64,000 nucleotides of DNA from Haliclona indistincta (taxonomy: Eukaryota; Porifera; Demospongiae; Haplosclerida; Chalinidae): assembly GCA_964017065.1 (NCBI GenBank), contig OZ024786.1, forward strand, positions 10,731,047-10,795,046, written 5' to 3'. This document shows positions 1 to 64,000 of this stretch, piece after piece; position 1 is the first letter of the stretch, and every line of letters starts with the position of its first letter. Under the pieces are notes generated by a model. That model made no database searches. It saw only the letters and a list, made by a program, of their open reading frames with translations, and had not been told where the DNA came from. The position numbers and the translations under genes were made by a program.

Positions 1-410
1 AAGCGACGACGAGAGGCAGGGTCACCCGATCAATGTGAAAGCCGGGACGACTGGAGCAACAAAAGGAATATCAAAGGGCCTACCGGAGACGCCGGCGGAA
101 AGCAGTAGCTGCAACAGAGCAAACAGTAACTTAGGTACGTCTAATGAGCTCGTGTGTATTAGCAGTAGAGCCTGCAGTGAGTGAGGAGACCGAGGAACCC
201 TACTCATCACATCTTCCAGGTACATTGTTCCCATGACGCCTAGGCAAGGAACACACTCAGCAAGAGATAGTTGGAGAAAGTGCACCATCTGAACATAACC
301 AAACTATTGATTCTATTCACCATCAACAAACCTATTAGCGCTGAATATTAACATTATAGTACAAAAATCTGTGGTGAAACTGGTGTTCACATAATACAGA
401 CATAAATCAT
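1..410. other. No supported gene; possible gene tail at the left edge
   Basis: I see no supported gene here. A short + strand frame around 51-132 is rich in Gln, Arg and Lys and ends in a stop. It could be the tail of a transposon protein lying left of the window, but nothing specific identifies it. Confidence 0.3.
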
Positions 411-1096
411 AGTTATTATTGCAGGTTACAGTACCGCTCACGAGTAAGTGTACTCAAACCCGCGGGCTAACCGCGCGTAACTCGGGGGTGTCCGCGGGTC
501 CGTGAACGTGTACCCGCACCACACTTACCCGCGGCCCGCATGCAGCTTGCCACGCCTTGCATGCACTCGCGCTCGGCCCGCGCCCCTCAACAATAGCTCC
601 GATCTGTAACAGCGCTTCTGTGTACAGTTAGCTAGCTAGCTAGCTAGGCAGACACACATTGTCGTTGTGTGACTTGCGCGCGCATATATAAAGTGCAATT
701 GTACGTACCCGCACCCGCGCGTGTGCACTCGCGTGATCAATGATACAGTTGTTTGCGAAGACCTTGCATAACGGAAGCAAAAGCGGAAGTGTGACGCTGA
801 CTAATGAAATTCACTTTTCGTCACGTGTACAGCTTCAGTTAGTCACGCCTACGTGCGTTTGATTGGCCAAAGACATACTTCCGCTTTCGCTTCCGTTATG
901 CAAGATCTTCGCAAACAACTGTACACGGTTCCGCGGGCAAGACAAAATTACCCCCGGGTTGCCTGCGAGTCTCCCGCGGGTGTTGGTTCACTTACTCGTG
1001 AGCGGTGCTGTATGTCTGCAATAATGTGGTGAGTCTAGATTTTAGTAGATATATCTACTAAAATCTGGACTCACCACATAACCTGCAATAATAAGT
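411..1096. mobile_element. Nested foldback element (three levels of inverted repeat)
   Basis: Three nested inverted repeats are visible. An outer pair is at 411-428 and 1079-1096 (18 bp, one mismatch). A second pair at 428-450 and 989-1011 shares the core CGCTCACGAGTAAGTG. An inner pair of about 46 bp lies at 745-790 and 877-922, with the core TTGCATAACGGAAGC. Between the second and outer right arms, 1024-1079 is itself a near-perfect 56-bp palindrome. There is no coding capacity. This fits MITE-type elements inserted into one another. Confidence 0.7.
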
Positions 1097-1129
1097 ATGA
1101 TTTATTACATAGTACGTCATCTTTCACCA

Positions 1130-1435
1130 ATCGGATTGTTCTATTCGAGGGCATTAATGTAGGTTATTGACCGCGCGTAGCGTCTTCTATAGCAACAGAC
1201 CATTGCGTCTTTGCAAGTTTGAAAAATTCGCGTTGTTATTGCGCTCACAGTGATGAACTATGTACTAAATCATTTATTGCCCAACACAACTCGGTCATTA
1301 ACCGACATTAATGACCTCGGAAAAGTCGGTTGCCCTCGTACAGTCTCGGGCTGCGCCCTCGACCGTTACTCGGGCAACCGACTTTTCCATGGCCATTAAT
1401 GTCTGTTAATGCCCTCGCATGAGGGCAATAACTAA
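1130..1435. repeat. Imperfect foldback repeat
   Basis: Arms at 1306-1338 and 1371-1401 are near-perfect inverted copies around AAAAGTCGGTTGCC. Weaker outer pairing involves GAGGGCATTAATG near 1147 and CATTAATGCCCTC-type sequence near 1400-1420. It is probably a small non-autonomous transposon; no coding region is seen. Confidence 0.55.
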
Positions 1436-1910
1436 TACTTATGTTATACACCACTATACACTAACGAGGCTAAATTATATCAATGCTCAGGCTCGCCCCT
1501 GCCATTCCATGAATTTACTAGTATTATGTAAATGCATGGTTAAAATGGTACAAGTCACCTATTCCATGCCCACCTGGAAATGCATACCATTTACACTGGT
1601 TATTGTGTTAATAAACCCTCTGGCTATCCCCTCGGGTTTACAATACCTCTTGTATAGGTATCACACCTGGTCGGCATGGAATAATTACTACATGTATAAT
1701 CCTTCATTACTGTGTGGGTAGCAACATTTTACCAATGACTGCACTCAGGCTAGAAACCAAAACACCAACAAAAACCGAAAACGACAATTTTTATACTGGC
1801 AAGCAGAAAAATTAACAGTAGTGGAGAATAAACAATTAGACGATAATAATAACTATTGTGGCTAAGATGTAAAATCTAATTGTAGGCACCTGATACTGTC
1901 AGCAACCTCT
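1436..1910. other. Residual 3' region of adaptor copy A
   Basis: No gene is seen. From about 1690 the sequence matches the last intron of the other adaptor copies (for example near 32330-32530 and 43940-44110). The terminal SH2 exon of copy A should lie left of this, but it is missing. Confidence 0.5.
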
Positions 1911-4206
1911 CTGACTCCTCATTACTGAGCAGTCTGCAGAGCCATGTGCTCTCATCATGGTGAGGGTAATGCTTGGGAAGTGATGCCACATCACTGAATG
2001 AGTAATACTGTGGAATTAAGACATTGCTCTGTACTATGATGCATTTAGTGTTTCCAAAGCATGCCTACCCAGCATGCGTTGAGCATTATGGTATCCACAT
2101 CGCCAATTTACACACTCACATACACACTCACTGTTATGATAGTGGGAATATCTGATGGTAGGTTAGCAAGAGTATCTCTGCAGATAGTGAGAAGTAATGA
2201 GCATAAACAACATTACTGATAGCTCACTTGTCAGGAAATAGTTGATCGGTCAGTGTAACTAATGTTGTTCCTTCATCAATAGCAAACCCTTTTCTTGAGA
2301 GAACTGCTACATAGTGTTCGACTGACGTGCATTTTTCATTATTGAGTGATCCATAGTAGTGTCCTCTTTTGTAGATTGGTACATGCTCAACCCTCCCATT
2401 GACACTGTACAAACAATAAACACGAGTTACCATGGTGACATGTACTACTCACACAACACTGATATCATGTGCGCTGATTGATGATGATGATGGATCAGTA
2501 ACAGGTTTCCCACTTGTCTCTCTGACAAGAAAGGTTCCATCTGGTTTATAAGTCAAGATGTACTCAGCCACCTTTAGGGTGATCTGCCATATACAACTGG
2601 AGGGCTCACTCTGGGTATGCTGACAACCATTATGTACTATACCATCATCAGTAACACCATCACTCACGGCACTGGAGTGTGTCATACTCTTCATCACATC
2701 CTCAGCTGCTGTGGGTAGGAAACACACATGACCCATGTGCACAGTATGACTGCAACACAGACACATACAATGTATTGACATACCTTGAGAATCAGATCCA
2801 TTCGACTTGTGCTGGGAATTTGCTGCAAAATTAATGATAAAGATACAATTACAGTACATGTAGCCAAGAAACAAACTGCATCAGCTAGTTGTTGTATAAA
2901 TTATTATGTCAATATGTGAGTACCTGCAGAAGTTCGAAATGTGATTGGGTTAGTCACAGATTCTTGAGGTTCTTGTGACCTATCCATAGCCTGTTGAAAG
3001 AAGTACATGCACTACACTGCATGTAGTGTACATATTGCACTCACTTGAGCAGCAAGGCTGCTGTCACTTGAATGTACAAGATCTCTTCTGTCTTCCACAG
3101 AATTATGAGTTCTGTCACCATGATCATCTATAGTTAGTGAAAATAATTAAATAAATGCATAACAGCTACAAATGCAAAATCTTTGCATCGTGTAATTAAA
3201 TTACATGATGTAAAGGATAATGCATGCAATGTGCACAAAATGCAAAACTCGCAAAACATCACCTTTCAACTGAAGTGCAATGGTTAGTTGAAGTAAAAGA
3301 TCTTTCACAAGTGATATCTGATGTTGAAAACCTAAAGTGACACGGTTTCTATGATAACATATCCTCACCTCATTCTGATCACTGGTGTCCACTACTATAA
3401 TGTCTCCTACCCTAAGGTAGGTGACACCGCTGTCCACCAGCAGCTCCCTGTTCTTCTGCGCTAGCCTCATTAGTTCGGTCATTAGATACTGAGGAGCACA
3501 GCAGATTACCCGTACACTCCCTCCTCTAACCACCACGATGTGCACATAGATACTTTGCTCATCAAAGATTTGTTGTAGAAGATCTTGTATATCAGAGAGC
3601 GTTTTCTCTGCAATTGGAAGGTGATGGTTGTGCTTGTAGAAGATGTGAAATCTACTGACTTTGTATTGAGGAATGGTTTCATGTAGATATGCTGTATTAA
3701 CATTTGATGGCTGAATTCATTTACAAATTGATAGTATTTCCTGATTTCTTCAGTGACAGAAGGAATATTAAATCGCCTAGCGACTCCTTTAAGATGTGTG
3801 CAACATGTGAAGGATGAGTGTTTCTGGATAATATTGATGATATCTGAGATAGTGTGAGCATTATCTAGTGAATCATTCATCTCTGGGAATCTGGAAACAT
3901 ATCGTTTTAATCGTTCTGGAGTGATTGATTCTTCATTCTCTAATATCTCAGCTACTTCATCAAAGAGCTGAGCAAATCTATCCTGGATGTCTTCAAAATC
4001 TTCTCGAAACTTTCCAGGTCACTATGACCTGAGTTGATGTCTCTATATATGCAGAGAAAGAGTCTAAATATTAATACGAAGCGTATGCATTAATGCAGAT
4101 ATAGTACCTTGAGTATTAGATGCAGTAGTAGCCAGACTAGTAGTAAATTTTTGTTTCATGCAATTTTTGTCACACACAGCTAAAGCAGTGACAGGTGAGA
4201 TACATC
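1911..4206 (-). pseudogene. Adaptor copy A body (novel domain + SH2 domains), degenerate
   Basis: Minus-strand copy of the death-fold/SH2 adaptor family. Exons read in gene order: 4108-4206 (linker), 3263-4042 (novel domain), 3045-3127, 2924-2990, 2784-2822, 2453-2708 and 2228-2404 (first SH2, with TFLVRE), 2132-2177, and 1911-2007 (start of second SH2). Introns are mostly 48-60 nt. Two lesions are clear against copy B. A 13-bp deletion near 3610 shifts the frame in the novel domain. A deletion after the start of the second SH2 removes the FLVR strand and the splice donor, and the last exon is absent. The linker exon carries an extra in-frame segment. The matching N-terminal exon is probably the Death-domain exon at 23387-23746, now about 19 kb upstream. 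I read it as a decayed copy. Confidence 0.8.
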
Positions 4207-5027
4207 CTATAAAAATAATAACAAAAGGAGTGCTGACAGGTGAATTATACTAAGCAATGTCAGTAATACTCGTTTCACTGCTGTAGGCGCAGACAGTTTT
4301 TGTCTCACGCACACGAAAATGGCAATAGCAGTTAATCAATATCAAAACACTTCCTAGATTCTAGCATGTCTTTGTATTCGTTGTTATCATGTTTATAAAT
4401 ACAGACATCTGATTAGCTACTGTAGAGAAAATCTTGAATAATGTGACAAAAGCGCCGTCATTGGCTAGCTAAAGTAGCAATGGCAGTGCTAACGAATGGG
4501 ATCTACATGTGCTGATACACAGTCCCCGAAGAAACTGGTAGCTCGGCAGCTCGAACCGGGGGCATGGTCCCCCAATATTTCCCACTATAGCATAGCCGGT
4601 AATAAGCAACACAATGGATTTGGTAAAAAACGTATAGGCAGCCTCTTTAGCAAAGTGGAGGTCAAAGTTACCATAAAATGTAACTAATCTGTTTTTTTCT
4701 ACTCTGCATAAACAAACACACCTCATAATTTATTATTTTTGAATAATAATTATTATGACCCCCTAAAATATACATTTTATCCATAGAATGGCCACTGTAA
4801 CCAGGTGTCTGTTCGGTACCGTTTGAAGTTTTTGTTGCGCTTATAATGATTTAATTTTTGAGATTAATCCAAACCTTGAAATAAATTCCTATGAAAATTT
4901 TTGCATCATGGTTTACAGTATAAACTTATAACAACAAGTATCCTAACTAGATACTAGGCTGCTGCAATGGAAGAAGCAATGAAAATATAATTGTGCTTGG
5001 TTTAGTTGCTCCATTTCTAAATTGCAC
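4207..5027. other. Upstream intron of adaptor copy A
   Basis: No coding exon is recognised. The stretch is colinear with 28000-28920 upstream of copy B's linker exon, so it is the left part of the large first intron of copy A. Short open frames here are not conserved between the two copies. Confidence 0.6.
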
Positions 5028-6201
5028 AAGAAAATAAAAAGATTTCTAACGAAATCAAAAGGATGTAGGGATAAAGAAATCTGCTACTGGTCCACAATGT
5101 AAACCAACAAGGAGTAAGCATGGAATGGTAACACGATTGACTTGCTAACAGACCATAGATCCCTACATCAGTGGCTGTACATAACATTTTGACTATACCA
5201 TAAATATTTTGTTACAAGCTAACCAATGCATGTTAGGTGTCAATCAATAGCAACTAGCAGAACTGCTGTAGTCAGCCACTGATGTAGGGATCTATGGTCT
5301 GTTAGCAAGTCAATCGTGTTACCATTCCATGCTTGCTCCTTGTTGGTTTACATTGTGGACCAGTAGCAGATTTCTTTATCCCTACATCCTTTTGATTTCG
5401 TTAGAAATCTTTTTATTTTCTTGTTTGTGTCCTTTTTTCTTTTACGGTGAGTTTCAAATTTTTGGTGCAGTTCGACTTCGGCAAGATAATGTATCTCTTT
5501 TTTGTTTCCATCGATCATTGGTTTGGTTTGCTTTTCTTGATAATTGCTTTTTAACTTGTAGCTCCTAAATACTGAAACTAGCTCATGCATTCATGCATGC
5601 TGCAGCCTGGATGCACAGCATACGAGCCCCGCCCACTCTGGTTTAGAATTTTCTGTATGGCTGTGATACTATCTGGCAAGCAGCAGAACGGTGATACTAC
5701 ACGAGCTTACTCTGTGAGTTGTTCTTCGTAGACTCCAGACGCCAATATGCGCTCTCCATACGGCGATACTCTACAAGTGTGTTTGGTCACGTGCGTATTA
5801 CGTAATCACAATAATGGCGTCAAACACTTAGCTGACAACTGTTCGTGATCGAGAGCTCGTCAAATGTATATCGTCGTTTCGCTAAAACTAAGTTCAAAAG
5901 GCACATGCCAGGAGAATTTCACGACTGTTCGTGGGTGTTTTGGACTTGACACTGCTCGCGTAAAGGCGCTAGGCGAGTGGAAGAAAGAAAGAAGAAGAAG
6001 AAGAAGAAAACGAAGATGACGAAAGTCGATTTTCACCGTTTCCAGGTTAGTCACTTTAGTAACAATTTCGAGCAATCTCCTTGCTACTGTAAGATGGGGC
6101 AACGCCAGAGAGCAGATCTAAGTGTCTTTGGACGTATAAAATTCATCACCAGGCGAAATATCAGCGTTTGAACGCTAATACATTGTATGTAGCCGCCATC
6201 T
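5028..6201. mobile_element. Composite palindrome+module element, copy I
   Basis: The left part, 5028-5425, is a long palindrome: arms of about 160 bp run from AAATCAAAAGGATGTAGGGA to CCCTACATCAGTGGCTG, with a ~75-bp spacer. The right part, about 5425-6201, is a GC-richer module with a CACGTG site, a GAA-rich tract and the conserved stretch around TTTCACCGTTTCCAG. Four other copies with the same joined layout occur in the window. Copy I lacks the terminal hairpin of the others and ends at GTAGCCGCCATC, close to the Gypsy insertion. Confidence 0.75.
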
Positions 6202-6247
6202 ACGTCACCAGCCACGCCTCCCTTGGTGGGCAAAAGAGTAAAAAATG

Positions 6248-6512
6248 TGTAGAGACGGGGATACGTATCTACTGAGAACTGATTTTAATATCAAACAGAA
6301 CTGTACAACTGACATGTGGTGCTAATTTATAAAGAGTGAGAAAGCACGTGGTAATGGAGAATGTTCTAGATGATTGTAAATGGTTAGCACATGATAAGAG
6401 TGTGTGAATTGTTGTTACAAATTGAAAGTATAAGTAAACTATGGTTACTGGTTACAAAGATGAAAGCTAAGGTTACAATGATGAATATTAATAAGTTGCA
6501 TAGGTCACTACA
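6248..6512 (-). repeat. 3' LTR of the Gypsy element
   Basis: 265-bp repeat matching 10618-10882 with no difference that I can see. On the element's strand it is preceded by a purine-rich stretch, GGAGGGGGAGTGA (complement of 6513-6525), which is a good polypurine tract. Confidence 0.92.
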
Positions 6513-6530
6513 TCACTCCCCCTCCAGTGT

Positions 6531-9500
6531 TTACACGACTTGAGTAAAACGTTTGGGCCAGTGAACATGTCGACCAGAGCGAGTAGTGCGAGTGTTTGGT
6601 GTTGTTGGTGTTGGTGTCTTTGGCTGTGTTGGTGTTGGTGTCTTTGGCTGCGTTGGAGTAACTTGTGTTGTGGCAGGTGTTTCATTAGATTCAATGTAAG
6701 CTGGCTTTAAGCGATGGACTGATATGGTGTCCTTGCGATTGTGCAATTGTAACACAAAGTACTTGTCTGTGCGTTTGATGACAGGATATGGTCCATCGTA
6801 TGGAGGTTGTAGCGGTTTGCGGACTGCGTCATGTCGGATGAAAACATGTGAGGCTTTTAGGAGTTCAGCTGGTATTGAGTTCTTGCACTGAGAGGTGCGG
6901 GGAGGGACTGGACGAAGTTTCTGTATATGGTTCTTTAACTGATTTACATAGTCAGAAGGATCCGCAGTAGTGTGATCGATGGAGGTAGAGAAGAATTCTC
7001 CAGGTAGGCGAAGTGTGGTACCATACACCATCTCAGCAGCTGTGGTCGAGATGTCAGTTTTGAGTGCCGTCCGAATACCCAAGAGAACAAATGGGAGAGC
7101 ATCCATCCATGCTGATGGGTTTGGTTGGGCTTTGAGAGCTGACTTCAGGTGACGGTGGAAGCGTTCAACCATACCATTGGATTGAGGGTGGTATGCTGTG
7201 GTGCGGGAACGTTTGGAACCTGTAAGAGACATCAGTGCTTGCCACAGGTTTGATTCGAATTGACGACCACGGTCTGTTATGATCTGTGAGGGTGTACCAA
7301 AGCGAGCGACCCAGCCATGGAGGAAACCTCGTGCTACTGATTCAGCAGTAATATCTGTGAGAGGAATAGCCTCTGGCCATCTGGTGAACCGATCAATGCA
7401 GGTGAGAAGGTAAGTGAAGCCATGAGATGGTGGTAGAGGACCAACTAGATCCACATGGATTGTGTCGAACCGGGCATTTGGTGTGAAGATAGAGGCTGGT
7501 GTTGTAGAAGCATGTCGCTGAATCTTTGCTCGTTGGCACGGTATACAAGATTGTGTCCATCTGCGGATGTCAGCGTTGATGCCGGGCCAGACAAATCTTG
7601 CAGTGATCAGTCGTTGGGTAGCTCTGATACCTGGATGTGACAAACCATGTAAGGAGTCAAATACAGTTCGTCGCCATGGAAGAGGTATGAGGGGGCGTTG
7701 GATACCAGTGGAAACATCACAAAGGATCGAGTCTTTTGAATTGTGGAGTGGAATTGGTTTCACAACCAGAGGAGAGGTAGGGGAGGATTCCAAAGCACGT
7801 ATTTGACGATCTGTCTGCTGCTCCTTGGCTATGGCGGAGAAATCTAACTCTGGAGGTTGACCGGACAATAAAGCGTTGGTTTCAATGCGTGAGAGTGCAT
7901 CGGCAACAACATTGTCTGAACCTTTGATGTGACGGATGGTGGATGTAAATTGGGAGATGAAGTCCAGCTGACGAGCTTGTCGAGGAGAGTGTCGATCTGG
8001 GCGGGAGTGTAAGGCATAAGTCAGGGGCTTGTGATCCGTGAGTACATGGAATAAACGACCTTCAAGGAAGTGTCGAAAGTGATGAATAGCTAGGTAAACT
8101 GCGAGTAGCTCTCTGTCGAAGGTACTGTACCTAGTTTGTGTGGGTGTTAGCTTTCTTGAGAAGAATGAGATTGGTTGCCAAGTTCCATTGACGAACTGCT
8201 GTAATACTGCTCCCACTCCAGTGTCAGATGCGTCAGTAACCAGAGAAGTAGGGGCATCGGAACTTGGATAACAGAGTTGTGTGGCATTCACCAGAGCATC
8301 TTTGATTGCATAGAAGGCTGATAAGGTTGCATCGTTCCAGATAAGGACTTGTGATTTGGGTTTGGAACTGTCAAGTAGTGAGTGTAGTGGGAGCATTAGT
8401 TCGGCGCAGTGAGGAAGGAAGCGATGATAGAAGTTGACCATGCCAACAAACTGTCTCAAGCTGCGCTGCGTGGTTGGTAGAGGGAATTCACGGATAGCGT
8501 CAACTTTGCTTGGTAGGGGAGTAATACCCTTGTTACTGATGTGATGTCCAAGAAAATCGAGTTCAGGGGCACCAAAGAGGCATTTGTTAGGATTGATGAC
8601 GACACCATATGTAGTAAGGCGTTCGAAAACCAGTCTGAGGTGCTCAAGGTGTTCCTCTTTGGAGGTGCTAGCGATGAGTACGTCGTCAATATAAGCGTAT
8701 GCAAATGACAAACCTCGTAGCACTTGATCCATGAATCGCTGGAAAGTCTGAGCTGCGTTCCTTAATCCAAAAGGCATGCGAAGAAACTCAAACAGTCCGA
8801 AGGGAGTAGTGATTGCTGTTTTGGGAATGTCTTCTGGAGCGACCGGGATCTGATGGTATGCCCGTACTAGGTCTAATTTGGAAAAGATGCTAGTACCTTG
8901 TAGTGATGATGAGAAGTCGTGGATGTGAGGGATTGGGTAGCGGTCAGGTTGAGTGCACCAGTTTAGAGAGCGGTAGTCTCCACATGGGCGCCAATCACCA
9001 GGTGTCTTTTTGGGAACCATGTGAAGAGGTGATGACCAGGAACTGGAGGATGGGCGTATGATCCCTAGCTGCATCATGTGTTCAAACTCCTGCTTGGCTA
9101 CTTTGAGCCTATCTGCTGCAAGTCTGCGAGGGCGAGCTGAGACAGGGGAACCTGTAGTATCGATGTGGTGAGTAATGTTGTGTTTAACTGTGGTGTTAGG
9201 AGAGGACACATTAGTGAGAGAGGGAAAATTTGTTAACAAGTTGAGATAAGGATTATTGTGACTTTTAGGGAGGATACATGGGCTAGGTGAGTGTTCAGGG
9301 GAGAGAATGCCTTGAATATGTAATTGTGTAGCTGTGTCGATCAGTCTGCGTTGTTTCATGTCCACCAATAGTCCGAAATGTTTGAGAAAATCGGCTCCGA
9401 TGATTGGTTTCTGCACATCAGCCATGATGAATAACCATGAGAAGGATCGTCGGAGTCCAAGATTGAGAGTGAGGGACTGTTTACCATACGTCGAGATAGG

Positions 9501-9719
9501 TGTAGCATTAACGGCAGTGAGAGTAAGTTTGTCTGGTGTGCGTTTGGGAGAGGTAGAAGGAATTACACTAACTTCAGAACCAGTGTCGACAAGAAAATGT
9601 GTATGGGTATGTGCGTCTGTAACGTAAAATAGAAGGCGACTATTAGAGTTGGAGCCGGTATCGCTTGTCGCCGCTAGCGTCCGGCTGGGGAGTTTCCCCA
9701 GCTGCATGGTTCCTGACAC
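6531..9719 (-). CDS. pol: Gypsy Pol polyprotein
   Basis: A reading frame of 1062 residues. The aspartic protease has [12 protein letters not shown] near residue 45. The reverse transcriptase has the catalytic box YIDDVLIAS. RNase H follows, with [13 protein letters not shown] and a DREL motif. The integrase has an HHCC zinc finger (HPG, then CIPCQ), a DDE core with [16 protein letters not shown] and [13 protein letters not shown], and a basic C-terminal tail with TPT-type repeats. It overlaps the end of Gag by 46 nt in the -1 frame, so it is probably made as a Gag-Pol fusion by ribosomal frameshifting and not from its own start. All expected catalytic residues are visible and I see no stop or frameshift. 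Confidence 0.95.
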
Positions 9720-10591
9720 TTCTTGGCAGCCTCTCCAAACTTGTGATGGTACCAGCAGAGAGGGTGTGAGTCAGGCGTGGGCGTTGGTGGTCGGCGTGGG
9801 CGGGACAAACTTCGTTTGCGTTCTCTGGGTCTGGTGGAAAGTGATGACACGAGTTCAGTCAGACGGGACACCTCAAGTCGGAGTTCTTTAATGTCTGCTT
9901 GGACTTCTTCAGAGTATCCTGAGCGGTTGCTGTGAATGGCTGAGATGCTTGGTGCACGGCCACCAGCTACATCGATTATCTTGTCAGCCATGTCAGCGAG
10001 TTTGTCGACGTCCACTGTAGCCGCATCAGCAGAAGCGAGGATCATTCTTACGCTGTCTGGTAGGCGCTGAAGGAACAACTCTCGGACTAAGTTCTTGGCG
10101 TCGGGCGAGGAGCCGAGTTGTTCTCCCAACAGTTGCTGCATACGACGGAGTAGCTGTGTTGGCTTCCTGTCACCTAGCTCTTCGCCGCTGATGAGTTGCT
10201 GGAGTTTCCGTTGTTCTGAGGCGGCAGTGCGTTTGATCAACTGTTCTTTCAGTTTATCGTATGGAGTGATCGTGGGTGGTTTGAGGAGCAGATCACGGAC
10301 CTCGGTTGCGAACTCTGGACTCAGAGAGCTGACTACATAGTCGAAGCGAGTCTTCTGCGCGATGATGCGTCTTGTGGTGAACTGCGCTTCGACCTGCGCA
10401 AACCAGACTTCTGGGTCTGCAGGCCAGAATGGAGGGAGTTTGATGGTGACGGCGCTGATGGCTGGAGTGCTGCTTAGAAGAGAACCTGTTGCTAAAGGTG
10501 AAGCCGTGGAAGTTGTAGCAGTGCCGTCTGAAGCTGAAGCTGTGGAGCTTGTAGTAGAGCTTGTAGTTGCGGTAGAGGAGGCTGTAGACAT
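9674..10591 (-). CDS. gag: Gypsy Gag protein
   Basis: A frame of 305 residues from ATG at 10591, shortly after the 5' LTR. It has a Ser/Thr-rich N-terminus and then the Gag-like stretch around [19 protein letters not shown], typical of retrotransposon Gag with a helical capsid region to about residue 210. A basic Arg-rich segment and a C-terminal Cys/His cluster (CWYHHKFG, then KKCQEPC) follow and probably bind RNA. It ends in TAG just after a -1 slippery heptamer, consistent with a Gag:Pol ratio set by frameshifting. Confidence 0.9.
9692..9698 (-). promoter_or_regulatory. -1 ribosomal frameshift slippery heptamer
   Basis: On the coding strand the Gag zero frame reads G GGA AAC, a canonical XXXYYYZ heptamer (GGGAAAC). 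It lies inside the 46-nt Gag/Pol overlap, and a shift back by one base enters the Pol frame. TGGGGA and TCCCCA flank it and could pair. This explains how Pol is expressed without its own start. Confidence 0.75.
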
Positions 10592-10603
10592 GATGGACTA
10601 CTA

Positions 10604-10616
10604 GTCGGGGTCACCA
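10604..10616 (-). other. Primer binding site of the Gypsy element
   Basis: Immediately after the 5' LTR the element strand reads TGGTGACCCCGAC. It begins with TGG, complementary to a tRNA CCA end, as expected for a tRNA primer site. I cannot say which tRNA it matches. Confidence 0.6.
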
Positions 10617-10617
10617 A

Positions 10618-10882
10618 TGTAGAGACGGGGATACGTATCTACTGAGAACTGATTTTAATATCAAACAGAACTGTACAACTGACATGTGGTGCTAATTTAT
10701 AAAGAGTGAGAAAGCACGTGGTAATGGAGAATGTTCTAGATGATTGTAAATGGTTAGCACATGATAAGAGTGTGTGAATTGTTGTTACAAATTGAAAGTA
10801 TAAGTAAACTATGGTTACTGGTTACAAAGATGAAAGCTAAGGTTACAATGATGAATATTAATAAGTTGCATAGGTCACTACA
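10618..10882 (-). repeat. 5' LTR of the Gypsy element
   Basis: 265-bp repeat, identical by eye to 6248-6512. On the element strand it is the upstream LTR and should carry the promoter. It is followed directly by the primer binding site and then gag. Confidence 0.92.
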
Positions 10883-10886
10883 AATG

Positions 10887-11599
10887 TATGGGAAATCGAC
10901 TTTGAACGATTATACTGCATCTCTGGAGCCACAACCGAAACTGAGGTATTCAGAGCATCTTGCTTTTGTTCTGTCAGAGCCGTTTTTGACACAATTGGTG
11001 CAATCATGCACACAGCAACTCGTAACCACGGTTATATATAGGTCTGTATTGTACCGGACTCTTGCACCACGAAGCGAAAAGCAGAAATAGTCTTTAGTGT
11101 GTAGATGTTTAATACACTTGAGTAGCAGTGAATTTGATTGGTCAGCAACTAACTCCGCTTTTCTCTTCGTGGTGCAAGGTCTCTGCAAACTCCGGTAGAA
11201 CTGACATCTTGCCCACCAAGATATGGGCGTAACTTTCACGAGAATTACGTACCGCCCAATTTGCCGGTTGAATTAATAAGTTAATAACTACTTTTGAAAC
11301 CATGTATAGTCGAATTAGCTGAGGAGCCGAATTCTCATCTGCAGATGGTTAGTCATCTTCTAATGGTTAGTCATCTGGTTGAAGTTACGTTAAGGTCAGC
11401 AAGTTGGTTTCGTTATCGAGCTATTCAAAAACAAAAAAAAACAGGTATGCAGGCAGCAATAAAGCACCAAAGGTGCAGATGCCTCGGTGCAGTAGAACGT
11501 ATGCTAGTATGCAATTAGAAGATGCATAATGACAGCACGTATGCATGCAGTAGGCATATTACTGTTGCATTAAGTATACCAGTATATCAGTTTTTCTGT
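10887..11599. other. Intergenic flank of the Gypsy insertion
   Basis: No gene is recognised. TTGCCCACCAAG at 11210-11221 is the inverted match of CTTGGTGGGCAA at 6221-6232 on the other side of the Gypsy element, so the Gypsy may have landed in an older terminal-inverted-repeat element. Short inverted repeats around CTTCGTGGTGCAAG are also present at 11065-11180. Confidence 0.35.
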
Positions 11600-12324
11600 T
11601 GTGGTAAACAGTTCTATCGTGCAAACATGCTTAAAACGATGGAGCTTGGTCTGTTGTGTTGCTTGATTAAAGAGGTAGCTGTTATTGTCATCCATGCTAC
11701 AATGACTGAACAAAACAACAGATGCCATCACATTGGTAGTAATCGTATCTCTTCTTGTAATTATCTTTTGAGTACAAAGATCAGTGTTAATGGTACTTGT
11801 TACAGTGTAACTGGAGTTGATCACACATACTATTGTGACTTTAACAACACTCCATTTCTGTTGATCATTATTCCCAGTATTCTACATGGTCTGTCTATTC
11901 TGCTGGTGTTCATGACTGCTATTGAGTTTATCTGTGCTCAGGCTCCTCTTATAGACTGAAAGGACTCCTCATTGGTCTGTGGTATGCAACATTAAATTTT
12001 GCTGTCAACTATCTACTGTTTGGTATACCTGAGCTATTCCTCACTGATCCCATTGTGTGGGAGGTGTTCCATGAAGTGAAAGCATTTCTTGTCTTCATTT
12101 CACTAATAGTGTACTTGTGGGTGTCTAGACGCTACCACTATCGTGTGCGAGATGAGATTGTTCCAGAGAGAATGATGATTGAAGACATATTTACAAGACA
12201 GTATGACTTAAGAGAAAAATATTTTGAGGATATTCGGAGTATGAGGAAAATTATACCAAGACAAATTTCCTTAAACTTTAATGTAAGGAGTTCTAACAAA
12301 GAACGTTACGGAACCTTCTCTTAA
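11600..12324 (+). pseudogene. POT/SLC15-like transporter, C-terminal fragment
   Basis: An open frame to 11959 followed by a second frame, 11962-12324, reproduces the last ~215 residues of the transporter at 17267-19004. Matching motifs are CDFNNTPFLL, SILHGLSILLVF, EFICAQAP, then GLLIGLWYA and VWEVFHEVKAF. The two parts are out of frame with each other at the EFICAQAP junction (stop at 11957). The N-terminal two thirds are missing. This is a 5'-truncated, frameshifted paralogue. The lesion falls at the same codon region as in the longer copy. Confidence 0.8.
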
Positions 12325-12437
12325 CATTGTCAAGTAACCATAATATTCCACATTATACTTGATTTTTTGTTAATTCACTTTATTGCTTGATTCCCATTTT
12401 ATTATTATTATCAGCAGAAAACAGAACACAACATAGA

Positions 12438-13301
12438 CAAGTAAAGTAAAAAAGTTTTAATAAAAAAAACTAAAAAGTGTAGGGATGACGCTTGCAAAAG
12501 TAAAGGAACAAGATGGGATGATGCTTGCAAAAGTAAAGGAACAAGATGGGATGATGCTTGAAAAAGTAAAGGAACAAGATGGGATGATGCTTGCAAAAGT
12601 AAAGGAACAAGATGGGATGACGCTTGCAAAAGTAAAGGAACAAGATGGGATGATGCTTGCAAAAGTGAAGTATGTAAAAGTCCCAAGTATCCCTACATCA
12701 GCGGCTTGCTGCGATGGCGTGTAACTGACAAATGCGGAATCCTCTTCCTATACCTTTTACAACCGTCAATTACTTAATCGGACTGTGTGACAGTGTCTTC
12801 CAAACCACAGATACCTCTAGTTATTCACAACTGTCAACTACTTCATCGGACTGCGTCCTCCAAACACAGATACCTCTAGTTGTTTACAACCGTCAATTAC
12901 TTCATCGGACTGCGTCCTCCAAACACAGATACCTCTAGTTGCTTACAACCGTCAATTACTTCATCGGACTGCGTCCTCCAAACACAGATACCTCTAGTTG
13001 TTTACAACCGTCAATTACTTCATCGGACTGCGTCCTCCTTCAAGCCGCTGATGTAGGGATACTTGGGACTTTTACATACTTCACTTTTGCAAGCATCATC
13101 CCATCTTGTTCCTTTACTTTTGCAAGCGTCATCCCTTTACTTTTGCAAGCATCATCCCATCTTGTTCCTTTACTTTTTCAAGCATCATCCCATCTTGTTC
13201 CTTTACTTTTGCAAGCATCATCCCATCTTGTTCCTTTACTTTTGCAAGCGTCATCCCTACACTTTTTAGTTTTTTTTATTAAAACTTTTTTACTTTACTT
13301 G
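12438..13301. mobile_element. Foldback element with minisatellite arms
   Basis: Inverted arms at 12438-12706 and 13041-13301 are each built of 33-bp tandem units containing GCTTGCAAAAGTAAAGGAAC, about five to six per arm. The ~330-bp loop holds a separate 59-bp tandem repeat around CAATTACTTCATCGGACTGC (units start near 12814, 12874, 12933 and 12992). The inner arm ends carry CCCTACATCAGCGGC, close to the CCCTACATCAGTGGC of the composite elements, which suggests a shared family. Frames through the repeats are artefacts of periodicity. Confidence 0.8.
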
Positions 13302-14879
13302 TTCCTGTTACTTTTTTTTATCACTATCAGTTTGAACTTATTAGCTGTATTCTAGCTATGCTAGCTCTTATTTCATTTTTACAACTCTGTGAGCAGCAGA
13401 TACTAGTCTAGTAGATCAGAAGGTTAATAGCCTCTAGACAGAGAGTCAAGGAACATGGAATGTTATTATCGGCAATCACAAGAATAATGAAAAGGTTTAA
13501 ATTAGTTAGAGAGGTTGAGAGTATGAGTTGACAACATGATATTTCTTAGCACTGTGATGGATGAAGAAAGACTAACACTAACAACTCAGTGTATGATGCC
13601 ATGGCTAGTCCGGATCCGTAGACTAGTCCCAGGCTTGCATGTTGATGTTGATATCACGATCACAGAGGCTTCTAGCTTGTTACAATGTCCAGTTGTCAAC
13701 AGCACAGGGTCCTATGGGTATAGCCTACGCCGGGTAGTGTAAGAAACTAGTAGCCTATCGGCCCCAGGCTGAGATCGGGTAGCCACCGTCGTCCGGTTCG
13801 CGCCTGCCGTGGGTCATGATGTCAGCATAGACAGATCAGTGCTACCCAGGGTATAGTATACTGCTTGTTCATACCTCTAGGCTCTACCTTGCGCGCTGAA
13901 GCGCCCAGAGCAGAGAGAAAGCGACAACCGAGTTCAGTTTCAAAACTGATGTGGGCGGAGTCAATGATCAGCAGCGACAAGAGGGTTAATTAATGGAATC
14001 GCTCTAACTGTCCAAAACGGTCCAAAATCCATGTTTTTCAAGGATTATTCGTTTCTTGTAGTGTTTGATGCCTATCTAAGAAGTAAGTGCACTACCCCAG
14101 ATGCATACACATGCGATGGTGCAGGTTTGGTAGTGATTCGTTCACTCAGGACAGCGATAGGCTTACTGAAAGAAGAAGAAGAAGAAGAAGAAGAAGAAGA
14201 AGAAAGAAGATGAACAATTCGCGTGGGCGGCGATTTTAGTTTACCACTTTAGAAACGTCTGCCAGCTTCGCCAAAGATATTTTCTTGCTCAGAACAATCG
14301 TCTGATCAATCCTAGATGTCTGGAATCTCGAGAAACGCTAAAACAGCGAAGATCTGCAACGGCTCTCTGAGAGTCGCCATCTTCATTTTCGTCGTCAAGC
14401 AAGCAGTCCCGGCGACTTTCATAGACTTCCTGCAAGCGCTCGCACTTCAGATTCCCTCATAGATAGTTAAAATGCAGTAGAAATGTATAACAGTAGAGAT
14501 ATGTGCGAAAACTCATTTTCACACATGAGTAGCCGCCATCTTAGTTCGAGGTCATCCCTACATATCATTGCCGATCGGCAATGATAATATTATGCTGGCA
14601 TGCTTCTAAATATTCGTGACTCATCCTCTTCTCTGCCTTTTCTTAGTGGTATGGAATGACTTTAGTACTGTCTCTGTTATGTATGTGTGCTTTTGTGTTC
14701 CATTGTGTGTTTGTGTGTGCTTTTGTGTTTCATTATAATACTATTAATAATAATAATAAACCATTACTTGTTTTTTTTTGTTTTTGTTCTGTTTTATTAT
14801 TATTATTAATCGTTTTACAGCATACACAAATAGTAAACTGAAGGACTAGTAGCAATTTCTGCTACTAGCCTAACTTAGC
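13302..14879. other. Intergenic region without recognised gene
   Basis: No coding exon can be supported. A (GAA)n tract lies at about 14168-14205. The 14580-14770 stretch ends in an AAT-repeat run and may be the tail of a LINE-type insertion, with a similar tail near 42911-43062. Confidence 0.4.
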
Positions 14880-15080
14880 TACATGATACAAATTAGCACT
14901 AGTATAATTTATTGACAACATTTTTTATTTGATATACTTTTATTAAAATTACGTAATAAAATTTTAAAGCAGAAAAGGCAACTGCAAAAATAAAGTGTGA
15001 ATGGGTATAATACATTTCATGGAATGTTGAACAGCATGTGTATAATTCCTCAATTAAGTTGTTCCATATAAATAACTTAG
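14880..15080 (-). pseudogene. Relic of transporter 3' end (inverted)
   Basis: The reverse complement matches the 3' end and trailer of the transporter gene at about 18985-19130, including GGAACAACTTAATTGAGGAA and the CATTCCATGAAAT stretch. Only the last codons and the untranslated region are represented. It is a rearranged fragment of the same locus, with no coding value. Confidence 0.6.
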
Positions 15081-15737
15081 TTTATTATTATTCTTTTTTT
15101 TTTTCTTTTGGATACACACTAGAATTAGCTTAATTTGCTATTTTGTGTTTCCTTTGCTCATGCAATACATGTTATAAAAAACTGTACACCGTGTCTATAA
15201 AGTTCAGATAATCGTTCAGACAAAAACTGCAAATGAAAATTTGTTATTTTTCCTGAGTGCCCTAGAAGTGAAAAACATTTTTCCCTATACATGTACATTG
15301 ATATCGAAGATTCAATTTTACCCATGAACATTAGCAAACATTAAGAGGGAAAATTCTAGCATAGGTAGTGATGTGTTGTTATGGCTTTTTAAAATCATTT
15401 ACCGATATTTGCATACCTTCATGTTCGAGCTGTGTACATAGACCGCTGTCAAACAGAGAGGTTTAAAAAACAACACACTTTGTAGATTGTTATTACTTCA
15501 CAGAATACAATTTTTATACCCATAAACAAACTAGGCTACTCAGTAGCGGCCTGGCTGCTATACCTGCAGTGTGTAGCCGCTGGTGAACATCGGCAAAAGC
15601 CCATGGTATCATCTGAGGGGCAATGCCTTGAGTCACACAGTGTCATTTTTTACTCTTTCTATGTGCTGTAAGTACATCTCTTTACTTTGCAGAAGATGTC
15701 CTTGTTCAGGTGCCTGCCAAGTACATTCTTGTGTAGG
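15081..15737. other. AT-rich intergenic stretch
   Basis: No gene, RNA or clear repeat is recognised. Confidence 0.4.
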
Positions 15738-16501
15738 GTGTCTACAATCGCTGGACTGGACCACTGGACTGGACTACTGGACTGGACTACTGGACTCATG
15801 AATAATGTAATTTTTAAACATAATCATACATGCTGCGCGTTCCTATGGTGAGTGTTTCTGGAAAACTAAAGCAGCAGACAGAGCGATATTAGCAGTATAG
15901 CAAGTGCGTGTTCTCGTATCATGAAATTTAACGTGCTGGCTTGCCTCAGTCGCAAGAAAATGGAGAGACGCGGTCCATGATCGACGTGTTTATGCATAAA
16001 ACTCGGCGGCAAAGACTTCTGTGAGCTCAAGATTCCAGAAATGCAAGTTCCAACAAAGCTACGATCTAGTAACTGAACGATAAACGCCACAATGCTGAGA
16101 AAAACGGGAAAATCCATGCTGCTAGACTGGCAACAGTGCTTTATAGGCGAGCTAGCGAAAAATCGTTCTGTTACTAGATTTTAGCTTTGATGAAACTTGC
16201 ATTTCTGGAATCTTGAGCTCACAGAAGTCTTTGCCGCCGAGTTTTATGTATAAACACGTCGATCATGGACCGCGTCTCTCCATTTCTTGCGACTGGGGCA
16301 AGCCAGCCCGTTAAATTTCATGATACGAGAACACGCACTTGCTATATTGCTAATATCGCTCTGTCTGCTGCTTTAGTTTTCCAGAAACACTCATCATCGG
16401 AACGCGCAGCATGCATGATTATGTTTAAAAATTACATTACTGAGTCCAGTAGTCCAGTCCAGTAGTCCAGTCCAGTGGTCCAGTCCAGCGATTGGAGACA
16501 C
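15738..16501. mobile_element. Large foldback element with ~335-bp arms
   Basis: 15738-16075 and 16168-16501 are inverted copies of each other, around TTCCAGAAATGCAAGTT and GAGAGACGCGGTCCATGATC. Both outer ends carry the short tandem run GGACTACTGGACT (or its complement). The spacer is about 90 bp. Divergence between the arms is low but visible. There is no coding capacity. Confidence 0.8.
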
Positions 16502-16819
16502 CCTTCTTGTGTACGTCACTTACATGTGTTTTATCTCTTTTGCGTTTTGCAAAGTTGGTTTTTTTGGGCTCTACACTTGGTTTCGCGAGAGGCGTGATGG
16601 AATGTTCGCGCTGAAATAATGAGAAAAACGCGCTATGACGAGGTGATGGTGACCGCTAAAAAATGGAAGGGGACCACGGATGAATTTCGCGAAAGTATGC
16701 GAAGCTGAGAGTAGATCTGTATATTCCCGCGAAATTCATCCTTTTGTATGCCGCTGTAAAGTCATTAATAATAAATCAGCAACATAGGAAAACACAAAAT
16801 TGTCTTGTTCAGCAACCAA
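16502..16819. other. Intergenic stretch with a degenerate repeat
   Basis: No gene is seen. Part of it (around TTGGTTTCGCGA, ATGGAATGTTC) recurs near 29160-29310, so it is likely a dispersed repeat. Confidence 0.4.
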
Positions 16820-17257
16820 CTTTAGGCGGCGTTTACACGGCGACGATTTTTGGCAAAAATGCAGACATTTGTCCCCGTTTAGGCTTTCCTTTACACGGAT
16901 ACGATAAAAACGGAGGCCAAAGTGGAGACTTGCAAAAGGGAGACATCACGGTGTATAAACGAACGTGAAAACAATAAAAACGGACACACGCTTTTGACAT
17001 GAGTACATCTCAGCCTTCATACTCGCAGAGAATGCTAGCACGAGCCCTGAAACGACATCTATTGAAAAAAACTAGTGTGTCCTTCGCTAGTTCATGCGTA
17101 TGAGCGAGTGCTAGTATGCTCGCACGAAAACGCCACGCCCACATTCCATTTGCTTCATTTACTTCCGCTGGCAAAACGGAAGAGCAAAATCGATGGAGTT
17201 GAATCCGAATACATTTCAACGTTTTGGACTGATCGTCTACGTGTAAACGTCGCCTAA
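16820..17257. mobile_element. MITE with 20-bp terminal inverted repeats next to the transporter start
   Basis: The ends CTTTAGGCGGCGTTTACACG and CGTGTAAACGTCGCCTAAAG pair with one mismatch. The interior has no convincing gene. Its right end lies only 9 bp before the ATG of the transporter, so this element must supply the 5' untranslated region and perhaps the promoter of that gene. The terminal motif resembles hAT-like MITEs of marine invertebrates (inference). Confidence 0.75.
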
Positions 17258-17266
17258 AGTGATAGT

Positions 17267-18724
17267 ATGGAAAAGAAGCCAGCGATCATAGTCATTGCTT
17301 GCTGTGTACTGATTCACGTCACAGTGATTGGATCAGATGTGATTCTGTATCACACCGCTGGACCAATAAGCTCGATGATATACCTGACTGTACAAGGAGT
17401 GATCTATCTACTCTATCCATTCCTTGGCTGGATCACTGATGTCTGCGTAACTCGATACCGGTCGGTCCTTTTCTCTTTCATCATAATGATAATGGGAGCT
17501 ATTTTAACGATTCTGGCTGGCACACTGTATATTGTTACACACCATTTCAACTTTTTCTATATTGGTGAGTTTTCCATCGTTATTGGTCTCTTTGGTTTGG
17601 GGCTGTTTGAATCCACAACCATTCAGTTTGGTATGGACCAGATGCTGGAGGCCTCCTCAGGACAGCTCAGTACATTCATTCACTGGTACTACTGGAGCAG
17701 CTTCTGTGGTCGACTGATCGTTGAGTACATTGTTCTCAGTGTATCAATCTACTACAGCCAATGCACAACCTCCATTGAGACTCTAAGTCATTTTTTTCGT
17801 TACTTGCATACCAGCTTTAATTCTATTGTCTTTTCTACCTCAATAGTGATTTTTGGTAGCATTCAACTAGTGTGTGCCAGTATTGGTCTTTTTATTCTTT
17901 TGTGGAACAAGAAACATCTTGTTATTGATCGTACAGGCCAGCATCCTCTCAAGCTTATCTACATGGTGCTCAAGTATTCTTGGAAACACAAACGCCCTGA
18001 GAGACGCAGTGCCTTCACCTACTGGGAGGAGGATATTCCAGCTCGCATAGACCTGGGGAAGAGCAAGTATGGAGGACCGTTCACCACTGAAGAGGTAGAG
18101 GACACTAAGACATTCTTTCGTATTCTCCTTCTCCTTTTGTCACTGGTTGGGTTTCATCTAACGGGTCATGGATACTCTTTGCTGAATCAATTGATGAAGA
18201 CACAGTGTCCCTCATCCTGGGTGTTTCTTTTCATGGGTGATCCAATGCATCTTACTGTCCTTACAATTCTTATTGGAATACCATTTTATCAGATTGTAGT
18301 AGCTCGTCTTGGCAATCATTGCCACATAAATATGCTAAAGAGGATGGGTCTGGGGTTACTATGCTGTTTTTGCAGTGAAATTGTTAATATCATCATACAA
18401 TCAACGATGATGACAGAATACACACATTGCCATCACATTGATAAAGTTCACATTGTCTCATGCTTTATCTATCTTTCAAAGATTAGTATTAATGGTACTT
18501 GCTACAATGCAACTGAAGTTGATCACAGATACTATTGTGACTTTAACAACACTCCATTTCTGTTGATCGTTATTCCCAGTATTCTACATGGTCTGTCTAT
18601 TCTGCTGGTGTTCATGACTGCTCTCGAGTTCATCTGTACTCAGGCTCCTCTGACTGAAAGGACTCCTCATTGGTCTGTGGTATGCCACTCTTGCTGTCAA
18701 CTATCTACTGTTTGGTATACCTGA
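17267..18724 (+). CDS. POT/PTR (SLC15-like) MFS transporter, frameshifted near the C-terminus
   Basis: An intronless frame of 485 residues with many hydrophobic segments, consistent with a proton-coupled oligopeptide-transporter-type MFS protein. Seen in the sequence: an N-terminal membrane segment after MEKKP; the loop LGWITDVCVTRYRS at the position of the POT GxxxDxxxxR motif; a central cytosolic loop with TYWEEDIPARIDLG and FTTEEVEDTKTFFRIL, characteristic of POT-family loops; and a luminal Cys-rich loop ending CDFNNTPF. The last ~25 residues are out of frame: the conserved continuation GLLIGLWYA lies in another frame from 18660. As written, the protein loses its last membrane segments and tail. 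Substrate is unknown. Confidence 0.75.
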   Translation: MEKKPAIIVIACCVLIHVTVIGSDVILYHTAGPISSMIYLTVQGVIYLLYPFLGWITDVCVTRYRSVLFSFIIMIMGAILTILAGTLYIVTHHFNFFYIGEFSIVIGLFGLGLFESTTIQFGMDQMLEASSGQLSTFIHWYYWSSFCGRLIVEYIVLSVSIYYSQCTTSIETLSHFFRYLHTSFNSIVFSTSIVIFGSIQLVCASIGLFILLWNKKHLVIDRTGQHPLKLIYMVLKYSWKHKRPERRSAFTYWEEDIPARIDLGKSKYGGPFTTEEVEDTKTFFRILLLLLSLVGFHLTGHGYSLLNQLMKTQCPSSWVFLFMGDPMHLTVLTILIGIPFYQIVVARLGNHCHINMLKRMGLGLLCCFCSEIVNIIIQSTMMTEYTHCHHIDKVHIVSCFIYLSKISINGTCYNATEVDHRYYCDFNNTPFLLIVIPSILHGLSILLVFMTALEFICTQAPLTERTPHWSVVCHSCCQLSTVWYT

Positions 18725-19004
18725 ACTATTCCTCACTGATCCCATTGTGTGGGAGGTGTTCCATGAAGTGAAAGCCTTTCTTATCTTCATTTCACTAATA
18801 GTGTACTTGTGTGTGTCTAGATGCTACCACTATCGTGTGCGAGATGAGACAGTCAATGAAAGGTTTTTGGTGGAGGAGATATACGAGAGAGAGCTGAATA
18901 ATGCAGAGGAGTACCAGAAACAACGCTGCAATGAAAATTTGAAGATTTTAATGTTTTCTCGGAGAGCTCAAATAAGTGCAGATGCTTTATATGGAACAAC
19001 TTAA
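18660..19004 (+). pseudogene. Out-of-frame C-terminal remainder of the transporter
   Basis: It reads GLLIGLWYATLAVNYLLFG and continues through the conserved VWEVFHEVKAF segment and a charged tail to a stop at 19004. It is the natural C-terminus of the preceding transporter, but its frame is offset. Against the copy at 11.9 kb, this copy lacks TATA in the junction, and neither copy is in frame. Either both are pseudogenes from an already broken ancestor, or the junction is read in a way I cannot see. Confidence 0.7.
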
Positions 19005-19129
19005 TTGAGGAATTCGACACATGCTGTTCAACATTCCATGAAATGTACTATAACCATTTATATTGTATTCGTGTAGTTGCCTTTTCTGATTTAAATATGT
19101 CATTTTTATAAAAAGTTTATCAAATTACA

Positions 19130-19461
19130 AAATAATGTCAATAAAATCGGAGAAAATACAATCATGCAATAAAGTGAATGATGATGATGAATGATGATTG
19201 GTAATCAACACTATACTTGCCAATATCATCAGAACAGCACCCACTATCCTTAAGAAGAAAGAGAAAAGAACAGACCTGTACCGAGTTATGTAGACATCAG
19301 TGAGCCAGCCAAGAAAGGGATAAAGCATGAAACCACTCCTTGAAAGGAAGATGATCATAGTAAGATGACCGGTAATGTGATATGTTAAAATCAGATCCTA
19401 TTCCTGTGACTTGAACTAGCAGACAGCAAATAATTACAAGAAACACAGCTTTCTTTTCCAT
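19130..19461 (-). pseudogene. Transporter N-terminal fragment, inverted copy
   Basis: Minus-strand sequence starting MEKKAVFLVIICCLLVQVTG and then, in another frame, LYPFLGWLTDVYITRYRS matches the first ~110 residues of the transporter at 17267. There is a frameshift between the two parts and the rest of the gene is absent. With the fragments at 11.6 and 14.9 kb, it shows repeated rearrangement of this locus. Confidence 0.75.
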
Positions 19462-19499
19462 AGCACTATATATTCCTGTCACTAGATACCTATGTCAAA

Positions 19500-20100
19500 A
19501 GTGACAGCTACAATCATATAGTTGCATAAATAAACAAGCATAATAATTATGATAGACTGGTTGTATTGACAAACTGGTCAGCATCACAAAATTCCCCTAT
19601 TAGTCTAGGCTTTAGGCCCTGACTAAGATTTGTATGAATTTAATTTAGGAGAGGATAACTCAACTGTTTTAAGGTAATTTGACCCCAAGGAATAAGATGT
19701 GATATGTGCCAAATTGTCTATCTACTGCGAAATACCCGGAAATGACCACACCCTTTTTATCGGCAATGTCGCTTACAATGATTACTCTATCTTCTTAAGC
19801 ATTAGTTTTAGTAACCTACTTTCTAGCAACTGTTCTAAGGTAATATGACTCTAAGGAATGTATTGGGATGTGTTCCCAAACCAATATAGACTGCAAAAAA
19901 AATAACAAAATGGCTACCCCTTTTTCAGAAATGCATTGACATCTCTATTTTAATATTTTAAGATTCTGATCGTTTGAAAGCAGTACAAGTACAGGGTATT
20001 ACCAACAAAGAGACGCAACAATTATTTATTAACTTGAGGAGTCACTTAAACATAAACTTAGGCAGTATATTATAGTATTACAAAAAATTAATGATGTTCA
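19500..20100. other. Intergenic with a diverged direct repeat
   Basis: No gene. The motif AAGGTAAT then TGAC/TGACTC then AAGGAAT occurs twice (near 19671 and 19838), with similar sequence following, so a diverged ~180-bp direct repeat is likely. Confidence 0.4.
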
Positions 20101-20109
20101 CAAAATTAA

Positions 20110-21220
20110 GTTATTCAGTGATATGATTTTTGCAGGATTCACCTTCTTTACACTTGCAGTATTTGCAACACTTGATTCCAACTATCCTGTTAGTAGCGAC
20201 ATATCCATTCTTGTGGGCACATTTACCACATGTACAAGGATCAGGAAGGTACTCAGGCTTGGAGGTAACAATACCAGGAACTACTTAACTTTCTTTGTGA
20301 ATCCATACGACTCAGCGTTCATATCTAAACCATCTTTAAGTGGGGCTTGTATCCATAGCTGTTGTTGATAATATGCCCTTTGAATATGCTTTCTTGCATT
20401 GGCTGATGTGCAGGGAATTGAAGTCCATTATGAGGGAATTGCTATTAAAAGCACTGAGCAAGACGCAAGTCATCAAATGTTTCCAAGTCTTTTGCTGGCT
20501 TGAGACACCTTACTAGATAATTTTCTGCTGTCTGTATCATACTCCCTGTCAAATCTGAGTTGTTATAGACTTAAAGTTCTGTATCAGTGTTAAATTGTTG
20601 TGGATAGCTTTCATTGCTGCATGCTTCGTAGAAATCTTGCTATAGTTGTATCATATCCAGTCAGAGCACGGAGTGCAGGGAGACACCTTCCAAGCTTGTC
20701 CCCAGTGCTGTAGTAAGGTATCTCAAGCCAACAAAAGACTTGGAAACATTTGATGACTTGCGTCTAATTCTCTCAAAATGGACTTTGAGAAAATTCCCTG
20801 CCAATGCAAGAAAGCATATTCAAAGGGCATATAGAACAACAGCTATGGATACAAGCCCCACTTAAAGATGGTTTAGATATGAAAGCTGAGTCATATGGTT
20901 TCACAAAGAAAATTTAATAGTTCCTGGTATTGTTACCTCCAAGCCTGAAGACCTTCCTGGCATAATATCAGCAACAGCTGTGGACACAAGCCCCCTTAAA
21001 GATGGTTTAGAAATGACTGCTGAGTTGTATGGTTTCACAAAAAAAATTAATAGTTCCTGGTATTGTTACCTCCAAGCCTGAGGACCTTCCTGATCCTTGT
21101 ACATGTGGTAAATGTGCCCACAAAAACAGATATGTCGCTGCAGGGTAGCTGGAATCAAGTGTTGCAAATACTGCAAGTGTAAACGAGGTTAATCCTGCAA
21201 AAACCCTATGACTGAATAGC
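20110..21220. repeat. Large inverted repeat containing decayed Cys-rich coding sequence
   Basis: The region folds about a centre near 20610. 20467-20513 pairs with 20713-20761 (around CATCAAATGTTTCCAAGTC), and 20130-20370 pairs with 20830-21210. The right side also contains an internal direct duplication (about 20825-20960 and 20965-21080). On both arms a frame resembling DPCTCGKCAHKN followed by IKCCKYCKCK can be read, interrupted by stops. The cysteine spacing looks like the C-terminal Cys-rich tail of transposon-derived proteins. It is a pseudogene within a snap-back repeat. Confidence 0.65.
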
Positions 21221-21293
21221 TTAATTTTTGTGAACATCATTTTTACCCGTGCGCAGTATGCGCTAATGAGGGTTATGCGTTTGTGTCCGTCTA

Positions 21294-21326
21294 TATGTGT
21301 GTGTGTGTGTGTGTGTGTTTGTGTGT
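21294..21326. repeat. (GT)n microsatellite
   Basis: Simple GT/TG dinucleotide run. Frames across it are not genes. Confidence 0.9.
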
Positions 21327-21589
21327 GGACAAAAAACACGCTTGTTTACGTCTCACCGCTCGAAATTCGCCACAAAAGTGCACTTTGCAGCTTCTTCACT
21401 GAATCTATAGTCCTATGAAGACGTTTTCTGTGCTGGCAAGCCTTGCTCGAGCAGCTAATCCATGGCTTTCTAAAGCTACGTGTCCCTGTAAGAGCATTTT
21501 ACGGTATTGTGGGTGTGTCACCCTACCTCCTATCCATATCGATGTCCTCACTCAGTCTCACATGTACCGTACGCCAGAGTCACTTCTTG

Positions 21590-21860
21590 CCAATCACCTG
21601 TTAGTGCATGTATGGTAGCTATGCTATCATCAATATTTATCTGGAGCTGTCTATGGACTAGCTGTAACGCAGTGAGTGTTGCACACGGTAATGCTGGAGT
21701 AGTCGTTTTTAGCTCTTAGCTCAGAACACGGTTAGTGCATTATGGTAGCTTTGCTATCATCCATATTTATCTGGAGCTGTCTATGGACTAGCTGTAACGT
21801 GAGTGTTGTAGTAATGCTGCTGAGTAGTCGTGTTTAGCTCTTAGCTCAGCGCACGGGTAT
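21590..21860 (+). repeat. Tandem duplication of ~125 bp
   Basis: Two adjacent copies share TTTATCTGGAGCTGTCTATG and end in TTAGCTCTTAGCTCAG-like sequence. They differ by small indels, and no gene is recognised. Confidence 0.7.
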
Positions 21861-21915
21861 GTGTTCATTAGAACTCTAGTTGTAATACTAAATACTGCCT
21901 AAGTTTATAAGTTAA

Positions 21916-23141
21916 AAGAAAATAAAAAGATTTCTATTGAAATCAAAAGGATGTAGGGTTGTGAAATCTACCACAGTGGCACTGGTCCACAATGTAAACT
22001 AACAAGGAACAAGCATGGAATGGTAACACGATTGACTTGCTAACAGACCATAGATCCCTACATCAGTGGCTGCTTTGGCTGACTATAGCTAGTTCTGCTA
22101 GTTCTGCTAGTTGCTGTTGATTGACACCTGACGTGCATTCTTATGTACAGCCACTGATGTAGGGATCTATGGTCTGTTAGCAAGTCAATCGTGTTACCAT
22201 TCCATGCTTGTTCCTTGTTAGTTTACATTGTGGACCAGTGCCACTGTGGTAGATTTCACAACTCTACATCCTTTTGATTTCGATAGAAATCTTTTTATTT
22301 TCTTGTTTGTGTCCTTTTTTCTTATTCAGTGATGTGCAGTTCAATATCATGCATGTACTGAGCCGTCTTTGTTTCCACCATAGGTTTAGTTTTCCTGTTA
22401 TTGATGGCTTTTCTTTATTAACAATTTTAAACTTGTAGCTAAAAATAATTGTTATGCTGTATATCAGGTCGCCTACGCATAGTGCATGCATGCAGGCTAG
22501 TCATGCATTCGAGCCCCGCCCACACTTGTTTGTAGACCATACGGCGGTTATAATGATCTGGCGAGCGCAGAATGTTGATTCTACACGAGCTTACAGTTCT
22601 TCGACGATTCCATACAAATATGTGTTCTGCGTGTTCCATACGGCGCGGCTATACTCAAGCTAGTGCTCGGTCACGTGCGCTAGCCACTGCTTGGTCACGT
22701 GCGTATTGCGCAATCACACTAATGGAGTCTAACACTTAGCTGACAATGGATCACGATCGAGAACTCGCGGAATGTATATCGCCGTTTCGCTAAAAACAAA
22801 GTTCAAAAGGCACCTGCCAGGAGAATTTCACGACTGTTCGTGGGTGTTTTGGTCTCGGCACTGCTCGTGTAAAGGTGCTAGGCGAGTGGAAAGAAAGAAA
22901 ACGAAGATGACGAAACTCGATTTTCACCGTTTCCAGGTTCGTCACTTTAGTAACAATTTCGAGCCATCTCCTTGCTACTGTAAGATGGGGAAACGCCAGA
23001 GAGCAGATCTAAGTGTTTATGGACGTATAAAATTCATCACCAGGTGAAATATCAGCGTTTGAACGCTAATACATTGTATGTATCCGCCATCTTGTTTTTC
23101 CGTTCAACCCTACATAGGGAGTCACTACCGTGCCTCCCTAA
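21916..23141. mobile_element. Composite palindrome+module element, copy II
   Basis: It has the same layout as copy I: a palindrome at about 21916-22303, then the module, ending in a terminal hairpin formed by AGGGAGTCACTACCGTGCCTCCCT. A 91-residue frame at 22772-23047 across the module is partly shared with other copies but broken in them, so I do not call it a gene. Confidence 0.8.
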
Positions 23142-23386
23142 TAGAAGTCTTGATGGGACATTTATAAACTGCCTACTCAATTTCGAAATTGGAAATAATT
23201 TACAAATTGATAAAATGCGTAGCGCAATTACTAAATTTCCAAAAAGTGGAACATTGTTCATACACTTTTATTATAAAACCCGGGAAAAACTAATAATACA
23301 ATTGATCAAAATATTTAACTCTTAAGTGCCTTTGTGCCCACTGTCTAGGATTAATAACTATAGTACATGTACAGTTCAAACCATAC

Positions 23387-23746
23387 CTGTGATGTCTGAA
23401 ACTTGGTACTTCTCCCTTAGATTAGCTGACAGTGCTTTGCGACCGATTTTCTCTAGAGCGACTATGATATCATTCCACGAGGCATCAGGTGTTGAGTTCA
23501 GCCAATACTGGAGTAAATCAATCCTCCATCGTTGTATTCCCTCCAGTGGAGACGATTTCTGGATCTCTTGGAGCTTATTGGGATGAATTCTCAAAGCCAC
23601 ACCCATGCAGCCACACCCATGAACGAATACCAATCGTTCATCCCATGCAGTTCCTCTGTCAGCTGATAAATGGTTAGTGATGGGATATCTACATAAGTTA
23701 GAGGAATAGAAGGAGACATAGGTCGAGCTAGCTTACTGTCAGACAT
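23387..23746 (-). pseudogene. Death-domain exon, probable N-terminal exon of adaptor copy A
   Basis: The minus-strand exon begins MSDSKLARPMSPSIPLTYVD and continues into a Death-domain pattern: DWYSFMGVA, then LRIHPNKLQEIQKSS, LLQYWLNS, SWNDIIVALEKIG and ALSANLREKYQ. A 14-bp direct duplication at about 23597-23624 (CCACACCCATG twice on the + strand) splits the domain into two frames. Without it the exon would hold 115 codons and end in phase 1 at a GTATGG donor. That phase matches the linker exons of all adaptor copies. Its position before the next nucleotidase copy equals that of the death-fold exons in B, C and E. Confidence 0.75.
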
Positions 23747-23799
23747 TCTAAGGAGCACCGAGGATCTTGACACCGAGAATCAACTTGAAGAATGCTAGA

Positions 23800-24523
23800 C
23801 TGCAATAACAATGACGTCATCCAAATCGTTGAGGGCGCGGCTCGTTGGCAGCCATTGCAGTATATGCAGGCAGGGTAACAACGCATTAACTCACCTTCGT
23901 ACCCACTTTTTCCGTTTTCGTGACTTAGATCGGCTTTTAATTTAATTTACAAAGTTATAGAGTCTACAATTGCTGAAGAAAGTCCTAGTGACACCTTAGG
24001 ATTGCCTCAGCTTGTAGAAATCATGATGATACAAATGAATTTTTTGTTCCTTGATGTATCAGCGATGGCGCATCCTAAGAAAAGCTAGTACTCTATTGTT
24101 ATACTTTGTTTAATACTAGATTTTATTGTCAATCATATTCCTTTTCTCTCGTCTCACTTTCCAGTGTGCTTTTAGTAACCTCTGTCTAGCAGCAATCACA
24201 ATCATCCTAGTCATCTGGACCAAATTTCCTGAAACTTCAGTGAAATTTCCTGAAAAGTCAGGAAATTTGGATCTATACTACACCACCCTGCAGCAGGAAA
24301 TGTGAAGTGTCCTGACAAATTTCCTTTTTCCAAATTTCTTTAGCGATCATTGTGTCCTGACGATACAGGAAACAAAACCTTTTTTGCTGTGCTATACACA
24401 TGTACAGTCATGTACTTGTCACTTGCATTATTATGTGTTACATAGGTAAACATCTCAGTGGCTGGCACACATCAAGAAAATAAAGACTAATTAGCTTTCA
24501 TTTTTATATGTTTGTTTTAATAA
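23800..24523. other. Intergenic/intronic, left part of duplicated unit 2
   Basis: No coding exon. Short inverted repeats of AAATTTCCTG occur at 24219-24265. The right part resembles nucleotidase introns of the other units. Confidence 0.4.
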
Positions 24524-24640
24524 GGAAGATGATTTGATGCTTGAAGTATTTAACATAGATTTAACAGGATAAAAGGTTTCCATGCACTACTATTCAAGCT
24601 GCACTGCACTACAACATCTCTTGTGTTTACACTAACCGAG
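24524..24640 (+). pseudogene. Relic of NT5C3-like last exon
   Basis: GAAGATGATTTGATGCTTGA to the TTTACACTAA end corresponds to the final nucleotidase exon of the other units (EDDLLQTYLELYDIVL). Several indels and stops break it. No other nucleotidase exon is found in this unit. Confidence 0.7.
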
Positions 24641-25420
24641 CATTCGTTCTCAGAAGAAAATTTGCTATACAGTTGCTATTATCTGTTTACATTCATATAA
24701 CCCGTATACTCAGCTGGCGTCTTGGTTACTTGTAACTGACTATTGCAGCTAGCAAAACAGCCAATCACAAATGAGACAATGCAAGCTATCAAAAATCGGA
24801 AGTGTCTTGTATGATGAGTAGCTATATGTGCAATGAAAACATGTCGTAGCTACAACATATTAGGTAGTGCATTCAGTAGGTTATATAGCTCCTTTCTTAT
24901 GACTAAATTCCAAGCAGATCAGAGTATCTTGATTATTAATATAAGATCGACTTATAGCTACAATTATTACAGTAAGTAACCATTATTATAGCTGTACCAT
25001 AGAACCGTACTTGATGAGGTGATTTTCAATTGTTATGCGGAATGAGGGCACTCAAATCATAGCCAAGCAATGACAGTCATGCAAGTTCGCACCAAATCTT
25101 CACAAGGTTTCTGCACTAATGGATTTATACATACTATTTTTGTATAAAAACATCATTGTTTTGGCACTGCCTGTTTGTGGTACATTAATTGTGTAAACTG
25201 TATCAAACCACCAGCTTGACTCTGTCTGCTTGCTTCTGACAACCTACCTGCAAAGCGCTGTAGAACCATCAATGGGGTGAATTTATACGGGCAGTCCAAT
25301 ATGCACTGAATAAATTTTTAAAATTACATTATCATAGCACCAACAGCACTTGTTTTTTCATTTAATAACCTGCACATACATCATGTACATCAAAAGTAAT
25401 CATAATAGAGCAAACATAAA
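24641..25420. other. Convergent intergenic region between nucleotidase relic and adaptor B
   Basis: No gene. Parts match the same interval in the other units (31570-32086, 41527-42190, 61494-62179), as expected for a duplicated block. Confidence 0.5.
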
Positions 25421-28400
25421 TCACTTATAATACTTTGATGAGTGCACTGGATATTGAAAAGATGCTAGTACTCCATGATCACTAATTGATATATAACTAG
25501 CTTTAATAAGACATTGCATCACTAATGTGTTGATAGAGTCATATCTTTCTCTCTCTCCTTCAAGTCTTAACCAATCACCATCTCTATAAACATCCAGACT
25601 GATCACCTTTCTCTGTAACCTGAAGAACAATTGTAAATTCTAAGTGTAGGCACCTGATACTGTTTGGTACTACTTACACAATATCCACTGTGAAAAGGTG
25701 ATTGGGACCTGACAGGTCAGTTGCTCTCACTAGGAATGTTTCATCTATCCTCCCTCTCAGCAACTTCTCTGACTCCTCCTTACTGAGCTGTCTGCAGAGC
25801 CATGTGCTCTGATCATGGTGAGGGTAATGCTTGGGAAGTGATGCCACATCACTGAATGTGAAACACTGTGGAAAAAAGATATTGCTTTGTACTAAGATAC
25901 ATAGATTATCCAAAGCATGCCTACTCAGCATGCGTTGCATGAGCATTATGATATTCACATTGTGAATTTACTTGAGACACACTCACTGGTATGATAGTAG
26001 GAATATCTGATGGTAGGTTAGCAAGAGTATCTCTGCAGATAGTGAGAAGTGATAAAGGCAAACACATTACTGATAGCTCACTTGTCAGGAAATAGTCGAT
26101 TGGTGAATGTAACTAATGTTGTTGCTTCATTAATAGTAAACCCTGCTCTTGAGAGAACAGCTACAAAGTGTTCAACTGATGTGACTTCTTCATTATTGAG
26201 GAATCCATAGTAGTGTCCTCTTTTGTAGATTGGTACATGCTCAACCCTCCCATTCAAACTGTACAAACAATAAACACCAGTTACCATCATGGTGACATGT
26301 ACTACCAAGCCCGGCCCGTAGACAGGGGGGGTTCGGTGGGTTTGGACGAACCGCCCAGGCTACCCAACGGTCCGCTTGAAGTCTTCAGAAAATTACTATA
26401 CTGGCTACTTTCTACTCCACAAATCGCTGTTACTAGTGCAGAAGACTGCAGTAATACGGCTAGCTTCCTAGTTGCATGCACGATATACGCGATCGCGAGT
26501 ACATGTAACCACTCTGTCGATTGATACGCCCTAATGAATAATTAATTAGCTAAAAATTTTCGCCTACGCTTCGCGCCGCATACACAAACCCCTTCTCTCA
26601 AAATCCTGGCTACGCCCTTGACTACTCACACAATACAGATATCATGTGTGTTGATTGATGATGATGATGGATCAGAAGCAGGTTTCCCACTCTTCCCTCT
26701 GACGAGAAAGGTTCCATCTGGTTTATAAGTCAAGATATACTCAGCCTCATCTCTTGTGATCTGCCATATTGAGCTGGAGGGCTCACTCTGAGTATGTTGA
26801 CAACCATTATGTACTATACCATCATCATTAACACCATCACTCACAACATTGAAGTGTGTCATACTCTTCATCCTGTCGCCACTATGATTATTGTCCTGGT
26901 CATCTGCAGTTAGTACTATAACAAGTACAAAATACAGACAGTAAATAATTATAATTATAGTGTCAAGCGCATCATAATGTGTATCCAGCAAATAAATAAG
27001 TGTGCACTAGATGAAAAGATTACCTTTTAACTGAAGTGCAATGGTTAGTTGAAGTACAAGATCTTTCACAAGTGATATCTGATGATCAAAATCTAAAGTG
27101 ACACCGTTTCTATGATAACATGTTCTCACCTCATTCTGATCACTGGTGTCCACTACTATAGTGTCTCCTACCCTAAGGTAGGTGACACTGCTCTCCACAA
27201 GCAGCTCCCTGTTCTTTTGTGCTAGCCTCACTAGTTCAATCATTAGATACTGTGGAGCACAGCAGATTACCCGTACACTCCCTCCTCTAACCACAATGAT
27301 GTGTACATAGACACTCTGTTCCTCAAAGGCTTGTTGGAGAAGATCTTTTATATCAGAGAGTGTTTTCTCTGCTGGGCTCCAGCGCAATTTGAAGGTGATG
27401 GTTGTACTTGTAGAAGATGTGAAATCTACTGACTTTGTATTGAGGAATGGTTTCATGTAGATATGCTGTATTAACGTTTGATGGCAGAATTCATTTACAA
27501 ATTGATAGTATTTCCCGATTTCTTCAGTGACAGAAGGGATATTAAATCGCCTAGCGACTCCTTTAAGATGTGTGCAACATGTGAAGGATGAGTATTTCTG
27601 GATAATATCGATGATATCTGAGATAGTGTGAGCATTATCCAGTGAATCAGTCATCTCTGGGAATCTGGAAACATATCGTTTTAATCGCTCTGTAGTGACT
27701 GATTCATCATTTTCTAATATCTCAGCTACTTCATCAAAGAGCTGAGCAAATCTATCCTGGATGTCTTCAAAATCTTCTCGAAACTTTCCAGGAACTATGA
27801 CCTGAGTTGATGTATCTATACATGCAGAGAAAGAGTCTACTTATAAATACGAAGCATATGCATTAATGCAGATATAGTACCTTGAGTATTAGATGCAGTA
27901 GTAGCCAGACTAGTAGTTGATGTGGTACATGTAGCTAAAGCAGTGACTGGTAAGACACATTCTATAAAAATAATAATAACAAAATGTGAAGTTCATTTAT
28001 GTTGACAGGTGAATTATACTATGCAATGTCAGTAATACTTGTTTCACTGCTGTAGACACAGAAATATTCGAGTGATAAATAATTCAAGTCTTAAATTTTG
28101 AAGGGATTTAATTTTCAAGATGTTTATCTCCTCGAAAATTTTCGTCTCACTCACACAAAAATGGCAGTAGCAGTGAATCAATATCAAAACACTCCCTAGA
28201 TTCTAGCATGTCTCTGTATTCGTTGTTATCATGTTTATAAATACAGACATCTGAGTAGCTACTGTAGAGGAAAGCTTGAATAATGCGACAGAAGCACCGT
28301 CATTGGCTAGCTAAAATAGCAATGGCAGTGTTGACGAATGGGATCTACATGTGCTGATACACAGTCCACGAAGGATCTGGCAGCTCGGCAGCTCGAACTG

Positions 28401-29924
28401 AGGCCATGGTCCCCCAAAATGTCCCACTAGATAGCATAGCCAATAATAAGCTACACAAAATGGGTTTGGTAAAAAAATGTATGCAGCCTCTTTTAGCAAA
28501 GTGGAGGTCAAAGTTACCATAAAAAGTAACTAATCTTAGCTGTTTTTTTCTACTCTGCATAAAATAATACACCTCATATTATTTATCATGGAATAATTAT
28601 TATGATCCTCCTAAAAAATTTTTCCTAGAACGGCCACTGTAACCAGTGTCTGTTCGGTACCGCAATACCTAAGTTCGAGCTGCCGAGCTGCCAGATCCTT
28701 CGTGGACCGTGTATCAGCACATGTAGATCCCATTCGTCAGCACTGCCATTGCTATTTTAGCTAGCCAATGACGCCGCTTGAATTTTTCGTTGCGCTTATA
28801 ATAATTCTTAAGATGATTTAATTTTTGAGATTGGTCTAAACCTCGAAATAAAGTCGCTATGAAAATTTTTACGTCATGGTTTACAGTATAAACCAAGTAT
28901 CCTAACTAGATACAGCAGCAAGACCACGCGGTTGTCAAGTTTACGGAGAGCACTACAAAGATGTCGAAAGTATCGCGATCTCTCCCATAAGCCCCATATA
29001 AATTCGTGTATTAATGTTAGCGCTTACGTAATCATCTCGCACCCCAGCAGAGCGGTGTGCCCACGCATACATTCCAGGCATACTTTGCTCTTAGGGGGAA
29101 TGGGCTATTGTCTTATTAATTGACAGTGCAGATTTTCAGCTAGACATAATTATTATACTTGGTTTCGCGACACAGATGGAATGTTCTCGCTGGTATACTT
29201 TCGTAAAATTTATTCGTGGAGCCTGTGCAACAGTAGGTAGTCACCTCATCATAGCGAGTTTTTCTATTTATATTCACATTCAATCACGCCTCCGTCATGA
29301 AACCAAGTATTAAGGAATTCTGTACTTGGACGTTCCCTGCCTCCTGGCCGAAAGTGGGGATGCCCAGTCCCCTATATTTCCAAATTGTCTGTCATTGCAC
29401 TATAAAACTACCAGGGTATTCTGTACCATTATTGCCCACACAGAATGCGTGAATAAACACATATTAAACATTCTGCAACGCTTTTATTCTAAACAGAACA
29501 TCAAGCTTTATCTCAATACTATCAATATCTGTAGTAGTACCTGAGAGAGCTAGAGGGCAACCAACTGCTGTAGCTAGCTCCTCAGCTACAGCAGGCTCGT
29601 CACACATCACGACAGCATCAATCAACATAATCCACTGGTTGCCGGTAGTGCTGCCTACCCACCGGGAGATTAGCTCCTGAAGCATACCAACCATGTCCTT
29701 CACATTATTAGCTTCGATGCTTGTAACGAGACTAGCAACCCGCAGACCATTGGCGAGAGATTTCCACTTGTGAGAGGGAAACTTGGCTTTTTGAAGCTGA
29801 AACAAAACTGTGTCGACATTGAAATCTGAGCACCGGGCACGAAACAGACGACATTATGATAGACGGATCAACAGAGATATAGTGTGGTCTTACCTTGTAC
29901 TGGAGTGAGGACAGTTTGAGCCAT
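25421..29924 (-). CDS. Death domain - novel domain - SH2 - SH2 adaptor, copy B (intact)
   Basis: Nine exons, all phase-compatible and without internal stops: 29894-29924, 29541-29825, 27881-27961, 27024-27815, 26630-26903, 26082-26258, 25987-26032, 25678-25865, 25421-25619. Total 2073 nt, 690 residues. Domains: Death domain about 10-105 (FPSHKWKSLANGL, LISRW, LIDAV); Thr/Ser/Ala linker to 132; unrecognised domain 133-396; SH2-1 about 440-546 (WQITRDEAEYIL, TFLVRG, HVPIYKRGHYYG); SH2-2 about 584-690 (WLCRQLSKEE, TFLVRA). Both phosphotyrosine-binding arginines are present and there is no catalytic domain. A role coupling phosphotyrosine to death-fold partners is inferred. The Death-domain exon could also end at its own stop with AATAAA at about 29490, giving a short product. 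RNA evidence would decide. Confidence 0.8.
26295..26622. mobile_element. Insertion in an SH2 intron of copy B
   Basis: In copy B the intron that is 48 nt in copy A is about 370 nt. The extra ~328 bp begins near GCCCGGCCCGTAGACAGGGG and ends near ATCCTGGCTACGCCC. It leaves both splice sites intact. It is probably a small non-autonomous element of unknown class. Confidence 0.65.
28297..28780. repeat. Foldback repeat in the first large intron of copy B
   Basis: 28297-28410 and about 28670-28780 are inverted copies (around TAGCAATGGCAGTG and GGATCTGGCAGCTCGG). Copy A keeps only the left arm (4460-4570). Confidence 0.7.
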
Positions 29925-30466
29925 GACGGACAGAGAAGATCAGAGAAAGACAACGATCGATCCCGCCCTATCCCGCCCACTTACCAATGTAAACAATTAC
30001 TGCTGAAAACGTGGGCAGGGCTCGTGTCGAGCAAAGTTGTATGCATGAACATCAAATACTCCCAGACATGCCTCATGCATAACCACACCTGTAACCCTCC
30101 TTATGACACTACACACTTGTGTGAAAGGGCTGCTGTGCACCCACTCGACATTTGTAATTCCGGCTCAGGATACAAGATAGTGTGAAAGGGCTGCTGTGCA
30201 CCCACTCGACATTTGTAATTCCGGCTCAGGATACAAGATAGAATTTGCTGAGGGGCCAAAATAAAAAATATTTTGGATAGCGGGGCCCACCGCTATCCAG
30301 GGAAAAACCCAGGAAGGCCTAACCTGAACAGAAAATTTTTGAAAACCCTGGGAAAACCCATTAATAACCTCAGCCTGTGGCACAACTGCCACGAAAACAC
30401 AAACACCACACACAACACACAATCAATCAACATCGTCCGATGTTGATTGATTGTGAAATATTGAAA
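29925..30466. other. Spacer between adaptor B and nucleotidase unit 3
   Basis: No gene. A ~65-bp direct duplication (around GGGCTGCTGTGCACCCACTC) is centred at 30180. A short palindrome around CAATCAACATCG lies at 30421-30453. Confidence 0.5.
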
Positions 30467-30690
30467 GAGATCGAGGTGAATCCTCTCCTAAATTGCTACC
30501 AGTTGCTTGTGAAGTTTACTTTTGAAATATTTGAAGTTGTCGGCTTCTATCTTGGAATGATACGCTCCTGTGTATACTATAGATATCTATTTTTGACTAC
30601 CATTTTAATTTTTGTAAGGCATTCATTGAAAAAGTAAACTTCACAAGCAACTGGTAGCAATTTAGGAGAGGATTCACCTCGATCTCTTTT
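30467..30690. repeat. Inverted repeat at the left edge of unit 3
   Basis: 30467-30521 and 30634-30690 are inverted copies around GCTACCAGTTGCTTGTGAAG. Only the right arm is present in the other nucleotidase units (for example 40505-40565), so the left arm was added at the duplication edge. Confidence 0.7.
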
Positions 30691-30783
30691 TACAGAATCT
30701 TGACAGCAACTGTGACTTAGTTTTATAGTACTACAAATCAGCTATACAATGATTGCTTATTCTAAATCTTCTCTCTATTCCAG

Positions 30784-31565
30784 ATACCATACAATGTGTT
30801 CTAGATCACCATGATGTTTACACACCCAAGATCACTATGTTGGCTAACAAGATGATGATAATGGTGTGATCACAGGATTCTCAGAGCCTCTAGTCCACAC
30901 TTACAACAAAGGAACTGCTGCTGTTAGTATGGAGGATATCAAGAAAGTGAGTGAGTGAGTGAGTCATTTTCAAACTTGATAGGTCTGCTGATCGTGCATG
31001 TGGGATCGATAGTGCATGGGCTTGAAAATACAGTACACATTATGAGATAATGTTTGGAGAAATATGGCTGCGAGAGCACTAGCTAGACCATTGTTATTCT
31101 CTCTTTCTCTGATCTAGAGTCATACCAATGTTATAGTATACTGGGTGATTCAACAGGTGATCCAGCCATGGTAGCAGGTATGGAGAAAGAGACAATCACT
31201 ACCATCAAAATTGGTTACCTCAACCACCAGATACGTACAACACATTTCCACTGTGGGGAATCAAGGTGCCATTTTTGTTCTCACAATACTTATGTTCAGA
31301 AGTGCATGCTTTATGATTTTTGTGAACAAAAGAAGCTTTTAATACCTGTCATGTACTAGTCACTTAAATAACATCTCAGTGACTGGCATGCATCAAGAAA
31401 ATTAGCCAAGTTTCCCTTTCGTTTCTTACCTATGTTTATTTTGATTAGGAGGATGATTTGCTGCAGACTTATCTTGAACTGTATGACATAGTTCTAACAG
31501 GAGACAAAGGACTAGAGTTCCCATGTGCTACTATTCAAGCTGTACTACAACATCACTTGTGTTCA
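30784..31565 (+). pseudogene. NT5C3-like partial copy, unit 3
   Basis: Three exons equivalent to exons 8-10 of the full gene at 37905-41526: 30784-30946, about 31118-31230, and 31449-31565. A 7-bp deletion in the first (after AACAAGATGAT), a 2-bp insertion in the second (VLGD motif) and loss of the normal stop in the third break the frame. Upstream exons are missing. It cannot encode a nucleotidase. Confidence 0.8.
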
Positions 31566-32086
31566 TTATTGGTGAAAATTTGCTGTACAATTGTTATCTG
31601 TATACTAAAACATTGTTTGTATGTTTGTAGCCTTGTATGCGGGTACCTTGGTACATGGCTAGGATACAAAGTAATGTCACTATTTTATTGTTGACCCAAC
31701 AAGGGCTATTTGTAAAATGTATCCAACTGTTCAACACAAACCACCCAATCACAAATCAAACCAGGCAAGTACCGTAACCCTCGCGCGTGCCTCGAGGGTT
31801 AACAACCTAACTAACAATGGAAAGTTTCACAAATGCCTGTTCCTTTTGCATGATGAGTAGCTATAATATTATGAGCGATACAAAATGCTGTGCACAATAT
31901 AAATTTATTTTAAAATAAATCTGCTACGACAATCTTCCACGCAGAGCTTGTGGTGATTGATAACGGCTTATTGCTACTGTTGAATCATCAATAAATAAAC
32001 ATCATAGCACCAACAGCACTTGTTTTTCATCTAAAAACTTGCACATACATGTATATCAAAAGTAGTGATAATAGAGCAAACATAAA

Positions 32087-35000
32087 TCACTTATAATACT
32101 TTGATGAGTGCACTGGATATCGAAAAGATGTTCGTACGTTATGATCACCCAACTGTATAGGAAATGTTCCGGTAACATAACACATCACCAATGTGTTGAT
32201 AGAGTCATAACTGTCTCTCATTCCTTCCAGACTTAACCAATCACCATCTCTATAAACATCCAGACTGATCACCCTCCTCTGAAACCTGAATAACAATTAT
32301 CAACAATTGTTCACATCTTCAAGAGTATACATGTATAATCCTTGATTACTGTGTGGGTAGAAACATTTTACCAATGGCTGGACTCAGGCTAGAAACTAAA
32401 ACACCAACAAAAAATCAAAAAGATAATTTTTATGCAAGCAAGCAGAAAAATATTAATAGTGATGGAGAATACACATTTATCATTATCATTTGTAATTATG
32501 CATAATAATAAGTTTTGTGGCTAAGATGTCAATTCTATAAGTGTAGGCACCTGATACTGTCTGGTACTACTTACACAATATCCACTGTGAAAAGGTGATT
32601 GGGACCTGACAGGTCAGTTGCTCTCACTAGGAATGTCTCATCTATCCTCCCTCTCAGCAATTTCTCTGACTCCTCCTTACTGAGCAGTCTGCAGAGCCAT
32701 GTGCTCTGATCATGATGAGGATAATGCTTGGGAACTAGTGATGCCACATCACTGAATGTGAACCGCTGTGGAATTAAGATATTGCTTTGTACTATGATAC
32801 ATAGTGTTTCCAAAGCATGCCTACTCAGCATGCGTTTAGCATTACAGTATTTACATCGTGAATTTAGACACACACTCACATGTGTGATAGTAGGAATATC
32901 TGATGGTAGGTTAGCAAGAGTATCTCTGCAGATAGTAAAAAGTGATAAACAGAAATAACAATACTGATAGCTCACTTGTCAGGAAATAATGGATTGGTCA
33001 GTGTAACTAATGTTCTTCCTTCATTAACAGTAAACCCTGTTCTTGAGAGAACCGCTACACAGTGTTCAACTGATGTGTATTTTTCACAATTGAGTGATCC
33101 ATAGTAGTGTCCTCTTTTGTAGATTGGTATATACCTGACCTTCCCATTGACACTATATATACAAATAATAAACACCAGTTACCATGGTGACATGTACTAC
33201 TCACACAACATTGATGACATGTGTGTTGATTGATGATGATGATGGATCAGTAACACGTTTCCCACTCCTCTCTCTGACAAGAAAGGTTCCATCTGGTTTA
33301 TAAGTCAAGATATACTCAGCCTCATCTCTTGTGATCTGCCATATTGAGCTGGAGGGTTCACTCTGGGTATGTTGACAACCATTATGTACTATACCATCAT
33401 CAGTAACACCATCACTCACAACACTGGAGTGTGTCATACTCTTCATCACATCCTCAGCTGCTGTGGGTAGGAAACACACATGACCCATGTGTACAGTATG
33501 CCTGCAACGGAGACACATCAGTACAATGGATTACCATACCTTGAGAATCAGGTCCACTCAACTTGTGCTGGGAATCTGCTGCAAAGTTAATGATAAAGAT
33601 ACAATTACAGCACATAAGCCAAGAAACAAACTGCATCAGCTAGTTGCTGTATGAATTATTATGGAGTACCTGCAAAAGTTCGAATTGTGATGGGGTTAGT
33701 GACAGATTTTTGAGGTTCTTGTGATCTGTGTATAGCCTATTGAAAGAAGTACATGCACTACACTGCATGTAGTGTACATATTGCACTCACTTGAGCAGCA
33801 AGGCTGCTGTCACTTGAATGTACAAGAACTCTTCTGTCTTCCACAGAACTATGTGTTCTGTCACCATGATCATCTATAGTTAGTGAAAATAAATACATAA
33901 CAGCTACAAATGCAACATCATAATCATAAATTTAAGTATCATAACTAGTGTCAAGCATATCTTTGCATCATGTAACCATAGATATTACAGTACGGGATAG
34001 GAAACCTCACTTAATTGGGTGGTCCAGAGATAATATATACTACGTAACGAGAGCACAATAATATATACTACGTAATATATACTACGAACTTCGCCTTATA
34101 TACTACGTTACGTATAGGTTAACCCATGGCACCTCGGCGGTACGCGATATAACCTCGGGGTTATATCGCGCGCACCTCGGGGTTATATCGCGATATAACC
34201 TCGGGGTTATATCGCGATTTTACTGCCATCGTGCGCTTCGCGCCCTCGGGCGATAAAATTAACCCCCGAGGTTATATCGCGTACCGCCGAGGTGCCATGG
34301 GTTAACCATTTTGTAGCCCAGGAAGCTCGAGAATCCTGCTCTTATGGTTACTAAACGAAGCGCTCAAGGTAGTAGAGCCTCCATAGAAGTCACCAGAGGC
34401 GAATGATAACGCGTTGCTGAAAGACGGCAGTGTAATCTTGCGTACGTTTTTCGACGACGCCATCTTGTTGCTACTGTGTTGCTATGTGACGTCACTTCCT
34501 GGAAAATACACGATTCATTTTCTATCGCATACGAGATATAACCACCGTGCGGCGCCTTTGATCTTACGGTCGCCTGGGCTACAAGTAGTATTATCTCTGG
34601 GTGGTCGACGTCGGTGCGCATTACCCTTGACGTCACATGACGATTACATTTCCGTGTATTTTCCGCGTTCCGTGTATTGTGCTGTCCGTGTTTGAAATAA
34701 ACGGAGAATCTCTGATAGCACAGCCAAGAATCTACCAAGAACTTCGCCTTTTTACACGGTCAAAGAACGGCTAGTTGTCTGGATATCCAGCCCAGTACAC
34801 ATCGTAGGGTATGTACCGCTGGTTTAGAGCTTACAAAGCGCCATTGATCCAGCCAGTATGGAGAATTTGTGTATACAAAATCCTGACCAACGGAGACGAA
34901 TTCGGGTCTATAGCGGATAAAGTATACTTCTTGGCAACGTACTAACTGGTTCAGTACACCCAGACGACTAATGGCTTTGTATTGGTACCAAAATCAAGTC

Positions 35001-36632
35001 ATAGAACCTTTGCCTCTTCGAGAATTTGTGTATATAGATCTGTAATCAGCCATTATACACTTACAAATCTTCTGTTTGCCGTGAGGTGCCAGTACTGGTA
35101 TCCACTCAAGGCCGGTAGTATGAAACATGCAATCTTCAACAATACAATAAACCACCTTGACGTGACGTCACGTAATACATTTTGATTCAGAGGAAATTTT
35201 AGTTTCCTATCCCGTACTGTAATATCTATGATGTAACTGATGTAAAGGATAATGCATGCAATGTGCTCAACATGCAAATCTCGCAAAACATCACCTTTCA
35301 ACTGAAGTGCAATGGTTAGTTGAAGTACAAGATCTTTCACTAGTGATATCTGATGATCAAAATCTAAAGTGACTCAGTTTCTATGATAAGATATCCTCAC
35401 CTTATTCTGATCACTGGTGCCCACTACTATAGTGTCTCCTACCCTAAGGTAGGTGACACTGCTCTCCACCAGCAGCTCCCTGTTCTTTTGTGCTAGCCTC
35501 ACTAGTTCGGTCATTAGATACTGTGGAGCACAGCAGATTACCCGTACACTCCCTCCTCTAACCAGAACGATGTGGACATAGACACTCTGCTCATCAAAGG
35601 CTTGTTGGAGAAGCTCCAGTACATTGGACAGTGTCTTGTCATTTGGACACCACCTCAAATGAAAAGTGATGGTTGCAGAAGGCGCAATAATAACTGATTT
35701 GTCAGTGAGGAACGGTTTCATGTAGATGTGGTGTGTCAACTCGTACTGACAAAATTCACTTACTAACTGATAGTATTCCTCAATTTTTTCAGTGACAGCA
35801 GAGATTTTGAATCGTCTAGCGACTCCTTTGAGATACGTACACGATGTAAGAGATGAGTGTTCCTGAATTATATCGACGATATCTGAGATAGTGTGAGCAT
35901 TATCCAGTGAATCATTCATCTCTGGGATTCTAGAGACAAATCGCTTTAGCCGTTCTAAACTAATTGCCTCCTCATTCTCTAAAATCTCAGCTACCTCATC
36001 AAATAGTTGGGCAAATCTATTCTGAATGTCTTCGAAATCTCGACGATACTTTACAGGAACTATGACTTCAGTTGAGGTAACTATCAAAAAAGTGAAATAA
36101 AAATAAAATGTAAGAGGCACAACTACTGTAAATGTAAGTGGCACATACAAGTTTGAACAGCAGCTAGAGTAGTAGCATAATTTTATTAGTGTGTGAGGTT
36201 TTTAACCTGAATAAGTAGAAGAGGTTGCATTAGAGTTTTCGTTGGTTAAATGTCCAGTAGATTGCTTAGCTGTGAAAACAACAACAAACTTACTAACACC
36301 CCTGACAATAAGACTTACCTTTGTTCAATTCTTTTTTTCATTCTTCTCGCTATGGGACCAGATGCTGGAAACTGCTCGAGAGTCTCAACAAGGATCCATA
36401 TCTTTCCAGGATCACCTCTAACAACCTTCCTCACTGCGCTCATGAGATCTGACTTCCTCTGAGCCAGTGAAGTGGACGCTAGCTCAGCCTCATCGAGCTG
36501 TCCCTCCGTCAACACGCCACCTTGCCACAACTTCCTGGCTACTGCTGCAGGATCGAGCACTGCCTCGATTTCACTGTAAAATCGTCTCAAAACGTTCGAC
36601 TCGTCACGATCAGTTGGTGAATCTGTTGCCAT
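32087..36632 (-). pseudogene. CARD - novel domain - SH2 - SH2 adaptor, copy C (disrupted)
   Basis: The N-terminal exon 36319-36632 encodes a CARD-like helical domain instead of a Death domain (FYSEIEAVLDPAAVARKLW, GGVLTEGQLDEAEL, LMSAVRKVV, IWILVETLEQF). Later exons: 36207-36269, 35295-36080, 33791-33873, 33670-33736, 33540-33578, 33205-33460, 32976-33152, 32880-32925, 32575-32765, 32087-32285. Both SH2 domains retain FLVR. Two problems are visible. The CARD exon ends in phase 2, while the next exon needs phase 1 (one A fewer in an A7 run would fix this). A TGA at 35374-35376 interrupts the end of the novel domain. It may be a pseudogene, or may make a CARD-novel-domain protein without SH2. 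A 1254-bp transposon sits in one intron. Confidence 0.75.
33977..35230. mobile_element. 1254-bp TIR element in an intron of copy C
   Basis: Perfect 29-bp terminal inverted repeats (outer part CATAGATATTACAGTACGGG) are flanked by a 7-bp target duplication ATGTAAC (33970-33976 and 35231-35237). Copies A and E show the uninterrupted intron. The interior holds a large nested palindrome at 34106-34310 built from CGATATAACCTCGGGGTTAT units. No transposase frame is convincing, so it is non-autonomous. Confidence 0.85.
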
Positions 36633-36666
36633 CTCTGACACACAAATCAGTAAGTTTACTTACACA

Positions 36667-36697
36667 TAGATCTTCAACTATGGTTGAAGATCTATGG
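36667..36697. repeat. Short perfect hairpin upstream of the CARD exon
   Basis: ATAGATCTTCAAC and GTTGAAGATCTAT pair around a TATG loop, about 35 bp upstream of the CARD start codon. It could lie in the 5' untranslated region or promoter; a function is not implied. Confidence 0.6.
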
Positions 36698-36863
36698 TTT
36701 ACATTAGTAATGTAAACATGGTAATGTTAGTGTGAGCGTCATAATTCATGACGCCCACACGCATCATTCTAACACTCGCGTTCTTTAACTAATCATTAAT
36801 TTGTGTAATGTGTACATAACAAGAGTACATGTGTGACTACTTATAACAGTGCTGGTGATTCAT

Positions 36864-37625
36864 TCAGTTGCTCATTTGTGAGTCCATGGCAGTAGCTACC
36901 CAGTCACTATGCTGTGCACTGATCTTGTCCACTATACTGTTCACCAAGTGACACACATTTCGTATCTGACCATCCCAACTGAGCAGCACTTCTTGATCTG
37001 AGAGAGAGAGAGATGGGGGAGAGGGAGAGAGATTAACACAACTTGACATGATTGAGAGTACATGCATCTCTACTGAGCAGTTTCTGAGCACAATTAGATC
37101 ATTGACAAGATTAATAAGTGACAAAATGTATTCAGGGAAAGAAAGGAGTTTTGTTACAGATATTAATAGTTAATTTTACATTCTCATGCGAATTAGATTC
37201 ATATCAAAAGCTTCTCCGAAGACGATTCTCTTTCTCTATCTCTGTAGAATGTTGATTCCTCCTTTTTCCATCTTCCATTGCCATGTGGAACAATATTCCT
37301 GTGGACATTCAGGAGAGTTACACTATTAATTTTTTCTTTTTGGAAATCTGTGACATGTCTAATTTCTAACTTAAGGTAATATATTATTATGATTAGCATT
37401 CTTGCTATTTTGCTACATGCAAAATTATTATAAAAAAACCTTGTTTGCTATGAAACATTCTTGTATTCTAGTGGAACTATAGAAGCTCGTACATGCCGGC
37501 CGCAGTTCCCTGTTCTTGTACTCTGTTATATCATCGTATATGCCTCGCTGGTCCGCATGAAAAGTAAGTGGATTGAACTTGAGATGCCGAGTCAGTGGTG
37601 AGCTCAATCTGTCACTATGGGGCAT
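36864..37625 (-). other. Possible exons of an unrecognised minus-strand gene
   Basis: A terminal-exon-like frame at 36864-37003 follows a strong CT-rich acceptor and reads LLSWDGQIRNVCHLVNSIVD before a stop. A possible first exon at about 37490-37625 reads MPHSDRLSSPLTRHLKFNPL and ends before a GTACGAG donor-like site. I recognise neither, and the link between them is speculative. The position, between adaptor C and the nucleotidase, is not duplicated in the other units. Confidence 0.3.
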
Positions 37626-38773
37626 TATACATGTGTCTAAAAAGGCATAATGACTGAATGTACAATCATTTCATTTACCTGAATTACCCATGGTGTCAAA
37701 ATTCTAACGCTTTGTAGCCATTATTATGTAAATTTGGAAAGCAAGTTTCATAACTAACATAGACTACTTTGGCATCTATAATCAAACTAAATGTATGTGC
37801 TAATGTGAGGGTTGATTAGATCAACTCTCACATTCAACCCCCACGTCAACTATTAAATGTGTACAACAACAGTGATACACCATCCAGTAACCAGGACAGT
37901 GACTATGGCTCACTCCATGCACTCCCATCTGTTCACCACGTTTCGTTCGAGCATGCATCGTCTAATAAAGCAGCTGCTGGCGTGTGCTGACATGCACTGG
38001 GCAGATGAGAGCGGCTTCCTGGATAAGGTAACTTTCATGGCTCGTGATGGAAAGCAGGTTAGAGGGCTGGAATTAGTGAGTGTAACACGTGACAATCTTC
38101 TACTGTCTCATGATCAGGTTGTAAGCGACTTTGACATAACCCTCATTCGTTTTGACGTCAATGGAAAGAGAGGATATACATCACATGGTGAGATATCATA
38201 CTGCATACACAGTTGTAGGTTGTGTACTTTATTTGTATGCCTGATATGTGCAACTAGCATATGGGCCGGGCATGAGACCTCTCAACGGCTTCACATGTCA
38301 TGGTATGCATTTCAGAGCATTACATCTATAGCTGGAAAATTTTACCGTAATTATACTCACACGGTTACTTACATATTTTCGGTGTGACTCATTTTCCTGC
38401 GACGGTGATTGACCTCTTGTTCCATGTAGGTATAATAGAGAATTCTAGTCTATTACCAAAAGAATATCGACAAAAGGTATAAAACATGGAGATGAGGATT
38501 AACCGTTTGTCTCTATTGGATTGTTATGATAAGATTATTTTTTTGTAGGCAAAGGCTTTAAAAGACAAATACTATCCTATTGAAGTGTCACAGTTAGTTT
38601 ACTACTTACTGTCATACATGAAAATGCATGTTTGCTTTGTTCATTTCTCTTATCTCTTAGTAACTTAACCAGAGAGGACAAGATCAAGAGTATGGTAGAA
38701 TGGTATGCTTGTCTGTATAGTCAACTCTGTGTGTGTTTGTATTACACATCTACTACCAATCCAACCCTGTTAT

Positions 38774-39102
38774 GCGCCTATCAATGTCACGCCCCACCCC
38801 CCAGTACGGGGGATAGTAGAGGATTTGCACAAACAGGAAGTCAAAAGCCCCAGGGTGGGGCAAAGTTGGCGATGCAATTCCCCTACTAATCCCGTCTATA
38901 TACCCCACCCTGCCCCTCCCCTTATATACGGGATTTGACCCATTTCTATAGAAGAATGACTCAGCTACACATATATTATGAAATCCGAGCGTAACCGGAG
39001 TTGGTCAAATGCCCGACCCTCAGGCAAAATTGCATTGTATAATCCCGTACAACCCCCACCTCTGCCCCGTACTGGGGGGTGGGGCGTGACATTGATATGC
39101 GC
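38774..39102. mobile_element. MITE with ~38-bp TIRs in a nucleotidase intron
   Basis: Ends at 38774-38811 and 39065-39102 are inverted copies around TCAATGTCACGCCCCACCCC. The interior is GC-rich without coding signal. It lies in the 805-nt intron 38703-39507. Confidence 0.8.
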
Positions 39103-39129
39103 ATTATACATAGCTCCGGCACGAACTAT

Positions 39130-39433
39130 CACCTCGTTCAGATTTCAATGTCACGCCCATTTCAGCTCATGTTTATTCTGATTGGTTGGCAGAAGCTGTT
39201 TCAAGCTGCAATACCTGTAGTGAACAAAGCTATAGCGACGATCTGACTGCTGCTGTCACAGTTTCTACTATCTAGAAAACTGTTAGGCTTCAATTTAAAA
39301 AAAGCACATTGCTTTTGCTGCCGAGTTGCAAACAATGCTTTATCCAAAAAATTGCCAGTTAGAAATTTAAAGCTCTCGAAAAATTGACCAATTATGAGCT
39401 GAAATGGGCGTAACATCGAAATCATAACGAGGT
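39130..39433. mobile_element. Second MITE in the same intron
   Basis: Ends at 39130-39170 and 39393-39433 are imperfect inverted copies (CACCTCGTT...CAGCTCAT). They share ATGTCACGCCC with the neighbouring MITE, which suggests a related family. Confidence 0.75.
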
Positions 39434-39570
39434 GAGAATTCGCCCAGTTTGCTAGTTGCTAAATTATCTGTAACGTTCTACTCTTTTATCTGCTCTTCTC
39501 TGACCAGGTGGCATTCTGGTCATGAGCTATTGTTAGAATATAAGATAAGGCAAGATCAACTGAGAGAAAT

Positions 39571-39809
39571 CACAGCCAAAAAGTAGTCCATGTCCAAGAG
39601 TTTCCTATGTGTACAAGATTTCTGTCCTTGTACAGCATTTGTAAACTTCTTGGAAACTTCTTGTTACTCTTGGAAACCCCCAGGAAATGGACTAAATTTC
39701 ACAAGTTTGGAAACTGTTTTGCACACTAAAAGTTTCCTTGGAAACTGCCTTGTACATTGGACTTTTCCAATCAGTGTCCAACTTGGAAACTTAGTCCTTT
39801 TTGGCTGTG
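39571..39809. mobile_element. 239-bp MITE inserted in nucleotidase exon 6
   Basis: Terminal inverted repeats CACAGCCAAAAAG and CTTTTTGGCTGTG are flanked by AAT on both sides (39568-39570 and 39810-39812). Removing the element and one AAT restores a 90-nt exon reading LREMVKDANVALR, matching the family. The interior is built of repeated GGAAACT-like units. The insertion carries an in-frame TAG. Confidence 0.85.
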
Positions 39810-40843
39810 AATGGTGAAGGATGCTAATGTAGCACTAAGGTAAGAGGAGTGGTAACTATTAGTGATATTCTCACATGATGAGTTGGTTGAGAATATCTGT
39901 TATTCTTTGTGCGTTTTACAGAGATGGATATGAGGAGTTATTTTCAATGCTAGATCATCACAACATACCTATCACAATATTCTCAGCTGGACTACATGGT
40001 GAGCCAGTGTGAGGCCTGTAAGGCCTTGTAATTTAGCCGGCTAAATTTTTAATCAAGGATTTAATAATAATTTGTGAAAGAATCTGTACAATGTACTTGA
40101 GAAATATATGGCATACTATACAGCTCCAAATTATGTGGTCTGAAAAATTCGTGATTTTTAGGTTTTGGCCTAAAACAAAAATTAATGATGACGTGTGTGG
40201 CATTTAGCAAAACAAATATACTTCCATGATGTGAGAGAGGTAGATAAGACGACACAGGAGCAGTCTTGGCAGTATCAACACACTGAAAGTGCAGAGAGAG
40301 CTGTTTTTGTTGCCACATGTTAATTTTGTCCCTATTCTCAAAAATATAAAATTTGCGGCTGTGCGATAAACTTATGTGTGGTTGTATAGCTCGTACAAAA
40401 CAAGTTTTAAACATTTGAAGTTGTAAGCTTCTATCTTGCAATGATAAGCTCTTGTGTAAACTTAGACTTCTATTTTTTGCTGCCATTTTTTGTTTGACAT
40501 TCATTGAAAAAGTATATAAACTTCACAAGCAACTGGTAACATTTTTAGGTGAGGGTTCACCTCGATCTCTTTTAACAGTGAATTGGCAGCATCTGCATGC
40601 TGTGACTTGGTTTTATAGTATGACAAATCAACTATACAATGATTGCTTATTCTAAATCTTCTCTCTATTCCAGATACCATATGATGTGTTCTAGATCACC
40701 ACGATGTTTACACACCCAACATCACTATGTTGTCTAACAAGATGATATTTGATGATAGTGGTGTGATCACAGGATTCTCAGAGCCTCTAGTCCACACTTA
40801 CAACAAAGGAACTGCTGCTGTTAGTATGGAGGATATGAAGAAA

Positions 40844-40918
40844 GTGAGTGAGTGAGTGTGTGAGTGCATGAGTGAGTGAGTGAGTGAGGGAGCGAGTGAG
40901 TGAGTGAGTGAGTGAGTA
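40844..40918 (+). repeat. GTGA microsatellite at the exon 8 splice donor
   Basis: The run begins exactly at the 5' splice site (AAA|GTGAGTGAG) of the nucleotidase exon. The same site is expanded more in unit 5 and only slightly in unit 3. Confidence 0.85.
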
Positions 40919-41526
40919 GTTTTCAAACTTCATAGGTATGCTGATCGTGCATGCATGTGGGATCGATAGTGCATGGGCTTGAAAATACAGTACACATGAG
41001 ATAATGTTTGGAGAAATATGGCTACGAGAGTACTATAGCTAGACCATTGTTATTCTTTCCTTCTCTGATGTAGAGTCATACCAATGTTATAGTACTGGGT
41101 GATTCAACAGGTGATCCAGCCATGGTAGCAGGTATGGAGAAAGAGACAATCACTACCATCAAGATTGGTTACCTCAACCACAAGGTACAACACATTTCCA
41201 CTGTGGGGAATCAAGGTGCCAATTTTATTCTCACAATGATTATGTTTATGTTCAGAAGTGCATGCTTCTGATTTTTGTGAACAAAAGAAGCTTTTAATAC
41301 CTGTCATGTACTTGTCACTCAAATAACATCTCAGTGACTGGCACACATCAAGAAAATTAGCCAACTTTCCCTTTCGTTTCTTGCCTATGTTTATTTTGAT
41401 TAGGAGGATGATTTGCTGCAGACTTATCTTGAACTGTATGACATAGTTCTAACAGGAGACAAAGGACTAGAGTTCCCATGTGCTACTATTCAAGCTGTAC
41501 TACAACATCACTCGTGTTTACACTAA

Positions 41527-42201
41527 CCAAAATTACTTATTATTGGTGAAAATTGCTGTACAATTGCTATCTGTATACTAAAACATTGTTTTATAGCCTC
41601 GTATGCAGGCACCTTGGTACATGGCTAGGATACAGAAGTAATGACACTATTTATTGTTGACCCAACAAGGGATTATTGTAAAAGGTATCTAACTGTTCAA
41701 CAGCTAGCAAAACCAGCCAATCACAAATGAAACCAGGCAAGTACCTTGACCCTCTCACATGCGCCGAGGGTTAACAACCTAACTAACAATGGAAAGTGTC
41801 ACAAATGCACTGTTCCTTTTGCATGATGAGTAGCTTTGTGTGATTCAAAATGCCGTGCACAATAATAATTTATTTTAAATACATTTAGATGTATGTATAT
41901 GAGCTGGACATGCAGTAGATAGACTATACGGCTCTTTCTCATCTGCTATGACAATTCTTCCATGCAGAGCATGTGGTGATTGATAATGGAAGATTGGCTT
42001 ATTGCTACTATATCTGTACATGTAGAACTATCAATGGGGTGAATTTATAGGGACAGCCCAATTTGCACTGAATAACAATATTTCAATGTTCTGTGTACGT
42101 TAATTCTCAACATTCCATCAATAATTATTATTACATTATCATAGCACCAAAACAGCACTTGTTTTTATATAGAAAACTTGCACATACATGTACATCAATT
42201 A
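41527..42201. other. Convergent intergenic region, unit 4
   Basis: No gene. It is colinear with the matching spacer in units 3 and 5. Confidence 0.5.
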
Positions 42202-43674
42202 TTAGGGAGGCACGGTAGTGACTCCCTATGTAGGGATGAACGAGAAAACAAGATGGCGGCTACATACAATGTATTAGCGTTCAAACGCTGATATTTCGCC
42301 TGATGATGAACTTTAAACGTCCAAAGACACTTAGATCTGCTCTCTAGCGTTGCCCCATCTTACAGTAGCAAGGAGATCGCTCGAAATTGTTACTAAGGTG
42401 ACGAACCTGGAAACGGTGAAAATCGAGTTTCGTCATCTTCGTTTTCTTCTTCTTTCTTTCTTTCTTTCCTTCCTTCCTTCCTTCCTTCCTTCCTTCCTTC
42501 CTTCCTTCCTTCCTTCCTTCCTTCCTTCCTTCCTTCCTTCCTTCCTTCCTTCCTTCCTTTCTTTCTTTCTTTCTTCAGCGCGCCTTTATGCGAGCAGTGC
42601 CGAGACCAAAACACCCACGAACAGTCGTGAAATTCTCCTGGCAGGTGCCTTTCGAACTTCGTTTTTAGCGAAACGGCGATATACATTCTGCGATTTCTCG
42701 ATCGTGATCCATTGTCAGCTAAGTGTTAGACGCCATTATTGTGATTGCGCAATACGCACGTGACCAAACAGTGGTTAGCGCACGTGACCAAGCACCAGCT
42801 TGAGTATCGTCGCGCCGTATCAATCACAGAGAACACATAATTTATTTGTCTGGAGTCTTCGAAGAACGGTAAGCTCGTGTAGGATCACTATTCTGCGCTT
42901 GCCAGATTATTTCCATGCTCCTACCACTTTTTATGCCATTGTTCTTCCTGCTCACCTTTCTCTTAATGGTTCTATACTAGGCTTCACTATATGTGTTGTC
43001 CTTCAACAATCACTCTATTGATTGTTGTAAAGTGAATAATAATAATAAATAATAATAACCTGTCCTCCGTGTGTACAAGCAAGTGTGGGCGGGGCTCGTA
43101 TGCACTGCATGTATGCGTAGGCGAACTGATATGACAATCAATTTTTAGCTGTAATAATTATAAAGAAAAGGCATCAACAACAGTAAAAGTAAACTAATGG
43201 TGGAAACAAAGACGGCTCAGTACATGCATGATATTGAACTGCACTTCACTGAAAAAGAAGAAAGGACACAAACAAGAAAATTAAAAAGATTTCTATCGAA
43301 ATCAAAAGGATGTAGTGATGAAGAAATCTACCACTGGTCCACAATGTAAACCAACAAGGAACAACCATGGAATGGTAACACGATTGACTTACTAACAGAC
43401 CATAGATCCCTACATCAGTGGCTGTACATAAAATCAATATTTTTGTCACAAGCTGAATTCAATTCAATGCACGTCATGTGTCAGTCAACAGCAACTAGCT
43501 GAACTAGCTATAGTCAGCCACAGCAGCCACTGATGTAGGGATCTATGGTCTGTTAGCAAGTCAATCATGTTACCATTCCATGGTTGTTCCTTGTTGGTTT
43601 ACATTGTGGACCAGTAGTAGATTTCTTCATCACTACATCCTTTTGATTTCGATAGAAATCTTTTTAATTTTCTT
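42202..43674. mobile_element. Composite palindrome+module element, copy III (inverted)
   Basis: Starts with the hairpin end TTAGGGAGGCACGGTAGTGA and ends with the palindrome at 43277-43674. The module carries a (TTCC)n expansion at about 42468-42558 in place of the short GAA tract of other copies. A secondary insertion at about 42911-43062 has an AAT-repeat tail like a LINE 3' end. Confidence 0.8.
42448..42575. repeat. (TTCC)n/(TTTC)n microsatellite
   Basis: A pure TTCC run of more than 20 units flanked by TTTC units, inside composite copy III. Confidence 0.9.
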
Positions 43675-43691
43675 AATAGAATGAACATAAA

Positions 43692-46600
43692 TCACTTATA
43701 ATACTTTGATGAGTGCACTGGATATCGAAAATATACTAGTACTGTATGATCACCAATTGGTATATGACTAGCTATAATAGCACAGCACATCACTAATGTG
43801 TTGATAGAGTCAAATCTTTCTCTCCTTTCTTCAAATTGTAACCAATCCCCATCTCTATAAACATCCAGACTAATCACCTTCCTCTGTAACCTATAAAGAA
43901 CATTTATAAACAATTTTTCACATCTTCAAGAGTATACATATATAATACTTAATTGATTACTGTGTGGGTAGCAACATTTTACCAATAGCTGGACTCAGGC
44001 TAGAAACTAAAACACCAACAAAAGATCTGTTTTTATGTTAGCAAGCAGAAAAGATTAATATTGACGGAGAATACACATTAATTTTATCATTATCATTTGT
44101 AATTAGACGATAATAATAACTTTTGGGGCTAAGATGTAAATTCTAAATGCAGGCACCTGATACTATTTTGGTACTACTTACACAATATCCACTGTGAAAA
44201 GGTGATTGGGACCTGACAGGTCAGTTGCTCTAACTAGGAATGTCTCATCAATCCTCCCTCTCAGTAACTTCTCTGACTCCCCTTTACTGAGTAGTCTGCA
44301 GAGCCATGTGCTCTGATCATGGTGAGGGTAATGCTTGGGAAGTGATGCCACATCACTGGATGTGAACCACTGTGGAATTAAAATATTGCTTTGTACTATG
44401 ATACATAGTGTTTCCAAAGCATGCCTACCCAGCATGCGTTGAGCATTGTGGGGGTATTCACATCGTGAATTTACTTGACACACACTCACTGTTATGATAG
44501 TAGGAATATCTGATGGTAGGTTAGCAAGAGTATCTCTGCAAATAGTGAGAAGTGATAAACACAAACAACAATACTGATAGCTCACTTGTCGGAAAATAGT
44601 CGATTGATCAGTGTAACTGATGTTGTACCTTTATTCACAGTAAACCCTGTTCTTGAGAGAACTGCTACAAACTGTTCAACTGATGTGTGTTTTTCATTAT
44701 TGAGTGTTCCATAGTAGTGTCCTCTTTTGTAGATTGCTACATGCTCAACCCTCCCATTGACACTGTACAAAAAATGCACCATTGGTGCTGGTTATGCCTC
44801 GGTGGATGTGAAAAGTTGAGCATGTACAGCAAGTCATTAATAATAATCTGTATTATCTCTAAAAACTATATGTATATTATTGCCATAATGAGAGCATTGT
44901 ACAGCTTGTACTGTATCATTGACATGTTTTATGCATAATCTTATTAACAGTACTGTTAAAGAATTAGTTAGCGTGGTTCAATCACACTGACTCTTGTTCT
45001 TGCCAATGTGGTTATCCAGGTGAAGCATGTTGCTTTCGACCTTTCTTATTCCCACAAGTTTGGATCAAATCAGCGAATTGAAGAGAATACTGAGTACAAT
45101 TCCAGTGTAATTATTGTTATGAACTTAAAGAAAATGAACAAGTGTTTGTATGAGTAAAATGATTAGCAGTCTTGAATTCGAAAATCACTGAATCCTACTG
45201 CTTCGGATATATTCATTCAGGTCATTTAGAGAAGTTTGTCATATCAAATTCTACAGTCAGGCAACTTTAATTCGAAAATCAGCAAATTGAAGAGAATACT
45301 GAATACAATTCCAGTGTAATTATTATTATGAAAGAGAATGAACAAGTGTTTTCATGAGTAAAATGATTACCAGTACTAGTCTTGAATTCGAAAATCACTG
45401 AATTGAAGAGAATACTGAGATTACAATTCCAGTGCGAATTTTCAATAAAATGAACAATTGTTTTTATGAGTCAAATGATTAGCAGTTGGAAAGATGATCA
45501 GTAAGAAAATGAAAGAATTGTTTTTTGATCTGTATTGTATGTAAGAGTGGCAAATACTGGTAAGGAAAGAAGTAACTTTTCAGTTATGTCATCTCCAACA
45601 AGTTTAGTTAAGAGTTCAGCTGATGCAGATAAGGGTGTAAATTTTTCATGAGATCGAGACAGGACAAGTAAATGGGCAGTTTTTTGTATCCGACATAGAT
45701 CATACCTCTGCATCATTGAACAAGTTAGAACAGAGCATCTTCCAAGTGGAGGAGTAGACGGTTCTACTCTTCCTTTACAGCGCATGCATAATCGAATAGA
45801 GTCTAGTTTTGACACAGCAACAATCTGTGCTCCATAAAGAATAGTTGTGTCTGATGGTTGATCCATATCCACAGCTTCATAATGAACATCCTCAAGGTCT
45901 TCCACTTCTTGAACATTAGATTCGTTTCTAGCTTTTGATAAGTATCTACTCGAAGCATATTCTCGAACTAGAAATCCGCTAAGTAAATAAGAAGCATCTC
46001 GGTTCATAGTACCAACATCATTTTCCCACAGTTGCAGCAATCCAGTTCCGGTTGAATCTGCAATCGTTATGTCTTGCCGTGTTTTTAGTCCAGCTGCAAC
46101 AGGATCTGCAACTGAAATTACTTTCACGGTAATATCAACACGTTCGTAGACATCGGTTTCTTGCAGTTGTGATAAAGTAATTGTGATAGCCCTTGAAGAG
46201 TCAACTTCTTGCCGGGGAACATCTATTTTCTTGGGCGATTCCATTATCTTGGTAGTTCCCTTTAATAACAGCTCCAATTTGTCTCCACGCCATGGTTGCT
46301 TAGCCTCACAGTCAACAATTTGAACCGGCTGTCTTTCTTCCATAAATTTTGCAAGCAACTTTTGCTGACTGCTGCTAAAACCAACTATACGTCTTTTATC
46401 GGATTCATCTGAAAGTGTTCCGTCGAAGTAGTTCGACTTACGACCCTGTTTTAAAGGTGATACTGCTGTTATGACACCGTGTACTTGAACTTTGGAAGTC
46501 GGCTCTTCTAGTGAATTGAGATCGTCCAGTTCTTTGATTTGTCTCTTAGCCATCATGTGGTGACTGGGTAATGCGGCAGGTTCTTGAGCAAATGTCTTCC

Positions 46601-49600
46601 CTCGGCGATTGTGTCGGTGGCGATCCAGCTACTGAGGACTGAGCAAATCTGTACTCCACTTGTCGGCGAGATTAGACTCATGCAATCCAGGAGCACCGCT
46701 GAAATCTCTCCACTCGACTCAGTATTAGATGCGATCCAGAAGCAAATGTCTCCCCACTCGACGATTCGGTGCGATCAAGGAAAACTGAGAAGCTTGCAGT
46801 TCGAAATAAGAAGTCTGTCACGATTCGGTGCGATCAAGGAAAACTGAGAAACTTGCAGTTCGGAATAAGAAGTCTGTCACGATTCGGTGCGATCAAGGAA
46901 AACTGAGAAACCTGCAGTTCGGAACTATTATAGTATAATAGAAGTTTGTCGTCAGTAGCCGTGCTTTATAGAGGCTTTGCGAGGCGTGGTTGGCTGACAT
47001 GTGAAATTTATAATAATTTTTATTAGAAAATTATTGTCATTGTAAAAATAATAAGACTAGTAGAATTATTGTCATTGTAACTTGAATAAGACTAGTATAA
47101 TTATATTTTGTGACTAAGCAGCCATGGTCCTCCAAGTTCAAACTCTGCTGAAGGAGCCAGGAAATGTCTCTGCTCTATGACTGGAAATCTGAATTGTTAT
47201 GTAATATTGACAATAATGGTATAGAACGGAACATGGAATGGTATGGAACGGAACATGGAATGGTATGGAACGGAACATGGAATGGTATGGAACGGAACAT
47301 GGAATGGTATGGAACGGAACATGGAATGGTATAGAACGGAACATGGAATGGTATGGAACGGAACATGGAATGGTATGGAACGGAACATGGAATGGTATGG
47401 AACGGAACATGGAATGGTATAGAACGGAACATGGAATTGTATGGAACGGAACATGGAATAGTATGGAACGGAACACTGTTAATACAATAGGTATGATTCA
47501 CAAAAAGGGAATGGGAATAGAGCAAAACACAACATTGTGATCACTATAGTACACATCACGCACTTGTATTTGTGGATGTGCCCTATAGTACACATGGTCT
47601 ATCAAGGTAGATCTGTCAGTAGTAGGCTCATTCACTAGCTGTATATAACCGTAAGATGACATCAATACTTGGAGTTGAGAATCATGACCAAATAACACAT
47701 CATTATTAAAATCACCCAGTATAACTGTTGGTACACCAGTCGCACTAACATGCTGTAATAATCTAGTCATAAGCTGAACAAGCTGTCTCATAGGTACACT
47801 GGGTGACCTGTATACTACTGCTATTTGTAATCTCTTGTCAGCAACACACACACTGGTAACAAGAGTTTCGATACCATTAGCTACAAACTTCACAGTACTA
47901 GTAGGCTGCATAGCATTAGACACACAGATCATTGTTCCACCCTTGTGATTATTCATTGTTCTATCACATCTCAACACAACATCATGATCAGTGCTAACAA
48001 CAGGTGATGGCTGTGCTGGGGATAACCAGGTCTCACAGAAACATAACACATTAGCACTCATTAGGTCAGTATCTGCTTGTATGTCTGGTAGCTTACCTAC
48101 AATTGATCTAACATTCAGCAATGCTATGGTAACATGACTAGTACATGGTAGGCATTGTAATGGTGGTATAGTCTGTAGCAACTTATTACGCAGTCTAGTC
48201 ATCTCATCATCAACCAGATCACTCTTCCTGATGGCTTTAGGATTGAAATTAACAATATGTAAACCACTCAATGACTTCACTCTACTCAGTGCTACATATA
48301 TTTGACCAGCATTGAACCTAGTACCCATCATATTAACAACAATAGTATCAAGTGTCAATCCCTGTACTTTATGAATAGTAGTAGCCCATGATAGTGTCAG
48401 AGGAAACTGTAATCGTGTAATCTCAGCACCACGCTTGCCTCTAGCTAGAAATGAAACCTCAACTTTGCTCACAGGCACAGCATTGGGATATATTGTATGA
48501 AACCTGCTAGCTTGATGAGCAGTCTGACCAACTTTCTCACAATCAAACTTCACAAGCACAGTGGTTACATCATTGTTATCATTAGTGACTATATGGACCA
48601 CCTCCCCTCTTGCACCATTAACCAACCCATCAGACACAGACACATTAGTGGTCAGCATCACCCTGGCACCAACAGCAATATGCAATATACTATGTAAACC
48701 GCCTGTCTCAGTTCTTTTAGTGGACAATGAGGCTAGATCAATATGCTTAGTTTGACCTGTCACAGCATCACTAGCTTTCACAGCATACCTCCTGACTGTA
48801 CTGGGTATTCTCCTCAACATACTCTCATTATGCTCATCTACATCAGCATTCAGCTTGTACACATGCAATGCTTCACTAGGATAGTCAGGGCTATCAGGGG
48901 ATACCACTCTAGACTCTAGTACAGCAATATCATCATTGGTACAACTAGCAGTTCTCACTCTACACAACAACTCAGCAAATGCACTATCACCTCTTTGCCG
49001 CATAATCTCATCTAGCTCTAAGATTTCAAACTCATCTTGCCATATTGAACCAGACTTATACAACTGCGCATAGCTATCTCTAACAGTACTGAACAACATA
49101 GACTGAGCAACAGGTGGTAACTGATACAAGTCTCCCACAGCTAGTACACTCACTCCACCAAACATTACATCATTAGGCACTCCTTTAATCTGTTGTAATC
49201 TCTTGTGTACCTCTAGTAACATGTCAGCACCAACCATACTCACTTCATCAATAATCAACAACACTAGGTTGGATAGCTTACTACGCAATGTGTTCACCTT
49301 CTCACTACTCAGAGGCTGGAAACCACCATATCTACTTTTACCCAATAGAAATGCTGAGTGTAGCGTCATACCATTCACATTAAAAGCTGCTACACCAGTG
49401 GGAGCTGTTAGCAGTACCAGTACATCATCAGGCTCTACTGATCCAGACTGCTTGATCAACCTAATAGTATCTGACTGTATCAGCCTAATCACATGAGACT
49501 TGCCCACACCACCAGGACCACTCAAGAACACTCTATATGGCTTGATGTGTTCACCTTTCTTCATAGCTAATACTGTTTGCTTACACCAGTGCCTATGGTA

Positions 49601-52600
49601 CATGATCATTGCTCTTTGCTTACTATTCAGACCTCTCATTAGCTCTCTATACTCATCAGGTGGTATTACAGCAGGATTAGCAGCACCTTCATATCTAACA
49701 CTCAAACCACCTGAACCTGTAGTACTACCTTGCACTAGGCTAGCATTGTCTATCAAATCTTGTTGAGCTAGCTCAGTCAGTGTCTCAGCACCTAGTTCAG
49801 CTGCTTGTGCATTACTAGCTTCAGTACTAGGGGCTATCTGACACCAGGCATGCTCAGGTCTATTATCATCATCAACATTAACATTCTCTATATCCTCATT
49901 AGTGTACTTGTTCTCATTCTCAATCACAACAGCTCTAACCTGCTCATAATGCTCAGCATAACTAGCACAACCACCCAGCAGATCTTTCTCCTCATCATAC
50001 CATGGATAATACAACATTAGCTTTGCTCTATACCAATTGCTAACATCACTATCTTTATTGTACTTCCTGAACCTAATCACAGCTTGCTGTCTACGTTCAT
50101 TCATCTGACCATAACCACCAGTTAGTGTAATCTTTTTAGTACTACCCTCACTATCAGTGTCTGGTAATTCATCATTATACACTTCATCATCTTTCTTATT
50201 GTAACATGTGGAATATGAGGCAGCAAATTCAGCTAAACACATGTTCTGGAGTTGCTCTGGTCTATGCTTGTATCTGTCTACTAAGCTCTTCTGAAACACA
50301 TCACTATCTTCCCCATCCAGCTGATCTATTGCATCACGTCCCTTGAGAACAGCAATTCTATCCTTCTTAACATTAGTATCAACAAACACTACAGCTCTAC
50401 TCAATTGTTTCATAGGCAATGACAGCAACCTATACACTGCTTCCTGGGCACTAACTTCTCTGTGGTCTAGAAATGCTGAACCAATCTTTCTCAGCTGTGT
50501 TCTAAGCTCATCTGTTCTCACTTCAGCTGCTACCTGCTTTAGCAACACACCCATTGATTTCTCAGTCTTCATTATGTATGAAGCCACATACATCACACAG
50601 GCATAGGCATCTAGTACATACTGTATATCCATGTTAGCTTGCCATGCTAGCATAACAGAGGGATTGTAGTTATTAACATTCTGCTCATTAGGTTCACGCT
50701 TCAACAACACAACATTACCACCCTTAGTGACCTGTAGTGCTCTAACATACTCATCTCTATCAACACTAGCTCTGGTCAGTACATCATTAATAGTGGCATT
50801 AGGGTCACAGTCTGGCAGCACTTGCCGTACTTTACTCAACACACTCTGAGCCTTGTCATACATTTCACCATCACTACATGGTCTAGCAATGACTGTACTG
50901 GGGCTAGGAGGATGGGGGAAATTGAACCTGCAGCGCTTGTTTCTCTTGCAATATGACGAATGTCTATGCTGCTGGACCATCAACACAAGCTCTTTCAATT
51001 TACAGTCATTAGGCGGAATAGCACATGACACATACTGATCAATGAATGCACACACATCTTCATCACTATCCACACCATACTTTGAAGCATCTTTGACCCA
51101 CAGCACACAATGAGCATGTGGTGACCCTCTAGACTGAAACTCAACTCTTATAGCATAATCAACAATCTCACCCAAAGGCTTGGCTTTAGACTTTAGCACA
51201 TCTTGGAAGAAACTATTCAACCTGTATTGAAAGTGTCTAGCTGCTGTCACAGGGTTGCGTCTTAACCAGTTACTCTTCTCATCAAATGACAATGCTGCTA
51301 CATCATCATCACTGTAACTAACACCATACTGTCTAGCAATGATCTGTATTATATCAGGCCACTTCATATCAGCTGCTGACAGAGTGAAAAACCATGTGGG
51401 AGTACCAAGCTGCCTTATCATTGCTAACAACTCATAAAATGTACGCTGGTAATATGGTGGGGAACCTCTAACATTCTTCAAAAACCTGTAAGCTTTGTCA
51501 GTACGTACATTGTCACTCATAAATGATTTATCTTTCACTTGAGAAGCTGTAATCTGCTGAGTAGGCTTTTGTCTCCATGCAAAGTTATTACCATCATCAA
51601 GCACTTGCTTACATTCAACAATATACTGAGCAACAAATAGGTAATCCAAATCTCTAGCAAATCTACCATCAATATCCTGTAGACGTGCATTGAAATACTT
51701 TCTATAGGTAATCTTTCTCTCTCGCTTATTACCAAAACCACCTTCGCCATAACAAAACTTATCAGGATTACACATGAGCTCAAAGTTGGGATCTGACATG
51801 ATAAACAATGGTTTCTGTCCTTCAGCTGGGGCAATGCTCACTATTTGCTCAGGGTTCTCTAGTGACATCATACTAGCATGAGTACCACCAGTAATCTCTA
51901 GTCTGTGCTGATCACCTGCTGCTATAGTCTCATCATCAATCTCATCACTATTATCATTGGATACTGGGAGGGTATCGTTAGCAACAGTATTGTCTAGAAT
52001 GTCATCAAGACCAACAAAGTGATATTGCATTATTAACCCAAGGCTCAGTGACTGCTCACATACATCATTGATAGGAGTATTCACAGCAATACTGGTACCA
52101 TCCTCATTAGCACAGAACACAATAATGTTCACATCAAACATGTTACACATGACTGATATAGCAATACTATCACCCCAGGCACCTTCACTTAATCTTCTAA
52201 CATACTTCTGATAGCGCAGCTCTTGCTGTAATACAGGGTCTGTAATGGATTCAATATAAGCATCTTCCTCATCAGGTGGTTCATTGTCAGCATTATACCC
52301 ATCACTGCTAGATACTGACTGATGCACAAAGTCACTATAGAAATCACCATAACGTGACAAGTACTGGCACACAGCTTGTCTCAGACTGTTAGCATCAACA
52401 ACATCACGACCTAGATACTGAAGCTGGTATACACATGCATTGAACAAACAGTTGCCATCACTAGGCACATCATGTATTTCAAATCCTTCCTTTCTAGCAA
52501 ACACTTTCAACACATCAGTATAATGAGATACTGGATCACTTGAACCTAAGGCAATACCATTGGGCGGGTCAGAATGTGCATCAGTATCATCATGTTCCAT

Positions 52601-55600
52601 ACTCTCTGGCTGCTCTATCATGCTCATAACAAGCTCTTCATCATCAGCTATAGCACACTCTACCCAATCATCAGTAATGTCTACATCAGCATACAACGTG
52701 TTATTCATTTTAAGCCACTTCAATGCATTGATCAGTTTCTGAGGGGACACATAGTCATACAAATAGTGACCTTTGTACGATAGTTTACGCTTTAGTTTCA
52801 ATGGCACTAACTCACACTCAGAAGGCAATCTTGGTAACATCGTACACACACAGTCTATCTTGGATGGTACATTAACAGCAGGACCATGTATACACCTCTG
52901 TTTACCACTAGGCAGTGCTACCATCTTCATGAAGGGTACACGCAATGATATCAACCTTTGCTCTAGTGCATTCAAACATGACAGCTCAGCAGGCTCACTG
53001 TCTAGTTGCATCCCATTAGCTTTAGCTTGTACTGGCAGGTTACCCCTAGACAAAGCCCCATCACATGTCTTACACACCCACTGTTTACCTTCACCAGTAA
53101 CATAAATATGCTCACACAATTCCCCCAACAACTCTGGGCTAGCTTTAGTGTACTTGTCAGGATTGAAACCATGTACTGAATGCTTATACATCATCCTATG
53201 ACAACATGTACATACACAATCTGGACCAACTTTCACTTTAGCTAGAAATTCCTGAATCACTAATTTAATAGACTTTGACTCAGCTCTAGTTTTGGCTCTA
53301 CAACGACTCTTTGCTCTGCGCTCTTCAGCTTCACTAGCACTCTCATTACATCTTTTTTTAGCTTGGGATAGGCTATTGCGAAGTCTACGGTCATCAGCTT
53401 CACTAGCACTCTCATTACATTTTTTCTTAGCATGGGATAGGCTATCACGAAGTCTGCGCTCTTCAGCTTCACTAGCACTCTCATTACATCTTTTCTTAGC
53501 ATGGGATAGGCTATCACGAAGTCTACGGTCATCAGCTTCACTAGCACTCTCATTACATCTTTTCTTAGCATGGGATAGGCTATTACGAAGTCTACGGTCA
53601 TCAGCTTCACTAGCACTCTCATTACATTTTTTCTTAGCATGGGATAGGCTATCACGAAGTCTGCGCTCTTCAGCTTCACTAGCACTCTCATTACATCTTT
53701 TTTTAGCTTGGGATAGGCTATTGCGAAGTCTACGCTCTTCAGCTTCACTAGCACTCTCATTTTCTTTACAACGGCGTTTGTGGTTTCTATCGCGTACTGA
53801 AGCTTCACCATCACTCTCACAAGCTCTCTTTCTTGCCTTCCTTTCTCTTTCATGAGCCTTACGTAACTTCTTACTGCTGCTGAACACATGGCCACACTTG
53901 TCACAAATAGACTTCTTGCAGTGCAGAAGGTGTTGGCACTCAGGACAGATTTTGTGTAACGGGAGAGTGCCTACAGTGAAGCATCATGTTTTGTACTTAC
54001 ACTGCTTTGTGTATTTAAATGCTCACCAGATGAAGACGAATTGTCAGGGGAACTGTCTACCATCCTACGACTATTGTCAGCTGGAGTGTTGTCAGATGGA
54101 ACTTGGATATTGATTACCGGAGCAGGAGTATTGTCAGCTGGACCAGAAAGATTAGTAAGAGAGTTGTCCGTTGGTCCGGGATTTCTCTCAACGTCACCAG
54201 CGAGAAGTACGAGTAACTGTATTAATACATTCCTACGGCGTGTAGACGTAGAGACACGCCGTAAAGAAGACAGAGTACAGCGATGGCAGACACGATGGAT
54301 CCCCAGATGAGCAACTTGACTATCCGAAGACGGGCTGACAGTAACTGAAATAGACGGTCCGAGACCTAATAGCTTTTGCTGCACCCTTACAATCCATATT
54401 AATAGGGCAGCCTGAATGATAACAACGTGCAGTTTCCCACGTCTTGGCTTTACACGAGGCGCCATGCGTGGAGTAGGAATATAGAACATCAACAAGCGAA
54501 CACGATCAAGTAGAAGGAACATAAAGTTGCATCCACGTGCTTAGTGAGAGGCGTGCCCTCCTTAGTTCAAAGTTCAAAGTTTATTACTGTTGCCCTCTAC
54601 GGGATAATAATGACAAAAACAAGAACTAAGTAGATGAAATAAAAAGATATAGAGTCAGTCTGTGAACTTTAGACATGAGATTTTCTCAGCAAGGTTAATA
54701 AGATCATGAAAGTTCTTGTTCTCCAGCCATTGTATTGTGGTCTCAGTGCTGTATTTTGACTCAGGTAGATGACTTGAAAACAGATGTTCATAATAGTTCG
54801 ATGGAATTTTATTGCCACAATGAGGACATAGTCTCTCACCAAAGGTCGGTCTTGAAAGAGCACTAAAAAACCCCTGCATTAGCTTAGTTCCACGAACACC
54901 CAGCTCAAGTGCCTCATCCCATATGCTTAATAGGTTAGGCGCAGGCGCGGCGCAGGAACTGCTATCTCGCTTGCTATTAATTATGTATAGCTTGCAATGC
55001 CTTGGCGCCCATCGGATCGAGCGTCCGATTTCACTATGCTACCTGCAGTTATTCTACGAAGACAACTGCAGACAATTTGAAGTATTGCAGCCAGCTGGCT
55101 CAGTGCCAGCCCCCATTCGAGGTAATGAAGCTTGAAACCAAAAGTCTATCAGTTCAATTCCGAGCCACTATCGAGTTGGACATGTATAGCAAGTATCAGC
55201 GCTTAGTTTTCAGCCGACGCGGAGTTCTGCCTGCGGACAGAATGAACTAGTGGGTTGCAACTACATGTACATGTATGCAATCAGAAGCCTAGCAGTGCTT
55301 GCTGGAGCTGTCGCTGCTTAGCGATAGCACGATTGATTTCTCAGCACTCACTGTACTACCTTGAGTAAAGAATTGTCTTACAAGCTGTGAAGAAGACTAT
55401 AGTAGATAGCTTTATCTTCAGCGAAGTCCCACAATGCTGAACGAGTCCAGCAATGCCATTCAAGGTAACGAAGCTTTGGAACCAAAAGTCTATCAATTCA
55501 ATTCCGAGGCAACACCGAGTTGAACATGTATTGCAAGTATCAGCGCTTAGTTTTCCGCCGACGCGGAGTTCTGCCTGCGGACAGAATGACAGAATGACAG

Positions 55601-58391
55601 ACAGAATGACAAACCGACGAACTACTGTATGCCTCGTGGCTCCGCCCACCGAGGCATAACAATAAACACCAGTTACCATGGTGACATGTACTACTCACAC
55701 AACACTGATGATATGTGTGTTGATTGATGATAATGACAGATCAGAAACAGGTTCTCCACTTATCTCCCAGACAAGAAATGTTCCATCTGGTTTATAAGTC
55801 AAGATATACTCAGCCTCATCTCTTGTGATCTGCCATATTGAGCTGGAGGGCTCACTCTGGGTATTTTGACAACCACTATGTACTATACCATCATCAGTAA
55901 CATCATCAATCACAGCACTGAAGTGTGTCATACTCTTCATCACATCCTCAGCTGCTGTGGGTAGGAAACACTCATGACCCATGTGTACAGTATGACTGCA
56001 ACACGGACACATACTAACAATGTATTACCATACCTTGAGAATCAGGTCCACTCGACTTGTTCAGGGAATCTGCAGCAAAATTAATGATAAAGATACAATT
56101 ACAGTACATGTAGCCAAGAAACAAACTGCATCAGCTAGTTGTTGTATAAATTATTATCAATATGTGAGTACCTGTAGAAGTTTGAATTGTGATGGGGGTA
56201 GTCACAGATTCTTGAGGTTCTTGTGATCTGTAGCCTGTTGAAAGAAGTACATGCACTACACTGCATGTAGTGTACATATTGCACTCACTTGAGCAGCAAG
56301 GCTGCTGTTACTTGAATGTACAAGAACTCTTCTGTCTTCCACAGAACTATGAGTTCTGTCACCATGATCATCTATAGTTAGTGAAAATAATTAAATAAAT
56401 GCATAACAGCTACAAATGCAAAATTTTAATCATCATAATCAAATCAATGTATCACAACTAGTGTCAAGCATATCTTTGCATCGTGTAACTAAATTACATG
56501 ATGTAAAGGATAATGCATGCAATGCGCACAACATGCAAAACTCGCTAAACATCACCTTTCCACTGAAGTGCAATGGTTAGTTCAAGTACAAGATCTTTCA
56601 CAAGTGATATCTGATTATCAAAATCTAAAGTGACACTGTTTCTATGATAACATATCCTCACCTCATTCTGATCACTGGTGTCCACTACTATAGTGTCTCC
56701 TACCCTAAGGTAGGTGACACTGTTCTTCACCAGCAGCTCCTTGTTCTTATGTGCCAGCCTCACTAGTTCGGTCATTAGATACTGTGGAGCATAGCAGATT
56801 ACCCGTACACTCCCTCCTCTAACCACAATGATGTGTACATAGATACTCTGCTCATCAAAGGCTTGTTGGAGAAGATCTTGTATATCAGAGAGCGTTTTCT
56901 CTGCTGGGCTCCAGCGCAATTTGAAGGTGATGGTTGTACTTGTAGAAGATGTGAAATCTACTGACTTTGTACTGAGGAATGGTTTCATGTAGATATGCTG
57001 TAATAACTTTTGATGGCAGAATTCATTTACAAATTGATAGTATTTCCCGATTTCTTCAGTGACAGAAGGGATATTAAATCGCCTAGCGACTCCTTTAAGA
57101 TGTGTGCAACATGTGAAGGATGAATGTTTCTGGATAATATCGATGATATCAGAGATAGTGTGAGCATTATCCAGTGAATCAATCATCTCTGGGAATCTGG
57201 AAACATATCGTTTTAATCGCTCTGTAGTGACTGATTCATCATTTTCTAATATCTCAGCAACTTCATCAAAGAGCTGAGCAAATCTATCCTGGATGTCTTC
57301 GAAATCTTCTCGAAACTTTCCAGGAACTATGACCTGAGTTGATGTATCTATACATGCAGAGAAGAAATGTATATTCGAAGCGTATGCATTAATGCAGATA
57401 TTACCTTGAGCATTAGATGCAGTAGTAGCCAGACTAGTGGTTGATGTGGTACATGTAGTGACAGGTGAGGTACATTCTATATAATAAAAAGGTGGAGTTC
57501 ATTCGTGTTGACAGGTGAATTGTAATCAGTATTACTTGTTTTACTGTACATAAATTGTACTGTACGTTTAATTCTGTACAGAAATTGTACAGAAATTGGT
57601 CAAGTAATCTGCAAAACCCTGTAGCACTTAGCTAAACTAACAAGCGAATAATCATGAAAAGGAATTCAATGCAAAATAGACAGAATTTTGACCGGAAGTG
57701 GGCGTGGTTTTCAAAATATCGCCCTCGCGGCCGCTAAACTAAGAACCCCTTCTCCAATCCTAGATCCGCCATTGTTAAGTCACTCTGCAGTTGGAAGTTC
57801 CCTGTCTCCTGGCTGAAAGTGGGGATGCCCAAGTCCCAGGCTATAATTATTCCCAGATTGTCTGTCATTGCACTAAAAAACTACCAGGGTATTCTGTACC
57901 ACTACTGCCCACACAGAATGCGTGAATAAACACATAAATATTCTTTTATTCTAAACGGAACATCAAGTCTGACTTTATCTCATTACTATCAATATCTGTT
58001 GTAGTACCTGAGTGAGCTAGAGGGCAACCAACTGCTGTAGCCAGCTCCTGAGCTACAGCAGGCTCGTCACACATCACGACAGCATCAATCAACATAACCC
58101 ACTGGTTGCCAGTAGTGCTGCCTACCCACCGGGAGATTAGCTCCTGAAGCATACCAACCATGTCCTTCACATTATTAGCTTCGATGTTTGGAACGAGACT
58201 AGCAATTCGCAGACCACTGGCGAGAGATTTCCACTTGTGAGAGGGAAACTTGGCTTTTTGAAGCTGAAACAAAACTGTGTCGACATTGAAATCTGATCAC
58301 AGGGCACGAAACAGACGACATTATGATAGACGGATCAACAGAGATATAGTGTGGTCTTACCTTGTACTGTAGTGAGGACAGTTTGAGCCAT
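43692..58391 (-). CDS. Death domain - novel domain - SH2 - SH2 adaptor, copy D/E, split by a Helentron
   Basis: One gene in two parts. Right exons: 58361-58391 and 58008-58292 (Death domain), 57405-57476, 56556-57347 (novel domain), 56289-56371, 56172-56234, 56034-56069, 55699-55954 (first half of SH2-1). Left exons: 44586-44762, 44490-44535, 44182-44369, 43692-43890. The intron between 55699 and 44762 is 48 nt in copy A and is filled here by a 10.9-kb transposon, but the donor (GTGAGTAGTAC) and acceptor (TTTGTACAG) survive. Exon 56172-56234 is 4 bp shorter than in A and C, which breaks phase unless it is skipped together with 56289-56371. Other exons are open and both FLVR motifs are intact. 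Whether a full mRNA forms is unknown. Confidence 0.75.
44776..44788 (-). terminator. 3'-terminal hairpin of the Helentron
   Basis: A perfect palindrome GCACCAATGGTGC about 5 bp from the inferred 3' end on the coding strand. In rolling-circle elements such a hairpin marks where transposition ends; it is not proposed as an RNA terminator. Confidence 0.65.
45067..45490. repeat. Subterminal ~120-bp tandem repeats of the Helentron
   Basis: Three diverged units share GAATTGAAGAGAATACTGAG, ACAATTCCAGTG, and AAATGATTAGCAGT. They lie between the 3' end of the element and the RPA-like gene. Confidence 0.75.
45498..46556 (-). CDS. RPA1-like OB-fold single-strand DNA-binding protein
   Basis: A single-exon frame of 352 residues. 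The first OB-fold, about 20-110, has VQVHGVITAVSPLKQGRKSNY and a DGTLSDES strand. A second OB-fold, about 120-235, has ISVADPVAAGLKTRQDITIAD and GLLQLWENDVG. A C-terminal zinc-binding module has CMRC and then CSVLTC, as in the DBD-C domain of replication protein A large subunit. RPA-like genes are known passengers of plant and some animal Helitrons and probably protect or deliver single strands during rolling-circle transposition. It lies inside the Helentron boundaries and downstream of the Rep-helicase gene on the same strand. Confidence 0.8.
   Translation of the reverse strand: MMAKRQIKELDDLNSLEEPTSKVQVHGVITAVSPLKQGRKSNYFDGTLSDESDKRRIVGFSSSQQKLLAKFMEERQPVQIVDCEAKQPWRGDKLELLLKGTTKIMESPKKIDVPRQEVDSSRAITITLSQLQETDVYERVDITVKVISVADPVAAGLKTRQDITIADSTGTGLLQLWENDVGTMNRDASYLLSGFLVREYASSRYLSKARNESNVQEVEDLEDVHYEAVDMDQPSDTTILYGAQIVAVSKLDSIRLCMRCKGRVEPSTPPLGRCSVLTCSMMQRYDLCRIQKTAHLLVLSRSHEKFTPLSASAELLTKLVGDDITEKLLLSLPVFATLTYNTDQKTILSFSY
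46764..46925. repeat. 59-bp tandem repeat upstream of the RPA-like gene
   Basis: About 2.7 units containing CGATTCGGTGCGATCAAGG. The run lies 200-370 bp upstream of the RPA-like start, so it may belong to its promoter. Confidence 0.8.
47221..47477. repeat. 22-bp minisatellite between the two Helentron genes
   Basis: About 12 units of GGAACGGAACATGGAATGGT plus AT. Frames on both strands through this array are repeat artefacts. Confidence 0.95.
47498..53970 (-). CDS. Helentron OTU-Rep-helicase-endonuclease protein
   Basis: One long frame of ~2157 codons when extended to 53970. Order by position: zinc ribbon 53870-53955 (CPEC, then CDKC); 69-bp-unit charged repeat 53300-53775; Cys-rich zinc region about 53050-53230; DUF6570-like region about 52680-52860; OTU cysteine protease about 52000-52490 (PSDGNCLFNA); HUH Rep about 50550-51500 (HAHCVLWV and the two-Tyr motif YVASYIMK); PIF1-type SF1 helicase about 48230-49560 (GPGGVGKSH, IIDEVSM); EEP endonuclease about 47500-48120 (CETWL, GDFNND, SDHNVV). 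OTU, Rep, helicase and EEP together match Helentron-class proteins, which nick and unwind DNA for rolling-circle transposition. No stops, so it may be active. It lacks its own good ATG and is probably joined to the exon at 54001-54522. Confidence 0.92.
53300..53775 (-). repeat. 69-bp in-frame tandem repeat in the Helentron protein
   Basis: Seven units of 23 residues of the form NESASEAEERRLRDSLSHAK. Variants alternate EE/DD and N/D. All units keep frame, which implies protein-level constraint on a charged helical linker. Confidence 0.9.
53971..54000 (-). other. Candidate 30-nt intron in the Helentron gene
   Basis: The coding strand reads GTAAGT at the left edge and ends CACTGTAG. Unspliced, the upstream frame stops at this TAG. 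Removing exactly these 30 nt joins the 5' exon in frame to the zinc-ribbon frame. The alternative is two separate proteins. Confidence 0.5.
54001..54522 (-). CDS. Helentron N-terminal exon with a 2A-type motif
   Basis: A frame of 174 codons from ATG 54522 (a second ATG, MAPRVKPRRGK, at 54465 is an alternative) to the splice donor at 54001. It has a basic N-terminus, a hydrophobic segment (LHVVIIQAALLIWIV) and, at residues about 101-117, IQLLVLLAGDVERNPGP. The last eight residues fit the 2A consensus D(V/I)ExNPGP with a Leu-rich upstream stretch. 2A sequences make ribosomes skip one peptide bond, so an N-terminal product of ~116 residues would separate from the Rep-helicase protein. After it comes a Pro/Asp/Asn/Ser-rich linker. 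2A motifs are known from animal non-LTR retrotransposons and some sponge and sea urchin NLR-type genes. Confidence 0.75.
54555..54900 (-). mobile_element. 5'-truncated non-LTR retrotransposon fragment (probable)
   Basis: A minus-strand frame 54655-54879 of 74 residues has RLCPHCGNKIPSNYYEHLFS followed by H, like the Cys/His tail after the reverse transcriptase of non-LTR elements. It is followed by a trailer ending in repeats of TTTGAAC, typical of such 3' ends. The rest of the element is missing. It is nested in the Helentron 5' region. Confidence 0.5.
55120..55657. repeat. Helentron 5' subterminal repeats and terminal hairpin
   Basis: Two direct copies of ~120 bp (about 55125-55250 and 55465-55590) share AGTATCAGCGCTTAGTTTTC and GAGTTCTGCCTGCGGACAGA. 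Next to the boundary, TATGCCTCG and CGAGGCATA (55629-55658) form a hairpin around TGGCTCCGCCCAC. Confidence 0.75.
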
Positions 58392-58835
58392 GACGTACAG
58401 AGAAGAGAAATAACAGGAAGAGAAGCTTTACAACGATCGATCCCACCCACTTACAATGTAAACAACCATTTACTGAAAGCGTGGGCGGGGCTCGTGTACA
58501 TCAAATAAACCATACAATCCGCATCAGATTTCTTTGATTCCGTCCATTTCTATTTCTACCATACAGTTCCAAATTTATAATGGTCTGTGGTGAATTTTAG
58601 ATTTGTCCTAGCACATAATGTTTGTGGTTGTCCATGTGTGTGGCATTTAGCAAAACAAAATATACTTGCATGACATTAATTTTTTGAGTTAGAGGTGAGA
58701 AGACGACGCAAGAGCAATCTTGGTATCAACACACTGAAAGTGCTGAGAGGGCCTTTTTTTGTTGCTACATGTTAATTTTGTCCTTATTCGCAAAAAAAAT
58801 AAATATTAGATTTGGGGCTGTACAATAAACTTAAC
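58392..58835. other. Spacer upstream of adaptor E
   Basis: No gene. It has the promoter side of the Death-domain exon and then sequence resembling the nucleotidase intron around 40100-40380. Confidence 0.45.
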
Positions 58836-60104
58836 AAGAAATTAAAAAGATTTCTATCGAAATCAAAAGGATGTAGTGATGAAGAAATCTACCACTGGTT
58901 CACAATGTAAACCAACAAGGAACAAGCATAGAATGGTAACACGATTGACTTGCTAACAGACCATAGATCCCTACATCAGTGGCTGCTGTGGCCAGACTAT
59001 AGCTAGTTAAGCTATTTACTGTTGACTGACACTTTGAAAAGAATTCAGCTTGTGACAAAATATTGATCTTATGTACAGCCACAGATGTAGGGATCTATGG
59101 TCTGTTAGCAAGTCAATCGTGTTACCATTCTATGCTTGTTCCTTGTTGGTTTACATTGTGAACCAGTGGTAGATTTCTTCATCACTACATCCTTTTGATT
59201 TCGATAGAAATCTTTTTAATTTCTTGTTTGTGTCCTTTTTTCTTTTTAGTGAAGTGCAGTTCAATATCATGCATGTACGGAGAAGTCTTTGTTTCCACCA
59301 TTAGTTTAGTATTCCTGTTGTTGATGGCTTTTCTTAAACTTGTAGCTAAAATCATATATCAGGTCTGCCTAGTATCAGGTCTGCCTAGTCGCCTACGCAT
59401 GTATGCAGTGCATACGACCCTCGCCCACACTTGCTTGTAGATCTACACGGCGGTTATAACTATCTGGCAAGTGCAAAATGGCGATCCTACACGAGCTTAC
59501 CGTTCTTCGAAGACTCCAGACAAATGCCGGGTGTGTGTTCTCCGTGATAGTGATCCAATCATCCACACGGCGCAGCGATACTTTAGCTGCTTGGTCACGT
59601 GCACTAACTTACCCATTGCTAATTGGTCACGTGCGTATTGCGCAATCACAATAATGGCGTCTAACACTAAGCTGACAATGGATCACGATCGAGAAATCGC
59701 GGAACTTAGATCGCCGTTACGCTAAAAACAAAGCTCAAAAGGCACATGCCAGGAGAATTTCACGACTGTTCGTGGATGTTTTGGTCTCGGCACTGCTCGC
59801 GTAAAGGCGCTAGGCGAGTTGAAGAAAGAAGAAAGAAAGAAGAAAGAAAGAAGAAAGAAGAAAACGAAGATGACGAAACTCGATTTTCACCGTTTACAGG
59901 TTCGTCACTTTAGTAACAATTTCGAGCAATCTCCTTGCTACTGTAAGATGGGGCAACGCCAGAGAGCAGATCTAAGTGTCTAAAGACGTCTAAAATTCAA
60001 CACCAGGCGAAATATCAGCGCTTGAACGCTAATACATTGTATGTAGCCGCCATCTTGTTTTCTCGTTCATCCCTACATAGGGAGACACTACCGTGTCTCC
60101 CTAA
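58836..60104. mobile_element. Composite palindrome+module element, copy IV
   Basis: Palindrome at 58836-59224, module to 60104, ending in the hairpin AGGGAGACACTACCGTGTCT. It interrupts sequence that is continuous in unit 4 (near 40374: AATAAACTTATGTGTGG). Comparison with that empty site indicates a short TA or TTA target duplication. Confidence 0.82.
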
Positions 60105-60352
60105 TTATGTGTGGCAGTATTATAGCTCATACAAAACTAGTCTTGAACTAAAATTATTTGAAGTTGTACACTTCTATTTTGTACTTATATTTTTGGCTGC
60201 CATTTTGTAAACTTCACAAGCAACACTAAGGCGAGGGTTCGCTTCGATCTCTTTTTACAGTGAATTGGCAGCAACTGTGACTTGGTTTTATAGTATGACA
60301 AATCAACTATACAATGATTGCTTATTCTAAATCTTCTCTCTATTCCATGCAG

Positions 60353-61493
60353 ATACCATACAATGTGTTCTAGATCACCATGATGTTTACACACCCAACA
60401 TCACTATGTTGTCTAACAAGATGATATTTGATGAGAATGGTGTGATCACAGGATTCTCAGAGCCTCTAGTCCACACTTACAACAAAGGAACTGCTGCTGT
60501 TAGTATGGAGGATACGAAGAAAGTGAGCGAGCGAGTGAGTGAGTGAGTGAGCGAGTGAGCGAGTGAGTGAGTGAGTGAGTGAATGAGTGTGAGTGAGTGA
60601 GTTAACGAGTGAATGAGTGATCATGAGTGAGTGAATGAGTGAGTGAGTGAGAGGGGAGTGAGTGAGTGAGTGTGAATGAGTGAGTGAGTGAGTGAGTGAG
60701 TGAGTGAGTAAGAGGGTGAGTGAGTGAGTGTGAGTGAGTGAGCGAGCGAGTGTGTGAGTGAGTGAGCGAATGAGTGAGTGAGTGAGTGAGAGGGTGAGTG
60801 AGTGTGAGTGAGTGAGCGAGCAAGCGAGTGTGTGAGTGAGCGAGTGAGTGAGTGAGTGAGTGTGTGAGTGAGTGAGAGTGAGTAGTTTTTAAACTTGATA
60901 GGTCTGCTGATCGTGTATGTGGGATCGATAGTGCATGGGCTTAAAAATACAGTACACATAAGATACGTAATGTTTGGAGAAATATGGCTGTGAGAGCACT
61001 AGCTAAACCATTGTTATTCTCTCCTTCTCTGATGTAGAGTCATACCAATGTTATAGTACTGGATTCAACAGGTGATCCAGCCATGGTAGCAGGTATGGAG
61101 AAAGAGACAATCACTACCATCAAGATTGGTTACCTCAACCACAAGGTATAACACATTTCCACTGTGGGGAGTCAAGGTGCCAATTTTGTTCTCGCAATAA
61201 TTATGTTCAGAAGTGTATGCTTTCTGATTTTTGTGAACAAAAGAAGCTTTTAATACCTGTCATGTACTTGTCATGTACTTGTCACTTACATAACATCTCA
61301 GTGACTGGCACACATCAATAAAATTAGCCAATTTTCCCTTTCGTTTCTTACCTGTGTTTATTTTGATTAGGAGGATGATTTGCTGCAGACTTATCTTGAA
61401 CTGTATGACATAGTTCTAACAGGAGACAAAGGACTAGAGTTCCCATGTGCTACTATTCAAGCTGTACTACAACATCACTTGTGTTTACACTAA
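60353..61493 (+). pseudogene. NT5C3-like partial copy, unit 5 (exons 8-10 open)
   Basis: Exons 60353-60522, 61038-61145 and 61371-61493 encode the C-terminal third of a cytosolic 5'-nucleotidase in an open frame: DTIQCVLDHHDVYTPN, EPLVHTYNKGTAAVSMED, TGDPAMVAGMEKET, IKIGYLNHK, and EDDLLQTYLELYDIVL to a stop. One codon (Gly of LGDST) is deleted in the HAD motif. The exons for the catalytic DxD and Ser loop are absent, replaced upstream by composite copy IV. It cannot be a working enzyme alone. Confidence 0.8.
60523..60890 (+). repeat. Expanded GTGA array at a splice donor
   Basis: About 370 bp of GTGAGTGAGCGAG-type repeats, starting exactly at the 5' splice site of the preceding exon. Minus-strand frames rich in Leu-Thr-His-Ser are artefacts of this array. 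Confidence 0.92.
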
Positions 61494-62179
61494 CCAAACT
61501 TAGTCATTATTGGTGAAAAATTGCTGTATAATTGCTATCTGTATACTAAAACATTGTTTTATAGCCTCGTATGAAGGCACCTTGGTACATGGCTAGGATA
61601 CATAAGTAATGGCAGAGTAATGGCACTATTTATTGTCAACCCAACAAGGTCTAATTGTAAAATGTATCCAACTTTTCTTCAGCTAGTAAAACCAGCCAAA
61701 CACAAATCAAACCATGCAAGTACCATAACCCTCACAAATAGCAACCTAACTAACAATGGAAAGTGTCACAAATGCACTGTTCCTTTTGCATGATGAGTAG
61801 CCATATGTGTATGTGATACAAAATGCGGATTAAAATTTAATTTTAAATGCATTTATATTAGATGTATGTATATCAGCTGGACATGCAGTGATAGACAACA
61901 CGGCTCTTTCAAATCTGATACGGCAATCTTCCACGCAGAGCATGTGGTGATGAAGATTGGCTTATTGCTACTATATCTATACATTTAGAACTATCAAGGG
62001 GGTGAGTTTATAGAGACAGTCTAATTTGCATGGTAGAAAAGTTTTTAATGTTCTGCTTACGTTAGTTCTCAACATTCCATCAATAATTATTACATATCAT
62101 AGCACCAATAGCACTTGTTTTACATGTAAAAACTTGCATACATGTACATCAAAAGTAATGATAATAGAGCAAACATAAA
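61494..62179. other. Convergent intergenic region, unit 5
   Basis: No gene; colinear with the same spacer in the other units. Confidence 0.5.
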
Positions 62180-62378
62180 TCACTTATAATATTTTGATGA
62201 GTGCACTGGATATCGAAGAAAAACCATTACTTTACGATCACCAATTTTAATAGAAGTTGCTGCTGTGACATTACGCATCACTAATGTGTTGATAGAGTCA
62301 TATCTGTTTCTATTTTCTTTAAGTCTTAACCAATCCCCGTCTCTGCTAACGTCCAGACTGATCACCTTCCTCTGTAAC
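62180..62378 (-). CDS. Adaptor copy F, last exon (second half of SH2-2)
   Basis: A 199-nt exon, phase-identical to the last exons of B, C and D: LQRKVISLDVSRDGDWLRLK to the conserved YPVHSSKYYK end. The acceptor CTTCAG precedes it. The preceding intron is interrupted by composite copy V (62421-63941) and then resumes (63942-64000), so the rest of gene F lies beyond the right end. The reading frame is open here. Confidence 0.8.
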
Positions 62379-62420
62379 CTGAAGAACAATAGTCAATAAT
62401 TGTTCACATCTTCAAGAGTA

Positions 62421-63941
62421 TTAGGGAGGCACTACAGTGCCTCCCTATGTAGAGATGAACGGCTACCGTGCACTCTAACAAAATGACGGCTATACATACA
62501 ATGTATTAGCGTTCAAGCGATGATATTTCACCTGGTGATGACTTTTATACGTCCAAAGACACCTAGATCTGCTCTCTGGCATTGCCCCATCTTACAGTTA
62601 CAAGGAAATTGCTCGAAATTGTTACGAATCTAGAAACGATGTAATCGAGTTTGGTCATCTCTGTTTTCTTCTTTCTTTCTTCAGCGCGCCTAGCGCCTTT
62701 ACGCGAGCAGTGCCGAGACCAAAACACCCACGAACAGTTGTGAAATTCTCCTGGCAGCTGCCTTTTGAACTTTGTTTTTAACGAAACGGCGATATAAATT
62801 CTGCGATTTCTCAATCGTGATCCATTGTCAGCTGATCAGACAAATTTAGTCGATCAATCATGATTTTAGATCACGATTGAGAAATCGCAGAATTTATATC
62901 GCCGTTTCGTTAAAAACAAAGTTCAAAAGGCAGCTGCCAGGAGAATTTCACAACTGATAAACAACTGTTTACACGTGGACCCGATCTGGATTAATCCGGA
63001 TTCAATCCACCTCCAGATGTGGGTTGAGCAATCCAGATTGAATCCGGATAGCCTCGCGTTTACACGCTGGTCGATCCGGATTCAATCAGGGTTGGAGGTG
63101 TCGTGTAAACGGGGATTAAGTGTTAGACGGCATTATTATTGTGACTGCACGATGCGCACATAACCATGCAAGCAGTGGCTAGCGCACGTAACCAAGCACT
63201 AGCTTGAGTATCACCGCGCCGTATGAATCACGGAGAACACATAATTATAAAATAATTTGTCTGAAGTCTTCGAAGAACGGTAAGCTGGTGTAGGATCACA
63301 ATTCTATGCTTGCCAGATGATACAAAAGTGTCGGCGGGCTTGTAAGCACTGCATGCAAGCGTAGGCGAGCTGAAATATACAGCATAACAATTTTAGCTAC
63401 AAGTTAAAATTTTATTTTATTATTAATAATAAAGAAAAGACAGGAAAACTAAACTAATGGTGGAAACATAGGCGGCTCAGTACATGCAATAACATTGAAC
63501 AGCACTTCACTGAAAAAGAAGGGACACAAACAAGAAAATTTTAAAAATTTCTATCGAAATCAAAAGGATGTAGGGATGAAGAAATCTACCACTGGTCCAC
63601 AATGTAAACCAACAAGGAACAAGCATGGAATGGTAACACGATTGACTTTTCTAACAGACCATAGATCTCTACATCAGTGGCTGTACATAAAATCAATATT
63701 TTGTCACAAGCTGGAATCAATTCAATGCACGTCTGGTGTCAGTCAACGGCAACTAGGTGAACTAGCTATAATCTGCCACAGCAGCCACTGATGTAGGGAT
63801 CTATGGTCTGTTAGAAAAGTCAATCGTGTTACCAACTTACCATTCCATGCTTGTTCCTTGTTAGTTTACATTGTGGACAAGTGGTAGATTTCTTCATCCC
63901 TACATCCTTTTGATTTCGATAGAAATCTTTTTAATTTTCTT
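62421..63941. mobile_element. Composite palindrome+module element, copy V (inverted), in an intron of gene F
   Basis: It starts with a perfect hairpin, AGGGAGGCACTACAGTGCCT plus CCCT, and ends with the palindrome at about 63533-63941. The empty site in copy C (AAGAGTATACATG) implies a TA target duplication. An internal insertion at about 62833-63117 includes an inverted duplicate of 62746-62830 and a segment flanked by GTTTACACG and CGTGTAAAC, so a second hAT-like MITE is probably nested here. Confidence 0.82.
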
Positions 63942-64000
63942 TATACATGTGTAATCCTTGATTACTATGTGGGTAGCAACATTCTACCAATGGCTGGACT
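63942..64000 (-). other. Continuation of the adaptor F intron
   Basis: Matches the intron upstream of the last exon in copies C (32325-32390) and D (43930-44000). It is cut by the window end. Confidence 0.7.

Follow-up and report, generated by a model that had tools for sequence, protein, structure and literature searches.

The 64,000-nucleotide stretch of Haliclona indistincta DNA analysed here (the window; positions 10731047-10795046 of the chromosome-sized contig OZ024786.1, here C4, in an assembly of 144 Mb and 46 contigs) carries on its minus strand, from 29924 to 25421, a gene of nine exons that are bounded by GT donors and AG acceptors, agree in phase and together encode 690 residues; an earlier note had proposed this model, and rebuilding it returned the same structure. 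The encoded order is a Death domain, a Thr/Ser linker, a middle region of 264 residues, a first SH2 domain (SH2-1), a short linker and a second SH2 domain (SH2-2). Specifically, all on the minus strand, exon 1 (29894..29924) holds the start codon and residues 1-10 and ends at a GT donor in phase 1; exon 2 (29541..29825) encodes the Death domain; exon 3 (27881..27961), which is found again with its flanks in other copies, the Thr/Ser-rich linker; exon 4 (27024..27815) the middle region, with a six-helix part followed by a putative TRADD-N-type ACT/RRM-like domain containing a Gly-Ser turn; exon 5 (26630..26903) a linker and the phosphotyrosine half of SH2-1, matched by Pfam SH2 and with FLVR kept in the window copy; exon 6 (26082..26258) the specificity half of SH2-1; exon 7 (25987..26032) the inter-SH2 linker; exon 8 (25678..25865) the phosphotyrosine half of SH2-2; and exon 9 (25421..25619) the specificity half of SH2-2, a conserved tail and the stop codon. 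Intron 2 is 1.6 kb long and contains a transposon-like inverted-repeat element (28292..28779, no strand assigned) with 112-nt arms that are 96% complementary. Splice sites are conserved across copies of the family; for example, all 37 distinct family flanks listed keep the GT donor that follows the first SH2-1 exon, as does p85. Because the exon order recurs in paralogous copies (below), the order of Death, linker, middle and SH2 exons appears to be backed by comparison. Judged by eye, P0001-P0004 look like single-exon open frames running into introns and hence provide no transcript evidence.

The domain encoded by exon 2 is predicted to adopt a six-helix death fold. Foldseek returned matches with a probability of up to 1.0 and a TM of 0.72, at weak E-values (best 0.26). 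The Pfam profile PF00531 matched 6 of 24 Death relatives (best 1.4e-4) and gave no match to the window copy itself, and the Death profile reached the THOC1 Death domain at 0.0012, behind an unrelated designed protein at 0.0006. For residues 1-396, nothing useful came from single-sequence searches of Pfam and the PDB. The Death domain call of the earlier note is upheld by the predicted fold and the profile matches in relatives. The heads vary among copies, being Death domains in some and CARD-like in others. The head of copy 3 (below), called CARD-like by eye, was matched by no Pfam family at an E-value of up to 1; eight full CARD-like heads precede, by 0.1-0.9 kb, middle exons that lack a Death exon, and in two cases open-frame lengths place a CARD-like head and the middle region in one frame.

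The middle region, which had been put forward as a novel domain of ~264 residues, is best read as a helical part followed by TRADD-N, with the second half fitting TRADD-N. In this half, strands are predicted at residues 136-144, 169-175, 179-187, and 210-215 and helices at 152-163 and 188-200, and the predicted strand-helix-strand-strand-helix-strand order is that of the RRM/ACT-like fold of the TRADD-N superfamily; confidence in the fold is low to moderate (10-residue pLDDT means of 40-75, with residues 114-149 and 174-179 below 50). At the turn between strands 2 and 3 (residues 178-179), alignment A1 has Gly in 22 of 22 sequences, with Ser as the next residue in 18 of them and Cys in 4, and the available part of Kaur et al. 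2021 (PMC8195603) gives a tiny residue plus Ser, sometimes Cys, at the strand 2-3 turn as a mark of TRADD-N. The two Pfam families most frequent among weak matches in relatives were PF20694 (6 of 22, best 0.0018) and PF13820 (3 of 22, best 0.023), and neither matched the window sequence itself. Profile searches of the PDB, with the whole middle region or with only the second half, yielded nothing useful and no TRADD entry, and no TRADD chain was among the structure-search matches listed. The Gly-Ser turn, the predicted strand order and the weak profile matches in relatives led us to drop the designation as a novel domain in favour of TRADD-N. As the earlier note had stated for NACHT, no NACHT or NB-ARC domain was matched in the protein by Pfam at E 1; the middle exon matched PF22734, a NACHT-associated helical family, insignificantly (0.13). 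Because a NACHT domain is absent, membership among the NLRs was ruled out.

The Pfam SH2 profile matched two stretches of the protein (44.3 bits), and both SH2 domains carry the FLVR arginine, as had been claimed. With both SH2 domains as query, p85alpha was the best match among solved structures, its strongest stretch falling in SH2-2 (1.7e-7), and the best non-family match of SH2-1 among 34 SH2 rows was the C-terminal SH2 domain (C-SH2) of the p85 of the same genome (1e-8). SH2-1 alone placed SHP2 slightly above p85 in the PDB, and the nearest genome row to SH2-2 was locus L136 rather than p85, of which the row is without its first residues. A phase-2 intron lies at the same place and in the same phase in the p85 C-SH2 of this genome, and other SH2 genes may also have it. 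An SH2 tree, with rows that include the wrong-strand L004, the N-truncated p85 C-SH2 and two human p85 sequences, resolved no p85 origin. As judged by sequence comparison, the family SH2 domains appear to most resemble p85, specifically its C-SH2, in most comparisons. The ~35 residues between SH2-1 and SH2-2 contain no iSH2, and the sole iSH2 match across the genome is at C8, outside the array described below; because the iSH2 is missing, p85 orthology was ruled out.

The window contains further copies of the gene, all on the minus strand. Copy 2 (43695..58293) repeats the exon order of Death, linker, middle, SH2-1 and SH2-2, and its two SH2-1 exons are separated by a large insertion; in copy 3 (32090..36605) a CARD-like head replaces the Death domain and is followed by a middle exon with a stop, SH2-1 and SH2-2; copy 4 (1900..4204) has a linker exon, a middle exon with a broken frame, SH2-1 and a partial SH2-2, with no Death exon between it and the gene at 25421-29924; and a further copy, which begins outside the window, is represented by its last SH2-2 exon (62183..62377). 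The same exon order is found outside the window at loci L036 and L037. A whole-genome search per exon, counting what fell in the 2.3-Mb stretch of C4 from 8.8 to 11.05 Mb, placed these copies in an array with at least 67 middle-exon entries (of at least 145 matches genome-wide; partial pieces were merged or dropped), at least 66 SH2-1 exons (of at least 75, with 5 outside the stretch and 4 second pieces), at least 13 Death exons (of at least 135 genome-wide) and at least 12 CARD-like matches (of at least 30 genome-wide), of which 8 are full and 4 are partial. Among the matches listed, 66 of 66 SH2-1 exons have a same-strand middle exon within 10 kb upstream, with 65 different middle exons involved; for 58 of the 66 the distance is within 1.5 kb. 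A middle exon also follows within 10 kb downstream of 12 of 13 Death exons and of 12 of 12 CARD-like matches. When Death exons were placed at random, a mean of 3.1 of 13 fell within 8 kb, and 12 was reached in 0 of 2000 trials. A Death exon lies upstream of only 12 of the 67 middle-exon entries, 3 of which also have a partial CARD-like piece.

For the analysis of variability, we compared distinct copies with at least 55% identity and at least 80% coverage, cut-offs that therefore leave most frame-shifted copies uncounted. This gave 20 copies for the Death exon, 22 and 24 for the middle halves, 58 and 55 for the SH2-1 exons, and 23 and 55 for the SH2-2 exons; stop-bearing copies (2 and 3 in the middle halves, 1 in the second SH2-1 exon and 2 in the second SH2-2 exon) were left out of codon counts. 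Codon models were run on fixed FastTree topologies under four frequency models, with kappa taken from a grid in runs at a fixed dN/dS; they assume a tree, and gene conversion, which is likely in a tandem array, would break this assumption. Under all four frequency models, dN/dS beat 1 in exon 6 (1.32-1.81; 2dlnL 6.6-31; 54 copies) and in exon 9 (1.39-1.95; 2dlnL 10.4-46; 53 copies), while it was 0.59-0.80 in exon 5, 0.35-0.39 in the Death exon, 0.25-0.50 in the middle halves and 0.22-0.36 in exon 8. Tree-based counts put the second exons of SH2-1 and SH2-2 at 1.38 and 1.37, and the Death exon, the middle exon and the first SH2-2 exon at 0.29-0.38. Earlier dN/dS estimates on fewer copies had the same exon contrast. 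Synonymous divergence was equal in the first SH2-2 exon (0.132) and the second SH2-1 exon (0.132), so that the former seems to be conserved by purifying selection and not by homogenisation. The contrast in selection from exon to exon is a solid result; that dN/dS exceeds 1 in the SH2 specificity exons is likely, short of certain. Pooled pairwise dN/dS was 1.25 for exon 6 (0.89-1.73) and 1.23 for exon 9 (0.89-1.69), with both codon-bootstrap intervals including 1.

In SH2-2, twelve sites reach at least 2 bits (R18, E22, Q35, C36, I38, K39, A40, S41, Y42, S44, G49, and S53), and an alignment to the p85 C-SH2 puts R18 at strand E and the others in the EF loop, in the BG loop or where helix B ends. 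As described in the available part of PMC9783222, the EF loop, the BG loop and helix B delimit the specificity pocket of SH2 domains. Among 53 copies there are 51 combinations at these 12 sites, which are interspersed with invariant framework sites; the tail YPVHSSKYYK is near-invariant, and the FLVR arginine is present in 23 of 23 copies. In SH2-1, the FLVR position (58 copies) is Arg in 36, Trp in 15, Ser in 4, and Gln, Phe and Cys in 1 each, so that the arginine is missing in 22 of 58, and variability peaks at alpha-A2 (3.28 bits versus a mean of 0.53), which we take to be a phosphotyrosine contact position in Src-type SH2 numbering. The SH2-1 pocket sites pooled gave 0.88. Loop columns alone had a dN/dS of 0.92-3.0, depending on the frequency model, and the non-loop columns of exon 6 had 1.17-1.35; therefore, the variation of SH2-1 is not confined to loops. 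A pooled count test of the loops gave ratios of 1.90 (p 3.6e-9) and 1.95 (p 1.7e-5), with ranges picked after seeing the variable sites and changes treated as independent. Stops occur in 1 of 55 copies of exon 6 and 2 of 55 of exon 9, versus a neutral expectation of ~27 and ~44 stop-making changes.

Our working hypothesis, to which we give about an even chance, is that the product of this gene is a cytoplasmic adaptor belonging to the sponge TRADD-N family, in which varied tandem SH2 readers are coupled to death-fold signalling in defence or cell death; its expression, phosphopeptide binding, assembly and role in defence are what we infer. The SH2 pair would dock onto tyrosine-phosphorylated proteins, with the constant phosphotyrosine pocket of SH2-2 as an anchor and its EF and BG loops setting which neighbouring sequence is accepted, and with SH2-1 providing a second, more freely varying contact that may sometimes not involve phosphotyrosine. 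Docking would cluster several adaptors, with TRADD-N as a bridge, and clustering would release or concentrate the TRADD-N and Death head, following the model in the available part of Kaur et al. and general death-fold biology. The Death head, CARD-like in some paralogues, would then recruit or seed a death-fold assembly by homotypic contacts, leading to defence or cell death. On this hypothesis the many tandem copies would persist since their targets differ, a pattern that fits immune or self/non-self recognition.

We also considered that the family consists of constitutive signalling adaptors whose SH2 specificity drifts because duplication has relaxed the constraint on it, so that the copies are redundant and their variation is non-adaptive. 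The loss of the SH2-1 FLVR arginine from 22 of 58 copies, the bootstrap intervals of exons 6 and 9 that include 1, a loop-only dN/dS of ~1 under two of the four frequency models and the stops in the middle exons of some copies are as expected from drift. However, the exon-wide dN/dS above 1 under every frequency model, stop codons far rarer than the neutral expectation, variable sites flanked by invariant framework and the constraint on exon 8 at a similar dS all argue against it, and we regard this explanation as unlikely. A different account would have the SH2 domains, being without an iSH2, take the docking sites of p85 and uncouple p110, with a death-fold output or a PI3K block as the result. 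The match of the SH2 pair to p85alpha, the match of SH2-1 to the p85 C-SH2 of the same genome and the short stretch free of iSH2 between the SH2 domains would suit such a decoy or competitor, but the specificity loops diverge strongly among copies, and a common p85 target is therefore unlikely; moreover, SH2-2 is nearest to L136, albeit in a comparison with an N-truncated p85 row, and the SH2 tree resolves no p85 origin. We regard this account as very improbable.

The architecture itself could also be an artefact of joining two genes or alternative transcripts, with the Death exon in a separate short protein and a TRADD-N/SH2 gene that starts elsewhere. Consistent with this, the open frame of exon 2 runs beyond its donor to an in-frame stop at 29464, intron 2 has the length and the transposon-like inverted repeat described above, the Death exon is common also at sites outside the array, and locus L039 has no middle exon within the 7 kb examined. 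Against it, phase and splice sites fit, 12 of the 13 listed Death exons of the array lie upstream of a same-strand middle exon, and a linker exon lies between the Death and middle exons in the window gene, copy 2, L036 and L037; in addition, a single open frame in P0101 contains a Death domain together with a distantly related form of the middle region. We consider a split of this kind distinctly improbable.

Among known systems, p85, the regulatory subunit of PI3-kinase, shares with the window gene its tandem SH2 domains and, in the same genome, the place and phase of the C-SH2 intron, whereas the window gene lacks the iSH2 coiled coil and RhoGAP and has Death and TRADD-N domains instead. BCAP (PIK3AP1) likewise couples an innate-immunity domain to PI3K-type phosphotyrosine signalling, but it does so with YxxM sites and a TIR domain, while the window gene fuses an SH2 reader to a death fold. 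In TRADD, unlike here, the Death domain is at the C-terminus and no SH2 domain is known. TRADD is nevertheless similar in being an adaptor with TRADD-N and a Death domain (available part of PMC8195603). A close parallel is in another sponge, Amphimedon, for which the same source (Kaur et al. 2021) describes a large lineage-specific TRADD-N (NCOA6-clade) expansion of 357 proteins, in most of whose architectures TRADD-N is preceded by one to three Death-like domains and the C-termini vary and include SH2, and reports a higher sequence entropy of TRADD-N domains in expanded families. Therefore, the Death/TRADD-N/SH2 architecture, which the earlier note had called undescribed, is already of a known kind as far as this source goes, and the exact architecture may stand in its supplementary tables. 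In contrast, the available part of the paper describes no tandem p85-like SH2 pairs, no array on a single chromosome, no Death and CARD-like heads on one SH2 backbone and no hypervariable SH2 loops. Among the titles and abstracts listed, we found no report of hypervariable or diversifying SH2 arrays, and the SH2 repertoire looks new. The idea of an adaptor that links phosphotyrosine to death-fold assemblies stands on the domain calls, as a putative function. Dozens of tandem copies, the likeness to the p85 C-SH2 and the hypervariable ligand-reading parts lay beyond the view of the earlier note.

Returning to the adaptor with varied SH2 readers, we tentatively extend it to a possible, though somewhat doubtful, larger reading, in which the array is a germline-encoded intracellular recognition repertoire: dozens of SH2 adaptors with a fixed pocket and diversified loops would be connected through TRADD-N to a Death or CARD-like head, and a match would start death-fold signalling. 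Possible targets would be changing phosphotyrosine tags on, for example, pathogen proteins, host proteins altered by pathogens, or polymorphic receptors. SH2 domains are commonly seen as conserved modules that read self signalling; here the target-reading parts differ from copy to copy, much like those of immune receptors. If this reading is true, the known but unexplained expansion of TRADD-N proteins would gain a concrete function, and one of the earliest animal lineages would show that animals also turned the reading of phosphotyrosine into a repertoire for recognition.

Searches of the sponge assembly (G000) with exons of the array of tandem adaptor genes returned paired matches with identical or near-identical scores on contig C4, at about 10.92-10.93 Mb and again at 10.99-11.00 Mb. 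The members of each pair are offset by 64,990 bases, and these matches suggest a recent segmental duplication within the array or, alternatively, a duplicate in the assembly. In the window, copy 2 carries a Helitron-like open frame of 2161 codons (47498-53983, reverse strand; helicase-like and OTU-like stretches, recognized by eye), which separates the two exons coding for its first SH2 domain; the gap between these exons is about 11 kb. Ty3/Gypsy-like retroelement frames, gag-like and pol-like by eye, lie between the adaptor-gene copies (6531-10597, reverse strand). On the forward strand, at 17258-18724, there is an open frame of 488 codons that by eye looks like a transporter with several membrane passes; it showed no sign of kinship with the array.

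Vertebrate p85 starts with an SH3 domain. By contrast, the p85 gene of the sponge genome (L038, G000:C8:6193001-6199500) seems, from its open frames read by eye, to have a C1-like domain ahead of RhoGAP, followed by nSH2, iSH2, and cSH2.

Among the genome-search matches listed, sequences closely related to the Death exon, with 53-93% identity, were found in further large clusters at 2.1-2.6 Mb of C8, 12.2-13.4 Mb of C4, and 8.9-13.1 Mb of C6. Because no middle exon was found in the 7 kb examined at one genomic locus (L039), the Death head is probably common to other families as well. At another locus, L037 (3585-4374, reverse strand), a copy combines a Death exon with partial CARD-like pieces, the latter placed between the linker exon and the middle exon, and the same pairing of a Death exon with partial CARD-like sequence recurs at two further middle exons. 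The L037 arrangement looks as if heads had been stacked and later lost.
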